Assembly: GCA_902787955.1 (NCBI GenBank)
Contig: CADAIJ010000007.1
Coordinates: forward strand, 62,001-126,000
Reading direction: 5' to 3'
Length of the DNA stretch: 64,000 bases
Source: an uncultured Erysipelotrichaceae bacterium
GTDB lineage: Bacteria; Bacillota_I; Bacilli_A; RFN20; CAG-826
Of the stretch, positions 1-64,000 are shown in pieces; positions within the stretch are counted from its first letter, which is position 1; the number at the start of each line of letters is the position of its first letter. Below the pieces are notes generated by a model. The model was not told the origin of the DNA and made no database searches. It saw only the letters and a list, made by a program, of their open reading frames with translations. Made by a program: the position numbers and the translations under genes.

Positions 1-819
1 TCTAACGGAGAGATCGAGTTCTTCGATTGGCATATTCTCAAGTTTATTTTCTTCGACTGGAACTTCTTCTTTAATCATGTTGAGTTCTTCAACAGTGTTT
101 TCGAGTTCGACGAATGGTTTTAAGTTAGTAATTAACATTTCCGCGGCAAGAGCGACTGCTCTTTGTGGAGTAATTGAACCATTAGTTTGAACTTCAAGAG
201 TAAGTTTATCGAATTTGCTATCGTGTCCAACACGAGTTGGTTCAACAGCGTAAGAAGCTCTTACAACTGGAGAATAGTTGGAGTCGGTAGCGATAACACC
301 GATACTGCTTGGATCTTTTTTGTTCTTACGGTTAGCTTTATTGCCTTCGGAAGTGACATAACCACGACCGTTTCTAGCATATAAAGTCATTTGTAAGTGT
401 CCACCTTCTGCAACGTGAGCAATCTCTAAATCAGGATTGATAACACTGACGAAGGCTGGGAGTTCGATATCAGCGGCAGTAACTACCTTTGGTCCGACGG
501 CGTCGATTTCTAAGACGACAGTTTCATCGGAATCAGTATCGATTCTAAGGACTAAGCCTTTTAAGTTTAAGATAATTGCAGTGACATCTTCTAAGATACC
601 ACTTAAAGCAGAGAATTCATGACGTGCACCTTCAACTTCAACAGAGTAAACACTTGCACCTGGAAGGGAAGATAAGAGTACTCTACGAAGGGAGTTACCG
701 AGTGTTAATCCATATCCTCTTTCAAGAGGTTCGATGACGAATTTACCATAATTGTCTTCTTCGGAAACGCTAGCAACTTTGAAAGCAGTGCGTTGGAATG
801 GTTTTGCAAGATTAGCCAT
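1..819 (-). CDS. rpoA: RNA polymerase alpha subunit, truncated by window edge
   Basis: RNA polymerase alpha subunit, whose dimer nucleates core enzyme assembly. The frame is open from the ATG at 817-819 to position 1, giving 273 visible residues; the rest of the C-terminal domain lies outside the window. The N-terminus MANLAKPFQRTAF and the assembly motif GNSLRRVLLSSLPG are typical of the family. A GGAGG ribosome binding site lies about ten bases upstream of the ATG. It follows rpsK as the usual end of the alpha operon; rplQ would be expected next, beyond the edge. The visible C-terminal part is Glu-rich (VEENKLENMPIEELDLSVR), matching the start of the alpha C-terminal domain. Confidence 0.96.
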   Translation of the reverse strand, partial: MANLAKPFQRTAFKVASVSEEDNYGKFVIEPLERGYGLTLGNSLRRVLLSSLPGASVYSVEVEGARHEFSALSGILEDVTAIILNLKGLVLRIDTDSDETVVLEIDAVGPKVVTAADIELPAFVSVINPDLEIAHVAEGGHLQMTLYARNGRGYVTSEGNKANRKNKKDPSSIGVIATDSNYSPVVRASYAVEPTRVGHDSKFDKLTLEVQTNGSITPQRAVALAAEMLITNLKPFVELENTVEELNMIKEEVPVEENKLENMPIEELDLSVR

Positions 820-840
820 ATTCTAAAATCCTCCTCTTTA

Positions 841-1230
841 TTATCCGCGTGGTCTTTTTGGTGGGCGGCAGCCATTATGTGGAACTGGTGTAGTATCAGT
901 AATAGATAATACTTGTAAACCAGCAGCACCTAAGGCTCTAATTGCGCCTTCACGACCTGGACCTGGACCTTTGACATTAACGTCAATAGTTCTAAGACCT
1001 TGATCAAAAGCGACTTTAGCAGCAGCTTCACCAGCAAGTTGAGCTGCGAATGGGGTAGACTTTTTAGCACCCTTGAATCCTAATGCACCAGCGCTAGACC
1101 AAGCGATAACATTGCCTTGATCATCAGAGATGGTGACGATTGTGTTATTGAAGGTGCTATGGATGTGAGCGGTACCCTTAGTATATGCACGTTTAATTTT
1201 TTTCTTACGAGCAGTTGTTTTAGTTGCCAT
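841..1230 (-). CDS. rpsK: 30S ribosomal protein S11
   Basis: Small-subunit platform protein uS11, close to the 3' end of 16S rRNA. The 129 residues match the family length. The core [13 protein letters not shown] and the C-terminal block [13 protein letters not shown] are diagnostic. It sits between rpsM and rpoA in the normal alpha-operon order, 21 bases before the rpoA start codon, and has its own Shine-Dalgarno sequence (GGAGTTATGTATT before the ATG). It is presumably co-transcribed with the whole ribosomal cluster. Confidence 0.98.
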
Positions 1231-1248
1231 AATACATAACTCCTTTCA

Positions 1249-1626
1249 TTAACCTTGTGAAGCCATCTTCTTATTAGCGATGGTTTTACGTTTACCTTTT
1301 CTTGTACGAGCATTGGTTTTGGTTCTTTGACCATTGACTGGTAAACCTTTGCGGTGACGGATGCCACGATAGCAACCGATTTCTTGTAAACGTTTAATGT
1401 TTAAGGCGACTTCTCTACGTAAATCACCTTCAACGTGATATTTAGCGACTTGTTGACGAATAGCGTTTAATTGTTCTTCGCTTAAGTTTTTGACTCTGAT
1501 GTCTTCATCAACTTTCGCATCTTGACATATTTTATGTGCAGTTGTTCTACCGATACCATAAATGTAGGTAAGGGAGATGACTACACGCTTTTCATTTGGT
1601 ATATCAACACCAACGATACGTGCCAT
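1249..1626 (-). CDS. rpsM: 30S ribosomal protein S13
   Basis: Small-subunit head protein uS13, which touches the P-site tRNA and bridges to the large subunit. The 125-residue protein starts [15 protein letters not shown] and has [10 protein letters not shown], the helix-two-turn-helix region, and [24 protein letters not shown]. The lysine-rich C-terminus reaches toward the P site in known structures. Located between rpmJ and rpsK, 18 bases from rpsK, as in other Firmicutes. Confidence 0.98.
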
Positions 1627-1646
1627 ATGTTCTTTTTCCTCCTAAA

Positions 1647-1760
1647 TTAACCTTGTCTTTGTTTGTGCTTTGGGTTTTCACAGATGACCATGACTTTGCC
1701 ATGGCGTTTGATTACTCTGCACTTGTCACACATAGGTTTGACTGAGGGACGTACTTTCAT
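1647..1760 (-). CDS. rpmJ: 50S ribosomal protein L36
   Basis: Short zinc-ribbon protein bL36 of the large subunit. I read it directly from the minus strand: ATG at 1758-1760, TAA at 1647-1649, 37 residues beginning [14 protein letters not shown]. Cys11, Cys14, Cys27 and His32 give the usual zinc site, so this is the zinc-binding (C+) form. A GGAGG site lies just upstream (AGGAGGAAATTTT). Its place between infA and rpsM is the conserved one. It is too short for ordinary open-frame lists. Confidence 0.96.
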
Positions 1761-1790
1761 AAAATTTCCTCCTGTAGCCTCGCTACGTAA

Positions 1791-2012
1791 TTAGTTTTTG
1801 TATCTAAATGTGATACGCCCACGTGTTAAATCGTAAGGCGAAATCTCAACCGTAACTCTATCGCCTGGTAAGATGCGAATGTAATGCATGCGGATTTTAC
1901 CAGAAACGTGGGCGAGAATTACGACGCCGTTTTCAAGTTTCACTCTAAACATTGCGTTTGGAAGTGTTTCAACGACCGTTGCTTCGACCTCGATAACATC
2001 ATCTTTAGCCAT
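1791..2012 (-). CDS. infA: Translation initiation factor IF-1
   Basis: IF-1, a single OB-fold protein that occupies the A site during initiation and helps IF-2 and IF-3. At 73 residues it has the standard length; [20 protein letters not shown] and [21 protein letters not shown] are characteristic. Its ATG overlaps the last eight bases of map, and its Shine-Dalgarno AAGGAGG lies inside the map coding sequence, so translation of the two is probably coupled. Confidence 0.98.
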
Positions 2013-2772
2013 GATGATCCTCCTTTAACATAGTTAGGACTTCATAACCGTCCTTTGTAATTAAAATTGAATTTTCATAATGGCTTGAGAGTTTGCCATC
2101 TTTCATTCTTGCTGTCCAATTATCTTTCATAGTGCGACACTCTGGTCGACCTTCAGCGATCATTGGTTCAATCGCAAGAGTCATACCCTCTTTTAGAACT
2201 GGGCCAGTTCCTTCTTCACCATAGTTAGGGATATATGGATCTTCATGAAGCTTAGAGCCCACACCATGGCCTGTGTATTCACGAGGAACACTGTAGCCAT
2301 TTTTTTCAGCGTGAACTTGAATGGCGTGAGATATATCACCGAGTCTTGCTCCTGGGCGAGCGTGTTTAACGCCTTCCCAGAAACATTCTTCAGTAATTCT
2401 CACTAACCTTCTAGCGTTTTCTGGGACGATACCGACCAAGTAAGTACGGCAAGCGTCACCGATATAACCATTTAAGGTAGCACCGACATCAACGGAGACA
2501 ATATCTCCTTCCCTAAGGATGCGGTGTTTAGAAGGGATACCGTGAACGAGTTCGTCATTGACGCTTACACAGACCGCCCCTGGATAATCATAATATCCAA
2601 GGAAGGTTGGGTAGGCTCCATTATCCCTAATGACTTTTTCAGCGATATTAGCAACGTCTAACGTGGACATACCAGCGTGGATATTACCTTCTAAAGCTTC
2701 AAAGACTAAGGCGACGACATGACCTGCTTTACGCATTAAGTCTTGTTCACGAGGAGTTTTAACGACAATCAC
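2005..2772 (-). CDS. map: Type I methionine aminopeptidase
   Basis: Cytoplasmic metalloenzyme that removes the initiator methionine from nascent proteins. The 255-residue protein has the five expected metal-ligand segments in order: [19 protein letters not shown] (two Asp), [16 protein letters not shown] (His), [10 protein letters not shown] (Glu) and YENSILIT (Glu). The start [21 protein letters not shown] is typical. It lies three bases after adk and overlaps infA, the secY-adk-map-infA order of Firmicutes. The C-terminal residues LKED are encoded by the infA ribosome binding site. Confidence 0.98.
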
Positions 2773-2775
2773 GAC

Positions 2776-3426
2776 TTATTTACCCTCCAATAAGGCGTTA
2801 ATTTCTTGAATAAGCTTTTCCGCGCCGATTGTGCCATCGAAGGTATAAAGTAAACCTTCTTTAGCATAATAGTCTAAGATAGGAGCGGTATCCTTATTGT
2901 AGATATCAAGTCTTGTATTCAAGGCATCGATATTGTCGTCTTTTCTTTGATATAATTCGCCACCACAATTATCGCAGACACCTTCAACTTTAGGTTTACG
3001 GTTAACGATATGATATGGTGCACCACAAGTTTTACATACTCTACGTCCGCTGATTCTTTCAACAAGAAGATCTTTTGGAGCGTCGATATTTAAGACCGCA
3101 GTGATTGGACGATTTATTTCTTCGGTAAGTTTCTTTAAGGCTTCCGCTTGAACTAAGGTGCGTGGGAATCCATCAAGGATATATCCGTTTGCACAATCAT
3201 CCATGGAAAGTCTTTCTTTGACTAAACCAATAGTGACATCGTCTGGTACTAAATGACCATCGTTGATATATTGGCTTGCAATCTTACCGAGAGGAGTTTG
3301 ATTTTTAATAGCTTCTCTAAACATATCACCAGTAGAGATATGTGGGAGATTATGCTCTGCTATAATGAGCTTAGCTTGAGTTCCTTTGCCAGCGCCTGGA
3401 GGCCCCATTAATACGATATTTTTCAT
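2776..3426 (-). CDS. adk: Adenylate kinase, zinc-binding long form
   Basis: Converts AMP plus ATP to two ADP. The P-loop GPPGAGKGTQ is at residues 8-17, LDGFPRT follows at about 84-90, and the LID domain has Cys131, Cys134, Cys151 and Cys154, the structural zinc site common in Gram-positive adenylate kinases. Length 216 is normal. The gene sits ten bases after secY and before map, so its supply is tied to the ribosomal operon. Nothing unusual was seen. Confidence 0.98.
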   Translation of the reverse strand: MKNIVLMGPPGAGKGTQAKLIIAEHNLPHISTGDMFREAIKNQTPLGKIASQYINDGHLVPDDVTIGLVKERLSMDDCANGYILDGFPRTLVQAEALKKLTEEINRPITAVLNIDAPKDLLVERISGRRVCKTCGAPYHIVNRKPKVEGVCDNCGGELYQRKDDNIDALNTRLDIYNKDTAPILDYYAKEGLLYTFDGTIGAEKLIQEINALLEGK

Positions 3427-3436
3427 AATAATTTAA

Positions 3437-4789
3437 TTACTCCCTTCCAGCCGTAGCTTGGACTTCATCGAAGGTCTTACCAGCAAGTAAGCCATCGATT
3501 TGATTCATAATTTCAAGTGAGACACCAACGGCGATGATTAAGCCAGTACCACCGAGCGCTAAGGAATGGTTATTTCCAAATATTCCAGAAAGAGTTAAGA
3601 CGACTGGAAGCGCAGCGATAAAGGCAAGAGCAATCGCACCGATACAGGTGACTCTATTAACAACTTTACGAACGTATCTTTCGGTTTCATTACCTGGTCT
3701 AATACCTGGGATATAGGAACCGTTTTTACGGAAGTTGTCGGCTAAAGTTTCTGGAGCGATCTGTAAGGATGAATAGAAGAACGTAAATAGGACAATGAGG
3801 GTTAAATAGATTATTAAGCCCCATGGGAATGAGAAGTTTTCACTCATTGGGAACATCTCGCTATAAGAGAAGATCTTTAACCAAGTTGCTTGGGCGGCAT
3901 CAGCGGAGATAAATCCGGCAATAACGCTTGGAACCATCATAATGGAAGAAGCGAAGATGACTGGAATAACCCCGGCAGAGTTAAGCTTAATTGGTAAGAA
4001 TGATGCTTTCGCCATCGATTGGTTTTGACCTGATTTACCAGAATGTTGAACTGGGATTTTTCTTTTCGCTAATTCAATAAAGACAACAAACGCTAAGATG
4101 AGGATGAAGGCTAAGATATATAAAGCGAATTGGAATGAACCTTTAACAAGTTCAGGCATTTCTTTATAGTTTGTGCCAACCCACATATTGAAGGCGCCTG
4201 TAATTTGAATTGGAAGAGAACGGACAATACCGGCAAAGATGATGACGGAAATACCATTACCAAGACCTTTTTCTGTAATCTGGTCACCGAGCCACATAAC
4301 AAGCATAGAACCTGCTAAGATGATGGTGATGATATAGACATAGGTCCAGAAATTAAGATCCATGTTAATAGTGATATATTGGCTATTTTCCATGGTCTTG
4401 ATGATACCATAGGCTTGAACCGCGCCTAACATAAGAGTTAAGTATCTAGTGGCCATTTCGGTTTTCTTGCGACCGTATTGACCTTGTTTCGATAATTCGG
4501 TTAAAGCTGGTAAAACATCTTTTTGTAAGAGCTGAATGATAATCTGCGCTGTAATGTATGGAGATACACCTAACGCAAAGATGGAGAAGTTTTGTAAGGC
4601 TCCACCGCCTAATAAATCCATTAAACTAAGAGCGTTACCACCATTTAAGGCATTAGTAAGTTCTGAGCTTGGGGAAACACCAGGAACAGTAATCGCCGCA
4701 CCAATACGAACGACAAGAAGAATCATTAACGTAAAGAAAATACGGTTAACGATTTCTTTGTTTTTGAAGATTGAGGCGATTTTTCTCAT
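3437..4789 (-). CDS. secY: Sec translocon subunit SecY
   Basis: Central channel of the Sec protein-export machine in the cytoplasmic membrane. The 450-residue protein has the ten hydrophobic segments expected of the family. Diagnostic stretches include GVSPYITAQIIIQLLQ (TM2), GLGNGISVIIFAGIV (TM4), KRKIPVQHSG and LADNFRKNGSYIPGIRPG (the large cytoplasmic loop that binds SecA and the ribosome). It starts two bases after the rplO stop, in the usual rplO-secY-adk order. Confidence 0.98.
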   Translation of the reverse strand: MRKIASIFKNKEIVNRIFFTLMILLVVRIGAAITVPGVSPSSELTNALNGGNALSLMDLLGGGALQNFSIFALGVSPYITAQIIIQLLQKDVLPALTELSKQGQYGRKKTEMATRYLTLMLGAVQAYGIIKTMENSQYITINMDLNFWTYVYIITIILAGSMLVMWLGDQITEKGLGNGISVIIFAGIVRSLPIQITGAFNMWVGTNYKEMPELVKGSFQFALYILAFILILAFVVFIELAKRKIPVQHSGKSGQNQSMAKASFLPIKLNSAGVIPVIFASSIMMVPSVIAGFISADAAQATWLKIFSYSEMFPMSENFSFPWGLIIYLTLIVLFTFFYSSLQIAPETLADNFRKNGSYIPGIRPGNETERYVRKVVNRVTCIGAIALAFIAALPVVLTLSGIFGNNHSLALGGTGLIIAVGVSLEIMNQIDGLLAGKTFDEVQATAGRE

Positions 4790-4791
4790 CG

Positions 4792-5232
4792 TTAGATTAC
4801 CTCGGCTACACCGCCTAATTTAGCAATTGCTTCACTAGCGGATTTAGAGAATTTATGAGCTTTAACGGTTAATTTCTTAGTTAATTCACCATTACCAAGA
4901 ATTTTAACACCATCGAGTTCTTTTGTAACTAAACCACATTCAACAAGTAAAGTTGGAGTAACAACAGTACCATCTTCAAAGCGGTTTAAGCTAGAGATAT
5001 TAACAACTGCGTATTCTTTACGGCCACCATTATAGAAGCCGAATTTTGGTAAACGTCTGAATAATGGGTTTTGACCACCTTCGAAGCCTGGACGGACACC
5101 GCCACCGCTACGAGAGTTTTGGCCTTTGTTACCACTACCAGCGTTCTTACCGTTACCGGAGCCTAAGCCACGGCCTTTACGGTAAGTATTGGTTTTTGCA
5201 CCTTTAGCATATTCGAGTTCATGTAATTTCAT
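4792..5232 (-). CDS. rplO: 50S ribosomal protein L15
   Basis: Large-subunit protein uL15. The 146-residue sequence begins [20 protein letters not shown] and has the Gly/Arg-rich N-terminal extension [22 protein letters not shown] that threads into 23S rRNA, then a compact C-terminal domain. It follows rpsE directly with 19 intervening bases; the rpmD gene usually found here is absent. SecY starts two bases later. Confidence 0.97.
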
Positions 5233-5251
5233 ATATATTTACCCTCCTCGA

Positions 5252-5896
5252 TTATTCTTCGGCTTTAGCTCTTAAAGCTTTAACTTCAGAATAAGATTTT
5301 AAGCTGGATAAACCATTTTGGGTAGCGCGGATAATGTTAATTGGAGCGCGCGAACCATAAACCTTAGAAACAACGTTTTTAATACCAGCGAGTTCTAAGA
5401 TAGCACGAACTGGACCACCAGCAATAATACCGGTACCAGCTGGAGCTGGTTTTAAGAAGACTTTACAAGCACCATATTGTCCGATGACTTCATGAGCGAT
5501 TGTATTGCCTTTTTTAATAATGTTGAGTTCGAATGTATTTCTCTTAGCGGCTTCGAGAGCTTTTTTAATAGCATCTGGTACTTCTTGAGCTTTACCAGTT
5601 CCGAATCCGTATTTACCTTTTTTGTTACCGATAACAACTAAGGCGCTGAAACGCATTCTACGACCACCTTTAACAGTCTTAGCGATACGATTGATTTCGA
5701 CGACGACTTCTTCGTATTCTTTGACTTCTTCACGTGGACGTCTTGGACCACCTTTGCGGTCACCTTTGCGGTCGCCTCTTGGACGATCACCATGTGGACG
5801 ATCACCTTGTGGACGTGCTCTTCTTTCTTCTTTTGGAGAATCAGTTGGTGTAGATTCTGCTTTAACTTCTTGAGCTAATTCTTTTTCTTCTAACAT
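5252..5896 (-). CDS. rpsE: 30S ribosomal protein S5 with charged N-terminal tail
   Basis: Small-subunit protein uS5, near the mRNA entry channel and important for decoding accuracy. The conserved part starts at about residue 63 ([28 protein letters not shown]) and continues through [14 protein letters not shown]-type and [12 protein letters not shown] segments to the end. The total of 214 residues is about 45-50 longer than most family members. The extra length is an N-terminal tail with repeated GDRP/GDRK units rich in Arg, Lys, Asp and Gly. The start at 5894-5896 has an AAAGGAGAATTAAAT site upstream and no better downstream ATG, so the tail looks real. Confidence 0.96.
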
Positions 5897-5913
5897 ATTT
5901 AATTCTCCTTTAA

Positions 5914-6270
5914 TTAGAACTTGAGTCCGCCTTCACGGGCAGCATCGGCTAAAGCTTGGACACGGCCGTGATAGAGGTAACCACCACGATCGAAGACAAC
6001 TTTTTCAATGCCTTTAGCCTTACAGACTTTAGCAATTTCTTCGCCAACTTTCTTAGCAGCTTCAATGTTACTGCCGTTTTCAAGTTTTAAACCTAAAGAG
6101 GAAGCGGAAGCTAAGGTAAGACCTTTAACATCGTCGATAACTTGAACTTCGATGTGTTTATTTGAGCGGAAGACAACAAGACGTGGAGCTTCACTTGTAC
6201 CGCTGACTTTAGCTCTAACACGAGCATGTCTTCTTTCGCGGACTTCATTGCGTGATACTTTTTTAATCAT
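5914..6270 (-). CDS. rplR: 50S ribosomal protein L18
   Basis: Large-subunit protein uL18, which binds 5S rRNA with L5 and L25. The 118 residues start [21 protein letters not shown] and include [18 protein letters not shown] and [28 protein letters not shown], both family hallmarks. Length is normal. It lies between rplF and rpsE with 17-18-base spacers, each containing a ribosome binding site. Confidence 0.98.
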
Positions 6271-6288
6271 ATCTAATCATCCTCCTAA

Positions 6289-6828
6289 TTATTTACCAGC
6301 ACGTTTGCCTTCTTTGCGGATAATGTGTTCACCTTTGTACATGACACCTTTACCATTATATGGTTCTGGTTCTCTTGTAGCTCTGATGAGCGCCGCAGTT
6401 TGGCCAACAGCTTGTTTAGATAAACCTTCAACAACTACTTCAGTTGCACTTGGGCAAGAGATTTTAACAGTTGGTTCTGGTTTAATGACGATTTCGTGGG
6501 AATAGCCAACGTTCATAACGATATCGTTACCTCTCATAGCGGCACGATAACCGATACCAACGATAACAAGTTCTTTCTTGAAACCATTTGTGACACCTTC
6601 AATAGCATCCGCTAAGTTTGCTCTTGTTGTGCCATGGAGTTGCTTGGTGTGTTTTTCTTCGTTAACACGTGTGCATTTAACGGAAGAACCTTCGATAGCA
6701 ACTTTAATAACTTCTGGAATTCTAACTGTAAGGGTTCCTTTTGGACCAGTGACGGACATAACGCCGTTTTCTTCTTTTAAAGTAACACCAGCAGGAACAT
6801 TGATAACTTTTAAACCAATACGTGACAT
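6289..6828 (-). CDS. rplF: 50S ribosomal protein L6
   Basis: Large-subunit protein uL6 near the factor-binding site. The 179 residues start MSRIGLKVINVPAGV and end with EPEPYNGKGVMYKGEHIIRKEGKRAGK, both conserved. Two tandem L6 folds are expected from the length. It starts only six bases after the rpsH stop codon, so translation is probably coupled. Confidence 0.98.
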   Translation of the reverse strand: MSRIGLKVINVPAGVTLKEENGVMSVTGPKGTLTVRIPEVIKVAIEGSSVKCTRVNEEKHTKQLHGTTRANLADAIEGVTNGFKKELVIVGIGYRAAMRGNDIVMNVGYSHEIVIKPEPTVKISCPSATEVVVEGLSKQAVGQTAALIRATREPEPYNGKGVMYKGEHIIRKEGKRAGK

Positions 6829-6834
6829 AAATGA

Positions 6835-7227
6835 TTACCAAACGTAAGCGAGAACTTCACCACCGACATTGAGTGAACGAGCGGTTTTGTCACTTACGAC
6901 TCCTTTACTAGTAGAAATGATAGCGATACCTAAGCCACCTAAGACACGTGGAAGCTTGTTAGCTTGAACAGTGACACGGAGACCTGGTTTAGAAATTTTC
7001 TTTAAGCCAGAGATAACTCTTTGGCCATTTGCACCGTATTTTAAGGTTAAGGTTAAGGATTTCTTAACATCACCTTCAACTTTATAAGCGGAGATGAAAC
7101 CTTCTTCTAATAAGATTTTAGCGATTTCGACTTTCATCTTGCTATTTGGCATACTCACAGTCGCATAGCGAAGAGCGTTCGCATTGCGAATTCTGGTGAG
7201 CATATCTGCAATTGGATCTGTCATCAT
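6835..7227 (-). CDS. rpsH: 30S ribosomal protein S8
   Basis: Small-subunit protein uS8, a 16S rRNA binder and in E. coli the repressor of the spc operon. I choose the start at 7225-7227 ([16 protein letters not shown]): the AGGAGG site lies ten bases upstream and overlaps the rpsN stop. A longer in-frame ATG at 7251 would put this site inside the gene. The result is 130 residues, the family length. The C-terminus [20 protein letters not shown] is typical. The alternative start is the second ATG at 7224. Confidence 0.96.
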
Positions 7228-7244
7228 AATAACTCTTCCTCCTA

Positions 7245-7430
7245 TTACCAACTGGATTTCTTCATGCCTGGGATTTCACCTTTATAGGCGAGTTCTCTTA
7301 AGCAGACACGGCATAATTTGAATTTTGAATATACTGCGTGAGGACGACCACATCTTTCACAACGGGTGTATTCTCTAACTTTGAATTTTTTAGGTCTAGC
7401 ACATTTGACCTTCATTGATGTTTTTGCCAT
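7245..7430 (-). CDS. rpsN: 30S ribosomal protein S14, zinc form
   Basis: Small-subunit head protein uS14 of the short zinc-binding (type Z) class: 61 residues, [20 protein letters not shown] followed by the CERCGRP and CRVC cysteine pairs that bind zinc. This is the spc-operon copy typical of Firmicutes. It lies between rplE and rpsH. The rpsH ribosome binding site overlaps its stop codon. Confidence 0.98.
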
Positions 7431-7442
7431 TAGAGTGTCCTC

Positions 7443-8129
7443 CTATCTTTGGAATGGCATACCGAGTAAGTCGAGTAAGCCATACGCTTCTTCATCAGTA
7501 TTCGCGGTGGTAACGATTACGATATCCATACCGCGGATTTTAGAAACCTTATCATATTCGATTTCTGGGAAAATTAATTGTTCTTTAATACCTAAGGTGT
7601 AGTTACCATGACCATCGAAGGCACTCTTAGAGACACCACGGAAGTCACGAACACGTGGGAGAGCGATAGAAACGAGCTTATCATAGAACTCATACATACG
7701 GACACCACGGAGGGTAACTTTACAACCGATTGCTTGTCCTTCACGGACTTTGAAGGTAGCGATTGATTTCTTAGCTTTAGTAATAACTGGTTTTTGACCG
7801 GTGATTGTGGCTAATTCACTAACCGCATCTTCAAGCATCTTAGCGTTAACGATAGCTTCGCCAACACCGATGTTAAGAACGATCTTTTCTAAATGTGGAA
7901 CTTGCATAACGGAGGAGTAATGGAATTTTTCCATTAAAGCCTTCTTAACTTCAGTTTCATATCTATCAAGTAATCTAGTGGATTCAGATCTAACTTTATT
8001 ACCACTTGATTTCTTTGTCGCTTTTTTAGCTTTAGGAGCTTCAGTTTTAGCTTCTTCAGTAACTGGCTTCTCTTCGACTGGCTTAGCAGCTTTAGGAGCA
8101 GCTTTTTTAGTAGTTTTTGCTTCTGCCAT
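7443..8129 (-). CDS. rplE: 50S ribosomal protein L5 with Lys/Ala/Glu-rich N-terminal tail
   Basis: Large-subunit protein uL5, which binds 5S rRNA and contacts S13 and the P-site tRNA. The normal protein begins at about residue 50 ([21 protein letters not shown]) and runs through [31 protein letters not shown] and [23 protein letters not shown]. The 228 residues exceed the usual 179 because of a low-complexity Lys/Ala/Pro/Glu tail starting [14 protein letters not shown]. Nearly the same start is found on L22 in this cluster. The ribosome binding site AAGGAGGTCATT precedes the tail ATG, supporting this start. Confidence 0.95.
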
Positions 8130-8139
8130 AATGACCTCC

Positions 8140-8451
8140 TTAATCTAATTTAGAACCGCTCTTCTTAGCGACTCTAACTTTCTTACCGTTTTTATCAACG
8201 GAGTAGCCAACACGAGTGGCCTTTTTAGTTTTTGGATCGACAACAGCAACGTTACTGGCATCGATTGGGACGTAAATCTCATTGATGCTACCTTCTGGGT
8301 TAGCTTGAGTTGGTTTACGATGTTTTTTGTGAACGTTAATGCCTTCGACAACAACTTTGTTGACCTTTGGATAGACCGCTTGGACAACACCAGTTTTTCC
8401 TTTGTCTTTACCAGCGATAACGATTACTTTATCACCTTTTAAAATCTTCAT
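8140..8451 (-). CDS. rplX: 50S ribosomal protein L24
   Basis: Large-subunit assembly-initiator protein uL24 near the exit tunnel. The 103 residues start [21 protein letters not shown], the KOW motif, and include [21 protein letters not shown]. The length is standard. It lies between rplN and rplE in the conserved order, ten bases before rplE. Confidence 0.98.
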
Positions 8452-8468
8452 CTTTACGTTCCCTCCTA

Positions 8469-8843
8469 TTAAAGAACTTCAGTTGCAAGGGAGACGATCT
8501 TCATAAATCCTTCTCCTTTGTCACGGAGTTCACGGGCGACAGGACCGAAGACACGAGTACCGATTGGAGCTCCTTCATTGTCGATAAGAACGATAGCGTT
8601 ATCATCGAAGGCAATTTGGGAACCATCTGGGCGGTTGATCGCGTGTTTGGTTCTTACGATGACACCTTTAACGATGTCGGATTTTTTAACTTTACCATTT
8701 GGGACAGCTTCTTTAACGGCACAGGTAACGATGTCACCAATACCAGCAGATTTACGGAAGCTACCACCCTTGATGTTAAAGATACGAACGGAGCGGGCAC
8801 CAGAGTTATCAGCGACCACAAGATTAGTTTCTCTTTGAACCAT
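8469..8843 (-). CDS. rplN: 50S ribosomal protein L14
   Basis: Large-subunit protein uL14, which forms intersubunit bridges and is a docking site for RsfS. The 124-residue sequence contains [20 protein letters not shown] and [19 protein letters not shown], both diagnostic. It starts six bases after the rpsQ stop. Its AAAGGAG ribosome binding site is encoded within the last codons of rpsQ. Confidence 0.98.
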
Positions 8844-8849
8844 AATCTA

Positions 8850-9176
8850 TTATTCTCCTTTCGCTTCAGAAGCTTCTTCTTCTAAGAGTTCGGCTTCTTC
8901 TTTGACTGCTTCTTTAATATCCATAAGAGCTTTCTTATCGATAGAGACGAGTCTCCATCTCTTAGTAGCGCTAAGTGGACGGCAGGCCATGATGGTGACG
9001 GTATCACCAACGTTGGCAGCGTTTAATTCATCGTGAGCAGTATATTTGGATGAATATTTAACACGTTTTTGATATTTGGCATGTCTTTTGTGAGTTTCGA
9101 CTTCAACGATAATAGTCTTATCATTTTTGTTAGAAACGACGACGCCTTGAAGAGATGTTCTACGATTTCTTTCCAT
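8850..9176 (-). CDS. rpsQ: 30S ribosomal protein S17 with acidic C-terminal tail
   Basis: Small-subunit protein uS17, an early 16S rRNA binder. The core is recognisable from [21 protein letters not shown] through [17 protein letters not shown]. At 108 residues it is about 20 longer than usual; the extra part is an acidic C-terminal tail (residues about 85-108) ending EASEAKGE. The last codons contain the rplN ribosome binding site. Confidence 0.97.
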
Positions 9177-9189
9177 TGTCTAATCCTCC

Positions 9190-9387
9190 TTATTTAATGC
9201 CTAATTCTCTTTCGCGTTGAACCATATAGGCTCTAGCGATATCTTTTCTTACTCTTCTAACTTCTTCACCGTGTTCGAGTTGACCAACGGCTTTTTTACG
9301 ACGGAGATTGAAGAGTTCTTCTTTGAGGAGGTAAATCTTTTCATTTAACTCTTCATTGCTTAATTCACGTAATTCAGAGACTTTCAT
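9190..9387 (-). CDS. rpmC: 50S ribosomal protein L29
   Basis: Large-subunit protein uL29 at the tunnel exit. The 65 residues form the expected two-helix hairpin: MKVSELRELSNEELNEKI, LKEELFNLRRKKAVGQLE, and VRRVRKDIARAYMVQRERE. It starts two bases after rplP, with its Shine-Dalgarno sequence (AAAGGAGAT) inside the end of rplP. Confidence 0.98.
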   Translation of the reverse strand: MKVSELRELSNEELNEKIYLLKEELFNLRRKKAVGQLEHGEEVRRVRKDIARAYMVQRERELGIK

Positions 9388-9389
9388 GA

Positions 9390-9803
9390 TTATTTATCTC
9401 CTTTCTTGATGACTCTGCAGCGGCATGGAAGTTTGTAGCCAGCTAAGCGGAGAGCTTCTCTAGCGGTTTCTTCTGGGACCCCTGCCATTTCAAACATCAC
9501 TCTATTAGTGCGGACAACTGCTACCCATTCTTCTGGAGAACCTTTACCAGAACCCATACGAACTTCAGCAGGTTTCTTAGTTTTTGCTAAGTGTGGGAAG
9601 ATTCTAATATAAACCTTTCCTTCTTTCTTGGTATAACGGGAGATGACGATACGAGCGGCCTCGATTTGTCTAGCGGTTATCCAAGCGCCGGTCACGGCTT
9701 GAAGACCATATTCACCAAAGGCAACTTCATTACCACCTTTGGATAAGCCTTCGTATTTGATACCGTGTGGACGACGATATTTAACTCTTTTTGGTTGTAA
9801 CAT
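9390..9803 (-). CDS. rplP: 50S ribosomal protein L16
   Basis: Large-subunit protein uL16, positioned near the A-site tRNA elbow and needed late in 50S assembly. The 137 residues start [14 protein letters not shown] and include [22 protein letters not shown]-type and [17 protein letters not shown] segments. The ATG overlaps the rpsC stop by one base (TAATG). Confidence 0.98.
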
Positions 9804-10471
9804 TATTTAGCGTCTCCTTTCTCGGCATCATCGAGGATTTCACCTTTACAGATCCAGACTTTAACGCCTAATCTTCCGTAAGGAGTGACAGCCTCTTTAT
9901 GAGCGTAATCGATATCAGAGCGGAGAGTGGTAAGAGGGACAATACCTTCTTTATAACCTTCGCTTCTAGCGATATCAGCGCCACCAAGACGACCAGATAC
10001 CATTGTACGGCATCCTTTAGCCCCGGCTTTTCTAACTTTTTGAATTGCTTTCTTTTGAGCAGTTCTGAAGGAAGCACGATTTTCAAGTTCAGTAGCAATC
10101 CATTGAGCGACTAAGTTGGCATCTAAATCAGGTTCTTTGACTTCGACGACATCTAAGCGGACAGTGCTACCTTTGAGCATCTTAGAGACTTCCTTTTTAA
10201 GGCGGTTAATATTAGCGCCTTCTTGACCGATGACGACACCTGGACGAGCAACGAAGAGTTGAATTGTAACTGCATAGCCGTCGTCAGCTTTACGTCTTTC
10301 GATTTCTAAGTGAGAGAGAAGAGCATCTTTGAGTTCTTTAGATAAATATTTACGAACTTTGATGTCTTCGTGGAGGAATTTTGCGTATTCTTGGTCATTT
10401 GCAAACCAACGATCATGCCAATTACGGTTGATACCAACACGCATACCTACTGGACTAACTTTTTGACCCAT
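9803..10471 (-). CDS. rpsC: 30S ribosomal protein S3
   Basis: Small-subunit protein uS3 at the mRNA entry tunnel with helicase-like function. The 222 residues start [24 protein letters not shown], contain the KH-type domain ([18 protein letters not shown]) and the C-terminal S3 domain ([24 protein letters not shown]). Length is normal. It overlaps rplP by one base. Confidence 0.98.
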
Positions 10472-10488
10472 ATTGTATTTTTTCCTCC

Positions 10489-10992
10489 TTATCTAGATTT
10501 GACCACAACTGTGATGTGGCATGTTCTTTTTACTAAGCCTGAAGCGGAACCTTTTGCTCTTGGAAGGTAACGTTTCATCTTTAAGCCATCGTTAGCATAG
10601 ATGGAATCAATGTAGAGAGATTCTTCATCCATACCGAAGTTATTGATTGCGTTCGCCGCAGCGGACTTAATAACTTTCATAACGATTGGGGAAGCAGCCT
10701 TATTGGTATTGTCGAGAATACCGAGGGCTTCGTTCACGCGTTTTCCTCTTACTAAATCAATAACGAGGCGCGCTTTACGTGGTGTGACACGCACGTTTTT
10801 CGCAGTAGCAGTTGCGGAAGTTACTTTTGGTTTAGCAGGAGCTTCCTTAACTTCTTCCTTCTTGCTAGCTTTCTTAGCGCGTGGCTTTTTAGCTTCTTTT
10901 ACTTCTTCAACAGGAGCTTCTTCAACTGGTTTTTCTTCTACGACTTTTTTAGCCTTAGGAGCAGCCTTTTTGGTTGTTTTTGTTTCTGCCAT
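10489..10992 (-). CDS. rplV: 50S ribosomal protein L22 with Lys/Ala/Glu-rich N-terminal tail
   Basis: Large-subunit protein uL22, whose loop lines the peptide exit tunnel. The normal protein begins at about residue 60 (TATAKNVRVTPRKARLVIDLVRGKRVNEAL) and ends with RAKGSASGLVKRTCHITVVV. The 167 residues are about 55 more than usual: the N-terminal tail ([22 protein letters not shown] onward, split here from a longer run) is rich in Lys, Ala, Glu and Pro and begins like the tail of L5. The ribosome binding site AGGAGGTTCAGAAAA is just upstream of the tail ATG. Confidence 0.95.
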   Translation of the reverse strand: MAETKTTKKAAPKAKKVVEEKPVEEAPVEEVKEAKKPRAKKASKKEEVKEAPAKPKVTSATATAKNVRVTPRKARLVIDLVRGKRVNEALGILDNTNKAASPIVMKVIKSAAANAINNFGMDEESLYIDSIYANDGLKMKRYLPRAKGSASGLVKRTCHITVVVKSR

Positions 10993-11006
10993 TTTTCTGA
11001 ACCTCC

Positions 11007-11300
11007 TTATTTCTTCTTGGCCGCAGCTTTATCTTCTGCGTTATTGCCATGGTGACCTTTGAATGTTCTTGTTGGAGCGAATTCACCTAATTTGTGACCG
11101 ACCATATCTTCAGTGACATAGACGGTGATGTGTTCGCGACCATTATAAACAGCGAAGGTGTGTTCGACGAATGAAGGGAAAATTGTCGAACGACGTGACC
11201 AGGTTTTGATAACTTCTTTACGGTTAGCGGCGTTTAAGGCTTCAACCTTTTTCATTAAAGATTCATCAACGAATGGTCCTTTTTTAATACTACGTGACAT
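11007..11300 (-). CDS. rpsS: 30S ribosomal protein S19
   Basis: Small-subunit head protein uS19. The 97-residue sequence starts [19 protein letters not shown] and includes [22 protein letters not shown] and [14 protein letters not shown], all conserved. A Lys/Ala-rich end ([12 protein letters not shown]) is normal for the family. It lies between rplB and rplV. Confidence 0.98.
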
Positions 11301-11318
11301 ATCTTATTTTCCTTTCAT

Positions 11319-12152
11319 TTATTTTTGATTACGTCTTCTAACGATTAATTTAGAAGAAGCTTTTTTGTTGCGTCTTGTCTTAACGCCAAGAGCACGTTTA
11401 CCCCAAGGGGTACGTGGGGCATCTCTACCAACTGGAGATTTACCTTCACCACCACCGTGTGGGTGATCATTAGGGTTCATAACAGAACCACGGACAGTTG
11501 GGCGAGTGCCTAACCATCTTGTTTTACCGGCTTTACCTTTGTTAACAAGGATGAAGTCCTCATTACCAACGATACCGATTGTCGCGCGGCAAGTAGCTAA
11601 GACTTTTCTAACTTCACCTGAGGCGAGACGGACAATGATGTATTTTCCTTCTTTACCTAAGATTTGCGCGCTTGTACCTGCGGCTCTACACATTTGGCCA
11701 CCCTTTCCTGGAGTGAGCTCAACGTTATGAACGAAGGTACCTTCTGGAATATTAGCAAGTGGTAATGCATTACCGACTTTAATATCGACATTTTCACCAG
11801 AGACGATCTTGTCTCCGACTTTTAAGCCTTGTGGGGCAATGATGTAACGCTTTTCACCATCAGCATAGCTGAGGAGAATGATATGAGCGTTGCGGTTTGG
11901 ATCATATTCGATCGCTTTGACGGTTGCGACGATTCCATCTTTGTTACGTTTGAAATCGACAATTCTATAACGACGTTTGTGACCACCACCGATGTGACGT
12001 GTTGTAATAACACCTTGGTTATTACGACCGCCAGTCTTGGTTAACTTAACTGTTAAACTTTTTTCAGGAGTGGATTTGGTAATTTCATCAAACGCCAATG
12101 TTGTCATATTACGACGTGATGGAGATGTCGGACTGTAAGTTTTAATTGACAT
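11319..12152 (-). CDS. rplB: 50S ribosomal protein L2
   Basis: Large-subunit protein uL2, needed for subunit joining and the peptidyl-transferase centre. The 277 residues start [19 protein letters not shown], contain [17 protein letters not shown] and the C-terminal block [18 protein letters not shown] with the conserved histidine. The length is standard. A 36-base gap separates it from rplW. Confidence 0.98.
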
Positions 12153-12188
12153 TTCTTTTTCTCCTATATTTGGCCTATCTTACAAGGC

Positions 12189-12533
12189 TTATTCTTTGAA
12201 GAGGTCGAGTGCTTCGCCTTCAGCGATAGTCACAACTGCTTTCTTGAAACCAGGAATTGTTCCTTTATAGCGGCCACCTCTTGTGGTGCTAGTTGAGCGG
12301 ACGTTAACGATGTTAACACCGATAACTTTGACTCCGAAGACATTTTCGAAGGCTTTTTTAACTTCCACTTTATTAGCGGTTTTGCTCACTTTAACTGTAA
12401 CTTTGTTTTCTTCTTGCATGAGCTTCATTGTCTTTTCAGTGAGCACTGGTTCAATGATAGTATCGAAATCATGCACAGTAGCTTTAGATAAGTTTTTGGT
12501 ATCTTTAGCTTCAGCTTTCTTTGTTCTAGCCAT
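12189..12533 (-). CDS. rplW: 50S ribosomal protein L23 with short N-terminal extension
   Basis: Large-subunit protein uL23 at the tunnel exit, docking site for trigger factor and SRP. The core starts at about residue 21 (HDFDTIIEPVLTEKTMKLMQ) and continues through KVEVKKAFENVFGVKVIGVNIV. The 114 residues include about 20 extra N-terminal residues (MARTKKAEAKDTKNLSKATV), lysine-rich like the tails on L5 and L22. The ATG overlaps the rplD stop by one base. Confidence 0.97.
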   Translation of the reverse strand: MARTKKAEAKDTKNLSKATVHDFDTIIEPVLTEKTMKLMQEENKVTVKVSKTANKVEVKKAFENVFGVKVIGVNIVNVRSTSTTRGGRYKGTIPGFKKAVVTIAEGEALDLFKE

Positions 12534-13171
12534 TAGAGTAATGCCTCCTCAACTAATTTAACGCTGTCTTTATCCATGACGACGTGATCGAAGTACATAA
12601 GATCATAGACAGAAACGTTTGTAACACTGGTAACGACAACGTTAGCAATGTTTTGAGCGGATAAGATGACTTTTTCATCAATATCTTTAAGAACAATGAG
12701 AGTCTTGCCTTCCACTTTGAGAGCCTTGAGCATATTGACAACGTTCTTGGTTTTGATTTCTTCGAACTTGAAGCTATCAACGAGAACTAAGCCTTTATTC
12801 TTAACGAGGACACTATAAGCAGATTTGAGAGCTAACTTATGTTCTTTTCTATTTTGGGCTAATTTGTGATTTTGGACGCCTGTTGGACCAAAGACGGTAC
12901 CACCACCGACCCAAATTGGTGAACGGGAGGAACCAGCGCGGGCTCTACCTGTACCTTTTTGTCTCCATGGTTTTTTACCACCACCGCTAACTTCATCACG
13001 TTTCTTTGTTTTAGCGGTATCTTGACGCATATTTGCTTGGTAGACAACTACAGCATCATGCATCACTTGTTTATTTTCTTCAATTCCGAAGACTTCGGCT
13101 TTGAGGGAAACGCTTGATAATTCTTCACCAGTAGCGGAATAGACTGGAAGTTTAATTGTTTTGGCTGCCAT
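12533..13171 (-). CDS. rplD: 50S ribosomal protein L4
   Basis: Large-subunit protein uL4; its loop lines the exit tunnel, and in E. coli it represses the S10 operon through the leader RNA. The 212 residues include MRQDTAKTKKRDEVSGGGKKP, WRQKGTGRARAGSSRSPIWVGGG and a normal C-terminal domain. It starts two bases after rplC. If the rpsJ leader described below is regulatory, L4 is the first candidate ligand by analogy. Confidence 0.98.
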   Translation of the reverse strand: MAAKTIKLPVYSATGEELSSVSLKAEVFGIEENKQVMHDAVVVYQANMRQDTAKTKKRDEVSGGGKKPWRQKGTGRARAGSSRSPIWVGGGTVFGPTGVQNHKLAQNRKEHKLALKSAYSVLVKNKGLVLVDSFKFEEIKTKNVVNMLKALKVEGKTLIVLKDIDEKVILSAQNIANVVVTSVTNVSVYDLMYFDHVVMDKDSVKLVEEALL

Positions 13172-13173
13172 AA

Positions 13174-13905
13174 CTATTCTCCTTTCGCTTCTTCAGCTTT
13201 TGGTTCTTCAACCTTAGCTTCTTCAACAACTGGTGTGAGATCAACGAGAGGTTTTACAACTTCTTTTTGACCGAGTTGAGTTTTCACTGCACTTCTAACA
13301 GTAACGAGTGATTTCTTAGCACCTGGGACAGAGCCTCTAACTAAGATGTAATTCTTTTCTGCATTAACTTCGACAACGAGTTGGTTGAGGATAGTAGCAG
13401 ACTTGTTACCATGGTGACCAGACATCTTCTTTCCTGGGATAACACGTGCGTTATTACGACCGTTGTTAGCGAAGGAACCTTGTCCTCTATGGTAACCAGA
13501 TCCGTGACCTTTTGGTCCAATTGCATGACCCCAGCGTTTAATGACGCCTGCATAGCCACGACCTTTTGAGACACCGATAACGTCAACAACGTCACCAGCT
13601 TTGAAGATATCAGCAGTAACGGAATCACCGACATTATAGTTAGCGAGTTCATCACCTTTGATTTCTTTTAAGACCTTAGTAGCTTTAACTCCGGCTTTAG
13701 CGAAGTGGCCTCTTTCAGCCTTATTGACTTTGGATTCTTTCTTTTCTTCAAATCCAACTTGGAGAGCGTGATAGCCATCTTTTTCGATTGTCTTAACTTG
13801 AGTAACAACGTTTGGTAAGACTTCGATAACGGTGACAGCATACATAGTTCCATCTTGAGCGAAGACTTCTGTCATGCCCATCTTACGACCGAGAATTTCT
13901 TTCAT
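13174..13905 (-). CDS. rplC: 50S ribosomal protein L3 with acidic C-terminal tail
   Basis: Large-subunit assembly-initiator protein uL3. The sequence begins MKEILGRKMGMTEVFAQDGTM and has GRGYAGVIKRWG and GHGSGYHRGQGSF, family hallmarks. The 243 residues exceed the usual 206-215; the extra is an acidic C-terminal tail (VVEEAKVEEPKAEEAKGE). The last codons contain the AAAGGAG ribosome binding site of rplD, two bases before that gene. Confidence 0.97.
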   Translation of the reverse strand: MKEILGRKMGMTEVFAQDGTMYAVTVIEVLPNVVTQVKTIEKDGYHALQVGFEEKKESKVNKAERGHFAKAGVKATKVLKEIKGDELANYNVGDSVTADIFKAGDVVDVIGVSKGRGYAGVIKRWGHAIGPKGHGSGYHRGQGSFANNGRNNARVIPGKKMSGHHGNKSATILNQLVVEVNAEKNYILVRGSVPGAKKSLVTVRSAVKTQLGQKEVVKPLVDLTPVVEEAKVEEPKAEEAKGE

Positions 13906-13919
13906 CGTTAATGCCCTCC

Positions 13920-14231
13920 TTATAATTTGATGTCGATATCAACACCGGAAGGTAAGTCGAGCTTACGTAAGGTTTCGATTGTCTCCTTAGTAGGATTTGT
14001 GATATCGATCAATCTCTTGTGTGTTCTAATTTCGAATTGTTCACGAGAATCTTTGTACTTATGGACAGCACGTAAGATTGTGTAAACTTGTTTTTCCGTC
14101 GGGAGCGGAATAGGACCAACAACACCAGCCCCGGTTTTCTTAGCAGCTAAGACAATCTTTTCGACAGATGTATCGAGAAGCTTGTGATCATAAGCTTGCA
14201 AACGAACCCGAATGGATGTAATTTTTGCCAT
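13920..14231 (-). CDS. rpsJ: 30S ribosomal protein S10
   Basis: Small-subunit head protein uS10, also NusE in transcription antitermination. The 103 residues include [30 protein letters not shown] and [13 protein letters not shown]. The AAGGAGAAAAAAATTC sequence before the ATG provides the ribosome binding site. As the first gene of the cluster it follows the promoter and leader at 14232-14393. Confidence 0.98.
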
Positions 14232-14358
14232 GAATTTTTTTCTCCTTTACTATTTTTCAGACTTTTGTCGACTACTCTTTACGAATTACCTGATCACCCG
14301 TTCATGACAACGCCTGTTGGTGTATCAGCAACCTCGCAAATCTACGCGGTCGACAACG
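14232..14358 (-). promoter_or_regulatory. Long structured 5' leader of the S10 operon
   Basis: Between the predicted transcription start (about 14358) and the rpsJ ATG lie about 127 untranslated bases. TTGTCGAC (minus-strand sense, 14349-14356) can pair perfectly with GTCGACAA (14265-14272), an 8-bp stem that closes a region of about 76 bases with smaller possible hairpins. This resembles autoregulatory leaders of ribosomal operons; regulation by L4 would be by analogy only. The T-rich run near 14232-14245 mostly belongs to the ribosome binding site region. Confidence 0.55.
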
Positions 14359-14364
14359 TGTAAT

Positions 14365-14393
14365 ATCATACGCTTATTAAATAATGCGTGCAA
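14365..14393 (-). promoter_or_regulatory. Promoter of the S10 operon
   Basis: On the minus strand TTGCAC (14388-14393) is followed by a 17-base spacer and TATGAT (14365-14370), a good housekeeping promoter. It is the only strong promoter seen upstream of rpsJ and probably drives the whole ribosomal cluster. Confidence 0.75.
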
Positions 14394-14417
14394 GTAAAAA
14401 ATTAAGATTTTATTTTT

Positions 14418-14441
14418 ATAAGGCGTGAGGAACACTAAAAA
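14418..14441 (-). repeat. Copy 1 of a 24-bp repeat downstream of paralogous membrane genes
   Basis: A 24-base sequence with core AAGGCGTGAGGAACAC (plus-strand reading) occurs here, about 49 bases after the stop of the 135-residue membrane gene. The identical 24 bases recur at 15103-15126, at nearly the same distance from the stop of the paralogue. It overlaps the T-run side of the terminator at 14437-14476. Confidence 0.85.
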
Positions 14442-14476
14442 TAGAGCCAAAATCGTTACTGAAAACCTCTATTTTT
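14437..14476 (-). terminator. Hairpin terminator after the paralogous membrane genes
   Basis: CTCTATTTTT (14467-14476) and AAAAATAGAG (14437-14446) on the plus strand form a 10-bp stem with a 20-base loop. Read on the minus strand the descending arm ends in a T-run. It separates the small membrane genes from the rpsJ promoter. Confidence 0.6.
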
Positions 14477-14489
14477 TGGTTATTTTTGG

Positions 14490-14897
14490 TTATTTTTTCC
14501 GCTTAAAATTTAATATTTTTTTGTAGATAAATCTGACTAGAATTGTTGAGCCCAAAACTAGAATTGCAAACAAACAAAACACGCAAATTGAAACATAATA
14601 ATCAATGAAATCGCTATTATAAAGCCTACAGTCAAACCATATTAAATACGCTTCACACCCCAGGATTAATACGCTAAGAACAAGAGCAATAATTCGATAG
14701 TTTCCATTATCAAGAACAACATTAATTATATACATAATTATACTTAAAATAATGAAAATATGAAAAAGCAAACGAAACGGGTCTTCAAAACTATTCTTCT
14801 TACTTCCTGCTATGAAAATAAATCCTGTTATGAAAAAAACATAAAACAATACTAAAGTTATTAAAGAAAAAATCCTGTTCCTTTTTGTTATTTCCAT
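14490..14897 (-). CDS. Small four-helix membrane protein, paralogue A
   Basis: Unrecognised 135-residue membrane protein with four hydrophobic segments (about 9-30, 43-62, 69-90 and 102-123) and a basic C-terminus (YKKILNFKRKK). It is clearly related to the 139-residue protein at 15172-15591: both share the pattern LFHI..xLSIxMYxxN..D...Y in helix 2 and a Glu-x-Tyr-Leu-x-x-x-Phe-Asp segment in helix 3. The two genes are tandem and followed by the same 24-bp repeat, so this is a local duplication. No catalytic or binding motif was seen. The ribosome binding site is weak (GTGGAAATTG), and the start overlaps the end of a possible 46-codon frame. Confidence 0.75.
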   Translation of the reverse strand: MEITKRNRIFSLITLVLFYVFFITGFIFIAGSKKNSFEDPFRLLFHIFIILSIIMYIINVVLDNGNYRIIALVLSVLILGCEAYLIWFDCRLYNSDFIDYYVSICVFCLFAILVLGSTILVRFIYKKILNFKRKK

Positions 14898-15028
14898 ATT
14901 TTTACAATTTCCACAAAGCTGTTACAATCCGCATTTACGTTATGAGCTGATGACGGGTATGACAAAAAAATAAGAAGATTCAAAACAGAAAAAAGCCAAA
15001 AAATGATTTTGTTCATAATATTTTTCAT
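14888..15028 (-). CDS. Possible small secreted peptide (46 residues)
   Basis: A short frame runs from ATG 15026-15028 to TAA 14888-14890, overlapping the start of paralogue A by ten bases. The peptide begins MKNIMNKIIFWLFSVLNLLI and has a Lys-hydrophobic-small-residue pattern like a signal peptide, with a possible cleavage site after SYPSSA (about residue 28), leaving an 18-residue mature part with one cysteine. No strong ribosome binding site was seen. It could be a real small gene, a remnant of a larger one, or chance; codon evidence is too short to decide. Confidence 0.3.
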   Translation of the reverse strand: MKNIMNKIIFWLFSVLNLLIFLSYPSSAHNVNADCNSFVEIVKIWK

Positions 15029-15102
15029 TTTTTATTCTATAAGAAAAATTGAATATATCAATATTTAAGACACTACAAAATCGAAACTAATAATTTCTTT
15101 AT

Positions 15103-15126
15103 ATAAGGCGTGAGGAACACTAAAAA
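15103..15126 (-). repeat. Copy 2 of the 24-bp repeat
   Basis: Identical over 24 bases to 14418-14441 and located about 46 bases after the stop of paralogue B. The surrounding intergenic DNA (14898-15171) otherwise holds only the possible small peptide and A/T-rich sequence. I see no clear hairpin terminator after paralogue B. Confidence 0.85.
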
Positions 15127-15171
15127 CATGCTCAAATACTTTACTAAATTCACGTAATTTTTGATGAAAAG

Positions 15172-15591
15172 TTAATGATTTTTTGATTTTGAAGAATACA
15201 AATATTTGATAACTTTAAAGAGAAAACGAAGGATAATTATCGATCCTAAACTCAAAATTCCCAAATAACAAAAAACACAAGTAGGAGCGACCGTGTTAAT
15301 GTTTTGTTCACTTAAAACACCAACATCAAAACAAACCAAATATATTTCCATTCCTACCATAATTATTCCAGCGGCTAGAACAATGAAATTATAGTATTTT
15401 GCTTCATCAAAAAAATCGTTAACTAAGTACATTGCTATGCTTAAGCATAGAGATATATGAAATAAAACTATAAAAAGATTAGGATTATTAGGATCTGTTC
15501 TATTACTAAAAAATAAAAATGAAAGCGATAAGAAAACAACAAACAATAATAGTGAAATAAAATACCAAATATTATCTTTTAGTAGTTTCAT
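15172..15591 (-). CDS. Small four-helix membrane protein, paralogue B
   Basis: Unrecognised 139-residue membrane protein, with four hydrophobic segments at about 9-28, 42-61, 69-90 and 104-127 and a basic tail (YLYSSKSKNH). It resembles paralogue A across its whole length, most clearly in VLFHISLCLSIAMYLVN and GMEIYLVCFD. A good ribosome binding site (AAGGAGATAAG) precedes the ATG, unlike paralogue A, so this may be the better-expressed copy. The gene is transcribed toward the S10 operon. Function unknown. Confidence 0.8.
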   Translation of the reverse strand: MKLLKDNIWYFISLLLFVVFLSLSFLFFSNRTDPNNPNLFIVLFHISLCLSIAMYLVNDFFDEAKYYNFIVLAAGIIMVGMEIYLVCFDVGVLSEQNINTVAPTCVFCYLGILSLGSIIILRFLFKVIKYLYSSKSKNH

Positions 15592-15713
15592 CTTATCTCC
15601 TTAACCTATCCAAAGAATAAATGATTTGAAGATGAATATTCCTTTTGAACAAGATTACTATTATTTGAATTAAAATAATTTTATAAATTAATTAAATTTA
15701 TTTCAATAATTCA

Positions 15714-16979
15714 CTATTTGGTTAATTTATATAGTTCTTCCATTCTTTCTTTAATTAATTTGGTTAGTTTATGGATTGTTTCTTTCTCTCCCAATTCTTC
15801 TTTTGTGAAAATCCTGTCTGGATAAAGTGTCTCTCCAATATAAACAGTGTTATGATGGAATGGTTTCCAAGGTTTCGCCATAAGGTAGAAATAAATAGGA
15901 GAATTGCTCATAAGAGCAAAATAAGCCGCTCCGTCATGAATTTCACCTAGTCCATCTTTAGTTAAATGGCCCTCTGGATAGATGGCTAAAACACCATCTG
16001 CTTTGAGGTGATTAATGCATTCTAAAAAGCACTTTGGATCCATTGAATTACTTACTCTTCTATATTCGATTGTCCAGAGCCATTTAAATAGTTTGGGATT
16101 ATTTTTACAGAGTTCTTCCGCTACAACAATTCTCATTCTTCTCGACATATAAGACATCATTAAGATAGGAGGATCGTAAAAAGAATAATGTTTGGAGACA
16201 ATTAATCCTCTTCCTCTTATTTTTCTATCTTTTCTAGAGGCATTTCCAACATAACGATATGATGTAGGCCAGACAATCCATTGGAATAATTTACAAGTAG
16301 CTTTAGCAACATCAAGGAATTTATGTTTGAAAGAAAATACATCATAAGTTTGCATTTTACGATAGAGAGTTAGTTTACGACCAAGTTCGATGACTTTATT
16401 GCGTAACATCTCACAAAGTTCTTTAACCTCATCAACAGAAGGATTAATTTTATCACAATAGTCTCTAAGATAAATTGGTTCACCGATAATAATGTTTGTT
16501 CGATGAATAGAATTATAGTGAGCGTCAATATAAGAAGGAATAATAGGCGCTCCTGTTCTTAAAGCAAGATAAACAACTGAAGGTTTAAATTGATGAACTT
16601 TACCATCATGAGATAAATGACCTTCAGGGAAAAGATTAATAATCTTTTTCTTCTTAAGTGATTTTTCAGCTTCCGCCATAAAAGACATATCACTGATTTC
16701 ACGATGGACTAAAATATTACCCATCATTTTTGACATCCAGCCAACAAATTTATGACGATATAAATCTTCACTAACTAAGCATCTCATATGTTTGAAAAAT
16801 GTGAGGTAAAGCATAGTGAAATAATCCATGATGGAAACATGGTTAGAAATGAGGATGGAACCACCTTTTAGCCGAGTTCTTGGGTGTTTTTTGAAGTAAT
16901 ACTTCTTATAACGAAAGTATAGTAAGGTCGGAATTGCAGCAGTAATTTTAGCGAAAACTCTAAATAAAAACTTAAGCAT
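15714..16979 (-). CDS. Double-domain PlsC-like acyltransferase
   Basis: Probable phospholipid acyltransferase (1-acylglycerol-3-phosphate type) at the membrane. Two acyltransferase modules lie in tandem in 421 residues. The first has a catalytic NH-x4-D motif (Asn46-His47...Asp52) and FPEG at 117-120; the second has KH-x4-D (His264...Asp269) and YPEG at 334-337. Single-domain PlsC proteins are about 200-250 residues, so this looks like an internal duplication or fusion. An N-terminal hydrophobic segment (residues 1-22) suits membrane attachment. The start overlaps the end of queH by eight bases; the link to queuosine genes is probably only transcriptional. Substrate unknown. Confidence 0.85.
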   Translation of the reverse strand: MLKFLFRVFAKITAAIPTLLYFRYKKYYFKKHPRTRLKGGSILISNHVSIMDYFTMLYLTFFKHMRCLVSEDLYRHKFVGWMSKMMGNILVHREISDMSFMAEAEKSLKKKKIINLFPEGHLSHDGKVHQFKPSVVYLALRTGAPIIPSYIDAHYNSIHRTNIIIGEPIYLRDYCDKINPSVDEVKELCEMLRNKVIELGRKLTLYRKMQTYDVFSFKHKFLDVAKATCKLFQWIVWPTSYRYVGNASRKDRKIRGRGLIVSKHYSFYDPPILMMSYMSRRMRIVVAEELCKNNPKLFKWLWTIEYRRVSNSMDPKCFLECINHLKADGVLAIYPEGHLTKDGLGEIHDGAAYFALMSNSPIYFYLMAKPWKPFHHNTVYIGETLYPDRIFTKEELGEKETIHKLTKLIKERMEELYKLTK

Positions 16980-17619
16980 TTTCTTTCCTCTTTTTCATCT
17001 CTTCATAAGAATAAATACAACCACAATATTGTTGTTCATAGAGATTATATTTTCTAACTAATTCATTGCGTTTAAGTTGGCCATTATTCTTTTTAAAATC
17101 AGAGTAAAAATATTTAACATTTGGATATTCTTTAGATAATTTTTCTCCAATTTCATTAAGCTTTTGAGCGTTTTTATATCTAGATATAGTCATAACTGTG
17201 GTTAAATAATCAAAACCGTTTTCTGAAGCATATTCCATCGCTTGTCTCATTCTTTTTTCATAACAAGTAAAGCAACGTAAACCACCTTCTGGAATATCTT
17301 TAAGTGGTTCTAAAGTTTTGTTATAGGTTTCATTATCATAAGGAACTTCAATTACTTTGATATCGTAACCGCAATCTCTCTTATAGCAATCAAGAAGGAA
17401 GTATAATTCGTTAAGTCTACGTCTATATTCTTCCTCTGGATAAATGTTTGAGTTATTAAACATGATTGTTATATCAAAATACGGGAATAAATAAGTAAGT
17501 GGATACGCACTACAAGGGCCACAGCAAGAATGGACTAAAAGTTTTGGCTTTTTTCCCAAAGAGGCGAGTTCTTGCAGGATTTTTTCTCCTTCTAGATAAT
17601 AATTCTTCTTATTTTCCAT
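16972..17619 (-). CDS. queH: Epoxyqueuosine reductase QueH
   Basis: Reduces epoxyqueuosine to queuosine in tRNA, the last step of the pathway; QueH replaces the cobalamin-dependent QueG in many bacteria. With the start at 17617-17619 ([13 protein letters not shown]) the protein has 215 residues. It contains the CCGPC motif (Cys32, Cys33, Cys36), CFTC (Cys116, Cys119) and YCGC (Cys199, Cys201), which bind the iron-sulfur cluster and a second metal in this family. A longer frame back to 17673 would run through the end of queA, so I reject it. The ATG overlaps the queA stop by 11 bases, in the operon tgt-queA-queH. Confidence 0.93.
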
Positions 17620-18640
17620 GGATAAACATTGAATCTCCAAATGAGAAAAATCTATATCTAGAATCCACTGCATGTTTATAAACTTCTAAGGTGAATTCTC
17701 TACCGATTAATGCACTAACAAGCATGATTAAAGTTGATTTAGGAAGATGGAAGTTAGTGATTAAACAATCAATAGCTTTAAACTCATAGCCAGGTTTAAT
17801 AAAGATGGCAGTATCTTCACTAGCTTCTTTAAATTCACCAAACTTTTGGATATTGGCTTCTAGAGTTCTTGTCGCTGTAGTTCCAATAGCGATAATTCTT
17901 CTTCCCTCTTTTTTGGCTTTGTTAAGTTCATCCGCTACTTCTTTAGTGATGTAATAATGTTCACTGTGCATAACGTGATCTTCGACTTTTTGTTCTTTAA
18001 CAGGTTTAAAAGTGCCTAAACCAATATGAAGGGTAATATCTAAAATAGTGACACCTTTGCAGCGAATTTTATCTAAAAGTTCTTCGGTAAAATGAAATCC
18101 TGCTGTTGGAGCGGCCGCACTTCCGAGTTCTTTGGCATACACAGTTTGATATCTAGAATTATCTTCACATTGTTTCTTAATATAAGGTGGAAGAGGCATT
18201 TGGCCTAGTTCATTAAGTATTTCTAAAAAGATTCCGTTGTAGATAAATTCAAAGATACGAATACCTTCATCTTTAACTTCTAAACATTTTGCTCTTAATT
18301 TGCCATCACCAAAAGAGATGATGGTTCCAACTTTAATTGGTCTAGCATTACCTGTTAAACATTCCCAAATATCGCCTTTTATTTGATGAAGCAAAAGAAC
18401 TTCAACTTTAGCACCAGTTCCTTCTTTAATTCCAAATAATCGAGCAGGTAATACTTTAGTATTATTTCTTACTAAGACATCGCCTGGACGAAGATAATCG
18501 ATAATGTCATGGAAGATTCTATCTTCATAAGTATTGTTAGATTTATCCACTACTAAAAGACGAGATTCATCTCTAACTTCTTTTGGGGATTGAGCTATTA
18601 ATTCCTCAGGTAGATAAAAATCAAATAATGAAATATCCAT
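17609..18640 (-). CDS. queA: S-adenosylmethionine:tRNA ribosyltransferase-isomerase QueA
   Basis: Transfers the ribosyl part of S-adenosylmethionine to the preQ1 base in tRNA, forming epoxyqueuosine. The 343 residues are the family length. Typical blocks are the start [24 protein letters not shown]-type region, [30 protein letters not shown], and [19 protein letters not shown]-like [11 protein letters not shown] with MHSEHY. It follows tgt by three bases and overlaps queH. Confidence 0.97.
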
Positions 18641-18643
18641 TAC

Positions 18644-19780
<1,137 letters not shown>

Positions 19781-19889
19781 TTATTTCACAAAACATCAAA
19801 AATAACAAATATATAAAATAAATATATATTGTTTTGCCACTTAAAATCGAGGTTTTGATTTGCCCCTATTGCAAGCTGAACTTTCTTCT

Positions 19890-20789
19890 TTATTCATTAA
19901 TCGCGTCAGCTAATAATTTAGCAACTGATAAAACTTCAATACCATTTAATTCTTTTTCAACAGTATCAGTAGTAACAATAACTTTAATTCTTGGATCAAG
20001 TTCTAAACTAGAGAAGATGGCGTGAGTAGCACAAACATAAACTTCTTTAGCACCACGATCAAAGATTGCGGCAACTGCGTTATTAATAGTTCCACCAGTA
20101 TCAATGATGTCATCAACAATTAAGCAATATTTATCTTTTACATCACCTACAACTGAAGTAACTTCTGATTTATTAGGAGCAGGTCTTCTTTTATCAACAA
20201 AGGCTAAAGAAGCACCGTCAAACATTGAGCCTAAATCTCTAGCTCTTAATGCGGAACCATGATCAGGTGTAACAACCACTAAATCTTTAAAATCAATATG
20301 CTTTTCGTGGAACAAATTAATAAAATAATCCGCAAAGAGTCCCGTGGTTTCAATATTTTGGAGTGGACAAGAGAAGAAACCTTGGATTTGATAAGTGTGT
20401 AAATCTAAGGTGATAACTCTATCAATTCCAGCGGTTTGATATAAGGATGCAACAAGCTTAGCAGTGATTGGTTCACCTTCTCTAGCAACCCTATCTTGTC
20501 TAGAATATCCGTAATATGGCATTACAAGAACAATCTCATCAGCATCTTTATTTCTTAAAGCGTCAACAAAGATTAAGATTTCAAAAATTCTTTGCGTGGC
20601 AGGTTTAGATGTGGATTGAACAATATAGATTCTTTTATGAGCGACATCGCTTAAACATCTAACGAGAATTTCGCCATCCGCAAAATGATCAATCTCAACT
20701 TCTCCTAATGGAATATTAGTGAGATCTGATATGTCTTTAGCTAACTTTTTATTAGCGGTTAATGCAAATATTAAAGATTCTTTTTTCAT
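19890..20789 (-). CDS. prs: Ribose-phosphate pyrophosphokinase
   Basis: Makes PRPP from ribose 5-phosphate and ATP for nucleotide synthesis. The 299 residues contain DGEILVRCLSDVAHKRIYIVQSTS, YYGYSRQDRVAREGEPITAKLVA with the catalytic arginine loop, the metal-binding ITLDLHTYQIQGFF, and the PRPP loop CLIVDDIIDTGGTI. Standard bacterial enzymes are about 310-320 residues, so this is slightly short at both ends. It lies 11 bases after the kinase-like gene and 112 bases before tgt. Confidence 0.96.
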   Translation of the reverse strand: MKKESLIFALTANKKLAKDISDLTNIPLGEVEIDHFADGEILVRCLSDVAHKRIYIVQSTSKPATQRIFEILIFVDALRNKDADEIVLVMPYYGYSRQDRVAREGEPITAKLVASLYQTAGIDRVITLDLHTYQIQGFFSCPLQNIETTGLFADYFINLFHEKHIDFKDLVVVTPDHGSALRARDLGSMFDGASLAFVDKRRPAPNKSEVTSVVGDVKDKYCLIVDDIIDTGGTINNAVAAIFDRGAKEVYVCATHAIFSSLELDPRIKVIVTTDTVEKELNGIEVLSVAKLLADAINE

Positions 20790-20800
20790 CAGTTAGGATT

Positions 20801-21394
20801 TTACCAATATTTAATAGATAGTAAAACTATTTTCTTACTGGCTTCTCCTTTCTTAAGGATGTTTTTATGTTCAAATTTATAACCTAATTTTTCTAAATGT
20901 TCGTATCCTTGAGCACTTTTAATCCAAAAATAGATGCCGTAGTTTTCTAAATTGATTTTGCTATTTTGGTTATAAATATCTAATGTGTCATAATAAAGTA
21001 AGTCGTTTTTAAGGACAAAGTTTTCTGGGAGATAATTTAGTTCAATCTTAGAGAAACGGCAGAATCGATAGATAACAAATAATCTTTCGTAATAGATTTC
21101 AGGTAGCTCAAAATCGTTTTTAACAAGTAAGGAGTCGCATCTTTCTCCTTCAATATAATCAAATAAGACCTCAAATGTTTTCTTATCTTTTTCTATAATT
21201 TTAGGAATACGGATACCTGCTTTTACAAGTTGGTTATAGCGGTCCATCTCATCATTAAAAGCCTTAAATCCACGGTATTTCTTATAGGTATATTTTTTAT
21301 TTTTACGAGTAAGCCTATAAGCATCATAAAGTTCAAAGGAACCTAATTCCTCTATTACTTGATAGACTTTACGTTTAATTTTTATCTCGTTCAT
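20801..21394 (-). CDS. Kinase-fold protein, possibly inactive
   Basis: A 197-residue soluble protein I do not recognise by name. The order of elements suggests a small protein-kinase/Kdo-kinase-like fold: KKYRGFKAFNDEMDRYNQLVKAG resembles the N-lobe lysine and C-helix, FDYIEGERCDSLL the hinge, and YLPENFVLKNDLLYYDTLD the catalytic and metal-binding loops. The usual catalytic Asp before the xxPxN segment is not obvious, so it may be inactive. It is divergent from the glycosyltransferase gene and immediately upstream of prs. A role in envelope sugar phosphorylation is speculation. Confidence 0.45.
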   Translation of the reverse strand: MNEIKIKRKVYQVIEELGSFELYDAYRLTRKNKKYTYKKYRGFKAFNDEMDRYNQLVKAGIRIPKIIEKDKKTFEVLFDYIEGERCDSLLVKNDFELPEIYYERLFVIYRFCRFSKIELNYLPENFVLKNDLLYYDTLDIYNQNSKINLENYGIYFWIKSAQGYEHLEKLGYKFEHKNILKKGEASKKIVLLSIKYW

Positions 21395-21468
21395 TGTCTT
21401 AATATTTTAAATTTATTCTTTATAAAATTAAATCTAACAATAAACAAATTTCTATTATTTTAAGAAAA

Positions 21469-21477
21469 TGGCATAAT
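21469..21477 (+). promoter_or_regulatory. Extended -10 promoter just upstream of the GT4 gene
   Basis: TGGCATAAT is an extended -10 element. Seventeen bases upstream, TTTCTA is a poor -35, as is common with extended -10 promoters. Transcription from here would start at about 21484, at or next to the ATG at 21485, giving a leaderless mRNA. Confidence 0.5.
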
Positions 21478-21484
21478 AGTGACT

Positions 21485-22504
21485 ATGAAAGTTTTATTAT
21501 ATTTTGAAAATGAAAAAGCCCTCCGTAAAAGCGGAATCGGTCGCGCTCTTAAGCATCAAATGAGAGCGTGTGAATCTCAAGGAATTGAATATACTCTTGA
21601 TCCAAAAGACACTTATGATTTAGCGCATATCAATACTTATTTCTCTAAATCATATAAAGTTCTCAAACAATGCAAGAAAAAAGGAATTCCAGTTATTGTT
21701 CATGGTCACTCCACTAAAGAAGACTTCAGAGATAGCTTTGCTATGTGGAGATTTATGACTCTATATTATTATCCAAGACTAAAGAAGATGTATTCCCATG
21801 CTGATGTAATCGTTACACCAACTGAATACTCTAAGAAGCTAATTGAAAACTATGGATATAATGTTCCAGTTTATGCTTTAAGTAATGGTATCGACTTAAA
21901 AGCTTATAGTTTTGATCAAAAGAATGTAGATGCTTATCGAAAGTATTTTAATCTTGAAGAAGGTAAGAAATCCGTCATTGGTTTAGGTCTTCCATTTAAA
22001 AGAAAAGGACTTCATGATTTCATTGAAGTTGCAAGACATATGCCAGATGTGAAATTCATTTGGTTTAGCCATTTGAACCCACTTCTTGTATCAAATTTCA
22101 TTAAAAGAGCAGTTAGAAGAAAACCTGATAATGTCATTATGGCGGGATATGTTGAAGACTACGCTGTTGTTAAAGGTGCCTTCCAAAATGCTGATGCTTT
22201 CTTCTTCCCATCATATGAAGAAAATGAAGGTATTGTTACCTTAGAAGCTTTAGCCACAAGATGTCCGGCTGTTATTAGAGATATCGGTGTTTATGCTGAT
22301 TGGTTACATGATGGTGTTGATTGTTATAAAGGACATAATAATGAAGAATTTGTGGAAATTTTAACCAAAGTTATCAATCACCGTGATGAAAAAGTTATCG
22401 AAGCAGGTTATGAAGTTGTTAAAGAAAGATCTATAGATAAAGTTGGTGAAGGTATCAAAGCTATCTATGAAGAAGTAATTGCTAAATATGGAAAACAAAA
22501 ATAA
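21485..22504 (+). CDS. GT4 glycosyltransferase, glycolipid-type
   Basis: Probable membrane-associated glycosyltransferase of family GT4 that adds a sugar to diacylglycerol or a monoglycosyl-diacylglycerol. With ATG 21485 it has 339 residues: N-terminal MKVLLYFENEKALRKSGIGRALKHQ, the acceptor-domain block YDLAHINTYF and HGHSTKEDFRDSF, then the donor domain with SNGID, GLGLPFKRKGLHDF and the E-x7-E-like motif EENEGIVTLEAL. These blocks resemble the Gram-positive enzymes that make diglycosyl-diacylglycerol (LafB/BgsA type), from memory. A GTG at 21479 is the alternative start; the -10 position favours the ATG. The GtrA-like gene overlaps its end. Confidence 0.8.
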   Translation: MKVLLYFENEKALRKSGIGRALKHQMRACESQGIEYTLDPKDTYDLAHINTYFSKSYKVLKQCKKKGIPVIVHGHSTKEDFRDSFAMWRFMTLYYYPRLKKMYSHADVIVTPTEYSKKLIENYGYNVPVYALSNGIDLKAYSFDQKNVDAYRKYFNLEEGKKSVIGLGLPFKRKGLHDFIEVARHMPDVKFIWFSHLNPLLVSNFIKRAVRRKPDNVIMAGYVEDYAVVKGAFQNADAFFFPSYEENEGIVTLEALATRCPAVIRDIGVYADWLHDGVDCYKGHNNEEFVEILTKVINHRDEKVIEAGYEVVKERSIDKVGEGIKAIYEEVIAKYGKQK

Positions 22505-23036
22505 AGATTTATTAATGGAATTAGTTCGTTTCGTCCTCATTGGGGTATACGGAACACTTATTGATATGGCTGTCGAAGGATGGCTAACTTCTTTTGCGTC
22601 TAAATGGGCCGATGGAAAAGGGGCTATTATTGCTTTCTTAATTATGTTTGCAGTTGGTTTAATAGGTTGGCTTGTTGCCACTCCTGCTACATGGTCACTC
22701 ACATCCATCTGGGGATTTAGAAACGTTAGAGAAGATGATGAAAAGAAAGCTAAGAGCTTAAAAGGTTTATTAAGATTTACTCTTTTAGCATTAGCCGTCT
22801 TAGTTATCGGCGCCCTTATCCAATTCGCTGGCTATATGATTTGCCTTAATTCGATGGGTATTGATATCGTTGTCGACTTTAACTTTGGTGAAGCCGCTTC
22901 TACTGGCGATTTAAGAGCGATTATTGCTTGGGGTATTGTCTTTGTAATTAGAACAATTGTGACCATGGTTTTAAACTATGTAACACGAAAATTATTCTTG
23001 TACCGCGCTCCAAAAAATCCACAAGAAGTCGCTTAA
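22488..23036 (+). CDS. GtrA-like membrane protein
   Basis: Four-helix membrane protein of the GtrA/DPMS type (182 residues from ATG 22488), proposed in this family to move polyprenyl-linked sugars across the membrane. It has the N-terminal motif ELVRFVLIGVYGTLIDM, helices at about 6-28, 45-65, 88-110 and 137-160, and the C-terminal NYVTRKLFLYR found in the family. The ATG lies inside the last codons of the GT4 gene (17-base overlap), so translation is probably coupled. An upstream TTG at 22479 is a less likely start. Together the pair suggests glycolipid or lipoteichoic-acid-anchor sugar modification. Confidence 0.75.
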   Translation: MENKNKDLLMELVRFVLIGVYGTLIDMAVEGWLTSFASKWADGKGAIIAFLIMFAVGLIGWLVATPATWSLTSIWGFRNVREDDEKKAKSLKGLLRFTLLALAVLVIGALIQFAGYMICLNSMGIDIVVDFNFGEAASTGDLRAIIAWGIVFVIRTIVTMVLNYVTRKLFLYRAPKNPQEVA

Positions 23037-23042
23037 ATTTAA

Positions 23043-23372
23043 TTATTTACCACGATATTCGTTATATTTCTTAGAACTACCTCGCACTAAATCTGCGGGG
23101 TATTTTTCTTCATTAGATTTAAGTTTAGTTAAGATTATTTCATCCATATCAAGGTGGTAACGATCCGCTAAAAGAATAGAGTACATTAATACATCGGCAA
23201 GCTCTTCTTTAACTTTTTCTAAAGATTTTTCTTTATGATCCCATTGATATACTTCGAGTAATTCCGCTGCTTCAATAACTAATGATTTAGCGAGATTTTC
23301 TCCTGTATGAAATTGAGACCAATCACGGTCATCTCTAAACTTTAAAACTTTATCAATTGTTTCTTGTTTCAT
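23043..23372 (-). CDS. MazG-like nucleotide pyrophosphohydrolase
   Basis: Small house-cleaning NTP pyrophosphatase of the MazG/RS21-C6 superfamily. From ATG 23370-23372 it has 109 residues. The metal-binding pattern is visible as IEAAELLEVYQWD (E-x2-E) and KEELADVLMYSILLAD (E-x2-D), with a C-terminal KLKSNEEKYPADLVRGSS that is typical. The upstream frame to 23408 lacks conserved residues; GGTGGTGGATT is a fair ribosome binding site for the chosen ATG. It is convergent with the GtrA gene, with only six bases between the stops. Confidence 0.85.
   Translation of the reverse strand: MKQETIDKVLKFRDDRDWSQFHTGENLAKSLVIEAAELLEVYQWDHKEKSLEKVKEELADVLMYSILLADRYHLDMDEIILTKLKSNEEKYPADLVRGSSKKYNEYRGK
23079..23108 (+). 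terminator. Plus-strand terminator inside the MazG-like gene
   Basis: ACCTCGCA (23079-23086) pairs with TGCGGGGT (23094-23101) around a 7-base loop, with one G-T pair, followed by TATTTTTC. It sits 43 bases after the GtrA stop, within the 3' coding end of the convergent MazG-like gene. Confidence 0.5.
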
Positions 23373-23475
23373 AATCCACCACCAATCTATCGAAATTAAT
23401 TGTAACAAAATAATTCACAAAATAAGTGCAAAATCTTTTTATTTTATTTAAAGATTTGTTAACATTTTTAGAGTT

Positions 23476-25281
23476 ATGAAGAAATATTTAAGATTCATGT
23501 TTCAATTAACCGAGGGCTATCGAAAACTATACCTTCTTCAACTTTCTTTGATTGTAATATCAATCTTTTTAACAATGCTTTCTTCATACACCGTTAAGAT
23601 TGTTATCGACTGTTATACTGAAACTAATGGAGTGGTTAATATCTATCAACCAAGTTTACTTGGTCCTATTGGTAACTTTATTGTTTTAATATTTGGTGGA
23701 CCTGATTTTATCATGAATAACAAATGGATCTTAGCCATTGGGGTTATTGGCTTTGGTTTATTAGGAGTTGGTTCATTTATTGTTAGAGGATTAATTAGAG
23801 GCCATGTTAATACCGGTATTTCTAAAAGAATCAGATTAGAGCTATTTAACCATATTGAAAGACTCCCTTATAGCGTGATTAAAACTCATAACAATGGTGA
23901 CTTCTTACAAACATGTATGAGAGATGAACAAGTTTTAAGAGAATTTGTTACTTGGAGATTTAATCAATTATTCCAAACTTTAATGACAATGATTATCTCT
24001 TTTACAATCCTTTGTACGATTGAATGGAGATTAGCTTTAGTAAGTATCGCAGCGATTCCTCTATTAATAATTTATTTCGCTTTTGTGGTTAAAAAAGATG
24101 AAAGATTATATCGTGCCACTGATGATTCCGAGGCAGTTGTTATAGGAAAAATTGAAGAAAACATCAATTCCATAAGAGTAGTAAAAGCATATAATAACGA
24201 ACGCTATGAAATAGATGAATTTAATAAAGATTTAAAAGATTATAAAGATAAATTCAAACGTTGGAGAAAGTTCTCCATGCTTTTTATAGCTTCTAGTGAC
24301 ATCTTAGTCTTTGGTCAAATTATTGCGACTGGCTTAGTTGGAGGGGCTTTTACTTATTTTGGAGATATTACGGTAGGAACGATGGTTATCGCTACTACAT
24401 ATACCGCTTCAGTTATTTGGCCAGTTAGAGAATGTATTAATACCATTATTGATTACGCTAAAGCAACGGTATCAATTGATAGAATGATGGAAATCTTTAA
24501 TACACCTTATGAAGATTTAGATAAGGGAGAAGATTTTGAAATTAAAGGAGATATTGAATTTGATAATGTTTCCTTTGCCTTTGATGATGATAAAGAAAAC
24601 CCTGTTATTAAAAACCTATCTTTCAAAATTAAAAAGGGAATGACCGTTGCCTTTATGGGTAAAACTGGAAGTGGAAAGTCCACTACTGCTCATTTATTAA
24701 CTAAACTTTATGATTATGATTCTGGCTCGATCAAAATCGATGGAGTGGAACTTAAAGATATTTCCAAAAGATGTATTAGAAGAAATATCTCAATGGTCCT
24801 TCAAGAACCTTTCTTATTCTCTCGAACTGTATTAGAGAATTTAAGAATTAAAGAAAAAGACGCTCCAATGGAAAAGATTGTTGAAGCCACTTCTACTGCG
24901 GATATGCATAAGACAATCGAAGGTTTTTCAAGTGGTTATGACACATTAATCGGTGAAAGAGGAACCACATTATCAGGTGGACAAAAACAAAGAATTGCAA
25001 TGGCAAGAACACTTTTAAATGAATCACCTATTGTTATTTTTGATGATAGTTTAAGCGCAGTTGATGCAGAAACTGATGTCAGAATTAGAACAGCTTTAAA
25101 ACATAGACAATTTAAATCCACTAACTTAATTATTACTCATAGAGTAATGACTGCCCAAAATGCTGACTTAATTGTCGTTTTTGAAAACGGAACTGCGACC
25201 GAAATTGGAACACATAAGGAACTCATTAATAAACATGGTTTCTATGAAAAGATATATAAGATTCAAACGAGGATAGAGTAG
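23476..25281 (+). CDS. ABC exporter half, non-catalytic nucleotide site
   Basis: Half-transporter (601 residues) with six transmembrane helices in residues about 15-320 and a C-terminal ATPase domain. Walker A GKTGSGKST is at about 395-403, signature LSGGQKQR at about 499 and Walker B at about 519-523 reads VIFDD, with Asp in place of the catalytic Glu; the H-loop is ITHRV. It should pair with the next gene (two bases apart): its intact LSGGQ works with that partner's intact Walker B. This is the heterodimeric exporter type (LmrCD, BmrCD, TM287/288). Cargo unknown; drugs, lipids or peptides are possible. No regulator is adjacent. Confidence 0.9.
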   Translation: MKKYLRFMFQLTEGYRKLYLLQLSLIVISIFLTMLSSYTVKIVIDCYTETNGVVNIYQPSLLGPIGNFIVLIFGGPDFIMNNKWILAIGVIGFGLLGVGSFIVRGLIRGHVNTGISKRIRLELFNHIERLPYSVIKTHNNGDFLQTCMRDEQVLREFVTWRFNQLFQTLMTMIISFTILCTIEWRLALVSIAAIPLLIIYFAFVVKKDERLYRATDDSEAVVIGKIEENINSIRVVKAYNNERYEIDEFNKDLKDYKDKFKRWRKFSMLFIASSDILVFGQIIATGLVGGAFTYFGDITVGTMVIATTYTASVIWPVRECINTIIDYAKATVSIDRMMEIFNTPYEDLDKGEDFEIKGDIEFDNVSFAFDDDKENPVIKNLSFKIKKGMTVAFMGKTGSGKSTTAHLLTKLYDYDSGSIKIDGVELKDISKRCIRRNISMVLQEPFLFSRTVLENLRIKEKDAPMEKIVEATSTADMHKTIEGFSSGYDTLIGERGTTLSGGQKQRIAMARTLLNESPIVIFDDSLSAVDAETDVRIRTALKHRQFKSTNLIITHRVMTAQNADLIVVFENGTATEIGTHKELINKHGFYEKIYKIQTRIE

Positions 25282-25283
25282 AT

Positions 25284-27215
25284 ATGGCGGTACTAACTGA
25301 AGAAAGAGAACCAATCAAACGTTTGAGTGTTAAATCATTCTCTCAAATCTTTAAGTATGCCTTAAGACATTGGCCATACTTTATTTTCGTTATTTTAGCG
25401 ATGGTTGTTACTTCTTTCTATGATGCTTCATTTACTCCAATGATGAATAAGTCACTTGTTAAAGCATTAGAAGGAATGACTATAGCTGGTAATGATTTAG
25501 CATCCTTTAACATTAATGTTGAGATGATATTTGGAATTAATTTTGATCTTAGATTCTATGAATTTATGGGTTTATTCCTCTTCTCAATGCTTGTTAGATG
25601 TGTATCTATATTCTTTACCTTATATTTAGCGGACTTATTATCCGTTCAAATTATGGATGATTTAAGAAGAGAATCATTTGAGAAGGTTCAACAACTTAGT
25701 TTCTCTTATTTTGACAAAACTCCTACTGGTTGGATATTAGCTCGTATGCAAAATGATACTTCTTCGGTATCTGATTTATTAGCGTGGGGCTTAGTTAGAT
25801 TCTTCTGGACAATATTTGAAATCTTCTTCTTACTCGTCACCATGTTCTCAACTTCCTGGGAGTTAACATTGTTAATCTTAACTTTATCTCCAGTAATTAT
25901 GATTGCTACACCAATCTTCCAACACTTCTTACTTAAGTTCCATCGTATCGCTCGTAACGCTTATTCTAACTATGTTAGATGGTTATCTGAATGTATTAAC
26001 GGAACTTCTACTATTAAGACTCTTGGTATTGAAGATAACGTATATCACGAAGCATCTGAGGTTGTGGATGATATTCGAAAGAAACTTAAAAGAGCTATGG
26101 TTCTTCGTTCTTTCTTTGGACCATTTGTTAACTTAGTTTCTTCTTTATCCATTGGACTTGTTATTCTTATTTGTTATCCAAACATTAATAATCCGGGAGC
26201 TTGGTTAGTAGTCGATTCTTCTTTATTTGTCTTATTCGTTAGTTCAGTTAGTGAAGTGTACACTCAAATTAGTGACTTCTCGGAAATCTATAATGAATTC
26301 GTCGCTAATCAGGCTAATGCTGAAAAGATTATGGCACTTATAAATGAAGTCCCAGAACTAGAAGATAGGCCAGATGTTATAGAAAAATACGGTACTTTAC
26401 TTAATCCAAAACTAGAGGCCTATGAACCAATTGAAGGCGATATTGAATTTAAAAATGTATCATTCTCTTATCTACCTGAAATCGAAGTAATACATAATTT
26501 AAATCTTCATATTAAAAAAGGAACAAGTTTAGCAATTGTTGGAGAAACCGGAAGTGGAAAGACCACTACCGCTAACTTATTATGCCGTTTCTATGAACCT
26601 AGTGAAGGTGAAGTATTAATTGATGGAGTTAATTATAAAGATCGTTCTGTCGGTTGGTTACGTAATTCAATTTCTTATGTTCAACAAAACCCATTCATCT
26701 TTACAGGTACATTTAGACAAAATATTGCTTACGGCAAAATTAATGCTACTGATGAAGAAATTAAGATGGCCGCGCATATCGTTGGTATCGATAAATTCAT
26801 CGAAGAGCAAAAAGATGGTTATGACACTGTTCTTTCTGACGGTGGAAATCAGTTATCACTTGGTCAAAAGCAATTAATATCATTCGCTAGATCAATCGTG
26901 CGTAACCCAAGAATCTTAATCTTAGATGAAGCTACTTCTTCAATTGATACTGAATCTGAAGCATATGTTAGAGGCGCTATCGATAAGATTCTTGATGGAA
27001 GAACTTCCATTATCATCGCACATAGATTATCAACGATTGTTAACTGTGACCGCATCATCATGATGGAAAACGGAGTCATTATTGAAGATGGAACACATCG
27101 TGAGCTTATGGCGAAAAAAGGAAGATATTTCACTCTTTATATGTCTCAATTCCAGGATTTAAAGATTGATACTCAGATTGAAACATACGAAAGAGAACAG
27201 AAATTAGCGAAATAA
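25284..27215 (+). CDS. ABC exporter half, catalytic nucleotide site
   Basis: Second half-transporter (643 residues) of the heterodimer. It has a membrane domain (about residues 30-340) and an ATPase domain with Walker A GETGSGKTT at about 419, a degenerate signature LSLGQ at about 523, and a canonical Walker B LILDEATSSID at about 545. The degenerate signature and normal Glu mirror the opposite defects in the upstream gene. A hairpin terminator starts at the stop codon. Substrate not predictable from sequence. Confidence 0.9.
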   Translation: MAVLTEEREPIKRLSVKSFSQIFKYALRHWPYFIFVILAMVVTSFYDASFTPMMNKSLVKALEGMTIAGNDLASFNINVEMIFGINFDLRFYEFMGLFLFSMLVRCVSIFFTLYLADLLSVQIMDDLRRESFEKVQQLSFSYFDKTPTGWILARMQNDTSSVSDLLAWGLVRFFWTIFEIFFLLVTMFSTSWELTLLILTLSPVIMIATPIFQHFLLKFHRIARNAYSNYVRWLSECINGTSTIKTLGIEDNVYHEASEVVDDIRKKLKRAMVLRSFFGPFVNLVSSLSIGLVILICYPNINNPGAWLVVDSSLFVLFVSSVSEVYTQISDFSEIYNEFVANQANAEKIMALINEVPELEDRPDVIEKYGTLLNPKLEAYEPIEGDIEFKNVSFSYLPEIEVIHNLNLHIKKGTSLAIVGETGSGKTTTANLLCRFYEPSEGEVLIDGVNYKDRSVGWLRNSISYVQQNPFIFTGTFRQNIAYGKINATDEEIKMAAHIVGIDKFIEEQKDGYDTVLSDGGNQLSLGQKQLISFARSIVRNPRILILDEATSSIDTESEAYVRGAIDKILDGRTSIIIAHRLSTIVNCDRIIMMENGVIIEDGTHRELMAKKGRYFTLYMSQFQDLKIDTQIETYEREQKLAK

Positions 27216-27240
27216 AAAGAACCTCGGCGGAGGTTCTTTT
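27215..27240. terminator. Bidirectional terminator between the ABC operon and gpmA
   Basis: AAAAGAACCTC (27215-27225) and GAGGTTCTTTT (27230-27240) form a perfect 11-bp stem with a GGCG loop. Runs of A and T on both sides allow it to stop the ABC transcript on the plus strand and gpmA on the minus strand. Confidence 0.88.
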
Positions 27241-27255
27241 AATACTATGTATTAA

Positions 27256-28002
27256 TTATTTAGCTTTGCCTTGGTTAGCAACTGCTTCCATTTGGGCTTT
27301 AAGTTCAGCTTCATCCATTAAATAATAATGTTTGACAGCTTTCATATTATCATCAAATTCATAGACGAGTGGGACACCGGTAGGAATATTAACTCCAACG
27401 ATTTCTTCATCTTTCATATTGTCGAAATATTTAACTAAAGCACGGAGAGAGTTACCATGGGCAACGATAAGAACACGTTTGCCTTCTTCCATTTCTGGTT
27501 TAATAACTTCTTCAAAATATGGAACTGCACGAGCAACTGTCATTTCAAGAGATTCGTGAAGTGGAAGATCTTTTTTATCAACGTTTCTAAATTGGGCTTG
27601 GAGAGCTGGGTTTCTTGGATCATCTTCTTCAAGAGCTGGAGGTGGGCAATCATAAGATCTTCTCCAAATCTTAACTTGTTCTTCACCATATTTAGCAGCG
27701 GTTTCGGCTTTATTTAAACCTTGAAGAGCACCGTAATGACGTTCGTTAAGTCTCCAAGATTTATAAACTGGGAGCCATTCTCTATCGAGTTCAAATAAAA
27801 CATTGTTCATGGTGTGGATAGCTCTTTTAAGTAAGGAGGTATGAACGACATCAAAGTCATAGCCTTCTGCTTTTAAGGTTTTACCAGCGCGGTGAGCTTC
27901 TTCAACACCTTTAGGAGAAAGTTCAACATCGGTCCAGCCAGTGAAAAGATTTAATTTATTCCATTCAGACTCGCCGTGTCTAATTAAAACTAATTTATGC
28001 AT
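27256..28002 (-). CDS. gpmA: 2,3-bisphosphoglycerate-dependent phosphoglycerate mutase
   Basis: Interconverts 3- and 2-phosphoglycerate in glycolysis. The 248 residues include [10 protein letters not shown] with the phosphorylated His9, [25 protein letters not shown], and the second catalytic histidine in [13 protein letters not shown]. The length and C-terminus fit the cofactor-dependent class. The ribosome binding site AAGGATTTTAT precedes the ATG. It is convergent with the ABC operon and divergent from adenosine deaminase; eno, the next glycolytic step, is 1.2 kb away on the other strand. Confidence 0.97.
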
Positions 28003-28165
28003 ATAAAATCCTTCTTTCTTTTAACAATATATCATAGATAAATATTTTTGTCTTAAGTCTTTTTTTATTTAGTAGTCCAATAAACATCTTATAAATAAAG
28101 AAAAATTATCGAATAATGTGCTAATAAATTAAAATTCTTATAAAATATGGTTAGGTCTTAAAGAT

Positions 28166-29161
28166 ATGGAATTAAAAGATTTAGCTATTATTGATTTACA
28201 CCTTCATCTTGATGGAGCGTTATCGCCTGAAATTATTATTGAAAGAGCGATGAAAGAGAATATCGATCTTCCTACATATAATAAAGATGAATTAAGGAAA
28301 TATTTAGAAGTCAGTAAACACTGCGAATCTTTAAATGAATACTTAACTAAATTTGATATTCCTAACCTTGTTTTACAAACTAAAGAAGGAATCTATGAAT
28401 GCACATTGGATTTACTTCATAGACTTTCATTACAAGGACTTAAATATGTTGAAATTAGAATGGCTCCTCAATTATCCACTGCTAAAGGTTTAAGCCAAGA
28501 AGAAGTAGTTATCGAATTAATAAATTCTTCCCAAAGAGCCGAGATGCTATATGGAATTTCCTCAAATGTCATTCTTTGTATGATGAGAGGAGACACAAAT
28601 AGAACGAAGAATTTAGAGACTATTGATGTTGCTTATAAATATTTAAATAAAGGCGTCGTTGCACTTGATTTAGCGGGTGCAGAAGCCCTATTCCCTAACG
28701 AATTATTTAAAGAAGAATTTAATAGGATAAAAGAATTAGGAATTCCACTCACAATTCATGCTGGTGAAGCAAGCGGAAGCGAATCAGTTAGAAGTGCTAT
28801 AAATTTTGGCGCGGTTCGAATCGGACATGGAGTTCACGCTATAGAAGATATGGAACTCATGTGCGAAATAGTTGGAAAACAAATACCTCTCGAAATTTGT
28901 CCTACTTCAAATTTAGACACTAAAGCAGTTTCTAGTCTTGATGAAATTCCAGTTAAGAAGTTCTTAGAGTTAGGAGCAAAAGTAACAATTAATACTGATG
29001 ATCCAACTGTCAGCAATACTACCTTACTTGATGAATATAAGCTTTTAGAAAAAATTGGTTTAAACAAAGAAGAACTTAAAACAATTGCAGTAAATTCAAT
29101 TGAAGCAGCCTTTATAAATAATGAGAAAAAAGAAGAACTAAAATCATTTCTTCCAAAATAA
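28166..29161 (+). CDS. add: Adenosine deaminase
   Basis: Zinc enzyme that converts adenosine to inosine for purine salvage. The 331 residues have the metal and catalytic segments in order: LHLHLDGALSPE (His-x-His), IHAGEASGSESV (His, Glu), GHGVHAIED (His) and NTDDPTVSNTTL (Asp-Asp). The length is standard. TATAAAAT upstream of the ATG may be the -10; the ribosome binding site is weak. Related family members act on adenine or aminodeoxyfutalosine, so the exact substrate is inferred. Confidence 0.9.
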   Translation: MELKDLAIIDLHLHLDGALSPEIIIERAMKENIDLPTYNKDELRKYLEVSKHCESLNEYLTKFDIPNLVLQTKEGIYECTLDLLHRLSLQGLKYVEIRMAPQLSTAKGLSQEEVVIELINSSQRAEMLYGISSNVILCMMRGDTNRTKNLETIDVAYKYLNKGVVALDLAGAEALFPNELFKEEFNRIKELGIPLTIHAGEASGSESVRSAINFGAVRIGHGVHAIEDMELMCEIVGKQIPLEICPTSNLDTKAVSSLDEIPVKKFLELGAKVTINTDDPTVSNTTLLDEYKLLEKIGLNKEELKTIAVNSIEAAFINNEKKEELKSFLPK

Positions 29162-29171
29162 TGCGAATTTT

Positions 29172-29200
29172 ATTAACTTTTAGTGTTAATAATATATAAT
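29172..29200 (+). promoter_or_regulatory. Probable eno promoter with an inverted repeat
   Basis: TATAAT at 29195-29200 is a good -10 for eno, about 35 bases before the ATG. Just upstream, ATTAAC (29172-29177) and GTTAAT (29185-29190) form an inverted repeat that covers the -35 position. It may be an operator or chance in A/T-rich DNA. The -35 itself is weak. Confidence 0.4.
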
Positions 29201-29204
29201 TTAA

Positions 29205-30533
<1,329 letters not shown>

Positions 30534-30553
30534 TTAAACTTATAAAATCTATA

Positions 30554-30590
30554 AACACTGTCACTAATGTGATGGTGTTTTTCTTTTATT
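30554..30590 (+). terminator. Terminator after eno
   Basis: AACACTGTCAC (30554-30564) pairs with GTGATGGTGTT (30569-30579) over 11 bp with two G-T pairs and a TAAT loop, then a T-rich run (TTTTCTTTTATTTTT). Confidence 0.85.
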
Positions 30591-30633
30591 TTTAAATTTA
30601 ATTTTGTATAACTAATTTCAAGAGGGCTATATT

Positions 30634-31356
30634 ATGGCAAACACTAGTAGAATTACTGATATAAACTTCGAAGAGATGGATGAAGTTATCGTCGGCGAAG
30701 ACGAATTATTATTTCGTAATGCTGATCGATATTATTATGAACCAGATAAGAAAGATTTTTTACACCATAAAAAGTTTTCAATTAAGAGTCAGATCTTCTT
30801 TTTAATTGTATCTTTATTATTTTTTGGGGGTTTTATAACTCTATTAATTTTAGGAAATAATGTAGAAGAGATGCTTCCTATTGTATTAAGATATAGACTT
30901 TCCTTTATTTTAGGTCTAATTGCGACAGGATTATTTTCTCTTGTTGTTATCTTTAAAATTCTTTACTGTGCTTTAGAACCAGAAAAGAAACTAGCGAAAT
31001 CGTTATTTAATATTCATAACACTACTTTAGATTATGAAAATAGAAATGGTAAAAAGGCAATTGTCATTACTAAGTCTTATTCTTATTTATATTATCTTAT
31101 TAAAGCTATTTTATTTTTATGCGTTATTTTAGTTGCGGGAGCAATTATCTTCGCCTTTGTCGTTATGATAATCGATTCTGATAACTTAGAAATTGGTCAT
31201 TTATTTATTGATATATTCGGTGGAGCAATCTTATTAACCGTTATGATATTAGGGGCTAGTAAAGACTGGTATTTCCATTATTACAGTGCTTATATCTTAT
31301 CTTTTAACGGATTATCATACATGTTTAAAGATAAAAAATTCACTAAAATTGATTAA
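30634..31356 (+). CDS. Unknown four-helix membrane protein
   Basis: A 240-residue protein I do not recognise. It has a charged N-terminal region of about 50 residues, hydrophobic helices at about 54-76, 88-110, 152-178 and 187-206, and a soluble C-terminus (DWYFHYYSAYILSFNGLSYM). The ribosome binding site is AAGAGGGC, and TATAAC 23 bases before the ATG may be the -10. It stands alone between the eno terminator and the DJ-1-like gene. The helix-pair layout with a soluble hydrophilic middle is all that can be described. Confidence 0.7.
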   Translation: MANTSRITDINFEEMDEVIVGEDELLFRNADRYYYEPDKKDFLHHKKFSIKSQIFFLIVSLLFFGGFITLLILGNNVEEMLPIVLRYRLSFILGLIATGLFSLVVIFKILYCALEPEKKLAKSLFNIHNTTLDYENRNGKKAIVITKSYSYLYYLIKAILFLCVILVAGAIIFAFVVMIIDSDNLEIGHLFIDIFGGAILLTVMILGASKDWYFHYYSAYILSFNGLSYMFKDKKFTKID

Positions 31357-31401
31357 TTTATTATCTCTGATAATATCACTTTAATTTTTTAAAATAGAGA
31401 G

Positions 31402-31407
31402 TATAAT
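31402..31407 (+). promoter_or_regulatory. -10 element before the DJ-1/PfpI gene
   Basis: A perfect TATAAT lies 25 bases before the ATG at 31432, with an AAGGGGAA ribosome binding site between. The -35 region is poor. Confidence 0.45.
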
Positions 31408-31431
31408 AAACTCAACAAGGGGAAACTTAAT

Positions 31432-31989
31432 ATGAAGGGTTTAATATTACTTGCAAATGGCTTTGAAGATACTGAAGCCTTAACCACTCGTGATGTCTTA
31501 TTACGAGCAGGTATTGAAGTTATTACTTATTCAATTAATTCAAATAGACAAGTTGAATCATCTTTTGGTTTAACTCTTTTAGCGGATAAGCCATTTGATC
31601 TTATTCCATCGAATATTGATTCCTTTGATTTTCTTATTCTTCCTGGAGGAGGAAGAGGCACTAAAAATTTATCTGAAAATAGGAACGTTCATGATTTAAT
31701 TGAAAAATTCTATGATCGAGATAAATTGCTTTGTGCGATATGCGCTGCTCCATCAATCTATGGAAAGATGGGTTATCTAAAAGATGTTAGATTTACTTGC
31801 TTTGCCGGATTTAACCAAGGCTATGAAGGAATCTTTACAGGAGAAGAAGTCGTAGTTGATCAAAACTTCATCACCGCTCGCTCCATGATGTATAGTGTGA
31901 AATTTGCACTAGCTATTATTGAAAAATTACTTGGAACCGAAGCAAAAGATAAAGTCCTAATTGGTTTACAAGGACAAGTCGCTAAATAA
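31432..31989 (+). CDS. DJ-1/PfpI family protein
   Basis: Member of the DJ-1/ThiJ/PfpI family (185 residues), proteins linked to deglycation, chaperone or redox sensing. It has the conserved Glu in GFEDTEALTTRDVL, the loop ILPGGGRGTKNLSEN and the nucleophile-elbow Cys in LLCAICAAPSIYG. Its length and the short C-terminal helix suit the YajL/DJ-1 branch. It shares a convergent terminator with the SNF2 gene. A good ribosome binding site (AAGGGGAA) precedes the start. Confidence 0.9.
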   Translation: MKGLILLANGFEDTEALTTRDVLLRAGIEVITYSINSNRQVESSFGLTLLADKPFDLIPSNIDSFDFLILPGGGRGTKNLSENRNVHDLIEKFYDRDKLLCAICAAPSIYGKMGYLKDVRFTCFAGFNQGYEGIFTGEEVVVDQNFITARSMMYSVKFALAIIEKLLGTEAKDKVLIGLQGQVAK

Positions 31990-31995
31990 TTAAAT

Positions 31996-32027
31996 AAAGC
32001 CTAGGAAGTCCATTCTTTCTAGGCTTT
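31996..32027. terminator. Shared terminator of the DJ-1-like gene and SNF2 gene
   Basis: AAAGCCTAG (31996-32004) and CTAGGCTTT (32019-32027) form a 9-bp stem with a 14-base loop, flanked by T and A runs. The right arm contains the TAG stop and the last two codons of the minus-strand SNF2 gene (stop at 32019-32021). Confidence 0.8.
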
Positions 32028-35000
32028 TAATATGTAATTGATATCTTCTAAAGTTAAGGAAGTAATCGAAGAATCATCATTAGAAATGACTTTATCAAAT
32101 AAGTCTTTTTTAATGTTTTGAAGTTCCACTACTCTTTGTTCGATTGAATCTTCACAAATGAGTTTAATTACTTCAACGTTTCTTTCTTGACCAATACGAT
32201 ACGCTCTATCAGTAGCTTGATCTTGAACCGCGACATTCCACCATGGATCTAAATGAATTACTACATCAGCGCCAACAAGGTTTAAACCTGTTCCACCAGC
32301 TTTTAAAGAAACTAAACCAACTTTATATTTCTTCGTAGAGTTAAATTCATTAGCAAGTTTAACTCTTTCTTCGCCATCAGTGTCGCCAGTAATCACAAAG
32401 TAATTTAGGCCAAGTGAATCAAGTTTTTCTTTAACTAAATTAAGTGCTTTTACAAATTGGGAGAAGATAAGAACTCTATGCCCATCTTGAATACGGTCAT
32501 TTAAGATCTCAATTAAAGTATCAACTTTAGTAGAACCTCCATAATAGTTTTCGACGAATAAATTTGGATCAATACAGATTTGTCTTAATCTCATTAAGTA
32601 TGGAAGAACATCAAAGGCACCACCACCATCATCTAAAGCTTTCTTTGCTAATAAAACATGAGCGTCATATATCTTTCTTTGTTCTCCGTTCATTTCACAA
32701 GTAACAAATGTTTCAAATTTATCAGGCAAATCTTTTAAAACATCTTTCTTATTTCTTCTTAAGATAAATGGAGCAACAAATCTTTTCACTTCGTTGATAT
32801 AGCTATTATTATCTTCGTAGTTTTGTTTGAAGGTTTGTAAATCAATTAAGTATTTAGGCATTAAGAAATTAAAGATTGACCATAAATCTAAAATTGAGTT
32901 TTCAATTGGTGTACCAGTTAAGGCAAAACGATGATCAGATTTTAAGTTATAAATAGTAAGTGATTTCTTAGCTTTAGAATTCTTAATATATTGAGCTTCA
33001 TCAAGGATAATTGTGTCAAAATTTATGTCTTTATAAAGCTCTTCGTCTCTTCGAACAGATTCATATCCAGACACATAAATAGTGGACTTGTGCATAGGAA
33101 TTTGTGAAATTGTCTTTGCTCTATGCTCAGCGCTACCATAGATAGGAATAACTTTTATTTCAGGAGCAAACCTCATGAATTCGTTCTGCCAGTTAAATAA
33201 TAAAGTCTTTGGGCAAATGATGAGAGAATTGCCTTTTATCTTTTCTCCTTTAAGGAAAGAAATGATTTGAATAGTTTTACCTAAGCCCATATCATCCGCT
33301 AGAATTCCGTTTAAATAGTTTTTGTATAAAACATCTAACCATCTAACCCCATCAGTTTGATATGGTCTAAGTTCTCCTACAATTTCACCGCACTTAAATG
33401 AACTATCTTTAAAGTTTTTAATTTGATCAAACACTTCAAAAACATGTTCGCTTAAGGATAAGCCAGTTAAATTAGTTAACGATTTAAAAGCGTAATAAAG
33501 TGGGACATGATTTTCTTTAACGAGTTCTTTAGAAGACGCTAAATCATAATTATCGACATTATTTAAGAACTGATTTGAAGCATCGTTATCTAATCCGATA
33601 ACTTGATTCTTATATAAAATATATTTTTTCTTTTTTCTTAAACCATTAATAATCGCGAGTAATTCATCATCGCTATATCGAGAATTCTCCATAAAAACAT
33701 CAAGAAGGTTATTGTTATAGTTAATTCTTAATGAAGGTGGAGTAAAACTAGAAACATGTTTATTTAAAATTGAGTCACTTAGATAGACATCTGCGACCTT
33801 TTTAAGTGTATCTAAGGAAGAAGTTAAGAAGTTCCAAATGTGAGACTGATCTTCCAAATTTCCATCAACAAATCCCATATTTTTAAGAATTGATTGATAA
33901 TGACGATATTGGGATTGATTATATTTGGTTAGTTGTTTTGGCGATATCTTTTCATTATTAACAAAGAGTTCTTCTCGAGATGTAATGATGTTATTTTCAA
34001 AATCAAAATAGGCATTAATTAATAAGTTTTGGAACTTAAAATCATCCGCTACTTCAGGAGAAATAATAAATGAATCTGGGTATCTTAAGATATAAGCATA
34101 CTTAAAGTCTTCAATATTATCTTCAATACATGGATATTCGTTAGTGAAGATTAATTGAATCAAATTAGCGATTGCTTCATTATCCGTCAAGACATCAATG
34201 GTTTTATCATTAAAATCAAAACTGTAATTACCTCTAATAACGCATCCATCGAGTTTTAAAAAAGGAAGGGATAGCACATAATCTTTATCAATATAGATTT
34301 TAGAGTTTAATGGCTCAAGTCTATTTAAGAAGGTATATGCTTTGCCCTCCATTTCAACAGTTATATTCTTTCCTTTATATATTTCTAAAACTCTTTCTAA
34401 AGATTTATCACTTAAAGATAAGAATTTTCCAGGACTATATGGATCTATACTAACAAGATGATTAATTACTTTTAGTAGTTCTTTTGCTTCATCATCTAAG
34501 ATGGTTACATCATGAGTAAAGGCTAGTTCTTTACCATATGAATAATAAGCTTTTTCATCGAACCTAGAAGTAAATGTCTTAAAAGAAGCAACTGAATATT
34601 GTCTAGATTGTCCCACTTTTAAAGATAGGACAGGTTTTCCATCTAAAATAAGTGTTGGATAAAAATGAACTTTTGGAGAATCATCTAATAATTCTGTTCT
34701 ATCCACTAAATCGATTTGTTTAGTTAGTTCTGAAATAAATTTCTTTTTATTCTCTTCAATTATCTTCTTTTGAATTTCTTTTAAAGATAAATCGAGATCA
34801 TTAATAAACTTGTTATCTTTTATATATTTATCTAATGAATAGTAAAGCAATGATTTAGCTAAATAACGATCATCTAATTTATCAGCATAGTATGTGTTAT
34901 ATCTAGTGTTATTAGCAGAATCAAACGCTTCTAAATCGACACTAGCAATAGAATAAGCTGTTCCTTTTAAAACAATTTCTAAAGTTAAATGGAAGATAGC

Positions 35001-35138
35001 GTAATCGCCAGGAACAAAACTGAAATTGTATTTGCTATCAAAATAGCGGTTGAAAGAAGCTTCATATTGTAATGAAGGGAGTTTAAATGGCTTTAGTTCG
35101 TTGACTAAAGTATCAATAATGGAAGCGCGGCTTATCAT
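32019..35138 (-). CDS. SNF2-family ATPase
   Basis: Large nucleic-acid translocase of the SNF2/RapA superfamily (1039 residues). The N-terminal 570 residues have no motif I recognise. The ATPase lies at the C-terminus: LADDMGLGKTIQ (motif I, about 605-616), ILDEAQYIKN (II, about 710), ALTGTPIEN (III), and DPWWNVAVQDQATDRAYRIGQ-type motif V/VI (about 965-985, Arg finger region). It overlaps the upstream SWIM-domain gene by 26 bases, so the two are co-translated and probably work together, as SWIM and SNF2 domains often do in bacteria. Role in transcription or DNA maintenance is inferred. Confidence 0.93.
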   Translation of the reverse strand: MISRASIIDTLVNELKPFKLPSLQYEASFNRYFDSKYNFSFVPGDYAIFHLTLEIVLKGTAYSIASVDLEAFDSANNTRYNTYYADKLDDRYLAKSLLYYSLDKYIKDNKFINDLDLSLKEIQKKIIEENKKKFISELTKQIDLVDRTELLDDSPKVHFYPTLILDGKPVLSLKVGQSRQYSVASFKTFTSRFDEKAYYSYGKELAFTHDVTILDDEAKELLKVINHLVSIDPYSPGKFLSLSDKSLERVLEIYKGKNITVEMEGKAYTFLNRLEPLNSKIYIDKDYVLSLPFLKLDGCVIRGNYSFDFNDKTIDVLTDNEAIANLIQLIFTNEYPCIEDNIEDFKYAYILRYPDSFIISPEVADDFKFQNLLINAYFDFENNIITSREELFVNNEKISPKQLTKYNQSQYRHYQSILKNMGFVDGNLEDQSHIWNFLTSSLDTLKKVADVYLSDSILNKHVSSFTPPSLRINYNNNLLDVFMENSRYSDDELLAIINGLRKKKKYILYKNQVIGLDNDASNQFLNNVDNYDLASSKELVKENHVPLYYAFKSLTNLTGLSLSEHVFEVFDQIKNFKDSSFKCGEIVGELRPYQTDGVRWLDVLYKNYLNGILADDMGLGKTIQIISFLKGEKIKGNSLIICPKTLLFNWQNEFMRFAPEIKVIPIYGSAEHRAKTISQIPMHKSTIYVSGYESVRRDEELYKDINFDTIILDEAQYIKNSKAKKSLTIYNLKSDHRFALTGTPIENSILDLWSIFNFLMPKYLIDLQTFKQNYEDNNSYINEVKRFVAPFILRRNKKDVLKDLPDKFETFVTCEMNGEQRKIYDAHVLLAKKALDDGGGAFDVLPYLMRLRQICIDPNLFVENYYGGSTKVDTLIEILNDRIQDGHRVLIFSQFVKALNLVKEKLDSLGLNYFVITGDTDGEERVKLANEFNSTKKYKVGLVSLKAGGTGLNLVGADVVIHLDPWWNVAVQDQATDRAYRIGQERNVEVIKLICEDSIEQRVVELQNIKKDLFDKVISNDDSSITSLTLEDINYILKA

Positions 35139-36450
35139 TGAGTAACTCCATAAAAGTGATTTTAACTAGCTCATTATCCGGTAAAGAATTAATGATTGAA
35201 AAAATCTGATTTCTTTCATCTATTTTTAAGCGATTATTCTTCGCTATTTTATACAAAGTTTGAACTAAAAGAGCTTCATTATTCTCTTTAATACATTTCT
35301 TAACAATAAATGAAATTCTTAGTAAGATATCTAGAACATTATTAGTGCTTTCTTGAATCGCTAATAAGACATCTTTTGTAGTAATAACCCTGTCAGAAGT
35401 CCCTTCTTTTACGAATAAAGGATAATTATCAACATAGACTAAATTAGCAGTCTTATCATCTAGTTTATCAACCGCATATTTTAATAAATGTTTACTCGCT
35501 AAAGCTTCAAATAGTTGATCTTTAATGAACTTAATATGCGGATAATACTTATCAAAATGGAATGCAATAAAAGGCAAAGTAGTTTTGTTACTAATAACAT
35601 CTGGATTTATCACTCTATAATCCTTTTCGAGATAGCTTTCATAGAAAGATGTAACACTTGGTAAATTAATATATTTAGTATCGTTAATAGCTTTTATAAA
35701 TGGGACACTATTAGTTGGGTCAAATTGAATAATCTTACTAGCAATGCTTTTAATTCTTGGATATAAAGAAAGCATCTTGATGATGAAAGTTGCTTTTTTA
35801 ACATCAGGATTTAACTCTTTAATTAATTCACCAAAATCTCTAATAGATAAAGGCTTAAGAACATCTAAAAGTTCATCAAGTTTAGTTAAAGAATCAAAAG
35901 AGCAATCATCATTCGCGTATATTAAATTTAGTATATTTTCTTTATTATTAATTAGTTCGACAAGGTATTTACTTCTAGCATATTCCTTAAACTCTACTTT
36001 GTTTTTGTTCATATAAAGAAGCATCGCTAACGCATGAACACAATTTGTTTTGCCTTTACAATCACAGCTAGTAGAAAGAACACCATTACTATATTCAACA
36101 ATAGGATGATAGATGCTTTCCGCTCTAACTGTACCTTCAAAAACACCATTTATTGGTTTACATATTTCTAAGACATGATTGTTTTTTGCTAGATCAATTG
36201 CGTTATTAAAGTCATCTGGTTTAAATAAACCGAAATAAGCACCGCGCTTTAAAACATCTTCAAAAGACATTTTAGACATATCTTCAATTGAACAATTATT
36301 ATCCACAAATGAACCTAAAAGGTTCTTTTGATCATAATATGATTTAAAAGACACCCGATAATTCACATTATAGGAGCCAACGACGATTCCTATACCGAAA
36401 TTTGGGTGTCTAATTAATGTTCCGATAGGTAGGTTTTTAAATTTTTCCAC
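35113..36450 (-). CDS. SWIM zinc-finger protein, SNF2 partner
   Basis: A 445-residue protein with a SWIM zinc-finger signature Cys-x-Cys-x(n)-Cys-x-His at about residues 129-140 (CDCKGKTNCVHALAMLLY). The N-terminus (IGTLIRHPNFGIGIVVGSYN) could be a small beta domain like the CarD/Tudor type; the rest is helical and Lys/Leu-rich. In bacteria the SWIM domain is typically beside or fused to SNF2 ATPases and is thought to bind nucleic acid or protein. The stop is TGA, the only clear TGA stop in the window, and lies inside the SNF2 start region. Confidence 0.85.
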   Translation of the reverse strand: MEKFKNLPIGTLIRHPNFGIGIVVGSYNVNYRVSFKSYYDQKNLLGSFVDNNCSIEDMSKMSFEDVLKRGAYFGLFKPDDFNNAIDLAKNNHVLEICKPINGVFEGTVRAESIYHPIVEYSNGVLSTSCDCKGKTNCVHALAMLLYMNKNKVEFKEYARSKYLVELINNKENILNLIYANDDCSFDSLTKLDELLDVLKPLSIRDFGELIKELNPDVKKATFIIKMLSLYPRIKSIASKIIQFDPTNSVPFIKAINDTKYINLPSVTSFYESYLEKDYRVINPDVISNKTTLPFIAFHFDKYYPHIKFIKDQLFEALASKHLLKYAVDKLDDKTANLVYVDNYPLFVKEGTSDRVITTKDVLLAIQESTNNVLDILLRISFIVKKCIKENNEALLVQTLYKIAKNNRLKIDERNQIFSIINSLPDNELVKITFMELLNDKPRFHY

Positions 36451-36475
36451 AACCTATAGTTTAACAAATTTTAGC

Positions 36476-37642
36476 TTAGTCTTTAAGTGTTAATTCGTAA
36501 ACCATGTCTTTGCCATAGCGTTGTTTCATCTTCTTCATGAAGTAGTCTAATTCTTCAGTTTTGACAAAGGCTAATATTGTTCCAGCAAAACCACCGCCAT
36601 GGATTCTAACTGCTCCTTTTGGAAGTAATGCTTGAGCGTAATCAATAGCTTCTTGAGGAGAACCTTCATATTGATTATCAACCTGAGTATTAAGTAAGTT
36701 ATTTTGAGAAGAATGTTGTGAACCTTTAATTTGTTCAAGGAATAGTTCTTCGTCTTTATTTTTAATTGCTTTCAAGCAGTTGACAACTCTCTTATTCTCT
36801 TCGTAGAAATGAATTGCACGTTTACGGTCAACAAAATCGAAGTGATCATGTCCGCTTTGTTTTTCTTCTAATAATTCTTCCGCAAATTCTTTTTCAGGAA
36901 TATCTCTTAAATATTTTTTACCAAAATGTTCTGCTACCTTATACATTGATTCAGGAATTGCAGAATAATAGCTTGATAAGTTTGCGTGACTACCACCAGT
37001 GTTGATTAAAACGAAATGTAAATCATCAAATGGGAATTCAATTCTTGCGATATTTGGATTATCAATATTGCCAAAATCAATAACGTTTAAACCACCATAA
37101 GAAACGCCAATTTGGTCAAGAAGTCCACTCTTTTTGCCAAAATACTTGTTTTCTGAATATTGACCAGCTTTCGCTAAAACAAGTTTATCAATGGAGTCCT
37201 CGTTATATAAATGGTTGATGATTCTACCAATTAATAATTCATATGCAGCGGAAGAAGATAAGCCACTTCCTTGTGGAACTTCACTATCGATATAAGCGCT
37301 AAATCCACCTACTTTGTAGCCGTGTTCTTTAAGGTAATTTATTACACCTTTAACGATGCCTTTTGATGTTCCTAAATCAGTTTTGCCTAATTTGGTTTTA
37401 TTAACATTAAAGATAATATCTCTATAACCATGCGATTTGATGTGAACTGTTTCATCATCAGTTTTATTAACTGCGGCGGCGATACATAAGTTACAAGTAC
37501 CAGTAATACAAACACCATGATTATGATCAGTGTGGTTGCCAATAACTTCAAAACGGCCACCACAAGTAATGTAGTTCTCTGCCTTACATTTGAATTTATT
37601 CTCGAATTTCTCTAATAATTCACTTTTAATTATTCTTTTCAT
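36476..37642 (-). CDS. galK: Galactokinase-like GHMP kinase
   Basis: GHMP-family sugar kinase, probably phosphorylating galactose at C1. From ATG 37640-37642 it has 388 residues, the galactokinase length. It has the substrate signature GRFEVIGNHTDHNHG at the N-terminus, the ATP loop PQGSGLSSSAAYE, the catalytic Asp in SGLLDQIG, and the third motif RIHGGGFAGTI. The signature Glu of GEHTDY is Asn here (GNHTDH), so the preferred sugar may differ. The start overlaps the end of the ATP-grasp gene by 17 bases; a longer frame to 37708 would lie inside that gene. No galT or galE is present nearby. Confidence 0.85.
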   Translation of the reverse strand: MKRIIKSELLEKFENKFKCKAENYITCGGRFEVIGNHTDHNHGVCITGTCNLCIAAAVNKTDDETVHIKSHGYRDIIFNVNKTKLGKTDLGTSKGIVKGVINYLKEHGYKVGGFSAYIDSEVPQGSGLSSSAAYELLIGRIINHLYNEDSIDKLVLAKAGQYSENKYFGKKSGLLDQIGVSYGGLNVIDFGNIDNPNIARIEFPFDDLHFVLINTGGSHANLSSYYSAIPESMYKVAEHFGKKYLRDIPEKEFAEELLEEKQSGHDHFDFVDRKRAIHFYEENKRVVNCLKAIKNKDEELFLEQIKGSQHSSQNNLLNTQVDNQYEGSPQEAIDYAQALLPKGAVRIHGGGFAGTILAFVKTEELDYFMKKMKQRYGKDMVYELTLKD

Positions 37643-38510
37643 TTTTGATAGTCTCCAAAATATGATTAACGTATATAGAAGCAACATTGATATTGGTGGT
37701 TTTTTCAATTCCTTCGAAGAAGGCGTTAGAATTAACTTCAGAAAGAATAGGTTCGTTATCTTTTCCTTTTAAAATATCAACACCGCAGTAATCCAAATCT
37801 AATACTTCACTCGCTTTAATTGCCATATCTAAGTATTCTTGAGGAAGATTAACGATTGAAGAAGTTCCACCACTAGCAAGATTAGAGAGATAGGAATGTT
37901 TATTCTCTCTTTTCATATAAGCAACGACTTTATGATTAATAACAATAAGACGATAATCTAATCCTCTAGATGATGATATGAACTCTTGAAAAACATGAGC
38001 AACTTTATCAAGTTTTCGATCAATTAAGGCGAGTTCCTCATGGTTATTTATTAAATATACTTGTTTCCCTAAAGAGCCATAATTCTCTTTAACAATTAAA
38101 GGATATCCCAATTCTTTTTCTACTTTATAAAGGTATTCATAGTCATCAGATTCAAAGAATTTTAATGGCGATGCAAAGGTCTTTGGCATCTTGATACCAT
38201 TATTTGCTAAGGCAATATGAGTAAGCATTTTATCATCACAAAGTTCTAAGGCAGATGGCTTATTGAATAAACGATATCCAAGCTTTTCAAGCATTCTAGC
38301 GGTATATCTATCTTTATCTAAAAATACAATAAAATCCCTAGGTTCTAAGGTGGATGAGACTTTTTGTCCCATTACTGAGACTAATGTACCATCATTTTTA
38401 ACGACTTTTACATCAACATCGCGTTTTGAAAATTCCTCAAGTAATCTCTTAACTTGATTATCAACTGCGGATACGACTTTAAAACCATTAATAATGATGT
38501 AACCAGTCAT
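37626..38510 (-). CDS. RimK-like ATP-grasp ligase
   Basis: ATP-grasp ligase of the RimK branch, which adds amino acids to a carboxylate (peptide, protein or cofactor). The 294 residues have the N-terminal domain, then the ATP-grasp core: KMLTHIALANNGIKMPKT, PLIVKENYGSLGKQVYLI (glycine loop), VFQEFISSSRGLDYRLIVI and the metal-binding VDILKGKDNEPILSEVNSNAFFEGIE. It starts two bases after the flavodiiron gene and overlaps galK. Substrate unknown; relatives act on ribosomal S6, glutamate or coenzyme F420. Confidence 0.85.
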   Translation of the reverse strand: MTGYIIINGFKVVSAVDNQVKRLLEEFSKRDVDVKVVKNDGTLVSVMGQKVSSTLEPRDFIVFLDKDRYTARMLEKLGYRLFNKPSALELCDDKMLTHIALANNGIKMPKTFASPLKFFESDDYEYLYKVEKELGYPLIVKENYGSLGKQVYLINNHEELALIDRKLDKVAHVFQEFISSSRGLDYRLIVINHKVVAYMKRENKHSYLSNLASGGTSSIVNLPQEYLDMAIKASEVLDLDYCGVDILKGKDNEPILSEVNSNAFFEGIEKTTNINVASIYVNHILETIKNEKNN

Positions 38511-38512
38511 TT

Positions 38513-39638
38513 TTATTTAAGGGCTTCTGCTAATTCTTTAATTTGTTTAATGTTATTTTCATCCATTGCAGAAACAATCTTAACAACTGGTTCAACAAAA
38601 GTGATGTTCTTAGCATTCGCTAATTTAGCTTTAATAATCTTTTCAACTTGAGGTGCCCAAGTACCATTTTCAATAATACCAATTTGTTTATTTTGGAAAC
38701 CATGTTCCACTAAACGGGTAATGAAGTCAGACATGAATGGGAAGATTTCCATATTGTATGTTGTGGTAGCTAAGACAACTTTGCCATATCTAAAGGCATC
38801 TTCTAAGCATTCTGCCATATCTTCACGTGCTAAATCAGCAATAGCAACTTTTGGACAGCCTGCTTTCTTAAGTTCTTCTTCTAAAAGTAAAGCAGCTTCT
38901 TTAGTGTGACCATAAACTGAAGTATAGGCGATAAAGACGCCTTCAGTTTCAACACCATAAGAAGACCAAATATTATAAAGATTTAAATAATATGGGAGGT
39001 TTTCACTTAACACTGGTCCATGAAGTGGGCAAATAGTTTGAATATCTAAGGTAGCAGCTTTCTTTAAAACGTTTTGAACTTGCATACCATATTTACCAAC
39101 GATACCGAAATAATATCTTCTTGCTTCGCAAGCCCAACTTACCAAAGCCATCAGCAGAGAATAAAACTTTGCTATTTGCGTCATAAGTCATCATAACTTC
39201 TGGCCAGTGAACCATAGGCGCAAACATGAATGTTAATTCTCTTCCACCTAAATCAAGTTTGTCACCGTTATTAACAACTAATTTGTTTGGAATCTCTTGA
39301 TGGAAGAATTGATACATCATCTTAAATGCTTGAGCGTTACTAACAACAATAGTGTCTGGATAAACCTTTAAAAATTCCATGATATTCGCGGAATGATCAG
39401 GTTCCATATGTTGAACAATTAAATAATCTGGTTTTCTATCTTTTAAGACTTCTTTTAAATTATTAAGCCATTCTTCTTTGAAGTTAACTTCGATTGTATC
39501 TAAAATAGCAATCTTATCATCCATGATTACATAGGAGTTATATGCCATACCATTAGGTACAATGTATTGGCCTTCGAATAAATCTAGTTGGTGATCATTA
39601 ACACCAACGTAGTAGATATTATTGGTAACGTGTTTCAT
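38513..39638 (-). pseudogene. Flavodiiron protein (FprA) gene broken by deletion and frameshift
   Basis: Flavodiiron proteins reduce O2 or NO to protect anaerobes. The first frame (39638 to 39093) holds the metallo-beta-lactamase part with the iron ligands: HMEPDH, HWPEVMMTYD, and SADGFG. A second frame (39184 to 38513) starts inside and holds the remaining His (CPLHGP) and the flavodoxin domain (IAYTSVYGHTKEAA). At 39136-39140 the first frame goes from FGK straight to WACEARRYYF of the second by a +1 shift, and about ten residues usual at this place are missing. Both halves are otherwise intact and keep all ligands. It could be a recent mutation or an assembly error. Upstream AAAGAGGGAATTT is a ribosome binding site. 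Confidence 0.85.
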
Positions 39639-39744
39639 AAATTCCCTCTTTCTTATATCCTGTTAATTATCGCATAGAAACAAATTTTAATAAACATAAT
39701 AAAAATATATTTTTTATTTACATAGTTTTTTATTCGTATTAAAA

Positions 39745-39773
39745 TTGCAAGCGTTGACACGAATGTCAATGAT
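39745..39773 (+). promoter_or_regulatory. TetR-gene promoter with palindromic operator
   Basis: TTGCAA (39745-39750), a 17-base spacer and AATGAT (39768-39773) form a moderate promoter. Inside the spacer lies a perfect palindrome, TTGACA-CGAA-TGTCAA (39754-39769), exactly where a repressor would block RNA polymerase. Transcription would begin at about the ATG at 39780, so the message would be leaderless. Self-repression by the TetR protein is inferred. Confidence 0.6.
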
Positions 39774-39779
39774 AAAAAT

Positions 39780-40385
39780 ATGCCAAGAACTAAAGAACAA
39801 TGTCAAAAAATTAAAGACCGTCGAAAAGTAGCTATAAAAGCTGCTGGTTTAAGGCTTTTTGCTATTAATGGATATAAAGCGGTCACCATTGATGACATTA
39901 TGGATGAAGTTAATTGTGCTCATTCACTTTTCTATCATTATTATCCAACTAAGGAAGAACTCTTTAGAGATATCATGCATGAGATTGAAAATGAAATGTC
40001 GAAAGTGTTTAACGGGATTTCTTTTGATAAAAAAGCTATCCTAGTTCTTGAAGAATTGCTTGAGACATTTTTAAAACTTCTATCTACAAAACAAAATGTT
40101 TATGCAATATATCTTCTTTTAATTCTTCATTATCGTCAGGAAGCGTTCCCTCAAGCTAGGGAAACAGACCATAAAATATCTTTTTGGGATTTCGCCTCTA
40201 AAATGATTAAAAGGGGACAGGAAGAAGGAGATGTTCCTGAAGGAAATATTGAAGAATACACAACTGCCTTATTCTCAATTGTTCTTGGACTTGCATATAA
40301 AGGTGTGTTTGATAAAAACAAAAGCCCATTACCAAATAAGAAAATAATTATGAATTTAATATTTAAAAGAAAGGAGACCGAATAA
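39780..40385 (+). CDS. TetR-family transcriptional regulator
   Basis: One-component repressor (201 residues). The N-terminal helix-turn-helix (residues about 17-60: KVAIKAAGLRLFAINGYKAVTIDDI, broken at VNCAHSLFYHYYPTKEEL) is typical of the TetR family; the C-terminal ligand domain is divergent as usual. It overlaps the first ABC gene by one base (TAATG) and so probably controls this exporter in response to its substrate. A palindrome sits in its promoter. No ribosome binding site precedes it, consistent with a leaderless start. Confidence 0.93.
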   Translation: MPRTKEQCQKIKDRRKVAIKAAGLRLFAINGYKAVTIDDIMDEVNCAHSLFYHYYPTKEELFRDIMHEIENEMSKVFNGISFDKKAILVLEELLETFLKLLSTKQNVYAIYLLLILHYRQEAFPQARETDHKISFWDFASKMIKRGQEEGDVPEGNIEEYTTALFSIVLGLAYKGVFDKNKSPLPNKKIIMNLIFKRKETE

Positions 40386-42151
40386 TGATAAAAAGAATGC
40401 GTTTAGTATTTAAATCGCTTAGAGAATATAAAGTTTTCGCTTTAATCACACCATTATTTATGATTGGTGAAGCGGCAATGGAATGTGCTCTACCTTTTGT
40501 AATGTCTAAACTTACAGATGAAATTCAAGTAGCAGAACCAAATATCTGGCCATATGTTTGGCTAATGATTGGAGGCGCTTTAATAAGTTTAGCCTGTGGT
40601 ATCTTAGGCGGTGTTTTTGCATCTAAAGCTGCGACTGGTTTAGCCAAAAACTTAAGATATGATTTATATAAAAAAGTTCAATCCTTCTCCTTTGCTAATA
40701 TTGATAAATTCTCTGTTTCATCCTTAGTTACTAGAATGACTACAGATATTAATACAATTCAAATGGCGTTTGGTTTAATTATCCGCGCTGTTTTCCGTGC
40801 CCCACTTATGATGGCTTTCTCAATTATCATGGCTTTCGTAACTGGTGGTCCAATGGCGTGGATCTTTATTGGCATGGTACCTCTTGTTGCCATTATCTTT
40901 ATTATTATCATTGCTAAAGCGATGCCAACATTTACTAGACTATTCAAACGTTACGATAAGATGAACGAATCTGTTCAAGAGAATATTGCTGGTATTCGCG
41001 TTGTTAAAACATTTGTTCGTGAAGAGTATGAAAAGGAAAAATTCCGCAACACCTCCAGCGATTTGGCTAAAGACTTCATTAAAGCGGAGAAAATTGTTGC
41101 CTGGAATAACCCTGCTTTAAACTTCGCAATTCATTTCTCTAATATGCTTATTTGTACCTTTGGTTCATGGCTCATTTATGAAAATAGTGAAGTTGGTCCA
41201 GATGGTAAGATTATCTTCAATAGCTTGTCTTTAGGTGGCTTATCCGCCTTACAAACTTATGGTGTTCAAATCTTAATGTCATTAATGTTTGTCTCCATGA
41301 TTTTAGTTATGCTTGCAATGTCAATTGAAGCTTTCAAACGTGTTTATGAAGTTTTAATTGAAGAGCCTACTATTGAAAACCCAGAAAATCCAATTTACGA
41401 AGTTAATGATGGATCAATCACTCTTAATAATGTTTCATTCAAATATAATGAACACGCTGAAAGAAATGCCTTAGAAAATATCAATATCACCATTAATTCT
41501 GGCGAATTCGTTGGTATTATTGGCTCTACAGGTTCAGGTAAAACAACTTTAATTAACTTAATCTCTCGTCTTTATGATGTGAGTGAAGGCGAAGTTATTG
41601 TAAGCGGACATAACGTCAGAGAATACGATTTAGAAGTTCTAAGAGATTCTATTTCAGTAGTATTACAAAAGAATGAATTATTCTCCGGAAGTATCGCTGA
41701 AAACTTACGCTGGGGTGATTTAAATGCCAGCCTTGAAGATGTCAGAAAAGCTGCACAAACCGCTCAAATTGATGATTTTGTTATGTCACTTAAGCATCAA
41801 TACGACAATATGATTAAGCCTGGAGGTAATAACGTTTCAGGTGGTCAAAAGCAAAGACTTTGTATTGCTAGAGCCTTACTTAAAAAACCTAAAATCTTAA
41901 TTCTTGATGACTCAACATCTGCGGTTGATACAAAGACCGATAAGATGATTCAAGAATCTTTAAGAAGAGATATTCCTCACACTACTAAGATTGTTATTGC
42001 ACAACGTATTTCTTCCATTGAAGATGCGGATAAAATTATCGTCATGGATGATGGTAAGATTAATGCTATCGGTACTCACGAAGAATTACTTAAAAATAAC
42101 GAAATTTATCGTGAAGTATATAATACACAAACTAAGAAAGGAGGTAAGTAA
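40385..42151 (+). CDS. ABC exporter half of a TetR-controlled pump
   Basis: Half-transporter of 588 residues: membrane domain about 15-310, ATPase with Walker A GSTGSGKTT at about 378, signature VSGGQKQR at about 484 and Walker B ILILDDSTSAVD at about 504, where Asp replaces the catalytic Glu. As in the first pair (23476-27215), this half carries the degenerate Walker B. Its last codons contain a strong Shine-Dalgarno sequence (AAAGGAGG) for the next gene. Likely multidrug or lipid exporter under the adjacent TetR regulator. Confidence 0.92.
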   Translation: MIKRMRLVFKSLREYKVFALITPLFMIGEAAMECALPFVMSKLTDEIQVAEPNIWPYVWLMIGGALISLACGILGGVFASKAATGLAKNLRYDLYKKVQSFSFANIDKFSVSSLVTRMTTDINTIQMAFGLIIRAVFRAPLMMAFSIIMAFVTGGPMAWIFIGMVPLVAIIFIIIIAKAMPTFTRLFKRYDKMNESVQENIAGIRVVKTFVREEYEKEKFRNTSSDLAKDFIKAEKIVAWNNPALNFAIHFSNMLICTFGSWLIYENSEVGPDGKIIFNSLSLGGLSALQTYGVQILMSLMFVSMILVMLAMSIEAFKRVYEVLIEEPTIENPENPIYEVNDGSITLNNVSFKYNEHAERNALENINITINSGEFVGIIGSTGSGKTTLINLISRLYDVSEGEVIVSGHNVREYDLEVLRDSISVVLQKNELFSGSIAENLRWGDLNASLEDVRKAAQTAQIDDFVMSLKHQYDNMIKPGGNNVSGGQKQRLCIARALLKKPKILILDDSTSAVDTKTDKMIQESLRRDIPHTTKIVIAQRISSIEDADKIIVMDDGKINAIGTHEELLKNNEIYREVYNTQTKKGGK

Positions 42152-42153
42152 AC

Positions 42154-44082
42154 ATGCCACCAATGAGAATGAAAGGCAAATTCCAAAAAGCCAAAAAAGG
42201 TACTCTCAAACGTCTTATAAAGATGCTTTGGAAAGACTTTAAATGGATGTTAATTGCCGCTGTTATCTTTATTATTCTTTATTCCGCTGGAAATATTGCT
42301 TCCTCCATCTTTATTAAAAATATTTCTAATACCTTAGATGCATCAATTAAAGCAGGTACAAATCCATGGCCTCAATTAACAAATATTTTACTTGTTATTG
42401 GTGGATTCTATATTGTTGGCCTTATTTCCGCATTCGCCTACACCCGTATTATGGCGGTTGTCACCCAAAAGTTCCTTAACACTGTTCGTATTAAAATGTT
42501 TAACCATATGGAATCACTTCCAATTAAATATTTTGATACCCATCCAAGAGGCGATGTCATGTCTTTATACACAAACGACATTGATACCATTAGACAACTT
42601 GTTTCACAAGCTTTCCCAACTTCAATTCAAGCTGGAGTTACAATTGTCGCTGCTATAGCAGTAATGCTTTACTTCTCCTTATATCTATCACTTATCGTTT
42701 TCGGTGGATCTATCTTAATGATCTTAACCGCTAAATTTGTTGGAGGCACTTCCTCTAAATACTTTATTAAACAACAAATTGAAACCGGTAAGGTTGAAGG
42801 TAACATCGAAGAATCTATTCGTGGTCTTAAGGTTATTAAAGTCTTCAATCACGAAGAAAAATCTCAAGAAGACTTCGCTGTTATTAATGATGAACTTTGT
42901 AGAGTAAGTACCACTGCTAACGCTGCTGGTAATACAATGGGTCCAATCAATATGAATATTGGTAACATTGTTTACGTTGTTTTAGCGATTGTCGGTGTTA
43001 GCTTCTTAATTAATAACACAATGAATATTGGTATCCAATCTATCTTTAATGGAGGAAAAGCCCCTATTGATATTGGTACATTATTATTCTTCTTTATCGC
43101 GTGTAGAACATTCTCTAATAACGTTAATAACTTCTCACAACAAATTACCTTTATCGTTATGGGTCAAGCTGGTGCGTCACGTATTTTCGAAATGTTTGAT
43201 GAACCATCTGAAACCGATGAAGGTTATGTTACTTTAGTAAATATTAAATATCATGAAGACGGAACATTCGAAGAATGTGAAGAAAAGACAAGATATTACG
43301 CTTGGAAACACCCACATAAAGCGGATGGAACAGTTACATATACTGAACTTAAAGGTGATATCGTTTTAGACCATGTTGACTTTGGATATAATGCGACCAC
43401 ACTTGTTTTACATGATGTTAGTATTTACGCTCACCCAGGACAAAAAATTGCCTTTGTTGGTGCGACTGGCGCAGGTAAAACCACAATCACTAACTTAATC
43501 AACCGTTTCTATGATATTGCGGATGGTAAGATTCGTTATGATGGAATTAACATTAATAAAATTAAGAAAGATGATTTAAGAAGATCGTTAGGTATTGTTT
43601 TACAAGATGTCAACTTATTCACTGGCACTGTCATGGATAACATTCGTTATGGTCGATTAGATGCGACTGATGAAGAAGTTTATGAAGCTGCTAAGATTGC
43701 TAATGCTTATGACTTCATTACTAGACTTCCAGAAGGATTTAACACTATGCTTACTGGAGATGGTGCTAACTTATCACAAGGTCAAAGACAATTAATCTCT
43801 ATTGCTAGAGCAGCAGTTGCGGATACTCCAGTTATGATTCTTGATGAAGCTACTTCTTCTATCGATACTAGAACTGAAAAACTAGTTCAAAAAGGTACCG
43901 ATAAACTTATGGAAGGAAGAACAGTCTTTGTTATCGCTCATAGATTATCTACTGTTCAAAATAGTAACGCTATTATGGTCTTAGATCATGGACGTATTAT
44001 TGAACGTGGTACTCATGAAGATTTAATTGCTCAAAAGGGTACATATTATCAACTTTATACTGGCGCTTTCGAACTCGAATAA
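42154..44082 (+). CDS. ABC exporter partner with canonical Walker B
   Basis: Second half of the pump (642 residues), two bases after the first. The membrane domain is about 20-330; a linker of about 60 residues (GYVTLVNIKYHEDGTFEECE to KHPHKADGTVTYTELKGD) typical of one heterodimeric exporter subgroup precedes the ATPase. Walker A GATGAGKTT is at about 435, the signature LSQGQ at about 539 is altered, and Walker B MILDEATSSID at about 560 has the catalytic Glu. This complements the other half. Confidence 0.92.
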   Translation: MPPMRMKGKFQKAKKGTLKRLIKMLWKDFKWMLIAAVIFIILYSAGNIASSIFIKNISNTLDASIKAGTNPWPQLTNILLVIGGFYIVGLISAFAYTRIMAVVTQKFLNTVRIKMFNHMESLPIKYFDTHPRGDVMSLYTNDIDTIRQLVSQAFPTSIQAGVTIVAAIAVMLYFSLYLSLIVFGGSILMILTAKFVGGTSSKYFIKQQIETGKVEGNIEESIRGLKVIKVFNHEEKSQEDFAVINDELCRVSTTANAAGNTMGPINMNIGNIVYVVLAIVGVSFLINNTMNIGIQSIFNGGKAPIDIGTLLFFFIACRTFSNNVNNFSQQITFIVMGQAGASRIFEMFDEPSETDEGYVTLVNIKYHEDGTFEECEEKTRYYAWKHPHKADGTVTYTELKGDIVLDHVDFGYNATTLVLHDVSIYAHPGQKIAFVGATGAGKTTITNLINRFYDIADGKIRYDGININKIKKDDLRRSLGIVLQDVNLFTGTVMDNIRYGRLDATDEEVYEAAKIANAYDFITRLPEGFNTMLTGDGANLSQGQRQLISIARAAVADTPVMILDEATSSIDTRTEKLVQKGTDKLMEGRTVFVIAHRLSTVQNSNAIMVLDHGRIIERGTHEDLIAQKGTYYQLYTGAFELE

Positions 44083-44109
44083 AGTATAGTAAGTCCAGTA
44101 TTTTAAACT

Positions 44110-44137
44110 AAAAGTCGTCTTGTTTAAGACGACTTTT
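44110..44137. terminator. Terminator between the ABC pair and thioesterase gene
   Basis: AAAAGTCGTCTT (44110-44121) and AAGACGACTTTT (44126-44137) form a perfect 12-bp stem with a GTTT loop. A/T runs on both sides make it usable by both convergent transcripts; the plus-strand T-run is short. Confidence 0.85.
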
Positions 44138-44158
44138 CATATACTTTATTTGATTAAA

Positions 44159-44875
44159 TTAGCGATTTCTGAAATAGATTTTTGCGACAAATGATACCTT
44201 ATCGTTTACTCTTCCTTCTACATAAGTATTATCGCTAGAAATATAGATATTAACTTCATCTCCATCATGTAATTCATTGACATAATTAATATCAAGACGG
44301 GTTATAAAATGAGAGCGATAGAAATCGAGTGGGAAGATATCAGATATCATTTCAATGTAACGAGTGTTATTAACGTGGCCATTTAAATCGCAGTCACTAT
44401 ATCTCATCGTTCTTTTATAAAAGAAAGAACATTCCTCTGATTGTACTTTTTCAGGCAAAGGAAGAGGAGTTTCTCCTTTTAAACTATCAACAACATAAGG
44501 AAGATTAGGTCTCATGATTAAACGACGAGTTTTATTATCGATTAAAGCCCACATGGAAGATACTTGGGCTAAGATCTTATTATCTTTATTACGAATTCCA
44601 CCATTACGGCAGAAGATAAAGCCATTTTTTAGTTCACTTGGATAAGTATAGAATTCTTCTGTTTCCCCGTGAGGAATTAAATCATAGAAATCTACTCTTA
44701 CACGAGAAATAATCCAATCAATTCCATTATCAGTTGTCTTATCTTTACCAATTCCTATTTCATCAGAGTTGCGACTAGCGATTTCTTGAAAAAGGGAAAA
44801 GAAATTAACTAATTTAAGATTTCCAGTTGCATCCACCATCGATGGACCAACATAAAATTTTTCGAAACGAGGCAT
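44159..44875 (-). CDS. Acyl-ACP thioesterase
   Basis: Releases free fatty acids from acyl-ACP. The 238 residues form two hot-dog folds. The second contains RYSDCDLNGHVNNTRYIEMI with the Asn and His of the FatA-type active site; the first contains LFQEIASRNSDEIGIG and WIISRVRVDFY. Length fits the bacterial acyl-ACP thioesterase family. It overlaps the upstream membrane-protein gene by one base. Together with the acyltransferase at 15714 it suggests that fatty acids are released and re-used for membrane lipids, an inference. Confidence 0.88.
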   Translation of the reverse strand: MPRFEKFYVGPSMVDATGNLKLVNFFSLFQEIASRNSDEIGIGKDKTTDNGIDWIISRVRVDFYDLIPHGETEEFYTYPSELKNGFIFCRNGGIRNKDNKILAQVSSMWALIDNKTRRLIMRPNLPYVVDSLKGETPLPLPEKVQSEECSFFYKRTMRYSDCDLNGHVNNTRYIEMISDIFPLDFYRSHFITRLDINYVNELHDGDEVNIYISSDNTYVEGRVNDKVSFVAKIYFRNR

Positions 44876-45933
44876 TATTCGTTTTCCTCGCTATCTACAT
44901 TCTTTTGAGGATTTTTAAGAGCTTTATTTTCTCTAGCAAGTTCAAGAATAACTGTAACAAATAAAGCGACAATGTATAAACCTAACGCAATAAAGATAGA
45001 GGCTGGAATATATGTCGAATAATTAATAACTAATGTTTCACTCTTTAATAAGTTTTCAGTAACTAAATAAGAGGTCATAATGCCTAAACCAAATCCGAGG
45101 AAGATAATAGCGTTCATGACGATATGACTTGCTAAATCTTTTCGTAAGTTTCTAAATGATTTCTTACGCATGAATAAACGTAAATTTCCTACAAGAACTG
45201 CGGTAAACACACCCATGAAGACAATAAATACCGCTGCATAACCTGCACTATTTTTAGCGAAGAAAACAAACATAAATAATGTGACGGCAGCTAATAAGAA
45301 TGTATATAAAAGATTAAAGATGTAACTGATTGCTTCATTTCTTAAATTAATAACGAAACGATCAAATAGATTCTTAAAGCTAAATGGCACTTTTTCTTTA
45401 TGAGTTTCTTCTTTTACTTTCTTTTCCATTTTAGTAACCACTTCTTTTGGCTTTTCAGAAATGATTAATGGGAAGGAAATATCATTTAAAGAATATTCTC
45501 TAGTTGCAGGAGCAGCGTCTTCAAAATAACATTGAGCGCAGACATAAACCAATAAAGGTTTAAATTCTCCAATAACATTTAGGATTGAACTCACTTTTTC
45601 TTTACGGCTTTCAGGATCAGTAACAATCATATCCCTAAGATGAGTTAATTTTGCTAATAATTCATCTTTTGAAGCTTTATTAAAGTTTTCCTTATTGTAT
45701 ATAGCGAAAACATAACCAATTTTAGAAATATTAACTTTAATTCGAATTGTGTCTAAAACTGGATATTCTTTTTCGTTAGAAATAATTGAATATGGTGATT
45801 CTTCTAAATCCTTTAAATCTAAATTGAAAATATTAACTAATGAGTCTTTTAAAAAGAGCACATTATATTTAGATATGAGTTCAATAACTTCATTAGGGGT
45901 TTTAATTTTTAAGTTCGCCATAGCAATAATCAT
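44875..45933 (-). CDS. Unknown membrane protein upstream of the thioesterase
   Basis: A 352-residue protein of unknown function. The N-terminal half (residues 1-195) is soluble, with KKEVVTKMEKKVKEETHKEK-like Lys/Glu-rich linker at about 160-180. The C-terminal half has four hydrophobic helices at about 205-230, 235-252, 268-290 and 305-330 and an acidic tail (NVDSEENE). Two starts are possible: ATG 45933 or ATG 45921 (MANLKIK); the promoter at 45939-45967 places the message start very near both. Co-transcribed with the thioesterase. Confidence 0.7.
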   Translation of the reverse strand: MIIAMANLKIKTPNEVIELISKYNVLFLKDSLVNIFNLDLKDLEESPYSIISNEKEYPVLDTIRIKVNISKIGYVFAIYNKENFNKASKDELLAKLTHLRDMIVTDPESRKEKVSSILNVIGEFKPLLVYVCAQCYFEDAAPATREYSLNDISFPLIISEKPKEVVTKMEKKVKEETHKEKVPFSFKNLFDRFVINLRNEAISYIFNLLYTFLLAAVTLFMFVFFAKNSAGYAAVFIVFMGVFTAVLVGNLRLFMRKKSFRNLRKDLASHIVMNAIIFLGFGLGIMTSYLVTENLLKSETLVINYSTYIPASIFIALGLYIVALFVTVILELARENKALKNPQKNVDSEENE

Positions 45934-45938
45934 ATAAC

Positions 45939-45967
45939 ATTATAGTTAAACATTCATTAGTTTTTAA
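45939..45967 (-). promoter_or_regulatory. Promoter of the membrane protein-thioesterase pair
   Basis: On the minus strand TTAAAA (45962-45967), a 17-base spacer and a perfect TATAAT (45939-45944). Transcription would start at about 45932, so the message has little or no leader, and no ribosome binding site is seen. Confidence 0.55.
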
Positions 45968-46003
45968 TAAACTAAGGTGAAATTTGATGTAAATTTCCTA
46001 TAA

Positions 46004-46033
46004 GAAAAGCCTCCAATGGGAATTTTAGAGGCT
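46004..46033 (-). terminator. Terminator after phosphoglucomutase
   Basis: On the minus strand AGCCTC (46028-46033) pairs with GAGGCT (46008-46013) and is followed by TTTTCTTA. It ends the partner-switching/ppGpp operon 13 bases after the pgm stop. Confidence 0.7.
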
Positions 46034-46046
46034 ATTCATAAATATA

Positions 46047-47732
46047 TTATTTCATGAATTCGTTAATCGTTTTCACGTATTTATTAAGGTGTTCTTCGCC
46101 TAACGCAAAGACATAATATTTAATCTTTGGTTCAGTTCCAGATGGACGAATAGTAATTGTTTCACCATCTTTAAGGAATAACTTAATAACATTTGATTTT
46201 GGTAAGTTAGTTGGTTCTTTATGATCTTTGAAGTGAATAAAGCCTTCTTGATAATCACCGATATGATCAATATCTCCAAATAATTCGTGGGCTTTATTTC
46301 CTCTAAAGGATTCCATAATAGCAAGAATCTTTTGTTTGCCTTCAACACCACTAAGTTCAAAAGCAAGTGTTGCGGTTTTGAAATCGCCAAATTCTTTATA
46401 GAGTTCAACTAATCTATCATATAAAGTCTTACCTTCGTGTTTGTATTTGTTAGCCATTTCGGCAACAAGTAAGCAAGCATTAACCGCGTCTTTATCACGA
46501 ACATCAATGTTAGTGAGATAACCACAGGATTCTTCGAATCCTAATAAATATCTTTCAACTTCACCTTTTTGTTCAAGGAAGAAGATTTGTTCACCAATAA
46601 ATTTGAAACCAGTTAAAACTTCATTAACTTGGACACCATATTGTTTAGCCATAACATTAACCATATCACTAGAAACAATGGTTTTAACAACGACTGGTAC
46701 TTTTGGTAAGGTGCCATTAGCTTTCTTAACATGATAAATAAAGTCGAATAAGAGAATACCAACTTCGTTACCAGTTAAGATAACAGGTTTACCTTTTTGA
46801 TTAACGACAACACCCACTCTATCACTATCTGGATCGGTAGCGAGTAAAACGTCATCATTATTCTTAAGCATTAATTCAATACCAAGCTTTAAGGCTGGTT
46901 CCATTTCTGGGTTAGGATATGGACAAGTTGGGAAATCACCGTTTGGTTTTGCTTGTTCATTTACTACATCAACATTGAAATTTGTTTTTCTTAAAACAGT
47001 AGTAACGCATCTATAACCCGCACCATAAAGAGGAGTGTAGGCAATATTAAGAATCCTTTCGCTATTATCTAATGAACATCTAAGAGTGGAATCAAAGTAA
47101 TCAGAGATGAGTTTTTCATCAATAAAAATAATCTTTCCACGAACAACTAATTTATCAAAATCCCCATAGGAAATCCCTTTAAATGGTGATAATGATTGAA
47201 TTTGTTCATAGACAGCATTAGCAGCATCAATTGTTAATTGGCAGCCATCACTTCCATAAACTTTATAGCCATTATATTTTGATGGGTTATGAGAAGCGGT
47301 AACAACAATACCAGCATCACATTTTAAATATCTAACCGCATAAGAAAGAGCAGGTGTAGGCATTAATTCTTTATAAATATAAACTGTGATATTGTTACTT
47401 GCTAAGACGTTAGCAGCTTCTAAGGCAAAATTACGAGAGTTATTTCTACTATCATAACCAATCGCAACGGAATTAGTTCTTCTTTGTTTTAAAAGATATT
47501 GGGCTAATCCTTGAGTGGCTCTTCTAATAACGAAACGATTCATGCGGTTTGTACCAACTCCCATGATTCCTCTTAAACCACCTGTTCCAAATTCAAGATC
47601 AGAAATAAAGCGGTCTGTTATTTCGTTTTCGTTGTCTTTAATAAATAATAATTCAGCTTTTTCATCGCCTGATAATGATGGCTCATTTAGCCATAAGTTG
47701 TATCTTTGTTCGACTTCTTTAAGCATGGACAT
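46047..47732 (-). CDS. Phosphoglucomutase/phosphomannomutase
   Basis: Alpha-D-phosphohexomutase interconverting hexose 1- and 6-phosphates (561 residues). The phospho-serine loop TASHNPSKYNG is at about 144-154, the metal loop DPDSDR at about 304, the sugar loop FEESCGYL and the phosphate-binding RPSGTEPKIKYYV at the C-terminus. The large size fits the PgcA-type Firmicute phosphoglucomutase. It is the last gene of the operon, 59 bases after manC; together they would turn hexose 6-phosphate into GDP-mannose or UDP-glucose precursors. ATG 47732 has AAGAGGAA upstream. Confidence 0.93.
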   Translation of the reverse strand: MSMLKEVEQRYNLWLNEPSLSGDEKAELLFIKDNENEITDRFISDLEFGTGGLRGIMGVGTNRMNRFVIRRATQGLAQYLLKQRRTNSVAIGYDSRNNSRNFALEAANVLASNNITVYIYKELMPTPALSYAVRYLKCDAGIVVTASHNPSKYNGYKVYGSDGCQLTIDAANAVYEQIQSLSPFKGISYGDFDKLVVRGKIIFIDEKLISDYFDSTLRCSLDNSERILNIAYTPLYGAGYRCVTTVLRKTNFNVDVVNEQAKPNGDFPTCPYPNPEMEPALKLGIELMLKNNDDVLLATDPDSDRVGVVVNQKGKPVILTGNEVGILLFDFIYHVKKANGTLPKVPVVVKTIVSSDMVNVMAKQYGVQVNEVLTGFKFIGEQIFFLEQKGEVERYLLGFEESCGYLTNIDVRDKDAVNACLLVAEMANKYKHEGKTLYDRLVELYKEFGDFKTATLAFELSGVEGKQKILAIMESFRGNKAHELFGDIDHIGDYQEGFIHFKDHKEPTNLPKSNVIKLFLKDGETITIRPSGTEPKIKYYVFALGEEHLNKYVKTINEFMK

Positions 47733-47791
47733 TTCCTCTTTTCGACAATATTGTATATTTGTGTAATTTTAATTACAAGTAATTAGCTCGG

Positions 47792-48865
47792 CTAAATATA
47801 TTTATTGTTATCGACACCTTTAAGTTGATTAACAACATCTTTAACTTCATCGATATGATCTTTTTTCGCAATTAAGATAACATCGTTTGTATTAACAATA
47901 ACCATATCTTCTAAACCAATCGTAACAAACATCTTCTTGGTTGAAGAAACAATGGTTGTATTTTTAGTATTATGGTTTAAAACTTTAGCGCGTTTAGCGA
48001 TATTACCATTTTCATCTTTTTGGTGATGTCTATCAATTGCTAACCAACTACCTAAGTCATCCCATTCAAATGTTCCTTTAGTAACATAAATGTTATCGGC
48101 TTTTTCCATAACACCATAGTCAATGGAAATCTTTTCTAAACTCGCAAATGTGGTTGCATAGTTTTGATAGAATTCAAGTTTAGGAAGTTTAAATAAGTTA
48201 TCTAATGTTTCATATTGCTGTGGCATATATTTTTGGAAAGCATGCATCATTGTGGAGAGCTTATAAATAAACATACCTGCATTCCATAAATATCCACCAT
48301 TTTTGACATATTTTTTAGCAACTTCTAAAGATGGTTTTTCTTTAAAAGAGCGGACTTTATATAGGTTATTTTCAACTTCTTCACCTTCTTCGATATAGCC
48401 AAAGCCAGTATCTGGGTGAGAAGGATTAATACCGATTGTGACGATAGCGTCGTTATTCTCTAAGAACTTTGTTGCTTTCTCAATTAGTTCAACATATTTC
48501 TTATCATCATCAATATATTGATCACTTGGAATAGTTACAACGACAACATCTTGGTTATATCTATCTTGAATATAACGAAGGGCTAAGTTAATCGCCGGAG
48601 CGGTATTTCTACCAACTGGCTCTAAAATAACATTCTCGTCTTGGATTTCAGGTAAAGAAAGTAAAACAGCTTCTTTATATTTTTCACCGGTAACAACATA
48701 AATATCTTTATAAGGTGTAAGAGATTTAACTCTTTCAGCTGTATCAAAGATGAGTGGATGTCCACTACCAGAAAGATCTAAGAATTGTTTTGGTTTAGCT
48801 GTGCGACTTTCAGGCCAGAAGCGTTCGCCAACACCACCAGCAATAATTAATGTAATAATTTTCAT
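47792..48865 (-). CDS. manC: Mannose-1-phosphate guanylyltransferase
   Basis: Makes GDP-mannose from mannose 1-phosphate and GTP. The 357-residue, isomerase-less form starts MKIITLIIAGGVGERFWP, with TAKPKQFLDLSG (nucleotide binding), NTAPAINLALRYI, and YLWNAGMFIYKLS, TFEWDDLGSW. It is 26 bases after the HD/kinase gene. Its GDP/GTP product balance makes a functional link with (p)ppGpp metabolism conceivable. Related enzymes can use other sugars, so the exact nucleotide sugar is inferred. Confidence 0.92.
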   Translation of the reverse strand: MKIITLIIAGGVGERFWPESRTAKPKQFLDLSGSGHPLIFDTAERVKSLTPYKDIYVVTGEKYKEAVLLSLPEIQDENVILEPVGRNTAPAINLALRYIQDRYNQDVVVVTIPSDQYIDDDKKYVELIEKATKFLENNDAIVTIGINPSHPDTGFGYIEEGEEVENNLYKVRSFKEKPSLEVAKKYVKNGGYLWNAGMFIYKLSTMMHAFQKYMPQQYETLDNLFKLPKLEFYQNYATTFASLEKISIDYGVMEKADNIYVTKGTFEWDDLGSWLAIDRHHQKDENGNIAKRAKVLNHNTKNTTIVSSTKKMFVTIGLEDMVIVNTNDVILIAKKDHIDEVKDVVNQLKGVDNNKYI

Positions 48866-48891
48866 ATTTTATTCCTTTCGCCTAAAAATTA

Positions 48892-50610
48892 TTAATCAGT
48901 TACAAGGACATCATCACAATTATCATCGAGAAGCTGACCAAGTACTTTATTATAGATTTCTGAATCAATTTCAAAACGTTTAAATCTAGCGTGATAAATC
49001 AAACGGAATGCTGCAAATTTCTTACATATCTTCCACTCTTTTTCTAAATCCTTACCTTCGAAATAGACTGGGAAGAAGGCATCATAGAACTTCTTCATAG
49101 TGGCTCTATCAAAGTGGAATATTTGCATACAGCGTTCATCATTTACTGCATGAGCGAACAAATACATTGAACCAATATCATAATATGGTGAACCAATAGC
49201 AAGATCCGCTAAGTCAATCATAATATTATCGCCTTTATCAGTCATAACCGCGTTTCCTGTATGGAAGTCACCATGAATTAATGTTTTAGCGTCTTTATAT
49301 TCAAGGATTAAGGCTTTTAGTTTCTCGACAATATCTTTGTCTAACTTAGGCGCTAAAATGTTCACAAAACCTAATTCGATTTCACTTTGATCTGGGAATA
49401 TTCCTGGAAGAGGAGTGATTTTATGGAATTCACGAGTCATTAAAGCAAAGCGTCTTGCGATTTCTGGAATCTTTTCAGGTTCATTAGCAACTGCTCTAGA
49501 GAATGAAATTTTATTAGCAACTCTTTCAAAAGAGAAACCAATACGATCACCGAAGTAACAGATTTCACCACTAATAGGAGTGTTAACGCCAGTAAGCAAA
49601 GCTTCTTTAGCCATAATCTTCTCTTGTTCAATCATATTGGCTGGAACTTTGTTAGAGAAGAGTTTAATCATAATATCTTCATCTTTTTCATCAAAATAGG
49701 TCGTAGAAGTATAGCCATCTCCGGAAATATACATTCCTTCGAGAGTGCCATGACCATATTTCTTAACAAGTGGAATTAATGATGAGATACCATTATCTTC
49801 AAGTTTTGAAGCAATATTTGGACTTACTAAACGTAAGAACATACGATAACCGTTTTGGTGTAAACGAATTAAAGTTCTCATCGCACCAAAAGATAAACCA
49901 GTTAATTTATCACAGTTAATAATGTTTTCTTTACCTTTATCTAAAGCGTTTTCGATTGTAAGAGAATCTTCTTTTGAAACATAACCTTCAAGTAAGATTT
50001 CTCGATCAGTTTTAGTTAATTTAAATTCGACATAACGGTCAAAGACATCGTGTACATCTTGTTCAAATTCTTTAAAAGCGTAATATTCTTTTAATTCACT
50101 TAAAGCGTCCACTAAAGAAAGATAATACCAGGCGTGATTTCTTGGATCATTATCATGAAATCTTTCCCAAATCTTATTACCAATTTCAAGATAGTCTTGT
50201 TTGATAGCTCTAATGTTAGAAAGTTTATCGCCTAAGGCCACCATTTTCGCTTCTTTAGAGGCATTCTTAAGATGGTCTAAGGTCGCTTGTTTTTTATCTT
50301 TCCAAGAGACCATATTGCCTTCTAAATCAATTTCATAAGAAGTCTCAGATTTTACAATTGAAGCGACTTCTGCGCCAAATTCTTTTTCTATATCTTCGAT
50401 TTTAATAGGAGTATCTTCGGCAACATCATGAAGAACTGCCGCGGCTAAAAGAGTTTGATCATTGCTCATTGTGCTAACAATACTTAATGCTTCTAGAGGA
50501 TGAACAATATAAGGAAATCCTTTGCCTCTTCTTTCCGTATTTGCGTGAGCTTTTGTCGCGAAGATAATCGCTTTATCTAATAAAGTTGAATCAATATATT
50601 TTTCTGCCAT
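48892..50610 (-). CDS. HD hydrolase-STAS-like-APH kinase fusion
   Basis: A 572-residue protein with three apparent domains. (1) HD-type ppGpp hydrolase (about 5-185): FPYIVHP (His37), LHDVAEDT (His61-Asp62, Glu65-Asp66) and LGDKLSNIRAI (Asp128) match the RelA/SpoT HD pattern. (2) Residues about 197-285 resemble a STAS domain: INCDKLTGLSFGAMRTLIRL aligns with the LSSAGLRIL loop of the STAS protein at 53586, with Ser240 in the phosphorylation-loop position. (3) Aminoglycoside/choline-kinase-like domain (about 290-540) with Lys316, HGDFHTGN (446-453) and MIDLADLAIGSPYYD (Asp466). Its start is one base after the synthetase gene. No similar architecture is known to me. Confidence 0.85.
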   Translation of the reverse strand: MAEKYIDSTLLDKAIIFATKAHANTERRGKGFPYIVHPLEALSIVSTMSNDQTLLAAAVLHDVAEDTPIKIEDIEKEFGAEVASIVKSETSYEIDLEGNMVSWKDKKQATLDHLKNASKEAKMVALGDKLSNIRAIKQDYLEIGNKIWERFHDNDPRNHAWYYLSLVDALSELKEYYAFKEFEQDVHDVFDRYVEFKLTKTDREILLEGYVSKEDSLTIENALDKGKENIINCDKLTGLSFGAMRTLIRLHQNGYRMFLRLVSPNIASKLEDNGISSLIPLVKKYGHGTLEGMYISGDGYTSTTYFDEKDEDIMIKLFSNKVPANMIEQEKIMAKEALLTGVNTPISGEICYFGDRIGFSFERVANKISFSRAVANEPEKIPEIARRFALMTREFHKITPLPGIFPDQSEIELGFVNILAPKLDKDIVEKLKALILEYKDAKTLIHGDFHTGNAVMTDKGDNIMIDLADLAIGSPYYDIGSMYLFAHAVNDERCMQIFHFDRATMKKFYDAFFPVYFEGKDLEKEWKICKKFAAFRLIYHARFKRFEIDSEIYNKVLGQLLDDNCDDVLVTD

Positions 50611-50611
50611 T

Positions 50612-51691
50612 TTATTCTTTTAACACTCCTGATTTTCTCGCAATTTCACAAATGCGTTTTGCTTGTCTAGCGTTGCTCTTTCTCTCACCATAAATAAGGC
50701 CTAAGAATAAACCAACACCAACTTCACCACCACCAGCTTTAAGAATATAAGTAATGAGTAAATAATATAAAGCTGTTGTCGAAGTCATAATATCGATATC
50801 AGTATCACTGAAGGCTTTAACCGCTAAAGTATAAGCGTCGTCAGCGTATGATTTAAATATCTCATCTAATTGGCCTAAAGTTAAAATATTCATCTTCTTT
50901 AAGGCAATTAAGTATGGAGTGGTTGAAACCATTGTAATTTCCATATTATTAATCTTCGCAATACGTTCACTAAGAATAAGGAAGTGACCCATGCCAAGAT
51001 ATTCTCTAAAGGAATCAGCGTTGAGTTCAACATCATTAAGATTACCTGATTCAACAAGACTCTTAACGACACGACGATATTCAGTTAAGTTAAATCTTAA
51101 TTCAGAGAATTGCTTATCCGCTAATTCAAGGAGACCAGCTAAACTTGATAATGTTCTAAGTGATTCACGAGGAATTTCAACATCGCTTTTATAACCAGTA
51201 TCATGGTAGATAGAAGCCCAAACATGTTGAAGCGCGGTCCTCATTTGAAGTTCAAATCTAAGTTCATTAACTAAAGGATGTTTTTCATCGTTATATAATG
51301 ACTTTGGAATACGGCAAATATAGTGAAGAGACATATAACCAAAACGGTCTACATCGTGGAGTTTTCTTTTATCAACTGTATTTTCCCAGTCAATTTCAAA
51401 AACATCACTTATAATGCCTGCGAATTTATCAACTTCATCAGTATAAAAGGTAACAACACGAGCACCGACTAAATCTGTTAAGTCTGATAAAGAGGCGTAT
51501 TTATACCCTTTTCTTTCGAGTTTTCCTTCTAAAGAATCACGTTTTTTAATACGAGATTCAACAGAATTGATAAACATGTCATGTTCTCTAACAATTTTAT
51601 TTAATGCTTTATCAATGATTTCTTTTTGAATTTTAAGTGATTCATAAGCAGCATCATATTCTTCGAGAATCATTTGAGCTTTAAAGTCCAT
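50612..51691 (-). CDS. RelA/SpoT-type (p)ppGpp synthetase
   Basis: Probable alarmone synthetase (359 residues) without the HD and TGS-ACT parts of a long RSH protein. The synthetase domain covers about 20-175: ASLSDLTDLVGARVVTFY with Asp73, RFGYMSLHYIC (Gly118-Tyr119, His123) and ELRFELQMRTALQHVWASIYHD with Glu147 and Arg151. These are the conserved catalytic and GDP-binding residues. The rest is helical with a hydrophobic C-terminal segment. The next gene supplies an HD hydrolase, so the two activities are split over adjacent proteins. Confidence 0.88.
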   Translation of the reverse strand: MDFKAQMILEEYDAAYESLKIQKEIIDKALNKIVREHDMFINSVESRIKKRDSLEGKLERKGYKYASLSDLTDLVGARVVTFYTDEVDKFAGIISDVFEIDWENTVDKRKLHDVDRFGYMSLHYICRIPKSLYNDEKHPLVNELRFELQMRTALQHVWASIYHDTGYKSDVEIPRESLRTLSSLAGLLELADKQFSELRFNLTEYRRVVKSLVESGNLNDVELNADSFREYLGMGHFLILSERIAKINNMEITMVSTTPYLIALKKMNILTLGQLDEIFKSYADDAYTLAVKAFSDTDIDIMTSTTALYYLLITYILKAGGGEVGVGLFLGLIYGERKSNARQAKRICEIARKSGVLKE

Positions 51692-51706
51692 GGTTTATCC
51701 TCCTTC

Positions 51707-53584
51707 TTATAAATTCTTTTTAATTGTTAAAATGTTTTGATTGTTTTTGTATTCGTAAGAAATTTCGTCCATTGATTGTTTAACAATAAAGATACCTAAA
51801 CCACCGATTTGTCTTTCGCTAGCGTCTAAAGTGATATCAGGATTTTCGAGTTCAAGAGGGTTAAATGGTCTTCCATTATCCACGAATGAAATTGAAACGG
51901 AAACAGGTTCTTCTTTAAGTTCGATACGAACAATGGCTTTACCAACTTCAGGGTTATAGGCGAATTTAACAATGTTTGAGAATAATTCATCAATCGCAAC
52001 ATTGATTTGATAAATAGCTTTTTTGTTATTAGTAACTTTGCTTAAGAAATCATTAACAAAATCGGTAACAACATCGAGATTTTCCGATAAGGAGTCCACT
52101 GAAATCTCTTTTTTAAGGCTTGGTGTACCTTTGAAAAGAACACTGATAATAGTGATATCATCAAATTGATCTTCACCATTAACAAACTTATTAATTTCAG
52201 CTTGAACGACTTTAGTTAATTCTTCAGGATTTAAGTCAGGATTTGCGTTAAGAATATTTAGTAATCTTTCTTCACCGAATATTTCTTTGTTTGCGTTAGT
52301 GGCTTCAGTAACCCCATCAGTGTAGAAGAATATTTGATCTCCAGGAACAAGTTTAAAGGATGTGGCTTTAAATTTAGTTTCTTCCAAACCACCTAAAACA
52401 AATCCGCGAGGAAGTTTAACATATTCGTATTTGTTATTTCTTTTAATAAGGATTGGATTATGACCTGCATTTGCGACGATTAATTCACCAGTTAAAATAT
52501 TTAATCTAGCGGTAACCGCGGTAACAAATAATCCACTTTGATTGAATTGGTAAAGTTCTTGGTTAGCAAGTTCGAGGGCTTTTTCTAAATAAATACCTGT
52601 TTTTGTAACGGATTTAAGTAAAGTTTTTGTTCCCATCATCTCTAAAGCAGCAGGAACACCTTTGCCACTTACATCACCAATAGTGAAAATGAGTTCATGA
52701 GGATTACACATATAGAAGTCATAGAAATCTCCACCGACTTCTTTAGCAGGATCCATAATCGCATATAATTCATATTCATTAGTGTTAGGGAATTCACGAG
52801 GAAGAATACCAACTTGAATATTAGATGCAATACCAAGTTCAGCAGCAATCTTTTCTTTATCTCTTGTAAAATCACTATCTTTCTTAAGAAGTTTTTCAGT
52901 ACGAATCGTAAGTTGAAGAGAAATAAAGAACATTAAGGAGAGCATGACCATTCTAGACATGTAATAATAGACAACTATCTTAATATATCTATTCTCGCCA
53001 TATTGCATAAGGCTATTAAGGTATTCAATTCTCCCGTTAACATCTGAAGTCTCAATTTTCATTGATTCAGCAACACCAGTGTTATCCATACCGCCCATTA
53101 AATATGGGTCCCATTCACCAAATAACATCGCAAAATACATACAAAGTAGCATCATGATTGATACTGAAATGAAGATTGCCAAGCTAGTTCTCGGACTATA
53201 ATAGTGGCACGCTAAAACGATAATAACTGCCCAGCCTAAGATCGAATGCTTAGGAATGATTACATTAACAACGGAAACAACAAAGATGAATAAAGAGAGT
53301 AAGTAATACTTAAACCAAGGTTGTTTAATGTATTTTGTTTTATAGAAGAATAACGGGGTTAATAGGAGAACCATTGAGATAGGAATCGCAATGTTAAGGA
53401 TGGTCATTATTGATTGCATCCCAAGTTCAAAAACACCAGTTAAATAGAAAACCCATATAAGTAGCATTAAGAAAGAGCCAAAAGCACAACCAAATGCTAA
53501 TGCTTTATTTGCGGAATATTCATTCTCTTGTAATGTTTTAGAATCAATAGCGCGCTTTTTAAAAACAGCAAACGGATTATTCAT
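51707..53584 (-). CDS. Membrane SpoIIE-type phosphatase fused to an RsbW-like ATPase
   Basis: A 625-residue membrane signal protein. Hydrophobic helices lie in residues 30-230. A PP2C/SpoIIE phosphatase domain follows (about 250-485) with metal Asp residues in GGDFYDF (286), IGDVSGKG (304), NAGHNP, YTDGVTEA (423) and FDDIT (475-476). The C-terminus (about 490-625) is an RsbW/SpoIIAB-like GHKL ATPase: IDELFSNIVKFAY (N box), VDNGRPFNP and QIGGLGIFIVKQ. It starts one base after the STAS gene, which is its natural substrate: the ATPase would phosphorylate and the phosphatase dephosphorylate STAS proteins in a partner switch. Confidence 0.93.
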   Translation of the reverse strand: MNNPFAVFKKRAIDSKTLQENEYSANKALAFGCAFGSFLMLLIWVFYLTGVFELGMQSIMTILNIAIPISMVLLLTPLFFYKTKYIKQPWFKYYLLSLFIFVVSVVNVIIPKHSILGWAVIIVLACHYYSPRTSLAIFISVSIMMLLCMYFAMLFGEWDPYLMGGMDNTGVAESMKIETSDVNGRIEYLNSLMQYGENRYIKIVVYYYMSRMVMLSLMFFISLQLTIRTEKLLKKDSDFTRDKEKIAAELGIASNIQVGILPREFPNTNEYELYAIMDPAKEVGGDFYDFYMCNPHELIFTIGDVSGKGVPAALEMMGTKTLLKSVTKTGIYLEKALELANQELYQFNQSGLFVTAVTARLNILTGELIVANAGHNPILIKRNNKYEYVKLPRGFVLGGLEETKFKATSFKLVPGDQIFFYTDGVTEATNANKEIFGEERLLNILNANPDLNPEELTKVVQAEINKFVNGEDQFDDITIISVLFKGTPSLKKEISVDSLSENLDVVTDFVNDFLSKVTNNKKAIYQINVAIDELFSNIVKFAYNPEVGKAIVRIELKEEPVSVSISFVDNGRPFNPLELENPDITLDASERQIGGLGIFIVKQSMDEISYEYKNNQNILTIKKNL

Positions 53585-53585
53585 A

Positions 53586-53888
53586 TTAGGCCTCTTCGAT
53601 AGTTAAAATGCTACTGAAACCAGTCATGTCGAAGGTTTCCATAATTAAGTCGTTAACATTTCGAAGAATCATCTTGCCTTGTTTTGACATTGTTTTATGG
53701 GTGATTAAAAGGATTCTTAAACCCGCTGAGGAAAGATAATCAAGATCCTTAAAATCAAAATATAAAGTTTTAACTCCCTCAAGTGCACCATTAAGTGCGG
53801 CATCAAGTTCAGGAGCGGTAGATGTATCAAGCCTACCTCCTAAAGAAATAGTTAAAACGTCGTTTTCTCTTTTTAAATCAATTTTCAT
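53586..53888 (-). CDS. STAS anti-sigma-factor antagonist (RsbV/SpoIIAA-like)
   Basis: Small partner-switching protein. From ATG 53886-53888 it has 100 residues: MKIDLKRENDVLTISLGGRLD, then the loop YLSSAGLRILL with Ser53/Ser54, where phosphorylation switches partners in RsbV/SpoIIAA proteins. GTG at 53900 is possible, but GGAG lies just upstream of the ATG. It is the first gene after the promoter at 53913-53941 and one base before the phosphatase/ATPase gene. No sigma factor is visible in the window, so its target may be another protein of this operon. Confidence 0.92.
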   Translation of the reverse strand: MKIDLKRENDVLTISLGGRLDTSTAPELDAALNGALEGVKTLYFDFKDLDYLSSAGLRILLITHKTMSKQGKMILRNVNDLIMETFDMTGFSSILTIEEA

Positions 53889-53912
53889 ATTGTTCTCCAC
53901 TTTAATGTTTAA

Positions 53913-53941
53913 ATTATCTATTAAAGATAAAGATTTTTCAA
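53913..53941 (-). promoter_or_regulatory. Promoter of the partner-switching/ppGpp operon
   Basis: On the minus strand TTGAAA (53936-53941), a 17-base spacer and GATAAT (53913-53918). It gives an 18-base leader with a GGAG site before the STAS ATG. It looks like a housekeeping promoter, not an alternative-sigma one. Confidence 0.7.
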
Positions 53942-53985
53942 TTCATTGTTTGTTTAATGTTCATTTTTTATTAATGAAAAATGAC

Positions 53986-54023
53986 GAAAATAAAATAAGA
54001 ACTCGTCCAATCGAGGCGAGTTC
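53986..54023 (-). terminator. Terminator after the lipoprotein gene
   Basis: On the minus strand GAACTCG (54017-54023) pairs with CGAGTTC (53999-54005) around an 11-base loop, then TTATTTTATTTT. It lies 66 bases after the lipoprotein stop and upstream of the STAS promoter, separating the two operons. Confidence 0.75.
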
Positions 54024-54088
54024 CTATATGAAATTTAATATTTTTTACAATTTTGGAATTGATTTGATAATTTGTTAGGAAAATTTAC

Positions 54089-56332
54089 TTATTGAGGTAA
54101 TGATAAGTTGGACATTCCAAGGACAATAGCCATTCCCATGTAATAGATTGTAACATGATCATTAGCCTTTTGAATGAAGGAATCAGAGGCTTCAACTTTC
54201 TCATAATCAGTGCCACCTTTTTGAGTGTTTTCAACAGCTGATTGAGTCATTCTTTGTAAGCCGTTTGCTGGAACACCGTCAAAGTAAGCATAACCACCAG
54301 CAGTTTCAAAGACAGGAGCAGAAGCAGAATTAAGTCCTCTAATTAAAGCATGATTTGTTACTTGTTCAACATAAGATGGTTCACCATCAGCAAGTAAACT
54401 GAGAATAACAAGTTGGAAATAAGCAGGATCGGTAATTTGATATTTTGCCATTAATTCAGCCACTATTTGTTGAGCTTCAGCATCACCCTCTTGAGCTTTT
54501 GCTAGGTTTTCGGCAATGTACTTAGCTTCAATAAAGTTTGTGTTATCTGGTTGACTGTAATTAAATTTATCAACTGTTTCACTATTTTTAATAATAACTT
54601 CACCACAAGTTGGAACATTAGAAATACCAGCGACATTACCAGACTTATTAAAGGCAACGAAATTTAAGAATGTCTTTTCTGGAACTGGAAATAATGATGG
54701 GATTCCTGTTTCTGGTGGGAAAGCTTTTGGGTTAACAATTGTTGGGTTGCCATTGACATCATAAGCGAATGATTTACCGAATGGAACGAATAAATCAGAC
54801 ATAGCTTTGATTTGTGGTGCTAATATATTAGCGCCAAATTCGATAAACCAAGCTTCTTCGCCGGTAATATAGTTAACTAAACTACAATCTTCAAAGACGC
54901 ATTTGCCAACGTTACCATTTGGAGTGTAGCAAGGAACGGTTGTATCTTCCGCAAATTGGAATTGAGTAACTGTTTCAGCACCTTCTTGAGGAATTTCGGT
55001 GTGGTCTTGAATAACAATTGGACCGCCACATTTGGCGAATTCGCTGTTTCTAGCAAAAATCATAGAACCAGAGTTATAGAAGAAAGAGTTATAGTTGTCA
55101 TAGCTCTTACATTTATCAACGTCAAAGACAAATTCGTTTGAACAATACTCTGCGAAGTAGTTGATAAAGTTAGAACGAGAAATAACGTTATAAGCGGTAG
55201 TTTTAACTGCGTCATAACCAGCTTTATTAAAGATTAAACCACCAGCATATTTGTTGTCTTCATTTGTTTGAGCAAGAGGAGCGTTACCAGTAATATTAAT
55301 GTTTTTAACATTAAAGATACCATTTCTAGTACGGACTAAGGCTGTATGAGATAAAGGTTTATCAGTTTCTTTATCTTCATTACGGACGTTAAGTGGTAAT
55401 TGAGAATAATCAAGTTTGAAGTAGTTACCATTTAAAGTTAATTCGGTATTGGAAATATGACCATAAACGTGAGCGGTATCTTTATAAGTTCCGTAATATT
55501 TTGGATCAACACCGTCAGCTTCACTGTAAATATATTCGCTAGGAATATCGTTAGCGGTAATAGTAATGTTTTGGTGTAAGATAACTGCGCTTGGATCTAA
55601 TTCAGTTGACATACCATTAGCAGTTTTGAATGCGTCCCAAACGTGTTTAAGACCGCCAACATTTCCTGGGTGCCAATCGTTATCAGCAATATCGCCATGT
55701 CTATCATCAAGATAACCGAGTTCTTTAGCGGTATAAGCGTTATAACCATCGATAACTTGAACTTCATAAGTAACTTTAAAGTTATCATTATCTTTTTGTT
55801 CATTGGTTAAACCACCTGGCATAACAGTAACTCTAAAGGTTTTACCAACAGCGTTAACACCAAATTTAACGTCACATGTTCTAGCGTTTTCAACTTTAAA
55901 GTCATCGCTATTAGCAGGAACGAAATCACCTTTATCGTTTTTAACCGCAAAGGAGAATTCATAGTCATAATCCCATTCGTCTTGATTATGTTCATTTAAG
56001 TTTTGATCAAAGACATGGAATTGTGGCTTGAAGTTAACTGCATTATCATCACCGACAAAGTAACCTTGGGTGCGATCCATAAATTCTTCGCGTTTTTCAG
56101 ACTTTTCTTTAATGTTAGAAGCGTAATCAATAAAGGATTGTCTTTTGGTGACTGGAGCAGTAATTTTTAGAACTACTTCTTCTTGACTAGTGGTAGATGT
56201 TTCACTAGTAGTTTCACTTGTTGTTGTGGAAGTATCTTCACTAGAACTAGTTGGAGATGGGTTTTGACCACAAGAAGCAAGGATTAAAGAAGTAACACTA
56301 AGTAATAACAATTTATGTAATTTTTGTTTCAT
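54089..56332 (-). CDS. Large surface lipoprotein
   Basis: A 747-residue lipoprotein of unknown function. The signal MKQKLHKLLLLSVTSLILASC ends in a lipobox (Cys21), here counted as 21 but given for its motif L-x-A-S-C; a Ser/Thr-rich spacer (about 25-50) follows, then folded domains. Residues about 310-480 have repeats of small polar turns (GGLIFNKAGYDAVKTTAYN, SGSMIFARNSEFAKCGGPIVIQDH) suggesting a beta-helix. The start at 56332 has GCGGAGGATATAAC before it; an upstream frame to 56419 would place the promoter inside. It is at the end of an ABC-type export cassette and may be its cargo or surface part. Confidence 0.85.
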   Translation of the reverse strand: MKQKLHKLLLLSVTSLILASCGQNPSPTSSSEDTSTTTSETTSETSTTSQEEVVLKITAPVTKRQSFIDYASNIKEKSEKREEFMDRTQGYFVGDDNAVNFKPQFHVFDQNLNEHNQDEWDYDYEFSFAVKNDKGDFVPANSDDFKVENARTCDVKFGVNAVGKTFRVTVMPGGLTNEQKDNDNFKVTYEVQVIDGYNAYTAKELGYLDDRHGDIADNDWHPGNVGGLKHVWDAFKTANGMSTELDPSAVILHQNITITANDIPSEYIYSEADGVDPKYYGTYKDTAHVYGHISNTELTLNGNYFKLDYSQLPLNVRNEDKETDKPLSHTALVRTRNGIFNVKNINITGNAPLAQTNEDNKYAGGLIFNKAGYDAVKTTAYNVISRSNFINYFAEYCSNEFVFDVDKCKSYDNYNSFFYNSGSMIFARNSEFAKCGGPIVIQDHTEIPQEGAETVTQFQFAEDTTVPCYTPNGNVGKCVFEDCSLVNYITGEEAWFIEFGANILAPQIKAMSDLFVPFGKSFAYDVNGNPTIVNPKAFPPETGIPSLFPVPEKTFLNFVAFNKSGNVAGISNVPTCGEVIIKNSETVDKFNYSQPDNTNFIEAKYIAENLAKAQEGDAEAQQIVAELMAKYQITDPAYFQLVILSLLADGEPSYVEQVTNHALIRGLNSASAPVFETAGGYAYFDGVPANGLQRMTQSAVENTQKGGTDYEKVEASDSFIQKANDHVTIYYMGMAIVLGMSNLSLPQ

Positions 56333-56368
56333 GTTATATCCTCCGCGCTTTTTTTTAAGCGTCAAAAA

Positions 56369-56397
56369 ATCATAACCCTTATTAAAAATAAAAGCAA
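56369..56397 (-). promoter_or_regulatory. Promoter of the lipoprotein gene
   Basis: On the minus strand TTGCTT (56392-56397), a 17-base spacer and TATGAT (56369-56374). The 30-base leader has a small CGCTT/AAGCG hairpin (56346-56361) directly before the GGAGG ribosome binding site. Confidence 0.65.
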
Positions 56398-56424
56398 CTA
56401 TAAAAGGAGGATGTGACAATTTAA

Positions 56425-56442
56425 TAGAATATAATTATTCTA
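56425..56442 (-). terminator. Hairpin over the stop codon of the anchored protein gene
   Basis: On the minus strand TAGAATA (56436-56442) and TATTCTA (56425-56431) form a perfect 7-bp A/T-rich stem with a 4-base loop. The TAG at its start is the stop codon of the 145-residue gene. There is no long T-run, so it may attenuate or protect mRNA ends instead of stopping transcription fully. Confidence 0.4.
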
Positions 56443-56877
56443 GAAAGCAGCGACTGTAACAGGAACTTGGTATTTTTGGCCATCTGTGGATTCGACAGAG
56501 AATTTAGCGACTGTACCAGCACCTTGGAATGTAATATTTAGATAGAATTGGTCAACAATATCAACCGCAAAAGCAGTTTGTTCTTCATCATAAACAACAT
56601 TGATATTTGGGAATGTTGTATTTGTTGGATAAACTTCAGCTTTAAGTTGAACAATCATATCTTCTTTATAAGTAACGATAAATTTATAGTCTTTCTTTGT
56701 TTTGGTGTAATCAGTAACATCTTGAATATCAATACCTTCTTGAGTAGGAACGACAATCTTAATTTCATCAACATAAATATCTTTGTTATAGCCTTTAATG
56801 GATATGCCGAAAAGTCCAACGACAAGGAAGGATACGATATAAACTAGAACCACTAATAGAATTGTCGACTTTTTCAT
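56440..56877 (-). CDS. Membrane-anchored protein of the export cassette
   Basis: Unrecognised 145-residue protein with one N-terminal hydrophobic helix (MKKSTILLVVLVYIVSFLVV) and an outside domain of mixed strands (TKTKKDYKFIVTYKEDMIVQ, FPNINVVYDEEQTAFAVDIV). No lipobox. It lies six bases after the permease gene, so it may be a periplasmic-face subunit. A small beta-sandwich is likely from the strand pattern. Ribosome binding site TAGGTAAGT is weak. Confidence 0.7.
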   Translation of the reverse strand: MKKSTILLVVLVYIVSFLVVGLFGISIKGYNKDIYVDEIKIVVPTQEGIDIQDVTDYTKTKKDYKFIVTYKEDMIVQLKAEVYPTNTTFPNINVVYDEEQTAFAVDIVDQFYLNITFQGAGTVAKFSVESTDGQKYQVPVTVAAF

Positions 56878-56883
56878 ACTTAC

Positions 56884-58611
56884 CTACTTTTCATAATAAT
56901 ATGCTTTAACATAAAGAATATATAAAAGGATACACGCCCCAAAGAATAAGACGCTCACGATAATAATGCGCACAAACGCTGCGGTAAAATCGTTATAAAG
57001 ATTATTTGATTCAGTTAAGAAGAACCAAGAGATAAAGGCTAAAGCAAATGAAACGATAAAGCCCACAATCGTGGATATTCTTTCATTTGGATTAGATATT
57101 TGTTCACCGTTTGTCGCGTATTCTTCATTTTGTGGATTCATTAAATCTTTAGTAGCACTAAAGAAGATGTGTCCGTATTGAATTAAAAGAACACTAATAG
57201 CGACCGCAATTGGAGGGAAAACACCAATATTAGCGAAGTTTCCAAATACCACTGCACAGCCAATAATAGATGGGATTGAAAGTGTCAAATTGAAGAATAA
57301 TTTTGAGGTTAATGGAAGGAAGACATTTATCGGTTTTGTCTTCTTTAAATACGCGGTTCTCCCCTCTTTTGAATACATTGTAGCTACTAAACTGTTACTC
57401 GCGAGATATGGAAGAACGATTAAAAGGATATTAACAGAATAGGTTAAAATATCTCCTTCTAAGCGAGTATCAATCGCTGCAAACACCTTATCTAAGAAAT
57501 AAAGCATTAATGGGGTGACAATATAGACAATTAAGTATGAACCGGAGATCTCAATATCTCTAAACGATAACTTAAATTCCTTGTTAGTAAATGTAATGTA
57601 TTTTTTATGTTTCTTATTCTTTTTGCTCGCACCAAACGTGGTCTTATCAAACTCGAAGGTCTTAGTCATCATGTTGAAGTAGAAAGGTTTAATAACAATG
57701 TAAGCCAAACCTTCTAAAGCAAGTAAAACACCAATGATAATTAAGAAATTAAGGAAACAGGTGCTATCTAAGCGATAAACAGATGCAGCGGTTCTATTAC
57801 CAAACATCGTTATAACAATAAACTTGAATGGATAGATGTAGTTATTAAAGTTATTAACATTATTTTGGATATCGTTTTTAATCGATGGCCATTCATTAAA
57901 TAAATCGATATTTTCTGGGATTAAACCAATGACATAAATGACTAAGACAATACCTAAAACAGTAACAGTTAAAAGAAGAATCATTTCTGAAATTGGATAT
58001 GATTTTAAGAATTTATAAATATATAGAAGTGGGATAGATAAGAATGCCGCTAGAATAACGAAAGCAACATTAGTAAAAGTGATAACAATTAGTGAAAAGA
58101 AGAGAGAACCTATTGTTATTTGACTTAAAGAGGTAGCAATTATTCCAAATCCAACAGTTACAGGAATAACAATTTCAAACGACTTAAAAAAGTCCTGAAT
58201 TATATAGACAGTAAGCTTTGAAAAGAATAGTCCAGAAGAATTAACCGGCATCGTAACTAAGAAGCGGTTATCATCCGCATAATATAAATCTTTCATTAGC
58301 CCATAAGTATTTGATAATAGATTCATCACCATAAAGACGAAGAAGAAAACGATATAAAGGTTAACGAATTCAGTTTTAGTGATGATGGAGAAAGCATTAA
58401 TAATAAAGAATAAGACTGCAACTAAAGCGGCGACTATAACAAAACGTAAGCATAAGAATACTGACTTTTGAATAATCGTTTTCTTGTCTAAAGATCCATC
58501 ACTTTTATGGATGGAGAATTTCATCTTATCTTTAATCTGTAAAAGCGTGACCGCTAAAAAAGATTTAAAGGAAGATTTATCTTTTTCTCTAGAAATAGCT
58601 TTGCTCTTCAT
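56884..58611 (-). CDS. ABC-2-like membrane permease
   Basis: A 575-residue multi-pass membrane protein, two blocks of helices (about 50-245 and 310-570). Features typical of ABC-2/YthQ-like permeases are LLSNTYGLMKDLYYADDNRFLVTMPVNSSGLFFSKL near residue 105 (the coupling helix region, split from a longer run) and PYLASNSLVATMYSKEGRTAYLKKTKPIN about 410. It follows the ATPase gene by 13 bases, so the two make one transporter. Good ribosome binding site AAAGGAGAAAG. Cargo unknown; the accompanying lipoprotein and anchored protein suggest an envelope job. Confidence 0.85.
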   Translation of the reverse strand: MKSKAISREKDKSSFKSFLAVTLLQIKDKMKFSIHKSDGSLDKKTIIQKSVFLCLRFVIVAALVAVLFFIINAFSIITKTEFVNLYIVFFFVFMVMNLLSNTYGLMKDLYYADDNRFLVTMPVNSSGLFFSKLTVYIIQDFFKSFEIVIPVTVGFGIIATSLSQITIGSLFFSLIVITFTNVAFVILAAFLSIPLLYIYKFLKSYPISEMILLLTVTVLGIVLVIYVIGLIPENIDLFNEWPSIKNDIQNNVNNFNNYIYPFKFIVITMFGNRTAASVYRLDSTCFLNFLIIIGVLLALEGLAYIVIKPFYFNMMTKTFEFDKTTFGASKKNKKHKKYITFTNKEFKLSFRDIEISGSYLIVYIVTPLMLYFLDKVFAAIDTRLEGDILTYSVNILLIVLPYLASNSLVATMYSKEGRTAYLKKTKPINVFLPLTSKLFFNLTLSIPSIIGCAVVFGNFANIGVFPPIAVAISVLLIQYGHIFFSATKDLMNPQNEEYATNGEQISNPNERISTIVGFIVSFALAFISWFFLTESNNLYNDFTAAFVRIIIVSVLFFGACILLYILYVKAYYYEK

Positions 58612-58624
58612 CTTTCTCCTTTCA

Positions 58625-60820
58625 TTAGTCTTTTAAACGAGGATCATCTTCGTTATTACCGATTTTTTCCATATAGAATTCTTCGAGAGTTTTACCACTC
58701 TTTTCGATTTCTTCTAAGGTGTAAACACATTCAATATGACCGTGCTTAATAATTGCGATACGGTCACAAAGTTTTTCAACAATATCAATTAAGTGAGAGG
58801 AGAAGAAGACAATATTACCTTCTTCAGCGTGTCTTCTCATACATTCTTTAACTTGGAAAATAGATGTTGGGTCTAAACCAGTTAAAGGTTCATCAAGAAT
58901 CCAGACTTTTGGATTATGAATTAAGGCGGCAATAATAGTGACTTTTTGCTTCATCCCGTGGGAATAAGTCTTAATCTTGTTATCAATATTATCTTTAAGT
59001 TCAAATAATTCGATATATTTGGCTAGTCTAGCATCGCGGTCTTCTTTACTAACTTCATAAATATCAGCGATGTAATTTAAGTATTCTCTACCAGTTAATT
59101 TTTCATATAAAGCATAGTGATCTGGAACAAAGCCAATTAAGCTTTTTGCGTATACTGGTTGACTCTTTACGTTATAACCACAAACATAAATTTCCCCACT
59201 AGTAATCGGCTGAATTCCAACAATTGACTTAATAATTGTGGATTTCCCTGCCCCATTAGGACCTAAGAAACCAAACACTTCCCCGCCATTAACTTCGAGG
59301 TTAGCGTCTTTAACTGCATAGTGCTTACTTAAACCATATTTTTTAGAGAAATCTTTTAACTCTAATTTAATTCCAACATTTCCTTCCATAGGTTCACTAA
59401 TGCTCCTTCCATTTAAAACACTTTTAAGTGCGATTTGATCTAATCTAATGCCTTTTAACTTGAGATGTAAGGCGTAATGTCTATCGGATATATCAAAACC
59501 AAGTTGATAAATAAACCACATCCCAAATCCCACTAAAACATAAACAATAAAATAGATTGCTTGGTATATTGGGTGGAATGTAAATTGTTTTTCATTAATG
59601 GTAAAGGTAAACGAGATTCTAAAGATGTTTTTAGCCCATTCACCAAGTTTATCCGCGATAAATAACGAGTTAATAAAGAAGAAATCAGTTGGATGATCAA
59701 ACGCGGTGAATAATGGGTTAAGAATTAATACCGTTATAAAGTAGCCAAGGAAGGCTAAAGATGAAAAGAAATATTGTTTGAGTTTTGGTCTATCAAATAA
59801 GTGAAGCGCCACGCAAAGAAGTGGCATAACACACGCAATAACATGGTTATACCAGAATAACACAATATGAGGATTGAATAAGGTTGATGTTGATGAATAA
59901 TCAGGCATTAGCATAGCTAAAGCGGCGCCAAAGACATTAATAAAATAAGTGAAATAGAATAGCTTTTTAAGCTTAAATATGAGGCAGATAGGGATAATTA
60001 TCATCGCCATATTACATAAGTGGAATGGCCAACCCCAAGGATACATTAAGACATCGTATTTAGAATAATAGAAATATCCAATCGAAGTCCCAACTGCGAT
60101 AAATATTAAAGCGGCTTCGATTTTATCTTTGTGTGCTTTTCTTAAACCAAAATATAAAGTGAATGGAAGAAGGATTAAGAAAAGATAGATAAACATTCTA
60201 TGAGACATTGAGAAGTTAATTGGGTGATTATAGATACTACCTAAACCAAAGACAAACATTGGGAAGCTAGCAGGCATAGTAGCAAAGTTTAATAAAATTG
60301 ATACAGTAGTGACTTCTCCATAAGAATGTTTTGAGATTTTAACCTTGTAGTCTTTAAACCAATAATAAAGCGAAATAGATACACCTAACGCTATCTCAAT
60401 TGGAAGCATGAAATAAGTTAAGGAATAATTCGTATTTCCTTGCATCATTTCAAGCATTGGAAGCATTGAAAAAGAGCACACTAAAAAGATAGGACTAGCA
60501 ATAAATTTGGCATACCATTTCATTGTTTTAAAATGGTAGTTTGGTCTTAAAAACAATATAAGAAGTGCCGTTAATTCAAACCAAATAGCAAAATTACCTA
60601 AAATATTTAATGGGGTGGACATTGTCCCACCAAAGTACGCATATATAGAAAAGTTTTCATCAATTCCTTGGACTTCAGTGTAGCTAAAATATCTAACTGC
60701 AAAGACCGCCATTAAGATATAAGTTAAGATATGTTCAAATAGTAGTTTTCTTTTATTAACAAAAACTCCCATCAAGATGAGAGAGATAAATAATACTCCA
60801 AAGAAAACTAAATAAATCAT
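58625..60820 (-). CDS. TMEM164/YwaF-like membrane domain fused to ABC ATPase
   Basis: A 731-residue fusion protein (from ATG 60818-60820). The N-terminal part (about 1-460) has twelve or more hydrophobic segments and the motif MYPWGWPFHLCNMAMIIIPIC with LAMLMPDYS, as in TMEM164/YwaF family membrane proteins. The C-terminal part (about 485-731) is an ABC ATPase: GPNGAGKST (about 521), signature SHGMKQK (about 621), WILDEPLTGLDP (about 640) and SSHLIDIVEKLCD. The ATPase is closest in style to CcmA/YtrB-like ABC-2 ATPases. A TTG at 60880 would be a longer start but the promoter -10 lies inside that extension. Confidence 0.85.
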   Translation of the reverse strand: MIYLVFFGVLFISLILMGVFVNKRKLLFEHILTYILMAVFAVRYFSYTEVQGIDENFSIYAYFGGTMSTPLNILGNFAIWFELTALLILFLRPNYHFKTMKWYAKFIASPIFLVCSFSMLPMLEMMQGNTNYSLTYFMLPIEIALGVSISLYYWFKDYKVKISKHSYGEVTTVSILLNFATMPASFPMFVFGLGSIYNHPINFSMSHRMFIYLFLILLPFTLYFGLRKAHKDKIEAALIFIAVGTSIGYFYYSKYDVLMYPWGWPFHLCNMAMIIIPICLIFKLKKLFYFTYFINVFGAALAMLMPDYSSTSTLFNPHIVLFWYNHVIACVMPLLCVALHLFDRPKLKQYFFSSLAFLGYFITVLILNPLFTAFDHPTDFFFINSLFIADKLGEWAKNIFRISFTFTINEKQFTFHPIYQAIYFIVYVLVGFGMWFIYQLGFDISDRHYALHLKLKGIRLDQIALKSVLNGRSISEPMEGNVGIKLELKDFSKKYGLSKHYAVKDANLEVNGGEVFGFLGPNGAGKSTIIKSIVGIQPITSGEIYVCGYNVKSQPVYAKSLIGFVPDHYALYEKLTGREYLNYIADIYEVSKEDRDARLAKYIELFELKDNIDNKIKTYSHGMKQKVTIIAALIHNPKVWILDEPLTGLDPTSIFQVKECMRRHAEEGNIVFFSSHLIDIVEKLCDRIAIIKHGHIECVYTLEEIEKSGKTLEEFYMEKIGNNEDDPRLKD

Positions 60821-60822
60821 AA

Positions 60823-60848
60823 GTTGGGAAATCCCAACGTATATTATA
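60823..60848 (-). promoter_or_regulatory. Promoter and palindromic site of the export cassette
   Basis: A perfect TATAAT (60843-60848, minus strand) is followed by a palindrome GTTGGGA-TT-TCCCAAC (60823-60838) that covers the likely transcription start and ends two bases before the ATG at 60820. No clear -35 or ribosome binding site is visible. The palindrome may be an operator or a 5' hairpin of the message. Confidence 0.5.
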
Positions 60849-60911
60849 CACTTGCTTATTATTTTTTTAATAAAAAGCAAAAATTTATGGCTAAATTCAG
60901 ATAATAGAAAC

Positions 60912-60936
60912 TAAAAGAAAAGGCTTTAATTAAGCC
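60912..60936 (-). terminator. Terminator after the alpha/beta hydrolase gene
   Basis: On the minus strand GGCTT and AAGCC (60922-60936) form a 5-bp stem with a short A/T loop, followed by TTTTCTTTT. It separates the hydrolase operon from the export cassette. Confidence 0.55.
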
Positions 60937-60954
60937 AATTCTTTTGAACTTATA

Positions 60955-61578
60955 TTATTCGAAAAGCCATTTCAGGTTATCGTAATTTAAGTATGTCTTT
61001 TCCCAACAGTTATGATCACACTCTGGGTAAATAGTTAATGTAACATTAGTTCCTGCATCTTTAAGTCTAGAATACATTCTTCTTGCTTCTTCAGGATAAA
61101 CTGCGACATCCTTTTCGCCATGGAAGATTCTGAATTTAATGTTTTTCATTTGGAAAGCATTCCAATACATGCCTCCACCGCAGCAGACAATGGCTTTATT
61201 AAATAATAAAGGCTCATTCATCATCACTTGATAAATCGCATAGCCACCCATTGAAATACCAGAGGCATTAAATCTAGTTTTATCAACGTAATCTTCATTA
61301 TAAATGAAACGAACGAAATCCATTAAACGAGAGAAATTATAAAACCAAGTATCATCTTCGCATTGAGGAAGAACAGTAAAACCATTCGCTAAAGGACTAT
61401 CACCTTTATTGAGTAAAGCGATGATACAAGAATCTTCAAATCCTTTAAAATCTTTTCCTCTACTACCAGCACCATGAAGATGAAACATAACTGGATACTT
61501 TTTACCCTTCTCATAGTTAAATGGGTAATAAAGCAAATATCTTTGTCCGTTATGCTCGAGTTTTTCAAATTTAATCAT
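60955..61578 (-). CDS. Alpha/beta-hydrolase esterase
   Basis: Serine hydrolase of the alpha/beta fold (207 residues). The catalytic triad reads Ser109 in GISMGG, Asp157 in HGEKDVAV and His189 in CDHNCW. Oxyanion-hole residues come from FHLHGAG at about 32-38. Similar small enzymes cleave feruloyl or acetyl esters of plant sugars or act on lipids. No signal peptide, so it works inside the cell. It overlaps the DUF4886 gene by eight bases. Ends with a short linker and aromatic C-terminus. Confidence 0.85.
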   Translation of the reverse strand: MIKFEKLEHNGQRYLLYYPFNYEKGKKYPVMFHLHGAGSRGKDFKGFEDSCIIALLNKGDSPLANGFTVLPQCEDDTWFYNFSRLMDFVRFIYNEDYVDKTRFNASGISMGGYAIYQVMMNEPLLFNKAIVCCGGGMYWNAFQMKNIKFRIFHGEKDVAVYPEEARRMYSRLKDAGTNVTLTIYPECDHNCWEKTYLNYDNLKWLFE

Positions 61579-62335
61579 ATAAATTGTGTCCCTTATTTAA
61601 CTCAATTGCTTTCTTAGCGATTTCGTTTAATTGTTCAAGTTCTTCCTTACTAACTGGAGGAGTATTTGCGTCGTAAGTGTGGCCACTTGGATTGAAGTTT
61701 TTCATATCTAAATTCTTCACTCCAGTTAAGAAATAAACCCACACAAGTCCAGTCAATGTTCTTCCACGTTCATTCAAATGGAAGCCATCGCGGTTTAATT
61801 CATCACCAAAGATTTTACGGGCTTCATTAATAGCTGTGCCACTTGGAATGATGTATTTAATTCCACTGATTTTGCTTACTTCTTCATAAGCTTTATCGAT
61901 ATCATTACTCATTGCATCTTGATCCAATGGATTAGAGCCATATTTTTCGTGAGAATATGATTTTGCATAGCTCCATGTTTTATGAAGAAGATTCGTTGCA
62001 AGGGTAAAGTTTCTTATACCTTTTAAGAGTTTAGTTAGTTCAGGGAAGAATGTTTTTGAATCAACTGAATCGCCACTTCTTTGTTGGAAGGTAACATAAT
62101 CCCATTTCTTATAAGCTAAACCTTGTTGGATGGAAACAGAGTCAATATATTTGCCATTTTCATAAAACTCATAAGCAATCTCACCACTTAAAAAGTTCTT
62201 CCAATGTAAACTAATTGGGCATCCTCCGATGTATAAAACATAGACATTGATATCAAGTCCGTTTGCTTTAGCAATTTCATGGATATAGGTATGGGTATCA
62301 ACCGCAAAAGAATTTCCTACGCATAAAACATTCAT
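61571..62335 (-). CDS. DUF4886-type SGNH hydrolase
   Basis: SGNH/GDSL-like hydrolase of the DUF4886 family (254 residues). The nucleophile Ser9 is in VGNSFAVDTHTYIHEI, Gly and Asn follow in IGGCPISLHW and FQQRSGD, and the Asp-x2-His pair is in NRDGFHLNERG. Related proteins are carbohydrate esterases in gut bacteria. No signal peptide. It lies two bases after the ROK kinase and overlaps the alpha/beta hydrolase, so three genes likely act on one imported, acylated sugar. Confidence 0.85.
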   Translation of the reverse strand: MNVLCVGNSFAVDTHTYIHEIAKANGLDINVYVLYIGGCPISLHWKNFLSGEIAYEFYENGKYIDSVSIQQGLAYKKWDYVTFQQRSGDSVDSKTFFPELTKLLKGIRNFTLATNLLHKTWSYAKSYSHEKYGSNPLDQDAMSNDIDKAYEEVSKISGIKYIIPSGTAINEARKIFGDELNRDGFHLNERGRTLTGLVWVYFLTGVKNLDMKNFNPSGHTYDANTPPVSKEELEQLNEIAKKAIELNKGHNLYD

Positions 62336-62337
62336 AA

Positions 62338-63291
62338 CTATCTCCTTCCAAAGAATAATGAAGCCGCACCAACTTTTCCTGAATCATAACCAAGTCTAGC
62401 TTGTTCAACTTTTATAATTGGAGCGTCTTTATAACCATAATCATGATCTTTTAAATATTTTCTAATTCGACTCAAAAGATATTCACCTTCATTAGCAACA
62501 CCACCCGAAAGAACAAAGACATCAGGTCTAAAGATGTTAGCGTAATCCAAAATTCCTTCTGATAGATACATGACATAATCCGTTACTAATTTATGGCCTA
62601 GTGGGCAATTAGCACGGTCAGCATCAAACGCCACTTTAGCGTTAACTTTACCTAATTTATTAGCAATCTTAGCTAAAATTGAATCAGGATTTTCTTTGAT
62701 AAGCTTTTCTGTATCTTTCTTTAAAGCGGTAGCAGAAGCATATGCTTCTAAACAACCTCTTCTTCCGCATCCACATTCTCTTCCATTAAGTTCAAGTAAG
62801 GCGTGGCCGAGTTGAGCTCCTGTTCCTTTATAGCCATCATAAAGTTCATTATTAATGATAATTCCACCGCCAACGCCAGTGCCTAAGGTTAACATGATGA
62901 TATTGGAATAATCTTTTCCACTTCCAAATCTAGCTTCTCCGAGCGCAGCGGCAGATGCATCATTAACAATTTTTATTGGAAGATTTAATTTAGATGATAA
63001 ATACTTAACTATGTTAAAGTTAGACCATGTTGGCATATTTGGGCTAGATATTACAATTCCGTTTGCTTTATCTAATATTCCGGGAACACCTAAACCCACC
63101 CCAGATATTTCTTCTTCATATTTATGGGTATCGATGAAGTTTTTTATTGTATCGGCTAATCGAGAAAACATAACTTCTTGGGAAGCTTCTTTATCCATAG
63201 GTAAAGTAAAACCATCGAGGATCTTACCTTTACTTGTAATAGCAGCTCCTTTTATAGAACCACCACCAATGTCTACCCCAATAATAATCAT
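62338..63291 (-). CDS. ROK-family sugar kinase (glucokinase-like)
   Basis: Phosphorylates a hexose with ATP. The 317 residues start MIIIGVDIGGGSIKGAAIT with the ATP loop, have NDASAAALGEARFG with the catalytic Asp, and the ROK zinc motif GHALLELNGRECGCGRRGCLEAY-type (His and three Cys). Glucokinase is the best guess, but ROK kinases also use mannose, allose or N-acetyl sugars. No DNA-binding domain, so it is a kinase, not a repressor. First gene of the kinase-DUF4886-hydrolase operon. TTAGGAGTAAATA precedes the ATG. Confidence 0.9.
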   Translation of the reverse strand: MIIIGVDIGGGSIKGAAITSKGKILDGFTLPMDKEASQEVMFSRLADTIKNFIDTHKYEEEISGVGLGVPGILDKANGIVISSPNMPTWSNFNIVKYLSSKLNLPIKIVNDASAAALGEARFGSGKDYSNIIMLTLGTGVGGGIIINNELYDGYKGTGAQLGHALLELNGRECGCGRRGCLEAYASATALKKDTEKLIKENPDSILAKIANKLGKVNAKVAFDADRANCPLGHKLVTDYVMYLSEGILDYANIFRPDVFVLSGGVANEGEYLLSRIRKYLKDHDYGYKDAPIIKVEQARLGYDSGKVGAASLFFGRR

Positions 63292-63305
63292 TATTTACTC
63301 CTAAT

Positions 63306-63424
63306 GTTTACTAATAATTTTCCCAAACAAGTCAAAACCTATTAGTTTTTCACTATTTATAGTGTAAATCTTTAAAGAGTAATTTGTTTAGTAATTTAAT
63401 AAAGTTTACCAAATTTTAGTAAAC
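63306..63424 (-). promoter_or_regulatory. Control region of the sugar-kinase operon
   Basis: The 153-base gap before the ROK gene has repeated GTTTAC/GTAAAC-like words: GTTTACTAA (63306-63314), GTTTAGTAA (63386-63394), and an inverted pair GTTTAC...GTAAAC (63404-63424). A second inverted repeat CACTAT-TT-ATAGTG (63351-63364) overlaps a TATAAA -10-like element. These could be operators for a sugar-responsive repressor, which is not in this window. Confidence 0.4.
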
Positions 63425-63450
63425 AAAAAGAAAACTAGGTCACCCTAGTT
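63422..63450 (-). terminator. Terminator overlapping the phosphatidyltransferase stop codon
   Basis: On the minus strand AACTAGG (63444-63450) pairs with CCTAGTT (63433-63439), loop GTGA, then TTCTTTTTG. The TAG stop (63445-63447) lies in the first arm. Confidence 0.75.
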
Positions 63451-63999
63451 CATCTCTTCCATCTTCTTAGCTTTATTATCTCTTAATACATAGAGGAGAG
63501 TTTTATTTTTAACACTATACTCTTTAGCAAAGATATGAATTAAATTGATTTCTATTGAACTTAAGAAGGCAATAAATCCACCGATATAAATATATAAGGA
63601 ATATAAAAGATGAATCTCGCCAATCAAAGTGAATGGGAAGAAGAATAATAGAAGTGACATAGCTTTATTTAAATAAGTATGAACGCTTGAGAATTTTCTA
63701 AACTTAATCGCACAAATAAGATATGCAAGCATATGGAAGGAGAAGACAACAATAATAACCATCCAATGTGACCAATCAAATAATCTTAAGACTGTTGGCA
63801 TTACTGAAACCGCCATAACGGAGAGAAATAAAAGATCACTGACCGAATCTAAGATTGATCCAAATATTGATTGGCAGTGTAATTTTCTCGCAATAAATCC
63901 ATCAAATCCATCTGTAACACCGCAGAAGAAATAAATTAAATACCAAGTTAAAGAAAGAGGTTCGATAAATAAAAGAACTATCGCACCAATGATACGGAT
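63445..63999 (-). CDS. CDP-alcohol phosphatidyltransferase, truncated by window edge
   Basis: Membrane enzyme that moves a phosphatidyl group from CDP-diacylglycerol to an alcohol (PgsA, PssA or cardiolipin-synthase type). The minus-strand frame is open from the stop at 63445 to the right edge, 184 residues; only the N-terminal dozen or so should be missing. Residues from the edge show the exact family motif D-G-x2-A-R-x8-G-x3-D-x3-D starting DGFIAR. Several helices follow and the C-terminus is KAKKMEEMN. An internal ATG at 63816 is not the start: it lies after this motif. Substrate alcohol cannot be told from the visible part. Confidence 0.88.
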   Translation of the reverse strand: MRIIGAIVLLFIEPLSLTWYLIYFFCGVTDGFDGFIARKLHCQSIFGSILDSVSDLLFLSVMAVSVMPTVLRLFDWSHWMVIIVVFSFHMLAYLICAIKFRKFSSVHTYLNKAMSLLLFFFPFTLIGEIHLLYSLYIYIGGFIAFLSSIEINLIHIFAKEYSVKNKTLLYVLRDNKAKKMEEMN

Positions 64000-64000
64000 A

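What the first reader, a model, noticed from the sequence alone, without database searches (positions are those of the whole stretch)
48892..50610. Three-domain protein: RelA-type HD hydrolase, STAS-like segment and APH kinase
Seen: all HD residues (His37, His61-Asp62, Glu65-Asp66, Asp128), a middle part aligning with the STAS protein of the same operon (LSFGAMRTL against LSSAGLRIL), and complete APH-type kinase motifs (HGDFHTGN, Asp466). Known: each family occurs alone. The combination is new to me. The STAS-like part could be an internal target for the GHKL ATPase next door, and the kinase could act on a sugar, nucleoside or protein.
Basis: partly seen in the sequence, partly recalled or inferred. 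Interest (0 to 1): 0.82.

Follow-up and report, generated by a model that had tools for sequence, protein, structure and literature searches.

The report
Alarmone hydrolase–STAS–kinase in partner-switch operon
The protein really is a fusion of a ppGpp-type hydrolase, a decayed regulatory (STAS) domain and a small kinase; it sits in a widespread, apparently undescribed gut-bacterial operon that seems to put alarmone synthesis and breakdown under a membrane-linked phosphorylation switch instead of the ribosome.

Summary
The gene (minus strand, 572 aa) encodes a complete SpoT/SAH-type HD hydrolase, a divergent STAS domain (profile–profile probability 97%, none of 100 shuffled controls above 2%; AlphaFold pLDDT 92 with STAS topology) and a TIGR02172/APH-type kinase with all catalytic residues. 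The proposed phosphorylation of Ser240 is not supported. Ser240 aligns one residue before the phosphoserine; the true phosphosite is Phe241 here and Phe/Val/Ala/Tyr in six homologues. The real phosphosite is in the neighbouring stand-alone STAS protein (Ser58, conserved 64/64). The larger finding is the operon: STAS, membrane PP2C-GHKL, small alarmone synthetase (RelS) and HD hydrolase. It recurs in Bacteroidota, Bacillota, Verrucomicrobiota and Fibrobacterota gut genomes. Of 48 fully flanked RelS loci, 42 have partner-switch genes (0 of 20 housekeeping-Rel control loci) and 41 have the HD. The HD occurs alone, fused to the kinase, or as HD-STAS-kinase. Best reading: a SiaABCD-like partner switch whose output is an alarmone cycle. 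Enzyme activities, direct STAS–RelS binding and the kinase substrate are inferred, not shown.

The parts
53586..53900 (-). Stand-alone STAS protein (anti-sigma-factor-antagonist type), 104 aa, the phosphorylatable switch protein; phosphosite Ser58 codon at 53727-53729
   Evidence: Pfam STAS 1.2e-15; TIGR00377 71 bits over cut-off 53; S57 and S58 conserved in 64/64 module STAS; PDB best matches SpoIIAA/RsbV
51707..53584 (-). Membrane protein with PP2C (SpoIIE) phosphatase (codons about 52139-52702) and GHKL serine kinase (codons about 51716-52087) in one chain; hydrophobic N-terminal ~230 aa, the likely signal input
   Evidence: Pfam SpoIIE 1.6e-47, HATPase_c_2 3.1e-19; motifs GGDFYD, GDVSGKG, TDGVTE, DDITI, ELFSN, DNGRPF, GGLGI read directly in the sequence
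50612..51691 (-). RelS: small alarmone synthetase domain (residues about 1-210) plus a family-specific helical C-terminal domain (about 215-359, 50615-51049)
   Evidence: Pfam RelA_SpoT 1.9e-15; R47 K49 S53 K57 D73 Y119 E147 H163 conserved in 77/77; PDB RelP/RelQ E 4e-14 to 3e-10, fold E 1e-9; AF2 pLDDT 90
48892..50610 (-). HD-STAS-kinase protein, 572 aa (the finding)
   Evidence: full-length relatives in further genomes
50041..50610 (-). HD hydrolase domain, residues 1-190
   Evidence: PDB small alarmone hydrolases 7qoe 2e-24, 7qoc 4e-19; fold TMt 0.84-0.88; R27 H37 H61 D62 E65 D66 62/62, D128 N132 61 of 62 with one gap
49735..50040 (-). Divergent STAS domain, residues 191-292; phosphosite position replaced by Phe241 (49888-49890)
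   Evidence: hhalign prob 97.2 with controls; AF2 topology; Pfam STAS in homologues
48895..49734 (-). TIGR02172/APH-type kinase domain, residues 293-572; K316, E330, D448, N453, D466
   Evidence: TIGR02172 3.8e-47; catalytic residues 61 of 62 with one gap; folds like APH(3')/APH(2'')

Best explanation
The gene is the hydrolase-plus-kinase arm of a partner-switch-controlled alarmone module. Proposed working: (1) the membrane PP2C-GHKL protein receives a signal; (2) its GHKL part phosphorylates, and its PP2C part dephosphorylates, the small STAS protein at Ser58; (3) unphosphorylated STAS leaves the GHKL and binds the alarmone synthetase RelS, probably through RelS's extra helical C-terminal domain, switching (p)ppGpp-type synthesis on (or off); (4) the HD domain of the three-domain protein removes the alarmone and resets the system; (5) the kinase, a recurrent partner of such switches, phosphorylates a still unknown small molecule or protein as a second output. 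The middle STAS domain is a relic of a STAS-kinase protein fused to the HD. It can no longer be phosphorylated at the usual site and now acts as a scaffold or as a fixed-state docking domain. Shown here: domain identities, intact catalytic residues, conserved gene association, alternative fused and unfused forms, loss of the phosphosite. Inferred: steps 1-5 as chemistry and the binding partners.
For: Same gene set in the window and seven relatives. Scan with RelS: 543 relatives; 42 of 48 full-flank loci carry STAS, PP2C or GHKL (30 all three) and 41 of 48 the HD, against 0 of 20 partner-switch genes around housekeeping Rel. In the window's order RelS is in 8 of 279 genomes, all 8 with the HD next to it. 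A RelS-HD fusion in one ORF (L078), HD-kinase fusions (20 loci), and a GHKL-STAS-kinase fusion (L054) tie the parts together. Catalytic residues of RelS, HD and kinase and the STAS phosphosite are invariant or nearly so. Module kinases fall on one side of a well-supported branch (100/99), with HD-STAS-kinase proteins paraphyletic to HD-kinase, which fits one STAS-containing fusion followed by loss of STAS (root by midpoint). Six STAS and six GHKL domains but only two sigma-70 region-2 matches in the genome, neither near this operon, so the switch output is probably not a sigma factor. Precedent: SiaC (STAS-like), unphosphorylated, binds and activates the diguanylate cyclase SiaD (PMC8457831, PMC7647112).
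Against: No activity, binding or phosphorylation was measured. Six full-flank loci have no recognised partner-switch gene, though a divergent one could be missed. The kinase was not found near about half of the loci, so it is not essential to the module.
Confidence: 0.6

Rival explanations
1. The kinase, not the alarmone synthetase, is the true target of the partner switch; RelS and HD are a parallel alarmone unit that happens to share the operon.
For: The same genome has a second cassette STAS / STAS-kinase / membrane PP2C-GHKL without RelS or HD, with an intact phosphosite on the fused STAS. A GHKL-STAS-kinase fusion exists (L054).
Against: 36 of 80 loci have RelS and a lone HD with no kinase found nearby, and most of them keep STAS, PP2C and GHKL; the phosphosite is lost in the STAS that is fused to this kinase.
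Confidence: 0.2
2. [quoted passage not shown] the switch proteins sense phage or stress.
For: Adjacent synthetase and small hydrolase as in faRel/aTfaRel (PMC11782079); patchy distribution, 8 of 279 genomes; RelS matches the PADLOC defence-candidate model PDC-S33 at 1e-17.
Against: RelS is closest to the non-toxic RelP/RelQ enzymes (E 1e-17 to 1e-15 by profile) and far from CapRel (0.004). No padloc hits for the three other proteins.
Confidence: 0.13
3. One reading: the internal STAS domain is phosphorylated at Ser240 by the GHKL next door and gates hydrolase or kinase.
For: STAS fold is real; GHKL kinase is in the same operon.
Against: Phosphosite column is F, F, V, A, F, F, Y in seven three-domain proteins; Ser240 sits one residue before it and is itself D, N or K in the homologues. 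HD-kinase relatives have no STAS at all.
Confidence: 0.04
4. The HD is not an alarmone hydrolase but acts on another nucleotide (as metazoan MESH1 on NADPH), and the operon is not about alarmones.
For: SAH enzymes are promiscuous (PMC10434055, PMC9765508).
Against: It is adjacent to, and once fused with, an intact alarmone synthetase, and the two co-occur in 8 of 8 genomes of the order.
Confidence: 0.05

Closest known systems
SiaABCD of Pseudomonas aeruginosa (PP2C SiaA, kinase SiaB, STAS-like SiaC, diguanylate cyclase SiaD)
   Same: A phosphatase and a kinase set the phosphorylation of a STAS-like protein that controls a nucleotide second-messenger synthase in the same operon (PMC7647112, PMC8457831). 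Works like it, as inferred here.
   Different: Output here is an alarmone synthetase with its own hydrolase, not a diguanylate cyclase; the switch protein is a true STAS (PF01740), not DUF1987; kinase and phosphatase are one chain; an extra APH-like kinase is present.
SpoIIAA/SpoIIAB/SpoIIE and RsbV/RsbW/RsbU partner switches
   Same: STAS with conserved phosphoserine, GHKL kinase, PP2C phosphatase.
   Different: No sigma factor next to it; only two sigma region-2 matches in the genome.
Small alarmone synthetases RelP (YwaC) and RelQ (YjbM)
   Same: Synthetase fold and catalytic residues.
   Different: About 145 extra helical C-terminal residues with no match found; 57 bits against the YjbM cut-off of 320.
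Small alarmone hydrolases (RelH/SAH, 7qoc, 7qoe; Mesh1)
   Same: HD fold, all metal and substrate residues.
   Different: Fused to STAS and kinase here; alone in other copies of the module.
TIGR02172 family (APH-like, named from Fibrobacter succinogenes)
   Same: Kinase domain; module kinases L060, L074 and L097 exceed the family cut-off.
   Different: The window protein scores 161 against the cut-off of 228; I know of no function for TIGR02172, and no paper in the library mentions it.
FaRel/aTfaRel toxSAS with hydrolase antitoxin
   Same: Adjacent synthetase and small hydrolase.
   Different: RelS resembles RelP/RelQ rather than solved toxSAS; partner-switch genes present.

Membership tests
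STAS domain (middle segment) | STAS fold / profile | tested here: met
   hhalign prob 97.2 with controls below 2; AF2 topology; Pfam STAS in homologues
STAS domain as partner-switch substrate (middle segment) | phosphorylatable Ser/Thr at the SpoIIAA Ser58 position | tested here: not met
   Phe241; F/V/A/Y in homologues
Partner-switching system (operon) | STAS with phosphoserine, GHKL kinase, PP2C phosphatase together | tested here: met
Partner-switching system of the sigma-regulating kind | sigma factor as target, usually adjacent | tested here: not met
   no sigma gene in the operon; two in the genome, on other contigs
Small alarmone hydrolase | HD metal and substrate residues | tested here: met
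   61-62 of 62 conserved; PDB SAH E 2e-24
Small alarmone hydrolase | hydrolysis of (pp)pGpp or (pp)pApp | not testable with these tools
   no assay
APH/TIGR02172 kinase | kinase-fold catalytic Lys, Glu, Asp, Asn, Asp | tested here: met
   K316 E330 D448 N453 D466 in 61 of 62 rows, one gap
APH/TIGR02172 kinase | NCBI curated TIGR02172 cut-off 228 bits | tested here: not met
   161 bits for the window protein; module relatives pass with 236-259
Small alarmone synthetase RelP/RelQ (RelS) | synthetase catalytic residues and fold | tested here: met
Small alarmone synthetase RelQ equivalog | NCBIfam YjbM cut-off 320 bits | tested here: not met
   57 bits
toxSAS toxin-antitoxin | closest relatives are toxic SAS | tested here: inconclusive
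   profile to CapRel 0.004 against RelP/RelQ 1e-17; FaRel sequences not compared directly
toxSAS toxin-antitoxin | toxicity neutralised by neighbour | not testable with these tools
   no assay
SiaABCD | diguanylate cyclase SiaD and DUF1987 SiaC | tested here: not met
   neither family among the Pfam matches of the operon's proteins

The most novel reading that the evidence does not exclude
A widespread second route to the stringent response: in gut anaerobes of at least four phyla, alarmone synthesis and breakdown are set by a membrane-sensed Ser/Thr-phosphorylation partner switch (STAS, GHKL, PP2C) acting directly on a new subfamily of small alarmone synthetase and its dedicated hydrolase, with an APH-like kinase as a second enzymatic output.
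Probability: 0.5. Interest if true: 0.86.

Novelty: new variant of a known kind. Interest (0 to 1): 0.68.

Why it matters
Alarmone levels are classically set by ribosome-bound Rel/RelA, by SpoT, or by transcription of small synthetases. A conserved operon that joins a phosphorylation switch to a synthetase-hydrolase pair would be a direct, testable protein-level link between membrane signals and the stringent response in rumen and hindgut bacteria. It also gives a functional context for TIGR02172 kinases and explains the odd three-domain protein as one of several fused forms of the same module.

Tried and rejected
Rejected: chance similarity of the middle part to STAS (shuffled and other-family controls); a broken or degenerate gene (intact, dN/dS 0.07-0.11 in all parts); Ser240 as phosphosite. 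Led nowhere: the Pfam STAS profile on the window protein alone (no hit); hmmsearch with the module STAS profile (hit only two of the homologues); Foldseek of the full model (HD and kinase matches fill the listed ranks, no STAS rank visible); literature searches for a partner-switch-controlled alarmone synthetase (none found in the open-access library) and for TIGR02172 (none); phage records (HD only among the listed hits); Rfam and tRNA scans of the window (nothing); a substrate for the kinase from PDB relatives (only weak macrolide/aminoglycoside kinase matches, which do not name a substrate).

Full report
What is there. Pfam and NCBIfam find an HD_4 domain (residues 14-138) and an APH/TIGR02172 kinase (295-516). 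The nearest solved structures by sequence are small alarmone hydrolases (7qoe, E 2e-24), and the predicted fold agrees (TM-score 0.84-0.88 by target length).

The middle part is a real but divergent STAS domain. Pfam does not see it in this protein. In four homologous three-domain proteins Pfam STAS or STAS_2 matches the same place (E 2.8e-4 to 0.035). An alignment of seven such middles matches 70 stand-alone STAS proteins at probability 97.2 over 85 columns. Against HD, kinase, GHKL, PP2C and RelS profiles it gives under 2, and 100 column-shuffled copies give at most 1.7. The AlphaFold2 model (89-sequence alignment, mean pLDDT 92) shows b-b-a-b-a-b-a-b over 197-283. Selection against amino-acid change acts on all three parts, slightly less on the STAS (dN/dS 0.07, 0.11, 0.07).

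The phosphorylation idea fails on the sequence. In SpoIIAA the phosphoserine is Ser58 (PMC3517971). In the PDB alignment it matches the second Ser of SSAGLR in the stand-alone STAS of this operon; the variant chain of 1tid/1til has Ala there. Ser240 is the residue before it, and is not conserved. In the stand-alone STAS proteins both serines are conserved in 64 of 64.

The operon. Upstream on the same strand, with gaps of 1, 15 and 1 bases, lie a STAS protein (53586-53900), a membrane PP2C-GHKL protein (51707-53584) and RelS (50612-51691), a small alarmone synthetase. Mannose-1-phosphate guanylyltransferase and phosphomannomutase genes follow after 26 and 59 bases but are not part of the module in the more distant relatives. 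A promoter-like site before STAS and a terminator-like site at 46033-46008 fit one transcript, but promoter-like sites are no more common here than in shuffles.

RelS. The synthetase residues checked are invariant in 77 proteins, apart from two flanking positions. By profile it is closest to RelP and RelQ (1e-17 to 1e-15) and far from CapRel (0.004). Its last ~145 residues are helical and matched nothing in Pfam or, as far as the listed ranks show, among PDB folds. By analogy with the SiaD stalk that SiaC binds (PMC8457831), they are the likely docking site (inference).

Distribution. In the window's order RelS occurs in 8 of 279 genomes, and all eight have the HD beside it: six as HD-STAS-kinase, two as HD alone. 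A scan of 84,980 species genomes gave 543 relatives. The best 80 come mostly from uncultured gut and rumen Bacteroidota, Bacillota and related Bacilli, Akkermansia and Fibrobacter. Of 48 loci with full flanks, 42 carry partner-switch genes (30 all three) and 41 the HD; 20 housekeeping Rel loci carry none. Among the 80 loci the HD is alone in 36, alone with a separate kinase in 5, fused directly to the kinase in 20, and fused with a middle domain in 8, which include Lachnospiraceae and Akkermansia. One Bacteroidales ORF fuses RelS to HD (L078), and one protein fuses GHKL, STAS and kinase (L054).

History. In the kinase tree, kinases of this module and those of plain STAS-kinase proteins lie on opposite sides of a 100/99 branch. 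HD-STAS-kinase proteins are spread around the HD-kinase group. With the midpoint root this reads as one fusion with STAS followed by loss of STAS; the branches are long and the root is not tested. The same genome has a separate STAS / STAS-kinase / PP2C-GHKL cassette with the phosphosite intact, so the kinase is a recurrent partner of such switches.

Mechanism and rivals. The genome has six STAS and six GHKL domains but only two sigma region-2 matches, so a non-sigma output is expected. The best precedent is SiaABCD, where unphosphorylated SiaC activates a second-messenger synthase (PMC7647112, PMC8457831). I therefore propose that STAS controls RelS, that the HD clears the product, and that the kinase is a second output with unknown substrate. 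Rivals are a kinase-only target, a toxSAS-antidote system (FaRel has a hydrolase antitoxin, PMC11782079; RelS matches the defence candidate PDC-S33), and a non-alarmone HD. None of the chemistry has been measured.

Novelty. No paper found in the open-access library describes a partner-switch-controlled alarmone module; subscription journals were not covered. Each part belongs to a known kind. The joining of partner switch, alarmone synthetase and hydrolase, and the three-domain protein, appear new. I rate it a new variant of a known kind.

Noticed in passing
L156:8176-11491 (G000:C2, same genome): A second partner-switch cassette: STAS, STAS-TIGR02172 kinase, membrane PP2C-GHKL, directly downstream of a radical-SAM/SPASM-like protein and two peptide-exporter-type ABC proteins (names from reading the sequences, not from a profile search).
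   Followed up: partly
window 50615-51049 (RelS residues 215-359): Family-specific helical C-terminal domain of RelS with no Pfam match and no PDB match seen; candidate docking site for STAS.
   Followed up: partly
L078:5977-7674: RelS and HD fused into one 565-aa ORF in a Bacteroidales genome, a synthetase-first arrangement opposite to long Rel proteins.
   Followed up: no
L054:435-2012 (L013): A single protein with GHKL kinase, STAS and TIGR02172 kinase.
   Followed up: partly
window 50612-51691: RelS matches PADLOC phage-defence candidate PDC-S33 (E 1e-17).
   Followed up: no
window 46047-48865: GDP-mannose pathway genes (guanylyltransferase, phosphomannomutase) directly follow the module on the same strand, kept in the 95% relative but not in more distant ones.
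   Followed up: partly

Follow-up and report, generated by a model that had tools for sequence, protein, structure and literature searches.

On the minus strand of the window, by which we mean the whole stretch of 64,000 nucleotides analysed here, four genes follow one another with gaps of 1, 15 and 1 bases: a STAS gene, a SpoIIE-HATPase fusion gene, a small alarmone synthetase gene and a gene for an HD protein. Listed in the direction of reading, the features of this run are:

53913..53941, minus strand: candidate operon promoter TTGAAA-17-GATAAT, a consensus match and no more
53586..53888, minus strand: STAS protein encoded on its own, 100 aa when counted from the likely ATG (Pfam STAS; TIGR00377 above cut-off)
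51707..53584, minus strand: 625-aa fusion of a SpoIIE-type PP2C phosphatase with an RsbW-like HATPase (Pfam SpoIIE 162 bits, HATPase_c_2 70 bits)
50612..51691, minus strand: long small alarmone synthetase, 359 aa (Pfam RelA_SpoT, catalytic residues, AlphaFold2 model)
50615..51046, minus strand: modelled C-terminal piece of the synthetase, residues 216-359, predicted alone
48892..50610, minus strand: hydrolase fusion, 572 aa, with HD_4, a STAS-like middle and an APH-type kinase (Pfam HD_4 and APH, hhalign)

Judged by gene content, the STAS protein, the HATPase kinase and the PP2C phosphatase together make up a partner-switching module. The STAS frame is listed with a GTG start at 53900 and has an LSSAG motif where the phosphoacceptor normally lies, and a hydropathy scan finds a hydrophobic N-terminal part in the SpoIIE-HATPase protein, which is likely to sit in the membrane. 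The candidate promoter is weak, the scan of the region having returned 33 sites against 36.7 expected in shuffles. Behind the HD protein lie two genes that we take to encode sugar-nucleotide enzymes. Elsewhere, the genome also holds a long Rel-like frame of ordinary type (738 codons). The GC content of the window is ~41% over its first 14 kb (positions 1-14000) and ~33% afterwards, and this step at ~14 kb possibly marks a change of origin.

A sequence-only reading of this DNA had placed a synthetase at 50612-51691; the coordinates are exact, and the strand, which it did not give, is minus. The frame begins with ATG behind a GGAGG-type site. RelA_SpoT is the sole Pfam match (57.6 bits against a cut-off of 27, residues 46-170), and HD, TGS and ACT find no match up to E 1, as that reading had claimed. 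A scan of genome contigs returned 512 relatives, of which the best 80 were kept; these are nearly all ~350-370 aa long, and 73 of them align with the window protein over its whole length, giving an alignment of 74 rows. Asp73, Tyr119, His123 and Glu147 never vary in this alignment and Arg151 almost never does; all five lie at the positions where the earlier reading had put them. By domain and catalytic residues, the protein is an intact RelA/SpoT-type small alarmone synthetase, whose product would be a (p)ppGpp-type alarmone. The full-length AlphaFold2 model, built on the 74-row alignment, has a mean pLDDT of 91.6, and the protein is laid out as a SYNTH domain (46-170, Pfam), a long helix (175-215) and an extra C-terminal helical domain (~217-359). 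Comparison of the model with the PDB matches the catalytic fold and the long helix, to about residue 215, to RelP, RelQ and Rel. On the NCBIfam YjbM equivalog (RelQ) the synthetase scores 57.1 bits, below the cut-off of 320.

How unusual is the C-terminal region? The earlier reading had counted about 185 extra helical residues. The helical tail is real, with 189 residues after position 170, mostly helical in the model, but the helix 175-215 is also present in RelQ and RelP, so that the extra part amounts to ~143 residues (217-359); phmmer alignments to RelQ/RelP reach query residues 179-227. Predicted alone, the C-terminal piece reaches a pLDDT of 93.4 and a pTM of 0.88. Pfam yields nothing for it up to E 1, and Foldseek finds nothing at E<=0.001 in either the PDB (best E 1.7) or the BFVD viral models (best E 1.2); VIA-align of the Foldseek matches gives a best Z of 4.2, which is not meaningful. 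This part is thus a domain predicted with confidence, plausibly folded and without a recognised relative, and no disordered tail. Two candidate identities for it were rejected: a TPR domain, for want of any Pfam match up to E 1, and a YXXY neutralising motif, which is absent here and in 53 of the 74 family members and present in 21. The Pfam comparison of the 74 members covered the 48 families matched by any member, 25 of them among the matches listed. In a comparison with CapRel, which is marked by a pseudo-zinc-finger C-terminal domain, the full synthetase model aligns with 7ztb across 253-259 columns with an rmsd of 15 A, and CapRel is not among the matches listed for the C-terminal domain alone.

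A single base separates the synthetase stop codon from the start of the gene for the HD protein. The HD_4 part of this protein contains the HD, ED and DKLSN-type motifs by which small alarmone hydrolases are recognised, and its nearest PDB proteins are small stand-alone HD proteins (7qoe at E 2e-25, 7qoc and 4yf1). The middle domain aligns with STAS (hhalign 93%, E 3e-7, in one comparison), with a serine at the phosphoacceptor place (LSFGAMR); the same place holds a threonine in the related locus L048 and a serine in L049. Proteins of 384 aa that combine STAS and APH are homologues of the STAS-plus-APH half of the HD protein, and one of them is encoded in the window's own genome. The HD motifs and this homology thus make the HD protein an alarmone hydrolase joined to a piece of a partner-switching module. 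It exceeds the Pfam cut-off for APH and stays below that of TIGR02172 (161 against 228.2 bits), and a search of viral contigs found no relatives of it. The 384-aa STAS-APH protein of this genome belongs to a second partner-switching module (G000:C2:128199-131481; L130, L132, L123), arranged as STAS, STAS-APH and SpoIIE-HATPase without a synthetase or HD gene. Two further arrangements were seen among the loci: a MatE transporter fused to an RsbW-like HATPase (L116:254-2035, Pfam), and, in L124, a HATPase match within a 591-aa frame, with STAS and a further, presumably response-regulator-like gene behind it.

Long synthetases of ~350-375 aa form a broad family whose members occur in Firmicutes as well as on plasmids and viral contigs. 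The copy on a Bacteroides phage-plasmid has the same C-terminal domain (hhalign 97.5%, E 5e-12), and on 51 viral-contig loci the C-terminal profile, at a threshold of E 0.001, matches 38 of 53 synthetase frames, while no PP2C, HATPase, STAS or HD_4 match occurs on any of these loci. The phage family phrog_9640 (365 positions), annotated as of unknown function, matches residues 7-285 of the window protein at E 7e-58. A search of the phylum with the C-terminal profile gave matches in 7 of 392 genomes; six are synthetases, and the seventh, a 275 aa frame in G189 with E 5e-4, seems to be a helical protein picked up by chance. In the window's genus the family is patchy, occurring in 2 of 24 genomes, its own included. 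A group of ~350 aa synthetases in another family of the window's class shows no switch genes on the short stretches seen; its two usual neighbours we take to be hprK and lgt. Solitary long synthetases were also observed on the Bacteroides phage-plasmid (L034:7989-9062), a 3.5 kb Klebsiella plasmid (L037:436-1572), a mycobacterial prophage (L211:2474-3493) and a filamentous Vibrio phage (L212:2917-3927); as phage and plasmid cargo, these are possibly defence genes. Among Firmicutes, cloRel and fpRel are small alarmone synthetase groups of Atkinson 2011 (PMC3153485).

In a 92-row tree, the window synthetase and those of loci L040-L045, L048 and L049 form one clade of nine with an SH-aLRT support of 98, the tree coming from a quick search with SH-aLRT and no bootstrap as its measure. 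A STAS gene lies near the synthetase in all nine members, an RsbW-like HATPase gene in eight and a SpoIIE PP2C gene in five. Directly downstream of the synthetase there is an HD gene in eight of the nine; L043 is without an adjacent hydrolase. The clade shows five gene orders:

STAS, SpoIIE-HATPase, synthetase, HD: window and L040
STAS, synthetase, HD: L041
Synthetase, HD-APH, tyrosine phosphatase, HATPase, STAS: L042, L044 and L045, with NMT1 and SpoIIE genes in between in L042 (the tyrosine phosphatase typed in L042, and taken in L044 and L045 from a gene of equal length and place)
GGDEF, STAS, synthetase, HATPase: L043
SpoIIE-HATPase upstream; synthetase, HD-APH, STAS: L048 and L049

Between the STAS gene and the synthetase gene downstream of it there are 3 bases in L043 and 15 in L041. 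The STAS part is missing from four of the eight clade HD proteins, those of L042, L044, L045 (by length) and L041 (HD alone). The records carry the labels Bacillota, Mycoplasmatota, Bacteroidota and Elusimicrobiota; since the eight related ones are all MAGs, in which wrong binning is possible, these phylum labels need care. With window/L040, L044/L045 and L048/L049 being near-copies, the nine members amount to about five independent lineages. The sister pair from Olsenella (L046, L047) is without the switch and HD genes of the clade. At synthetase residues 160 and 162 the clade mostly reads WASIYHD and the other members WAEIEHD (S160 in 7/7 and Y162 in 6/7 of the clade rows counted, E at both places in 65/65 others). 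In L043 a GGDEF (diguanylate cyclase) gene stands next to the STAS and synthetase genes (5535-6608), and two second messengers may share one switch there. In the Equicola records, genes for a PAP2-domain protein and a tyrosine phosphatase flank the synthetase-hydrolase pair (L042:5064-6935 and 9496-10296; L044:5222-6970).

Is the proximity of switch genes a common feature of long synthetases? Neighbourhoods were counted on the best 80 of the 512 relatives, which comprise eight clade loci (the window apart) and 72 others, 53 of the latter with 2 kb or more on both sides. Any switch gene was found in 8/8 clade loci against 18/72 others, the remaining 54 lacking all three switch domains; a stand-alone STAS protein of ~100 aa occurs anywhere on the locus in 4 of the 72, and a switch gene is directly adjacent in eight. 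Outside the clade, 139 genes adjoin a synthetase gene and 388 lie at least three genes away from one; switch genes number 8 among the former and 16 among the latter (p 0.48). Adjacency thus lies at background, and a tie of switch genes to the whole family was rejected. Within the clade they are 4 of 16 adjacent against 9 of 67 distant genes of the same loci (p 0.26); since adjacent clade genes are not richer in switch genes, the link in the clade is one of nearness, not of adjacency. A directly adjacent HD gene was found in 7/8 clade loci against 0/72 others. In two clostridial records outside the clade, a SpoIIE gene overlaps the synthetase start (L077:3808-6461, L084:5328-8038).

These counts bear out one half of an earlier suggestion, the link of the synthetase to STAS and HD genes, which is there in the neighbourhood, but not the other, that the tail exists to bind a STAS or HD partner. 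The same domain occurs in a family whose loci are mostly without partner-switching genes, the kind of finding that the sequence-only reading had itself named as refuting its idea, and the C-terminal region, taken before as unusual, is ordinary for its family. A domain special to this locus was likewise rejected, as it is also found in chromosomal relatives and in plasmid and viral copies. Moreover, the ratio of C-terminal to N-terminal identity is 0.71-0.72 within the clade against 0.64-0.72 for other pairs at equal divergence, and clade-specific residues occupy 10 of 144 C-terminal and 18 of 215 N-terminal positions, with no concentration in the C-terminal domain. A ratio similar to, or slightly higher than, that found for the other pairs, together with the spread of clade residues, argues against a domain that has turned into a switch-specific docking part. 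The domain is shared across the family, and we interpret it as a family-wide regulatory or oligomerisation domain.

We give an even chance to the explanation that, in this clade, synthetase and hydrolase are the output of a partner-switching module, with the C-terminal domain being a family trait and not a STAS or HD docking part. Phosphorylation, partner exchange and control of the alarmone by the switch are read from domain make-up, gene order and the precedents among diguanylate cyclases. The RsbW-like HATPase would phosphorylate the free STAS protein, and the membrane SpoIIE phosphatase would dephosphorylate it; in the window, the STAS domain of the hydrolase would be a second substrate of both. 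The state of the STAS protein would then determine which partner is bound, and this would shift the balance between making and destroying the alarmone. The hydrolase, having a STAS domain built into it, is the surest physical hook. STAS might also act on the synthetase directly, as STAS alone among the switch genes is near the synthetase in every clade member. The HATPase, for its part, could have another target. The window's genome contains 6 SpoIIE, 6 STAS and 7 HATPase_c_2 matches (one of the latter below cut-off) against two Sigma70_r2 frames, one of 429 codons and one of 200 codons read as ECF-like. Thus, most switches cannot each target a sigma factor of their own, and a partner-switching output other than a sigma factor is plausible.

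Among the alternatives, we consider it unlikely that the C-terminal domain and the long helix are a docking site for unphosphorylated STAS, which would switch the synthetase directly, as SiaC does with SiaD. The thought draws on STAS being the sole switch gene in all nine clade members, on its place 3 and 15 bases ahead of the synthetase in L043 and L041, and on SiaC, a structural relative of STAS that binds the stalk of SiaD (PMC8457831); it has to contend with the same domain on viral and most chromosomal loci that have no STAS, and with clade-specific conservation that does not gather in it. Equally improbable to us is that the synthetase-hydrolase pair is a toxin-antitoxin or antiphage pair like FaRel-ATfaRel, in a family of phage and plasmid cargo whose C-terminal domain is a brake or phage sensor as in CapRel, with the switch genes regulating it loosely. 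Solitary members on the Bacteroides phage-plasmid, Klebsiella plasmid, Vibrio phage, mycobacterial prophages and viral contigs, the existence of phrog_9640 and the patchy presence in the window's genus would all fit such a pair, as would what PMC11782079 describes: FaRel in an operon with its hydrolase antitoxin ATfaRel, also AT2faRel, and autoinhibition of CapRel by its C-terminal domain. However, in phmmer searches RelP/RelQ and their kin (E 4e-14 to 3e-10) are far nearer to the window protein than CapRel (E 0.25), no FaRel2-named chain is among the matches listed up to E 1, the YXXY motif is missing from the window's C-terminal domain and from most members, and viral-contig members have no HD_4 gene nearby.

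Still less probable is a chance or lineage-specific neighbourhood of ordinary, unrelated genes in genomes rich in partner-switching genes. The six SpoIIE matches of this genome and the background level of adjacency in the wider family speak for it, but it sits poorly with switch genes at every clade locus and at a quarter of the others while gene order is shuffled between lineages, with the adjacent HD gene confined to the clade among the loci counted, and with gaps of 1-15 bases in the window. Synthetase and hydrolase as output of the switch stay our preferred reading, and the interesting part of the locus is the operon, the tail being ordinary for its family. Tentatively, and leaning slightly towards doubt, we propose more broadly that a partner-switching phosphorylation module directly sets the alarmone level through a synthetase-hydrolase pair, that it has spread among gut bacteria labelled as several phyla, and that it is a counterpart of the STAS-controlled diguanylate cyclases in which the hydrolase has its own STAS domain. 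The usual view of stringent-response enzymes is that ribosomes, metabolites or transcription drive them. If the proposal is true, a membrane phosphatase and a STAS switch would add a phosphorylation-based signal input to alarmone control, and partner switching would have a non-sigma output in a genome with six SpoIIE genes and two sigma-factor matches. The phage-borne family phrog_9640, with its confidently predicted C-terminal domain, is a clear target for structure work.

Compared with known systems, RelQ (YjbM) and RelP (YwaC) have the catalytic domain and long helix of the window protein without the extra domain. Long solitary synthetases of the phrog_9640 type resemble it in length and domain order, but the viral-contig members examined have no switch or HD_4 genes nearby. 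FaRel is alike in that the synthetase adjoins a hydrolase, and CapRel resembles the window's family in its extra C-terminal domain and phage links (PMC11782079); unlike both, the window protein is much nearer to RelP/RelQ in sequence, lacks YXXY in its C-terminal domain and is accompanied by switch genes. The DsRel-type Tde-SAS of Treponema denticola is likewise a small synthetase with a C-terminal helical part, ~180 residues long and serving as a brake, and its hydrolase, Tde-SAH, is a protein apart (PMC10434055). The C-terminal part of Tde-SAS is a TPR, whereas the window's domain has no Pfam match, and the distant gene numbers TDE1711 and TDE1690 indicate no adjacent pair of the kind seen here. 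On partner switching of alarmone synthetases, we found no paper in the open-licence literature, which is no proof of absence. The closest parallel lies in STAS-type partners that control the diguanylate cyclases SiaD, HsbD and BgrR: according to PMC8457831, SiaABCD of Pseudomonas aeruginosa, HsbA-HsbD and BgrV-BgrR share with the window a phosphatase, a kinase and a STAS-type partner. In those systems they control an enzyme that produces a second-messenger nucleotide, as they would in the window. The output there is a diguanylate cyclase, while in the window it would be an alarmone synthetase together with a hydrolase fused to STAS and an APH kinase.
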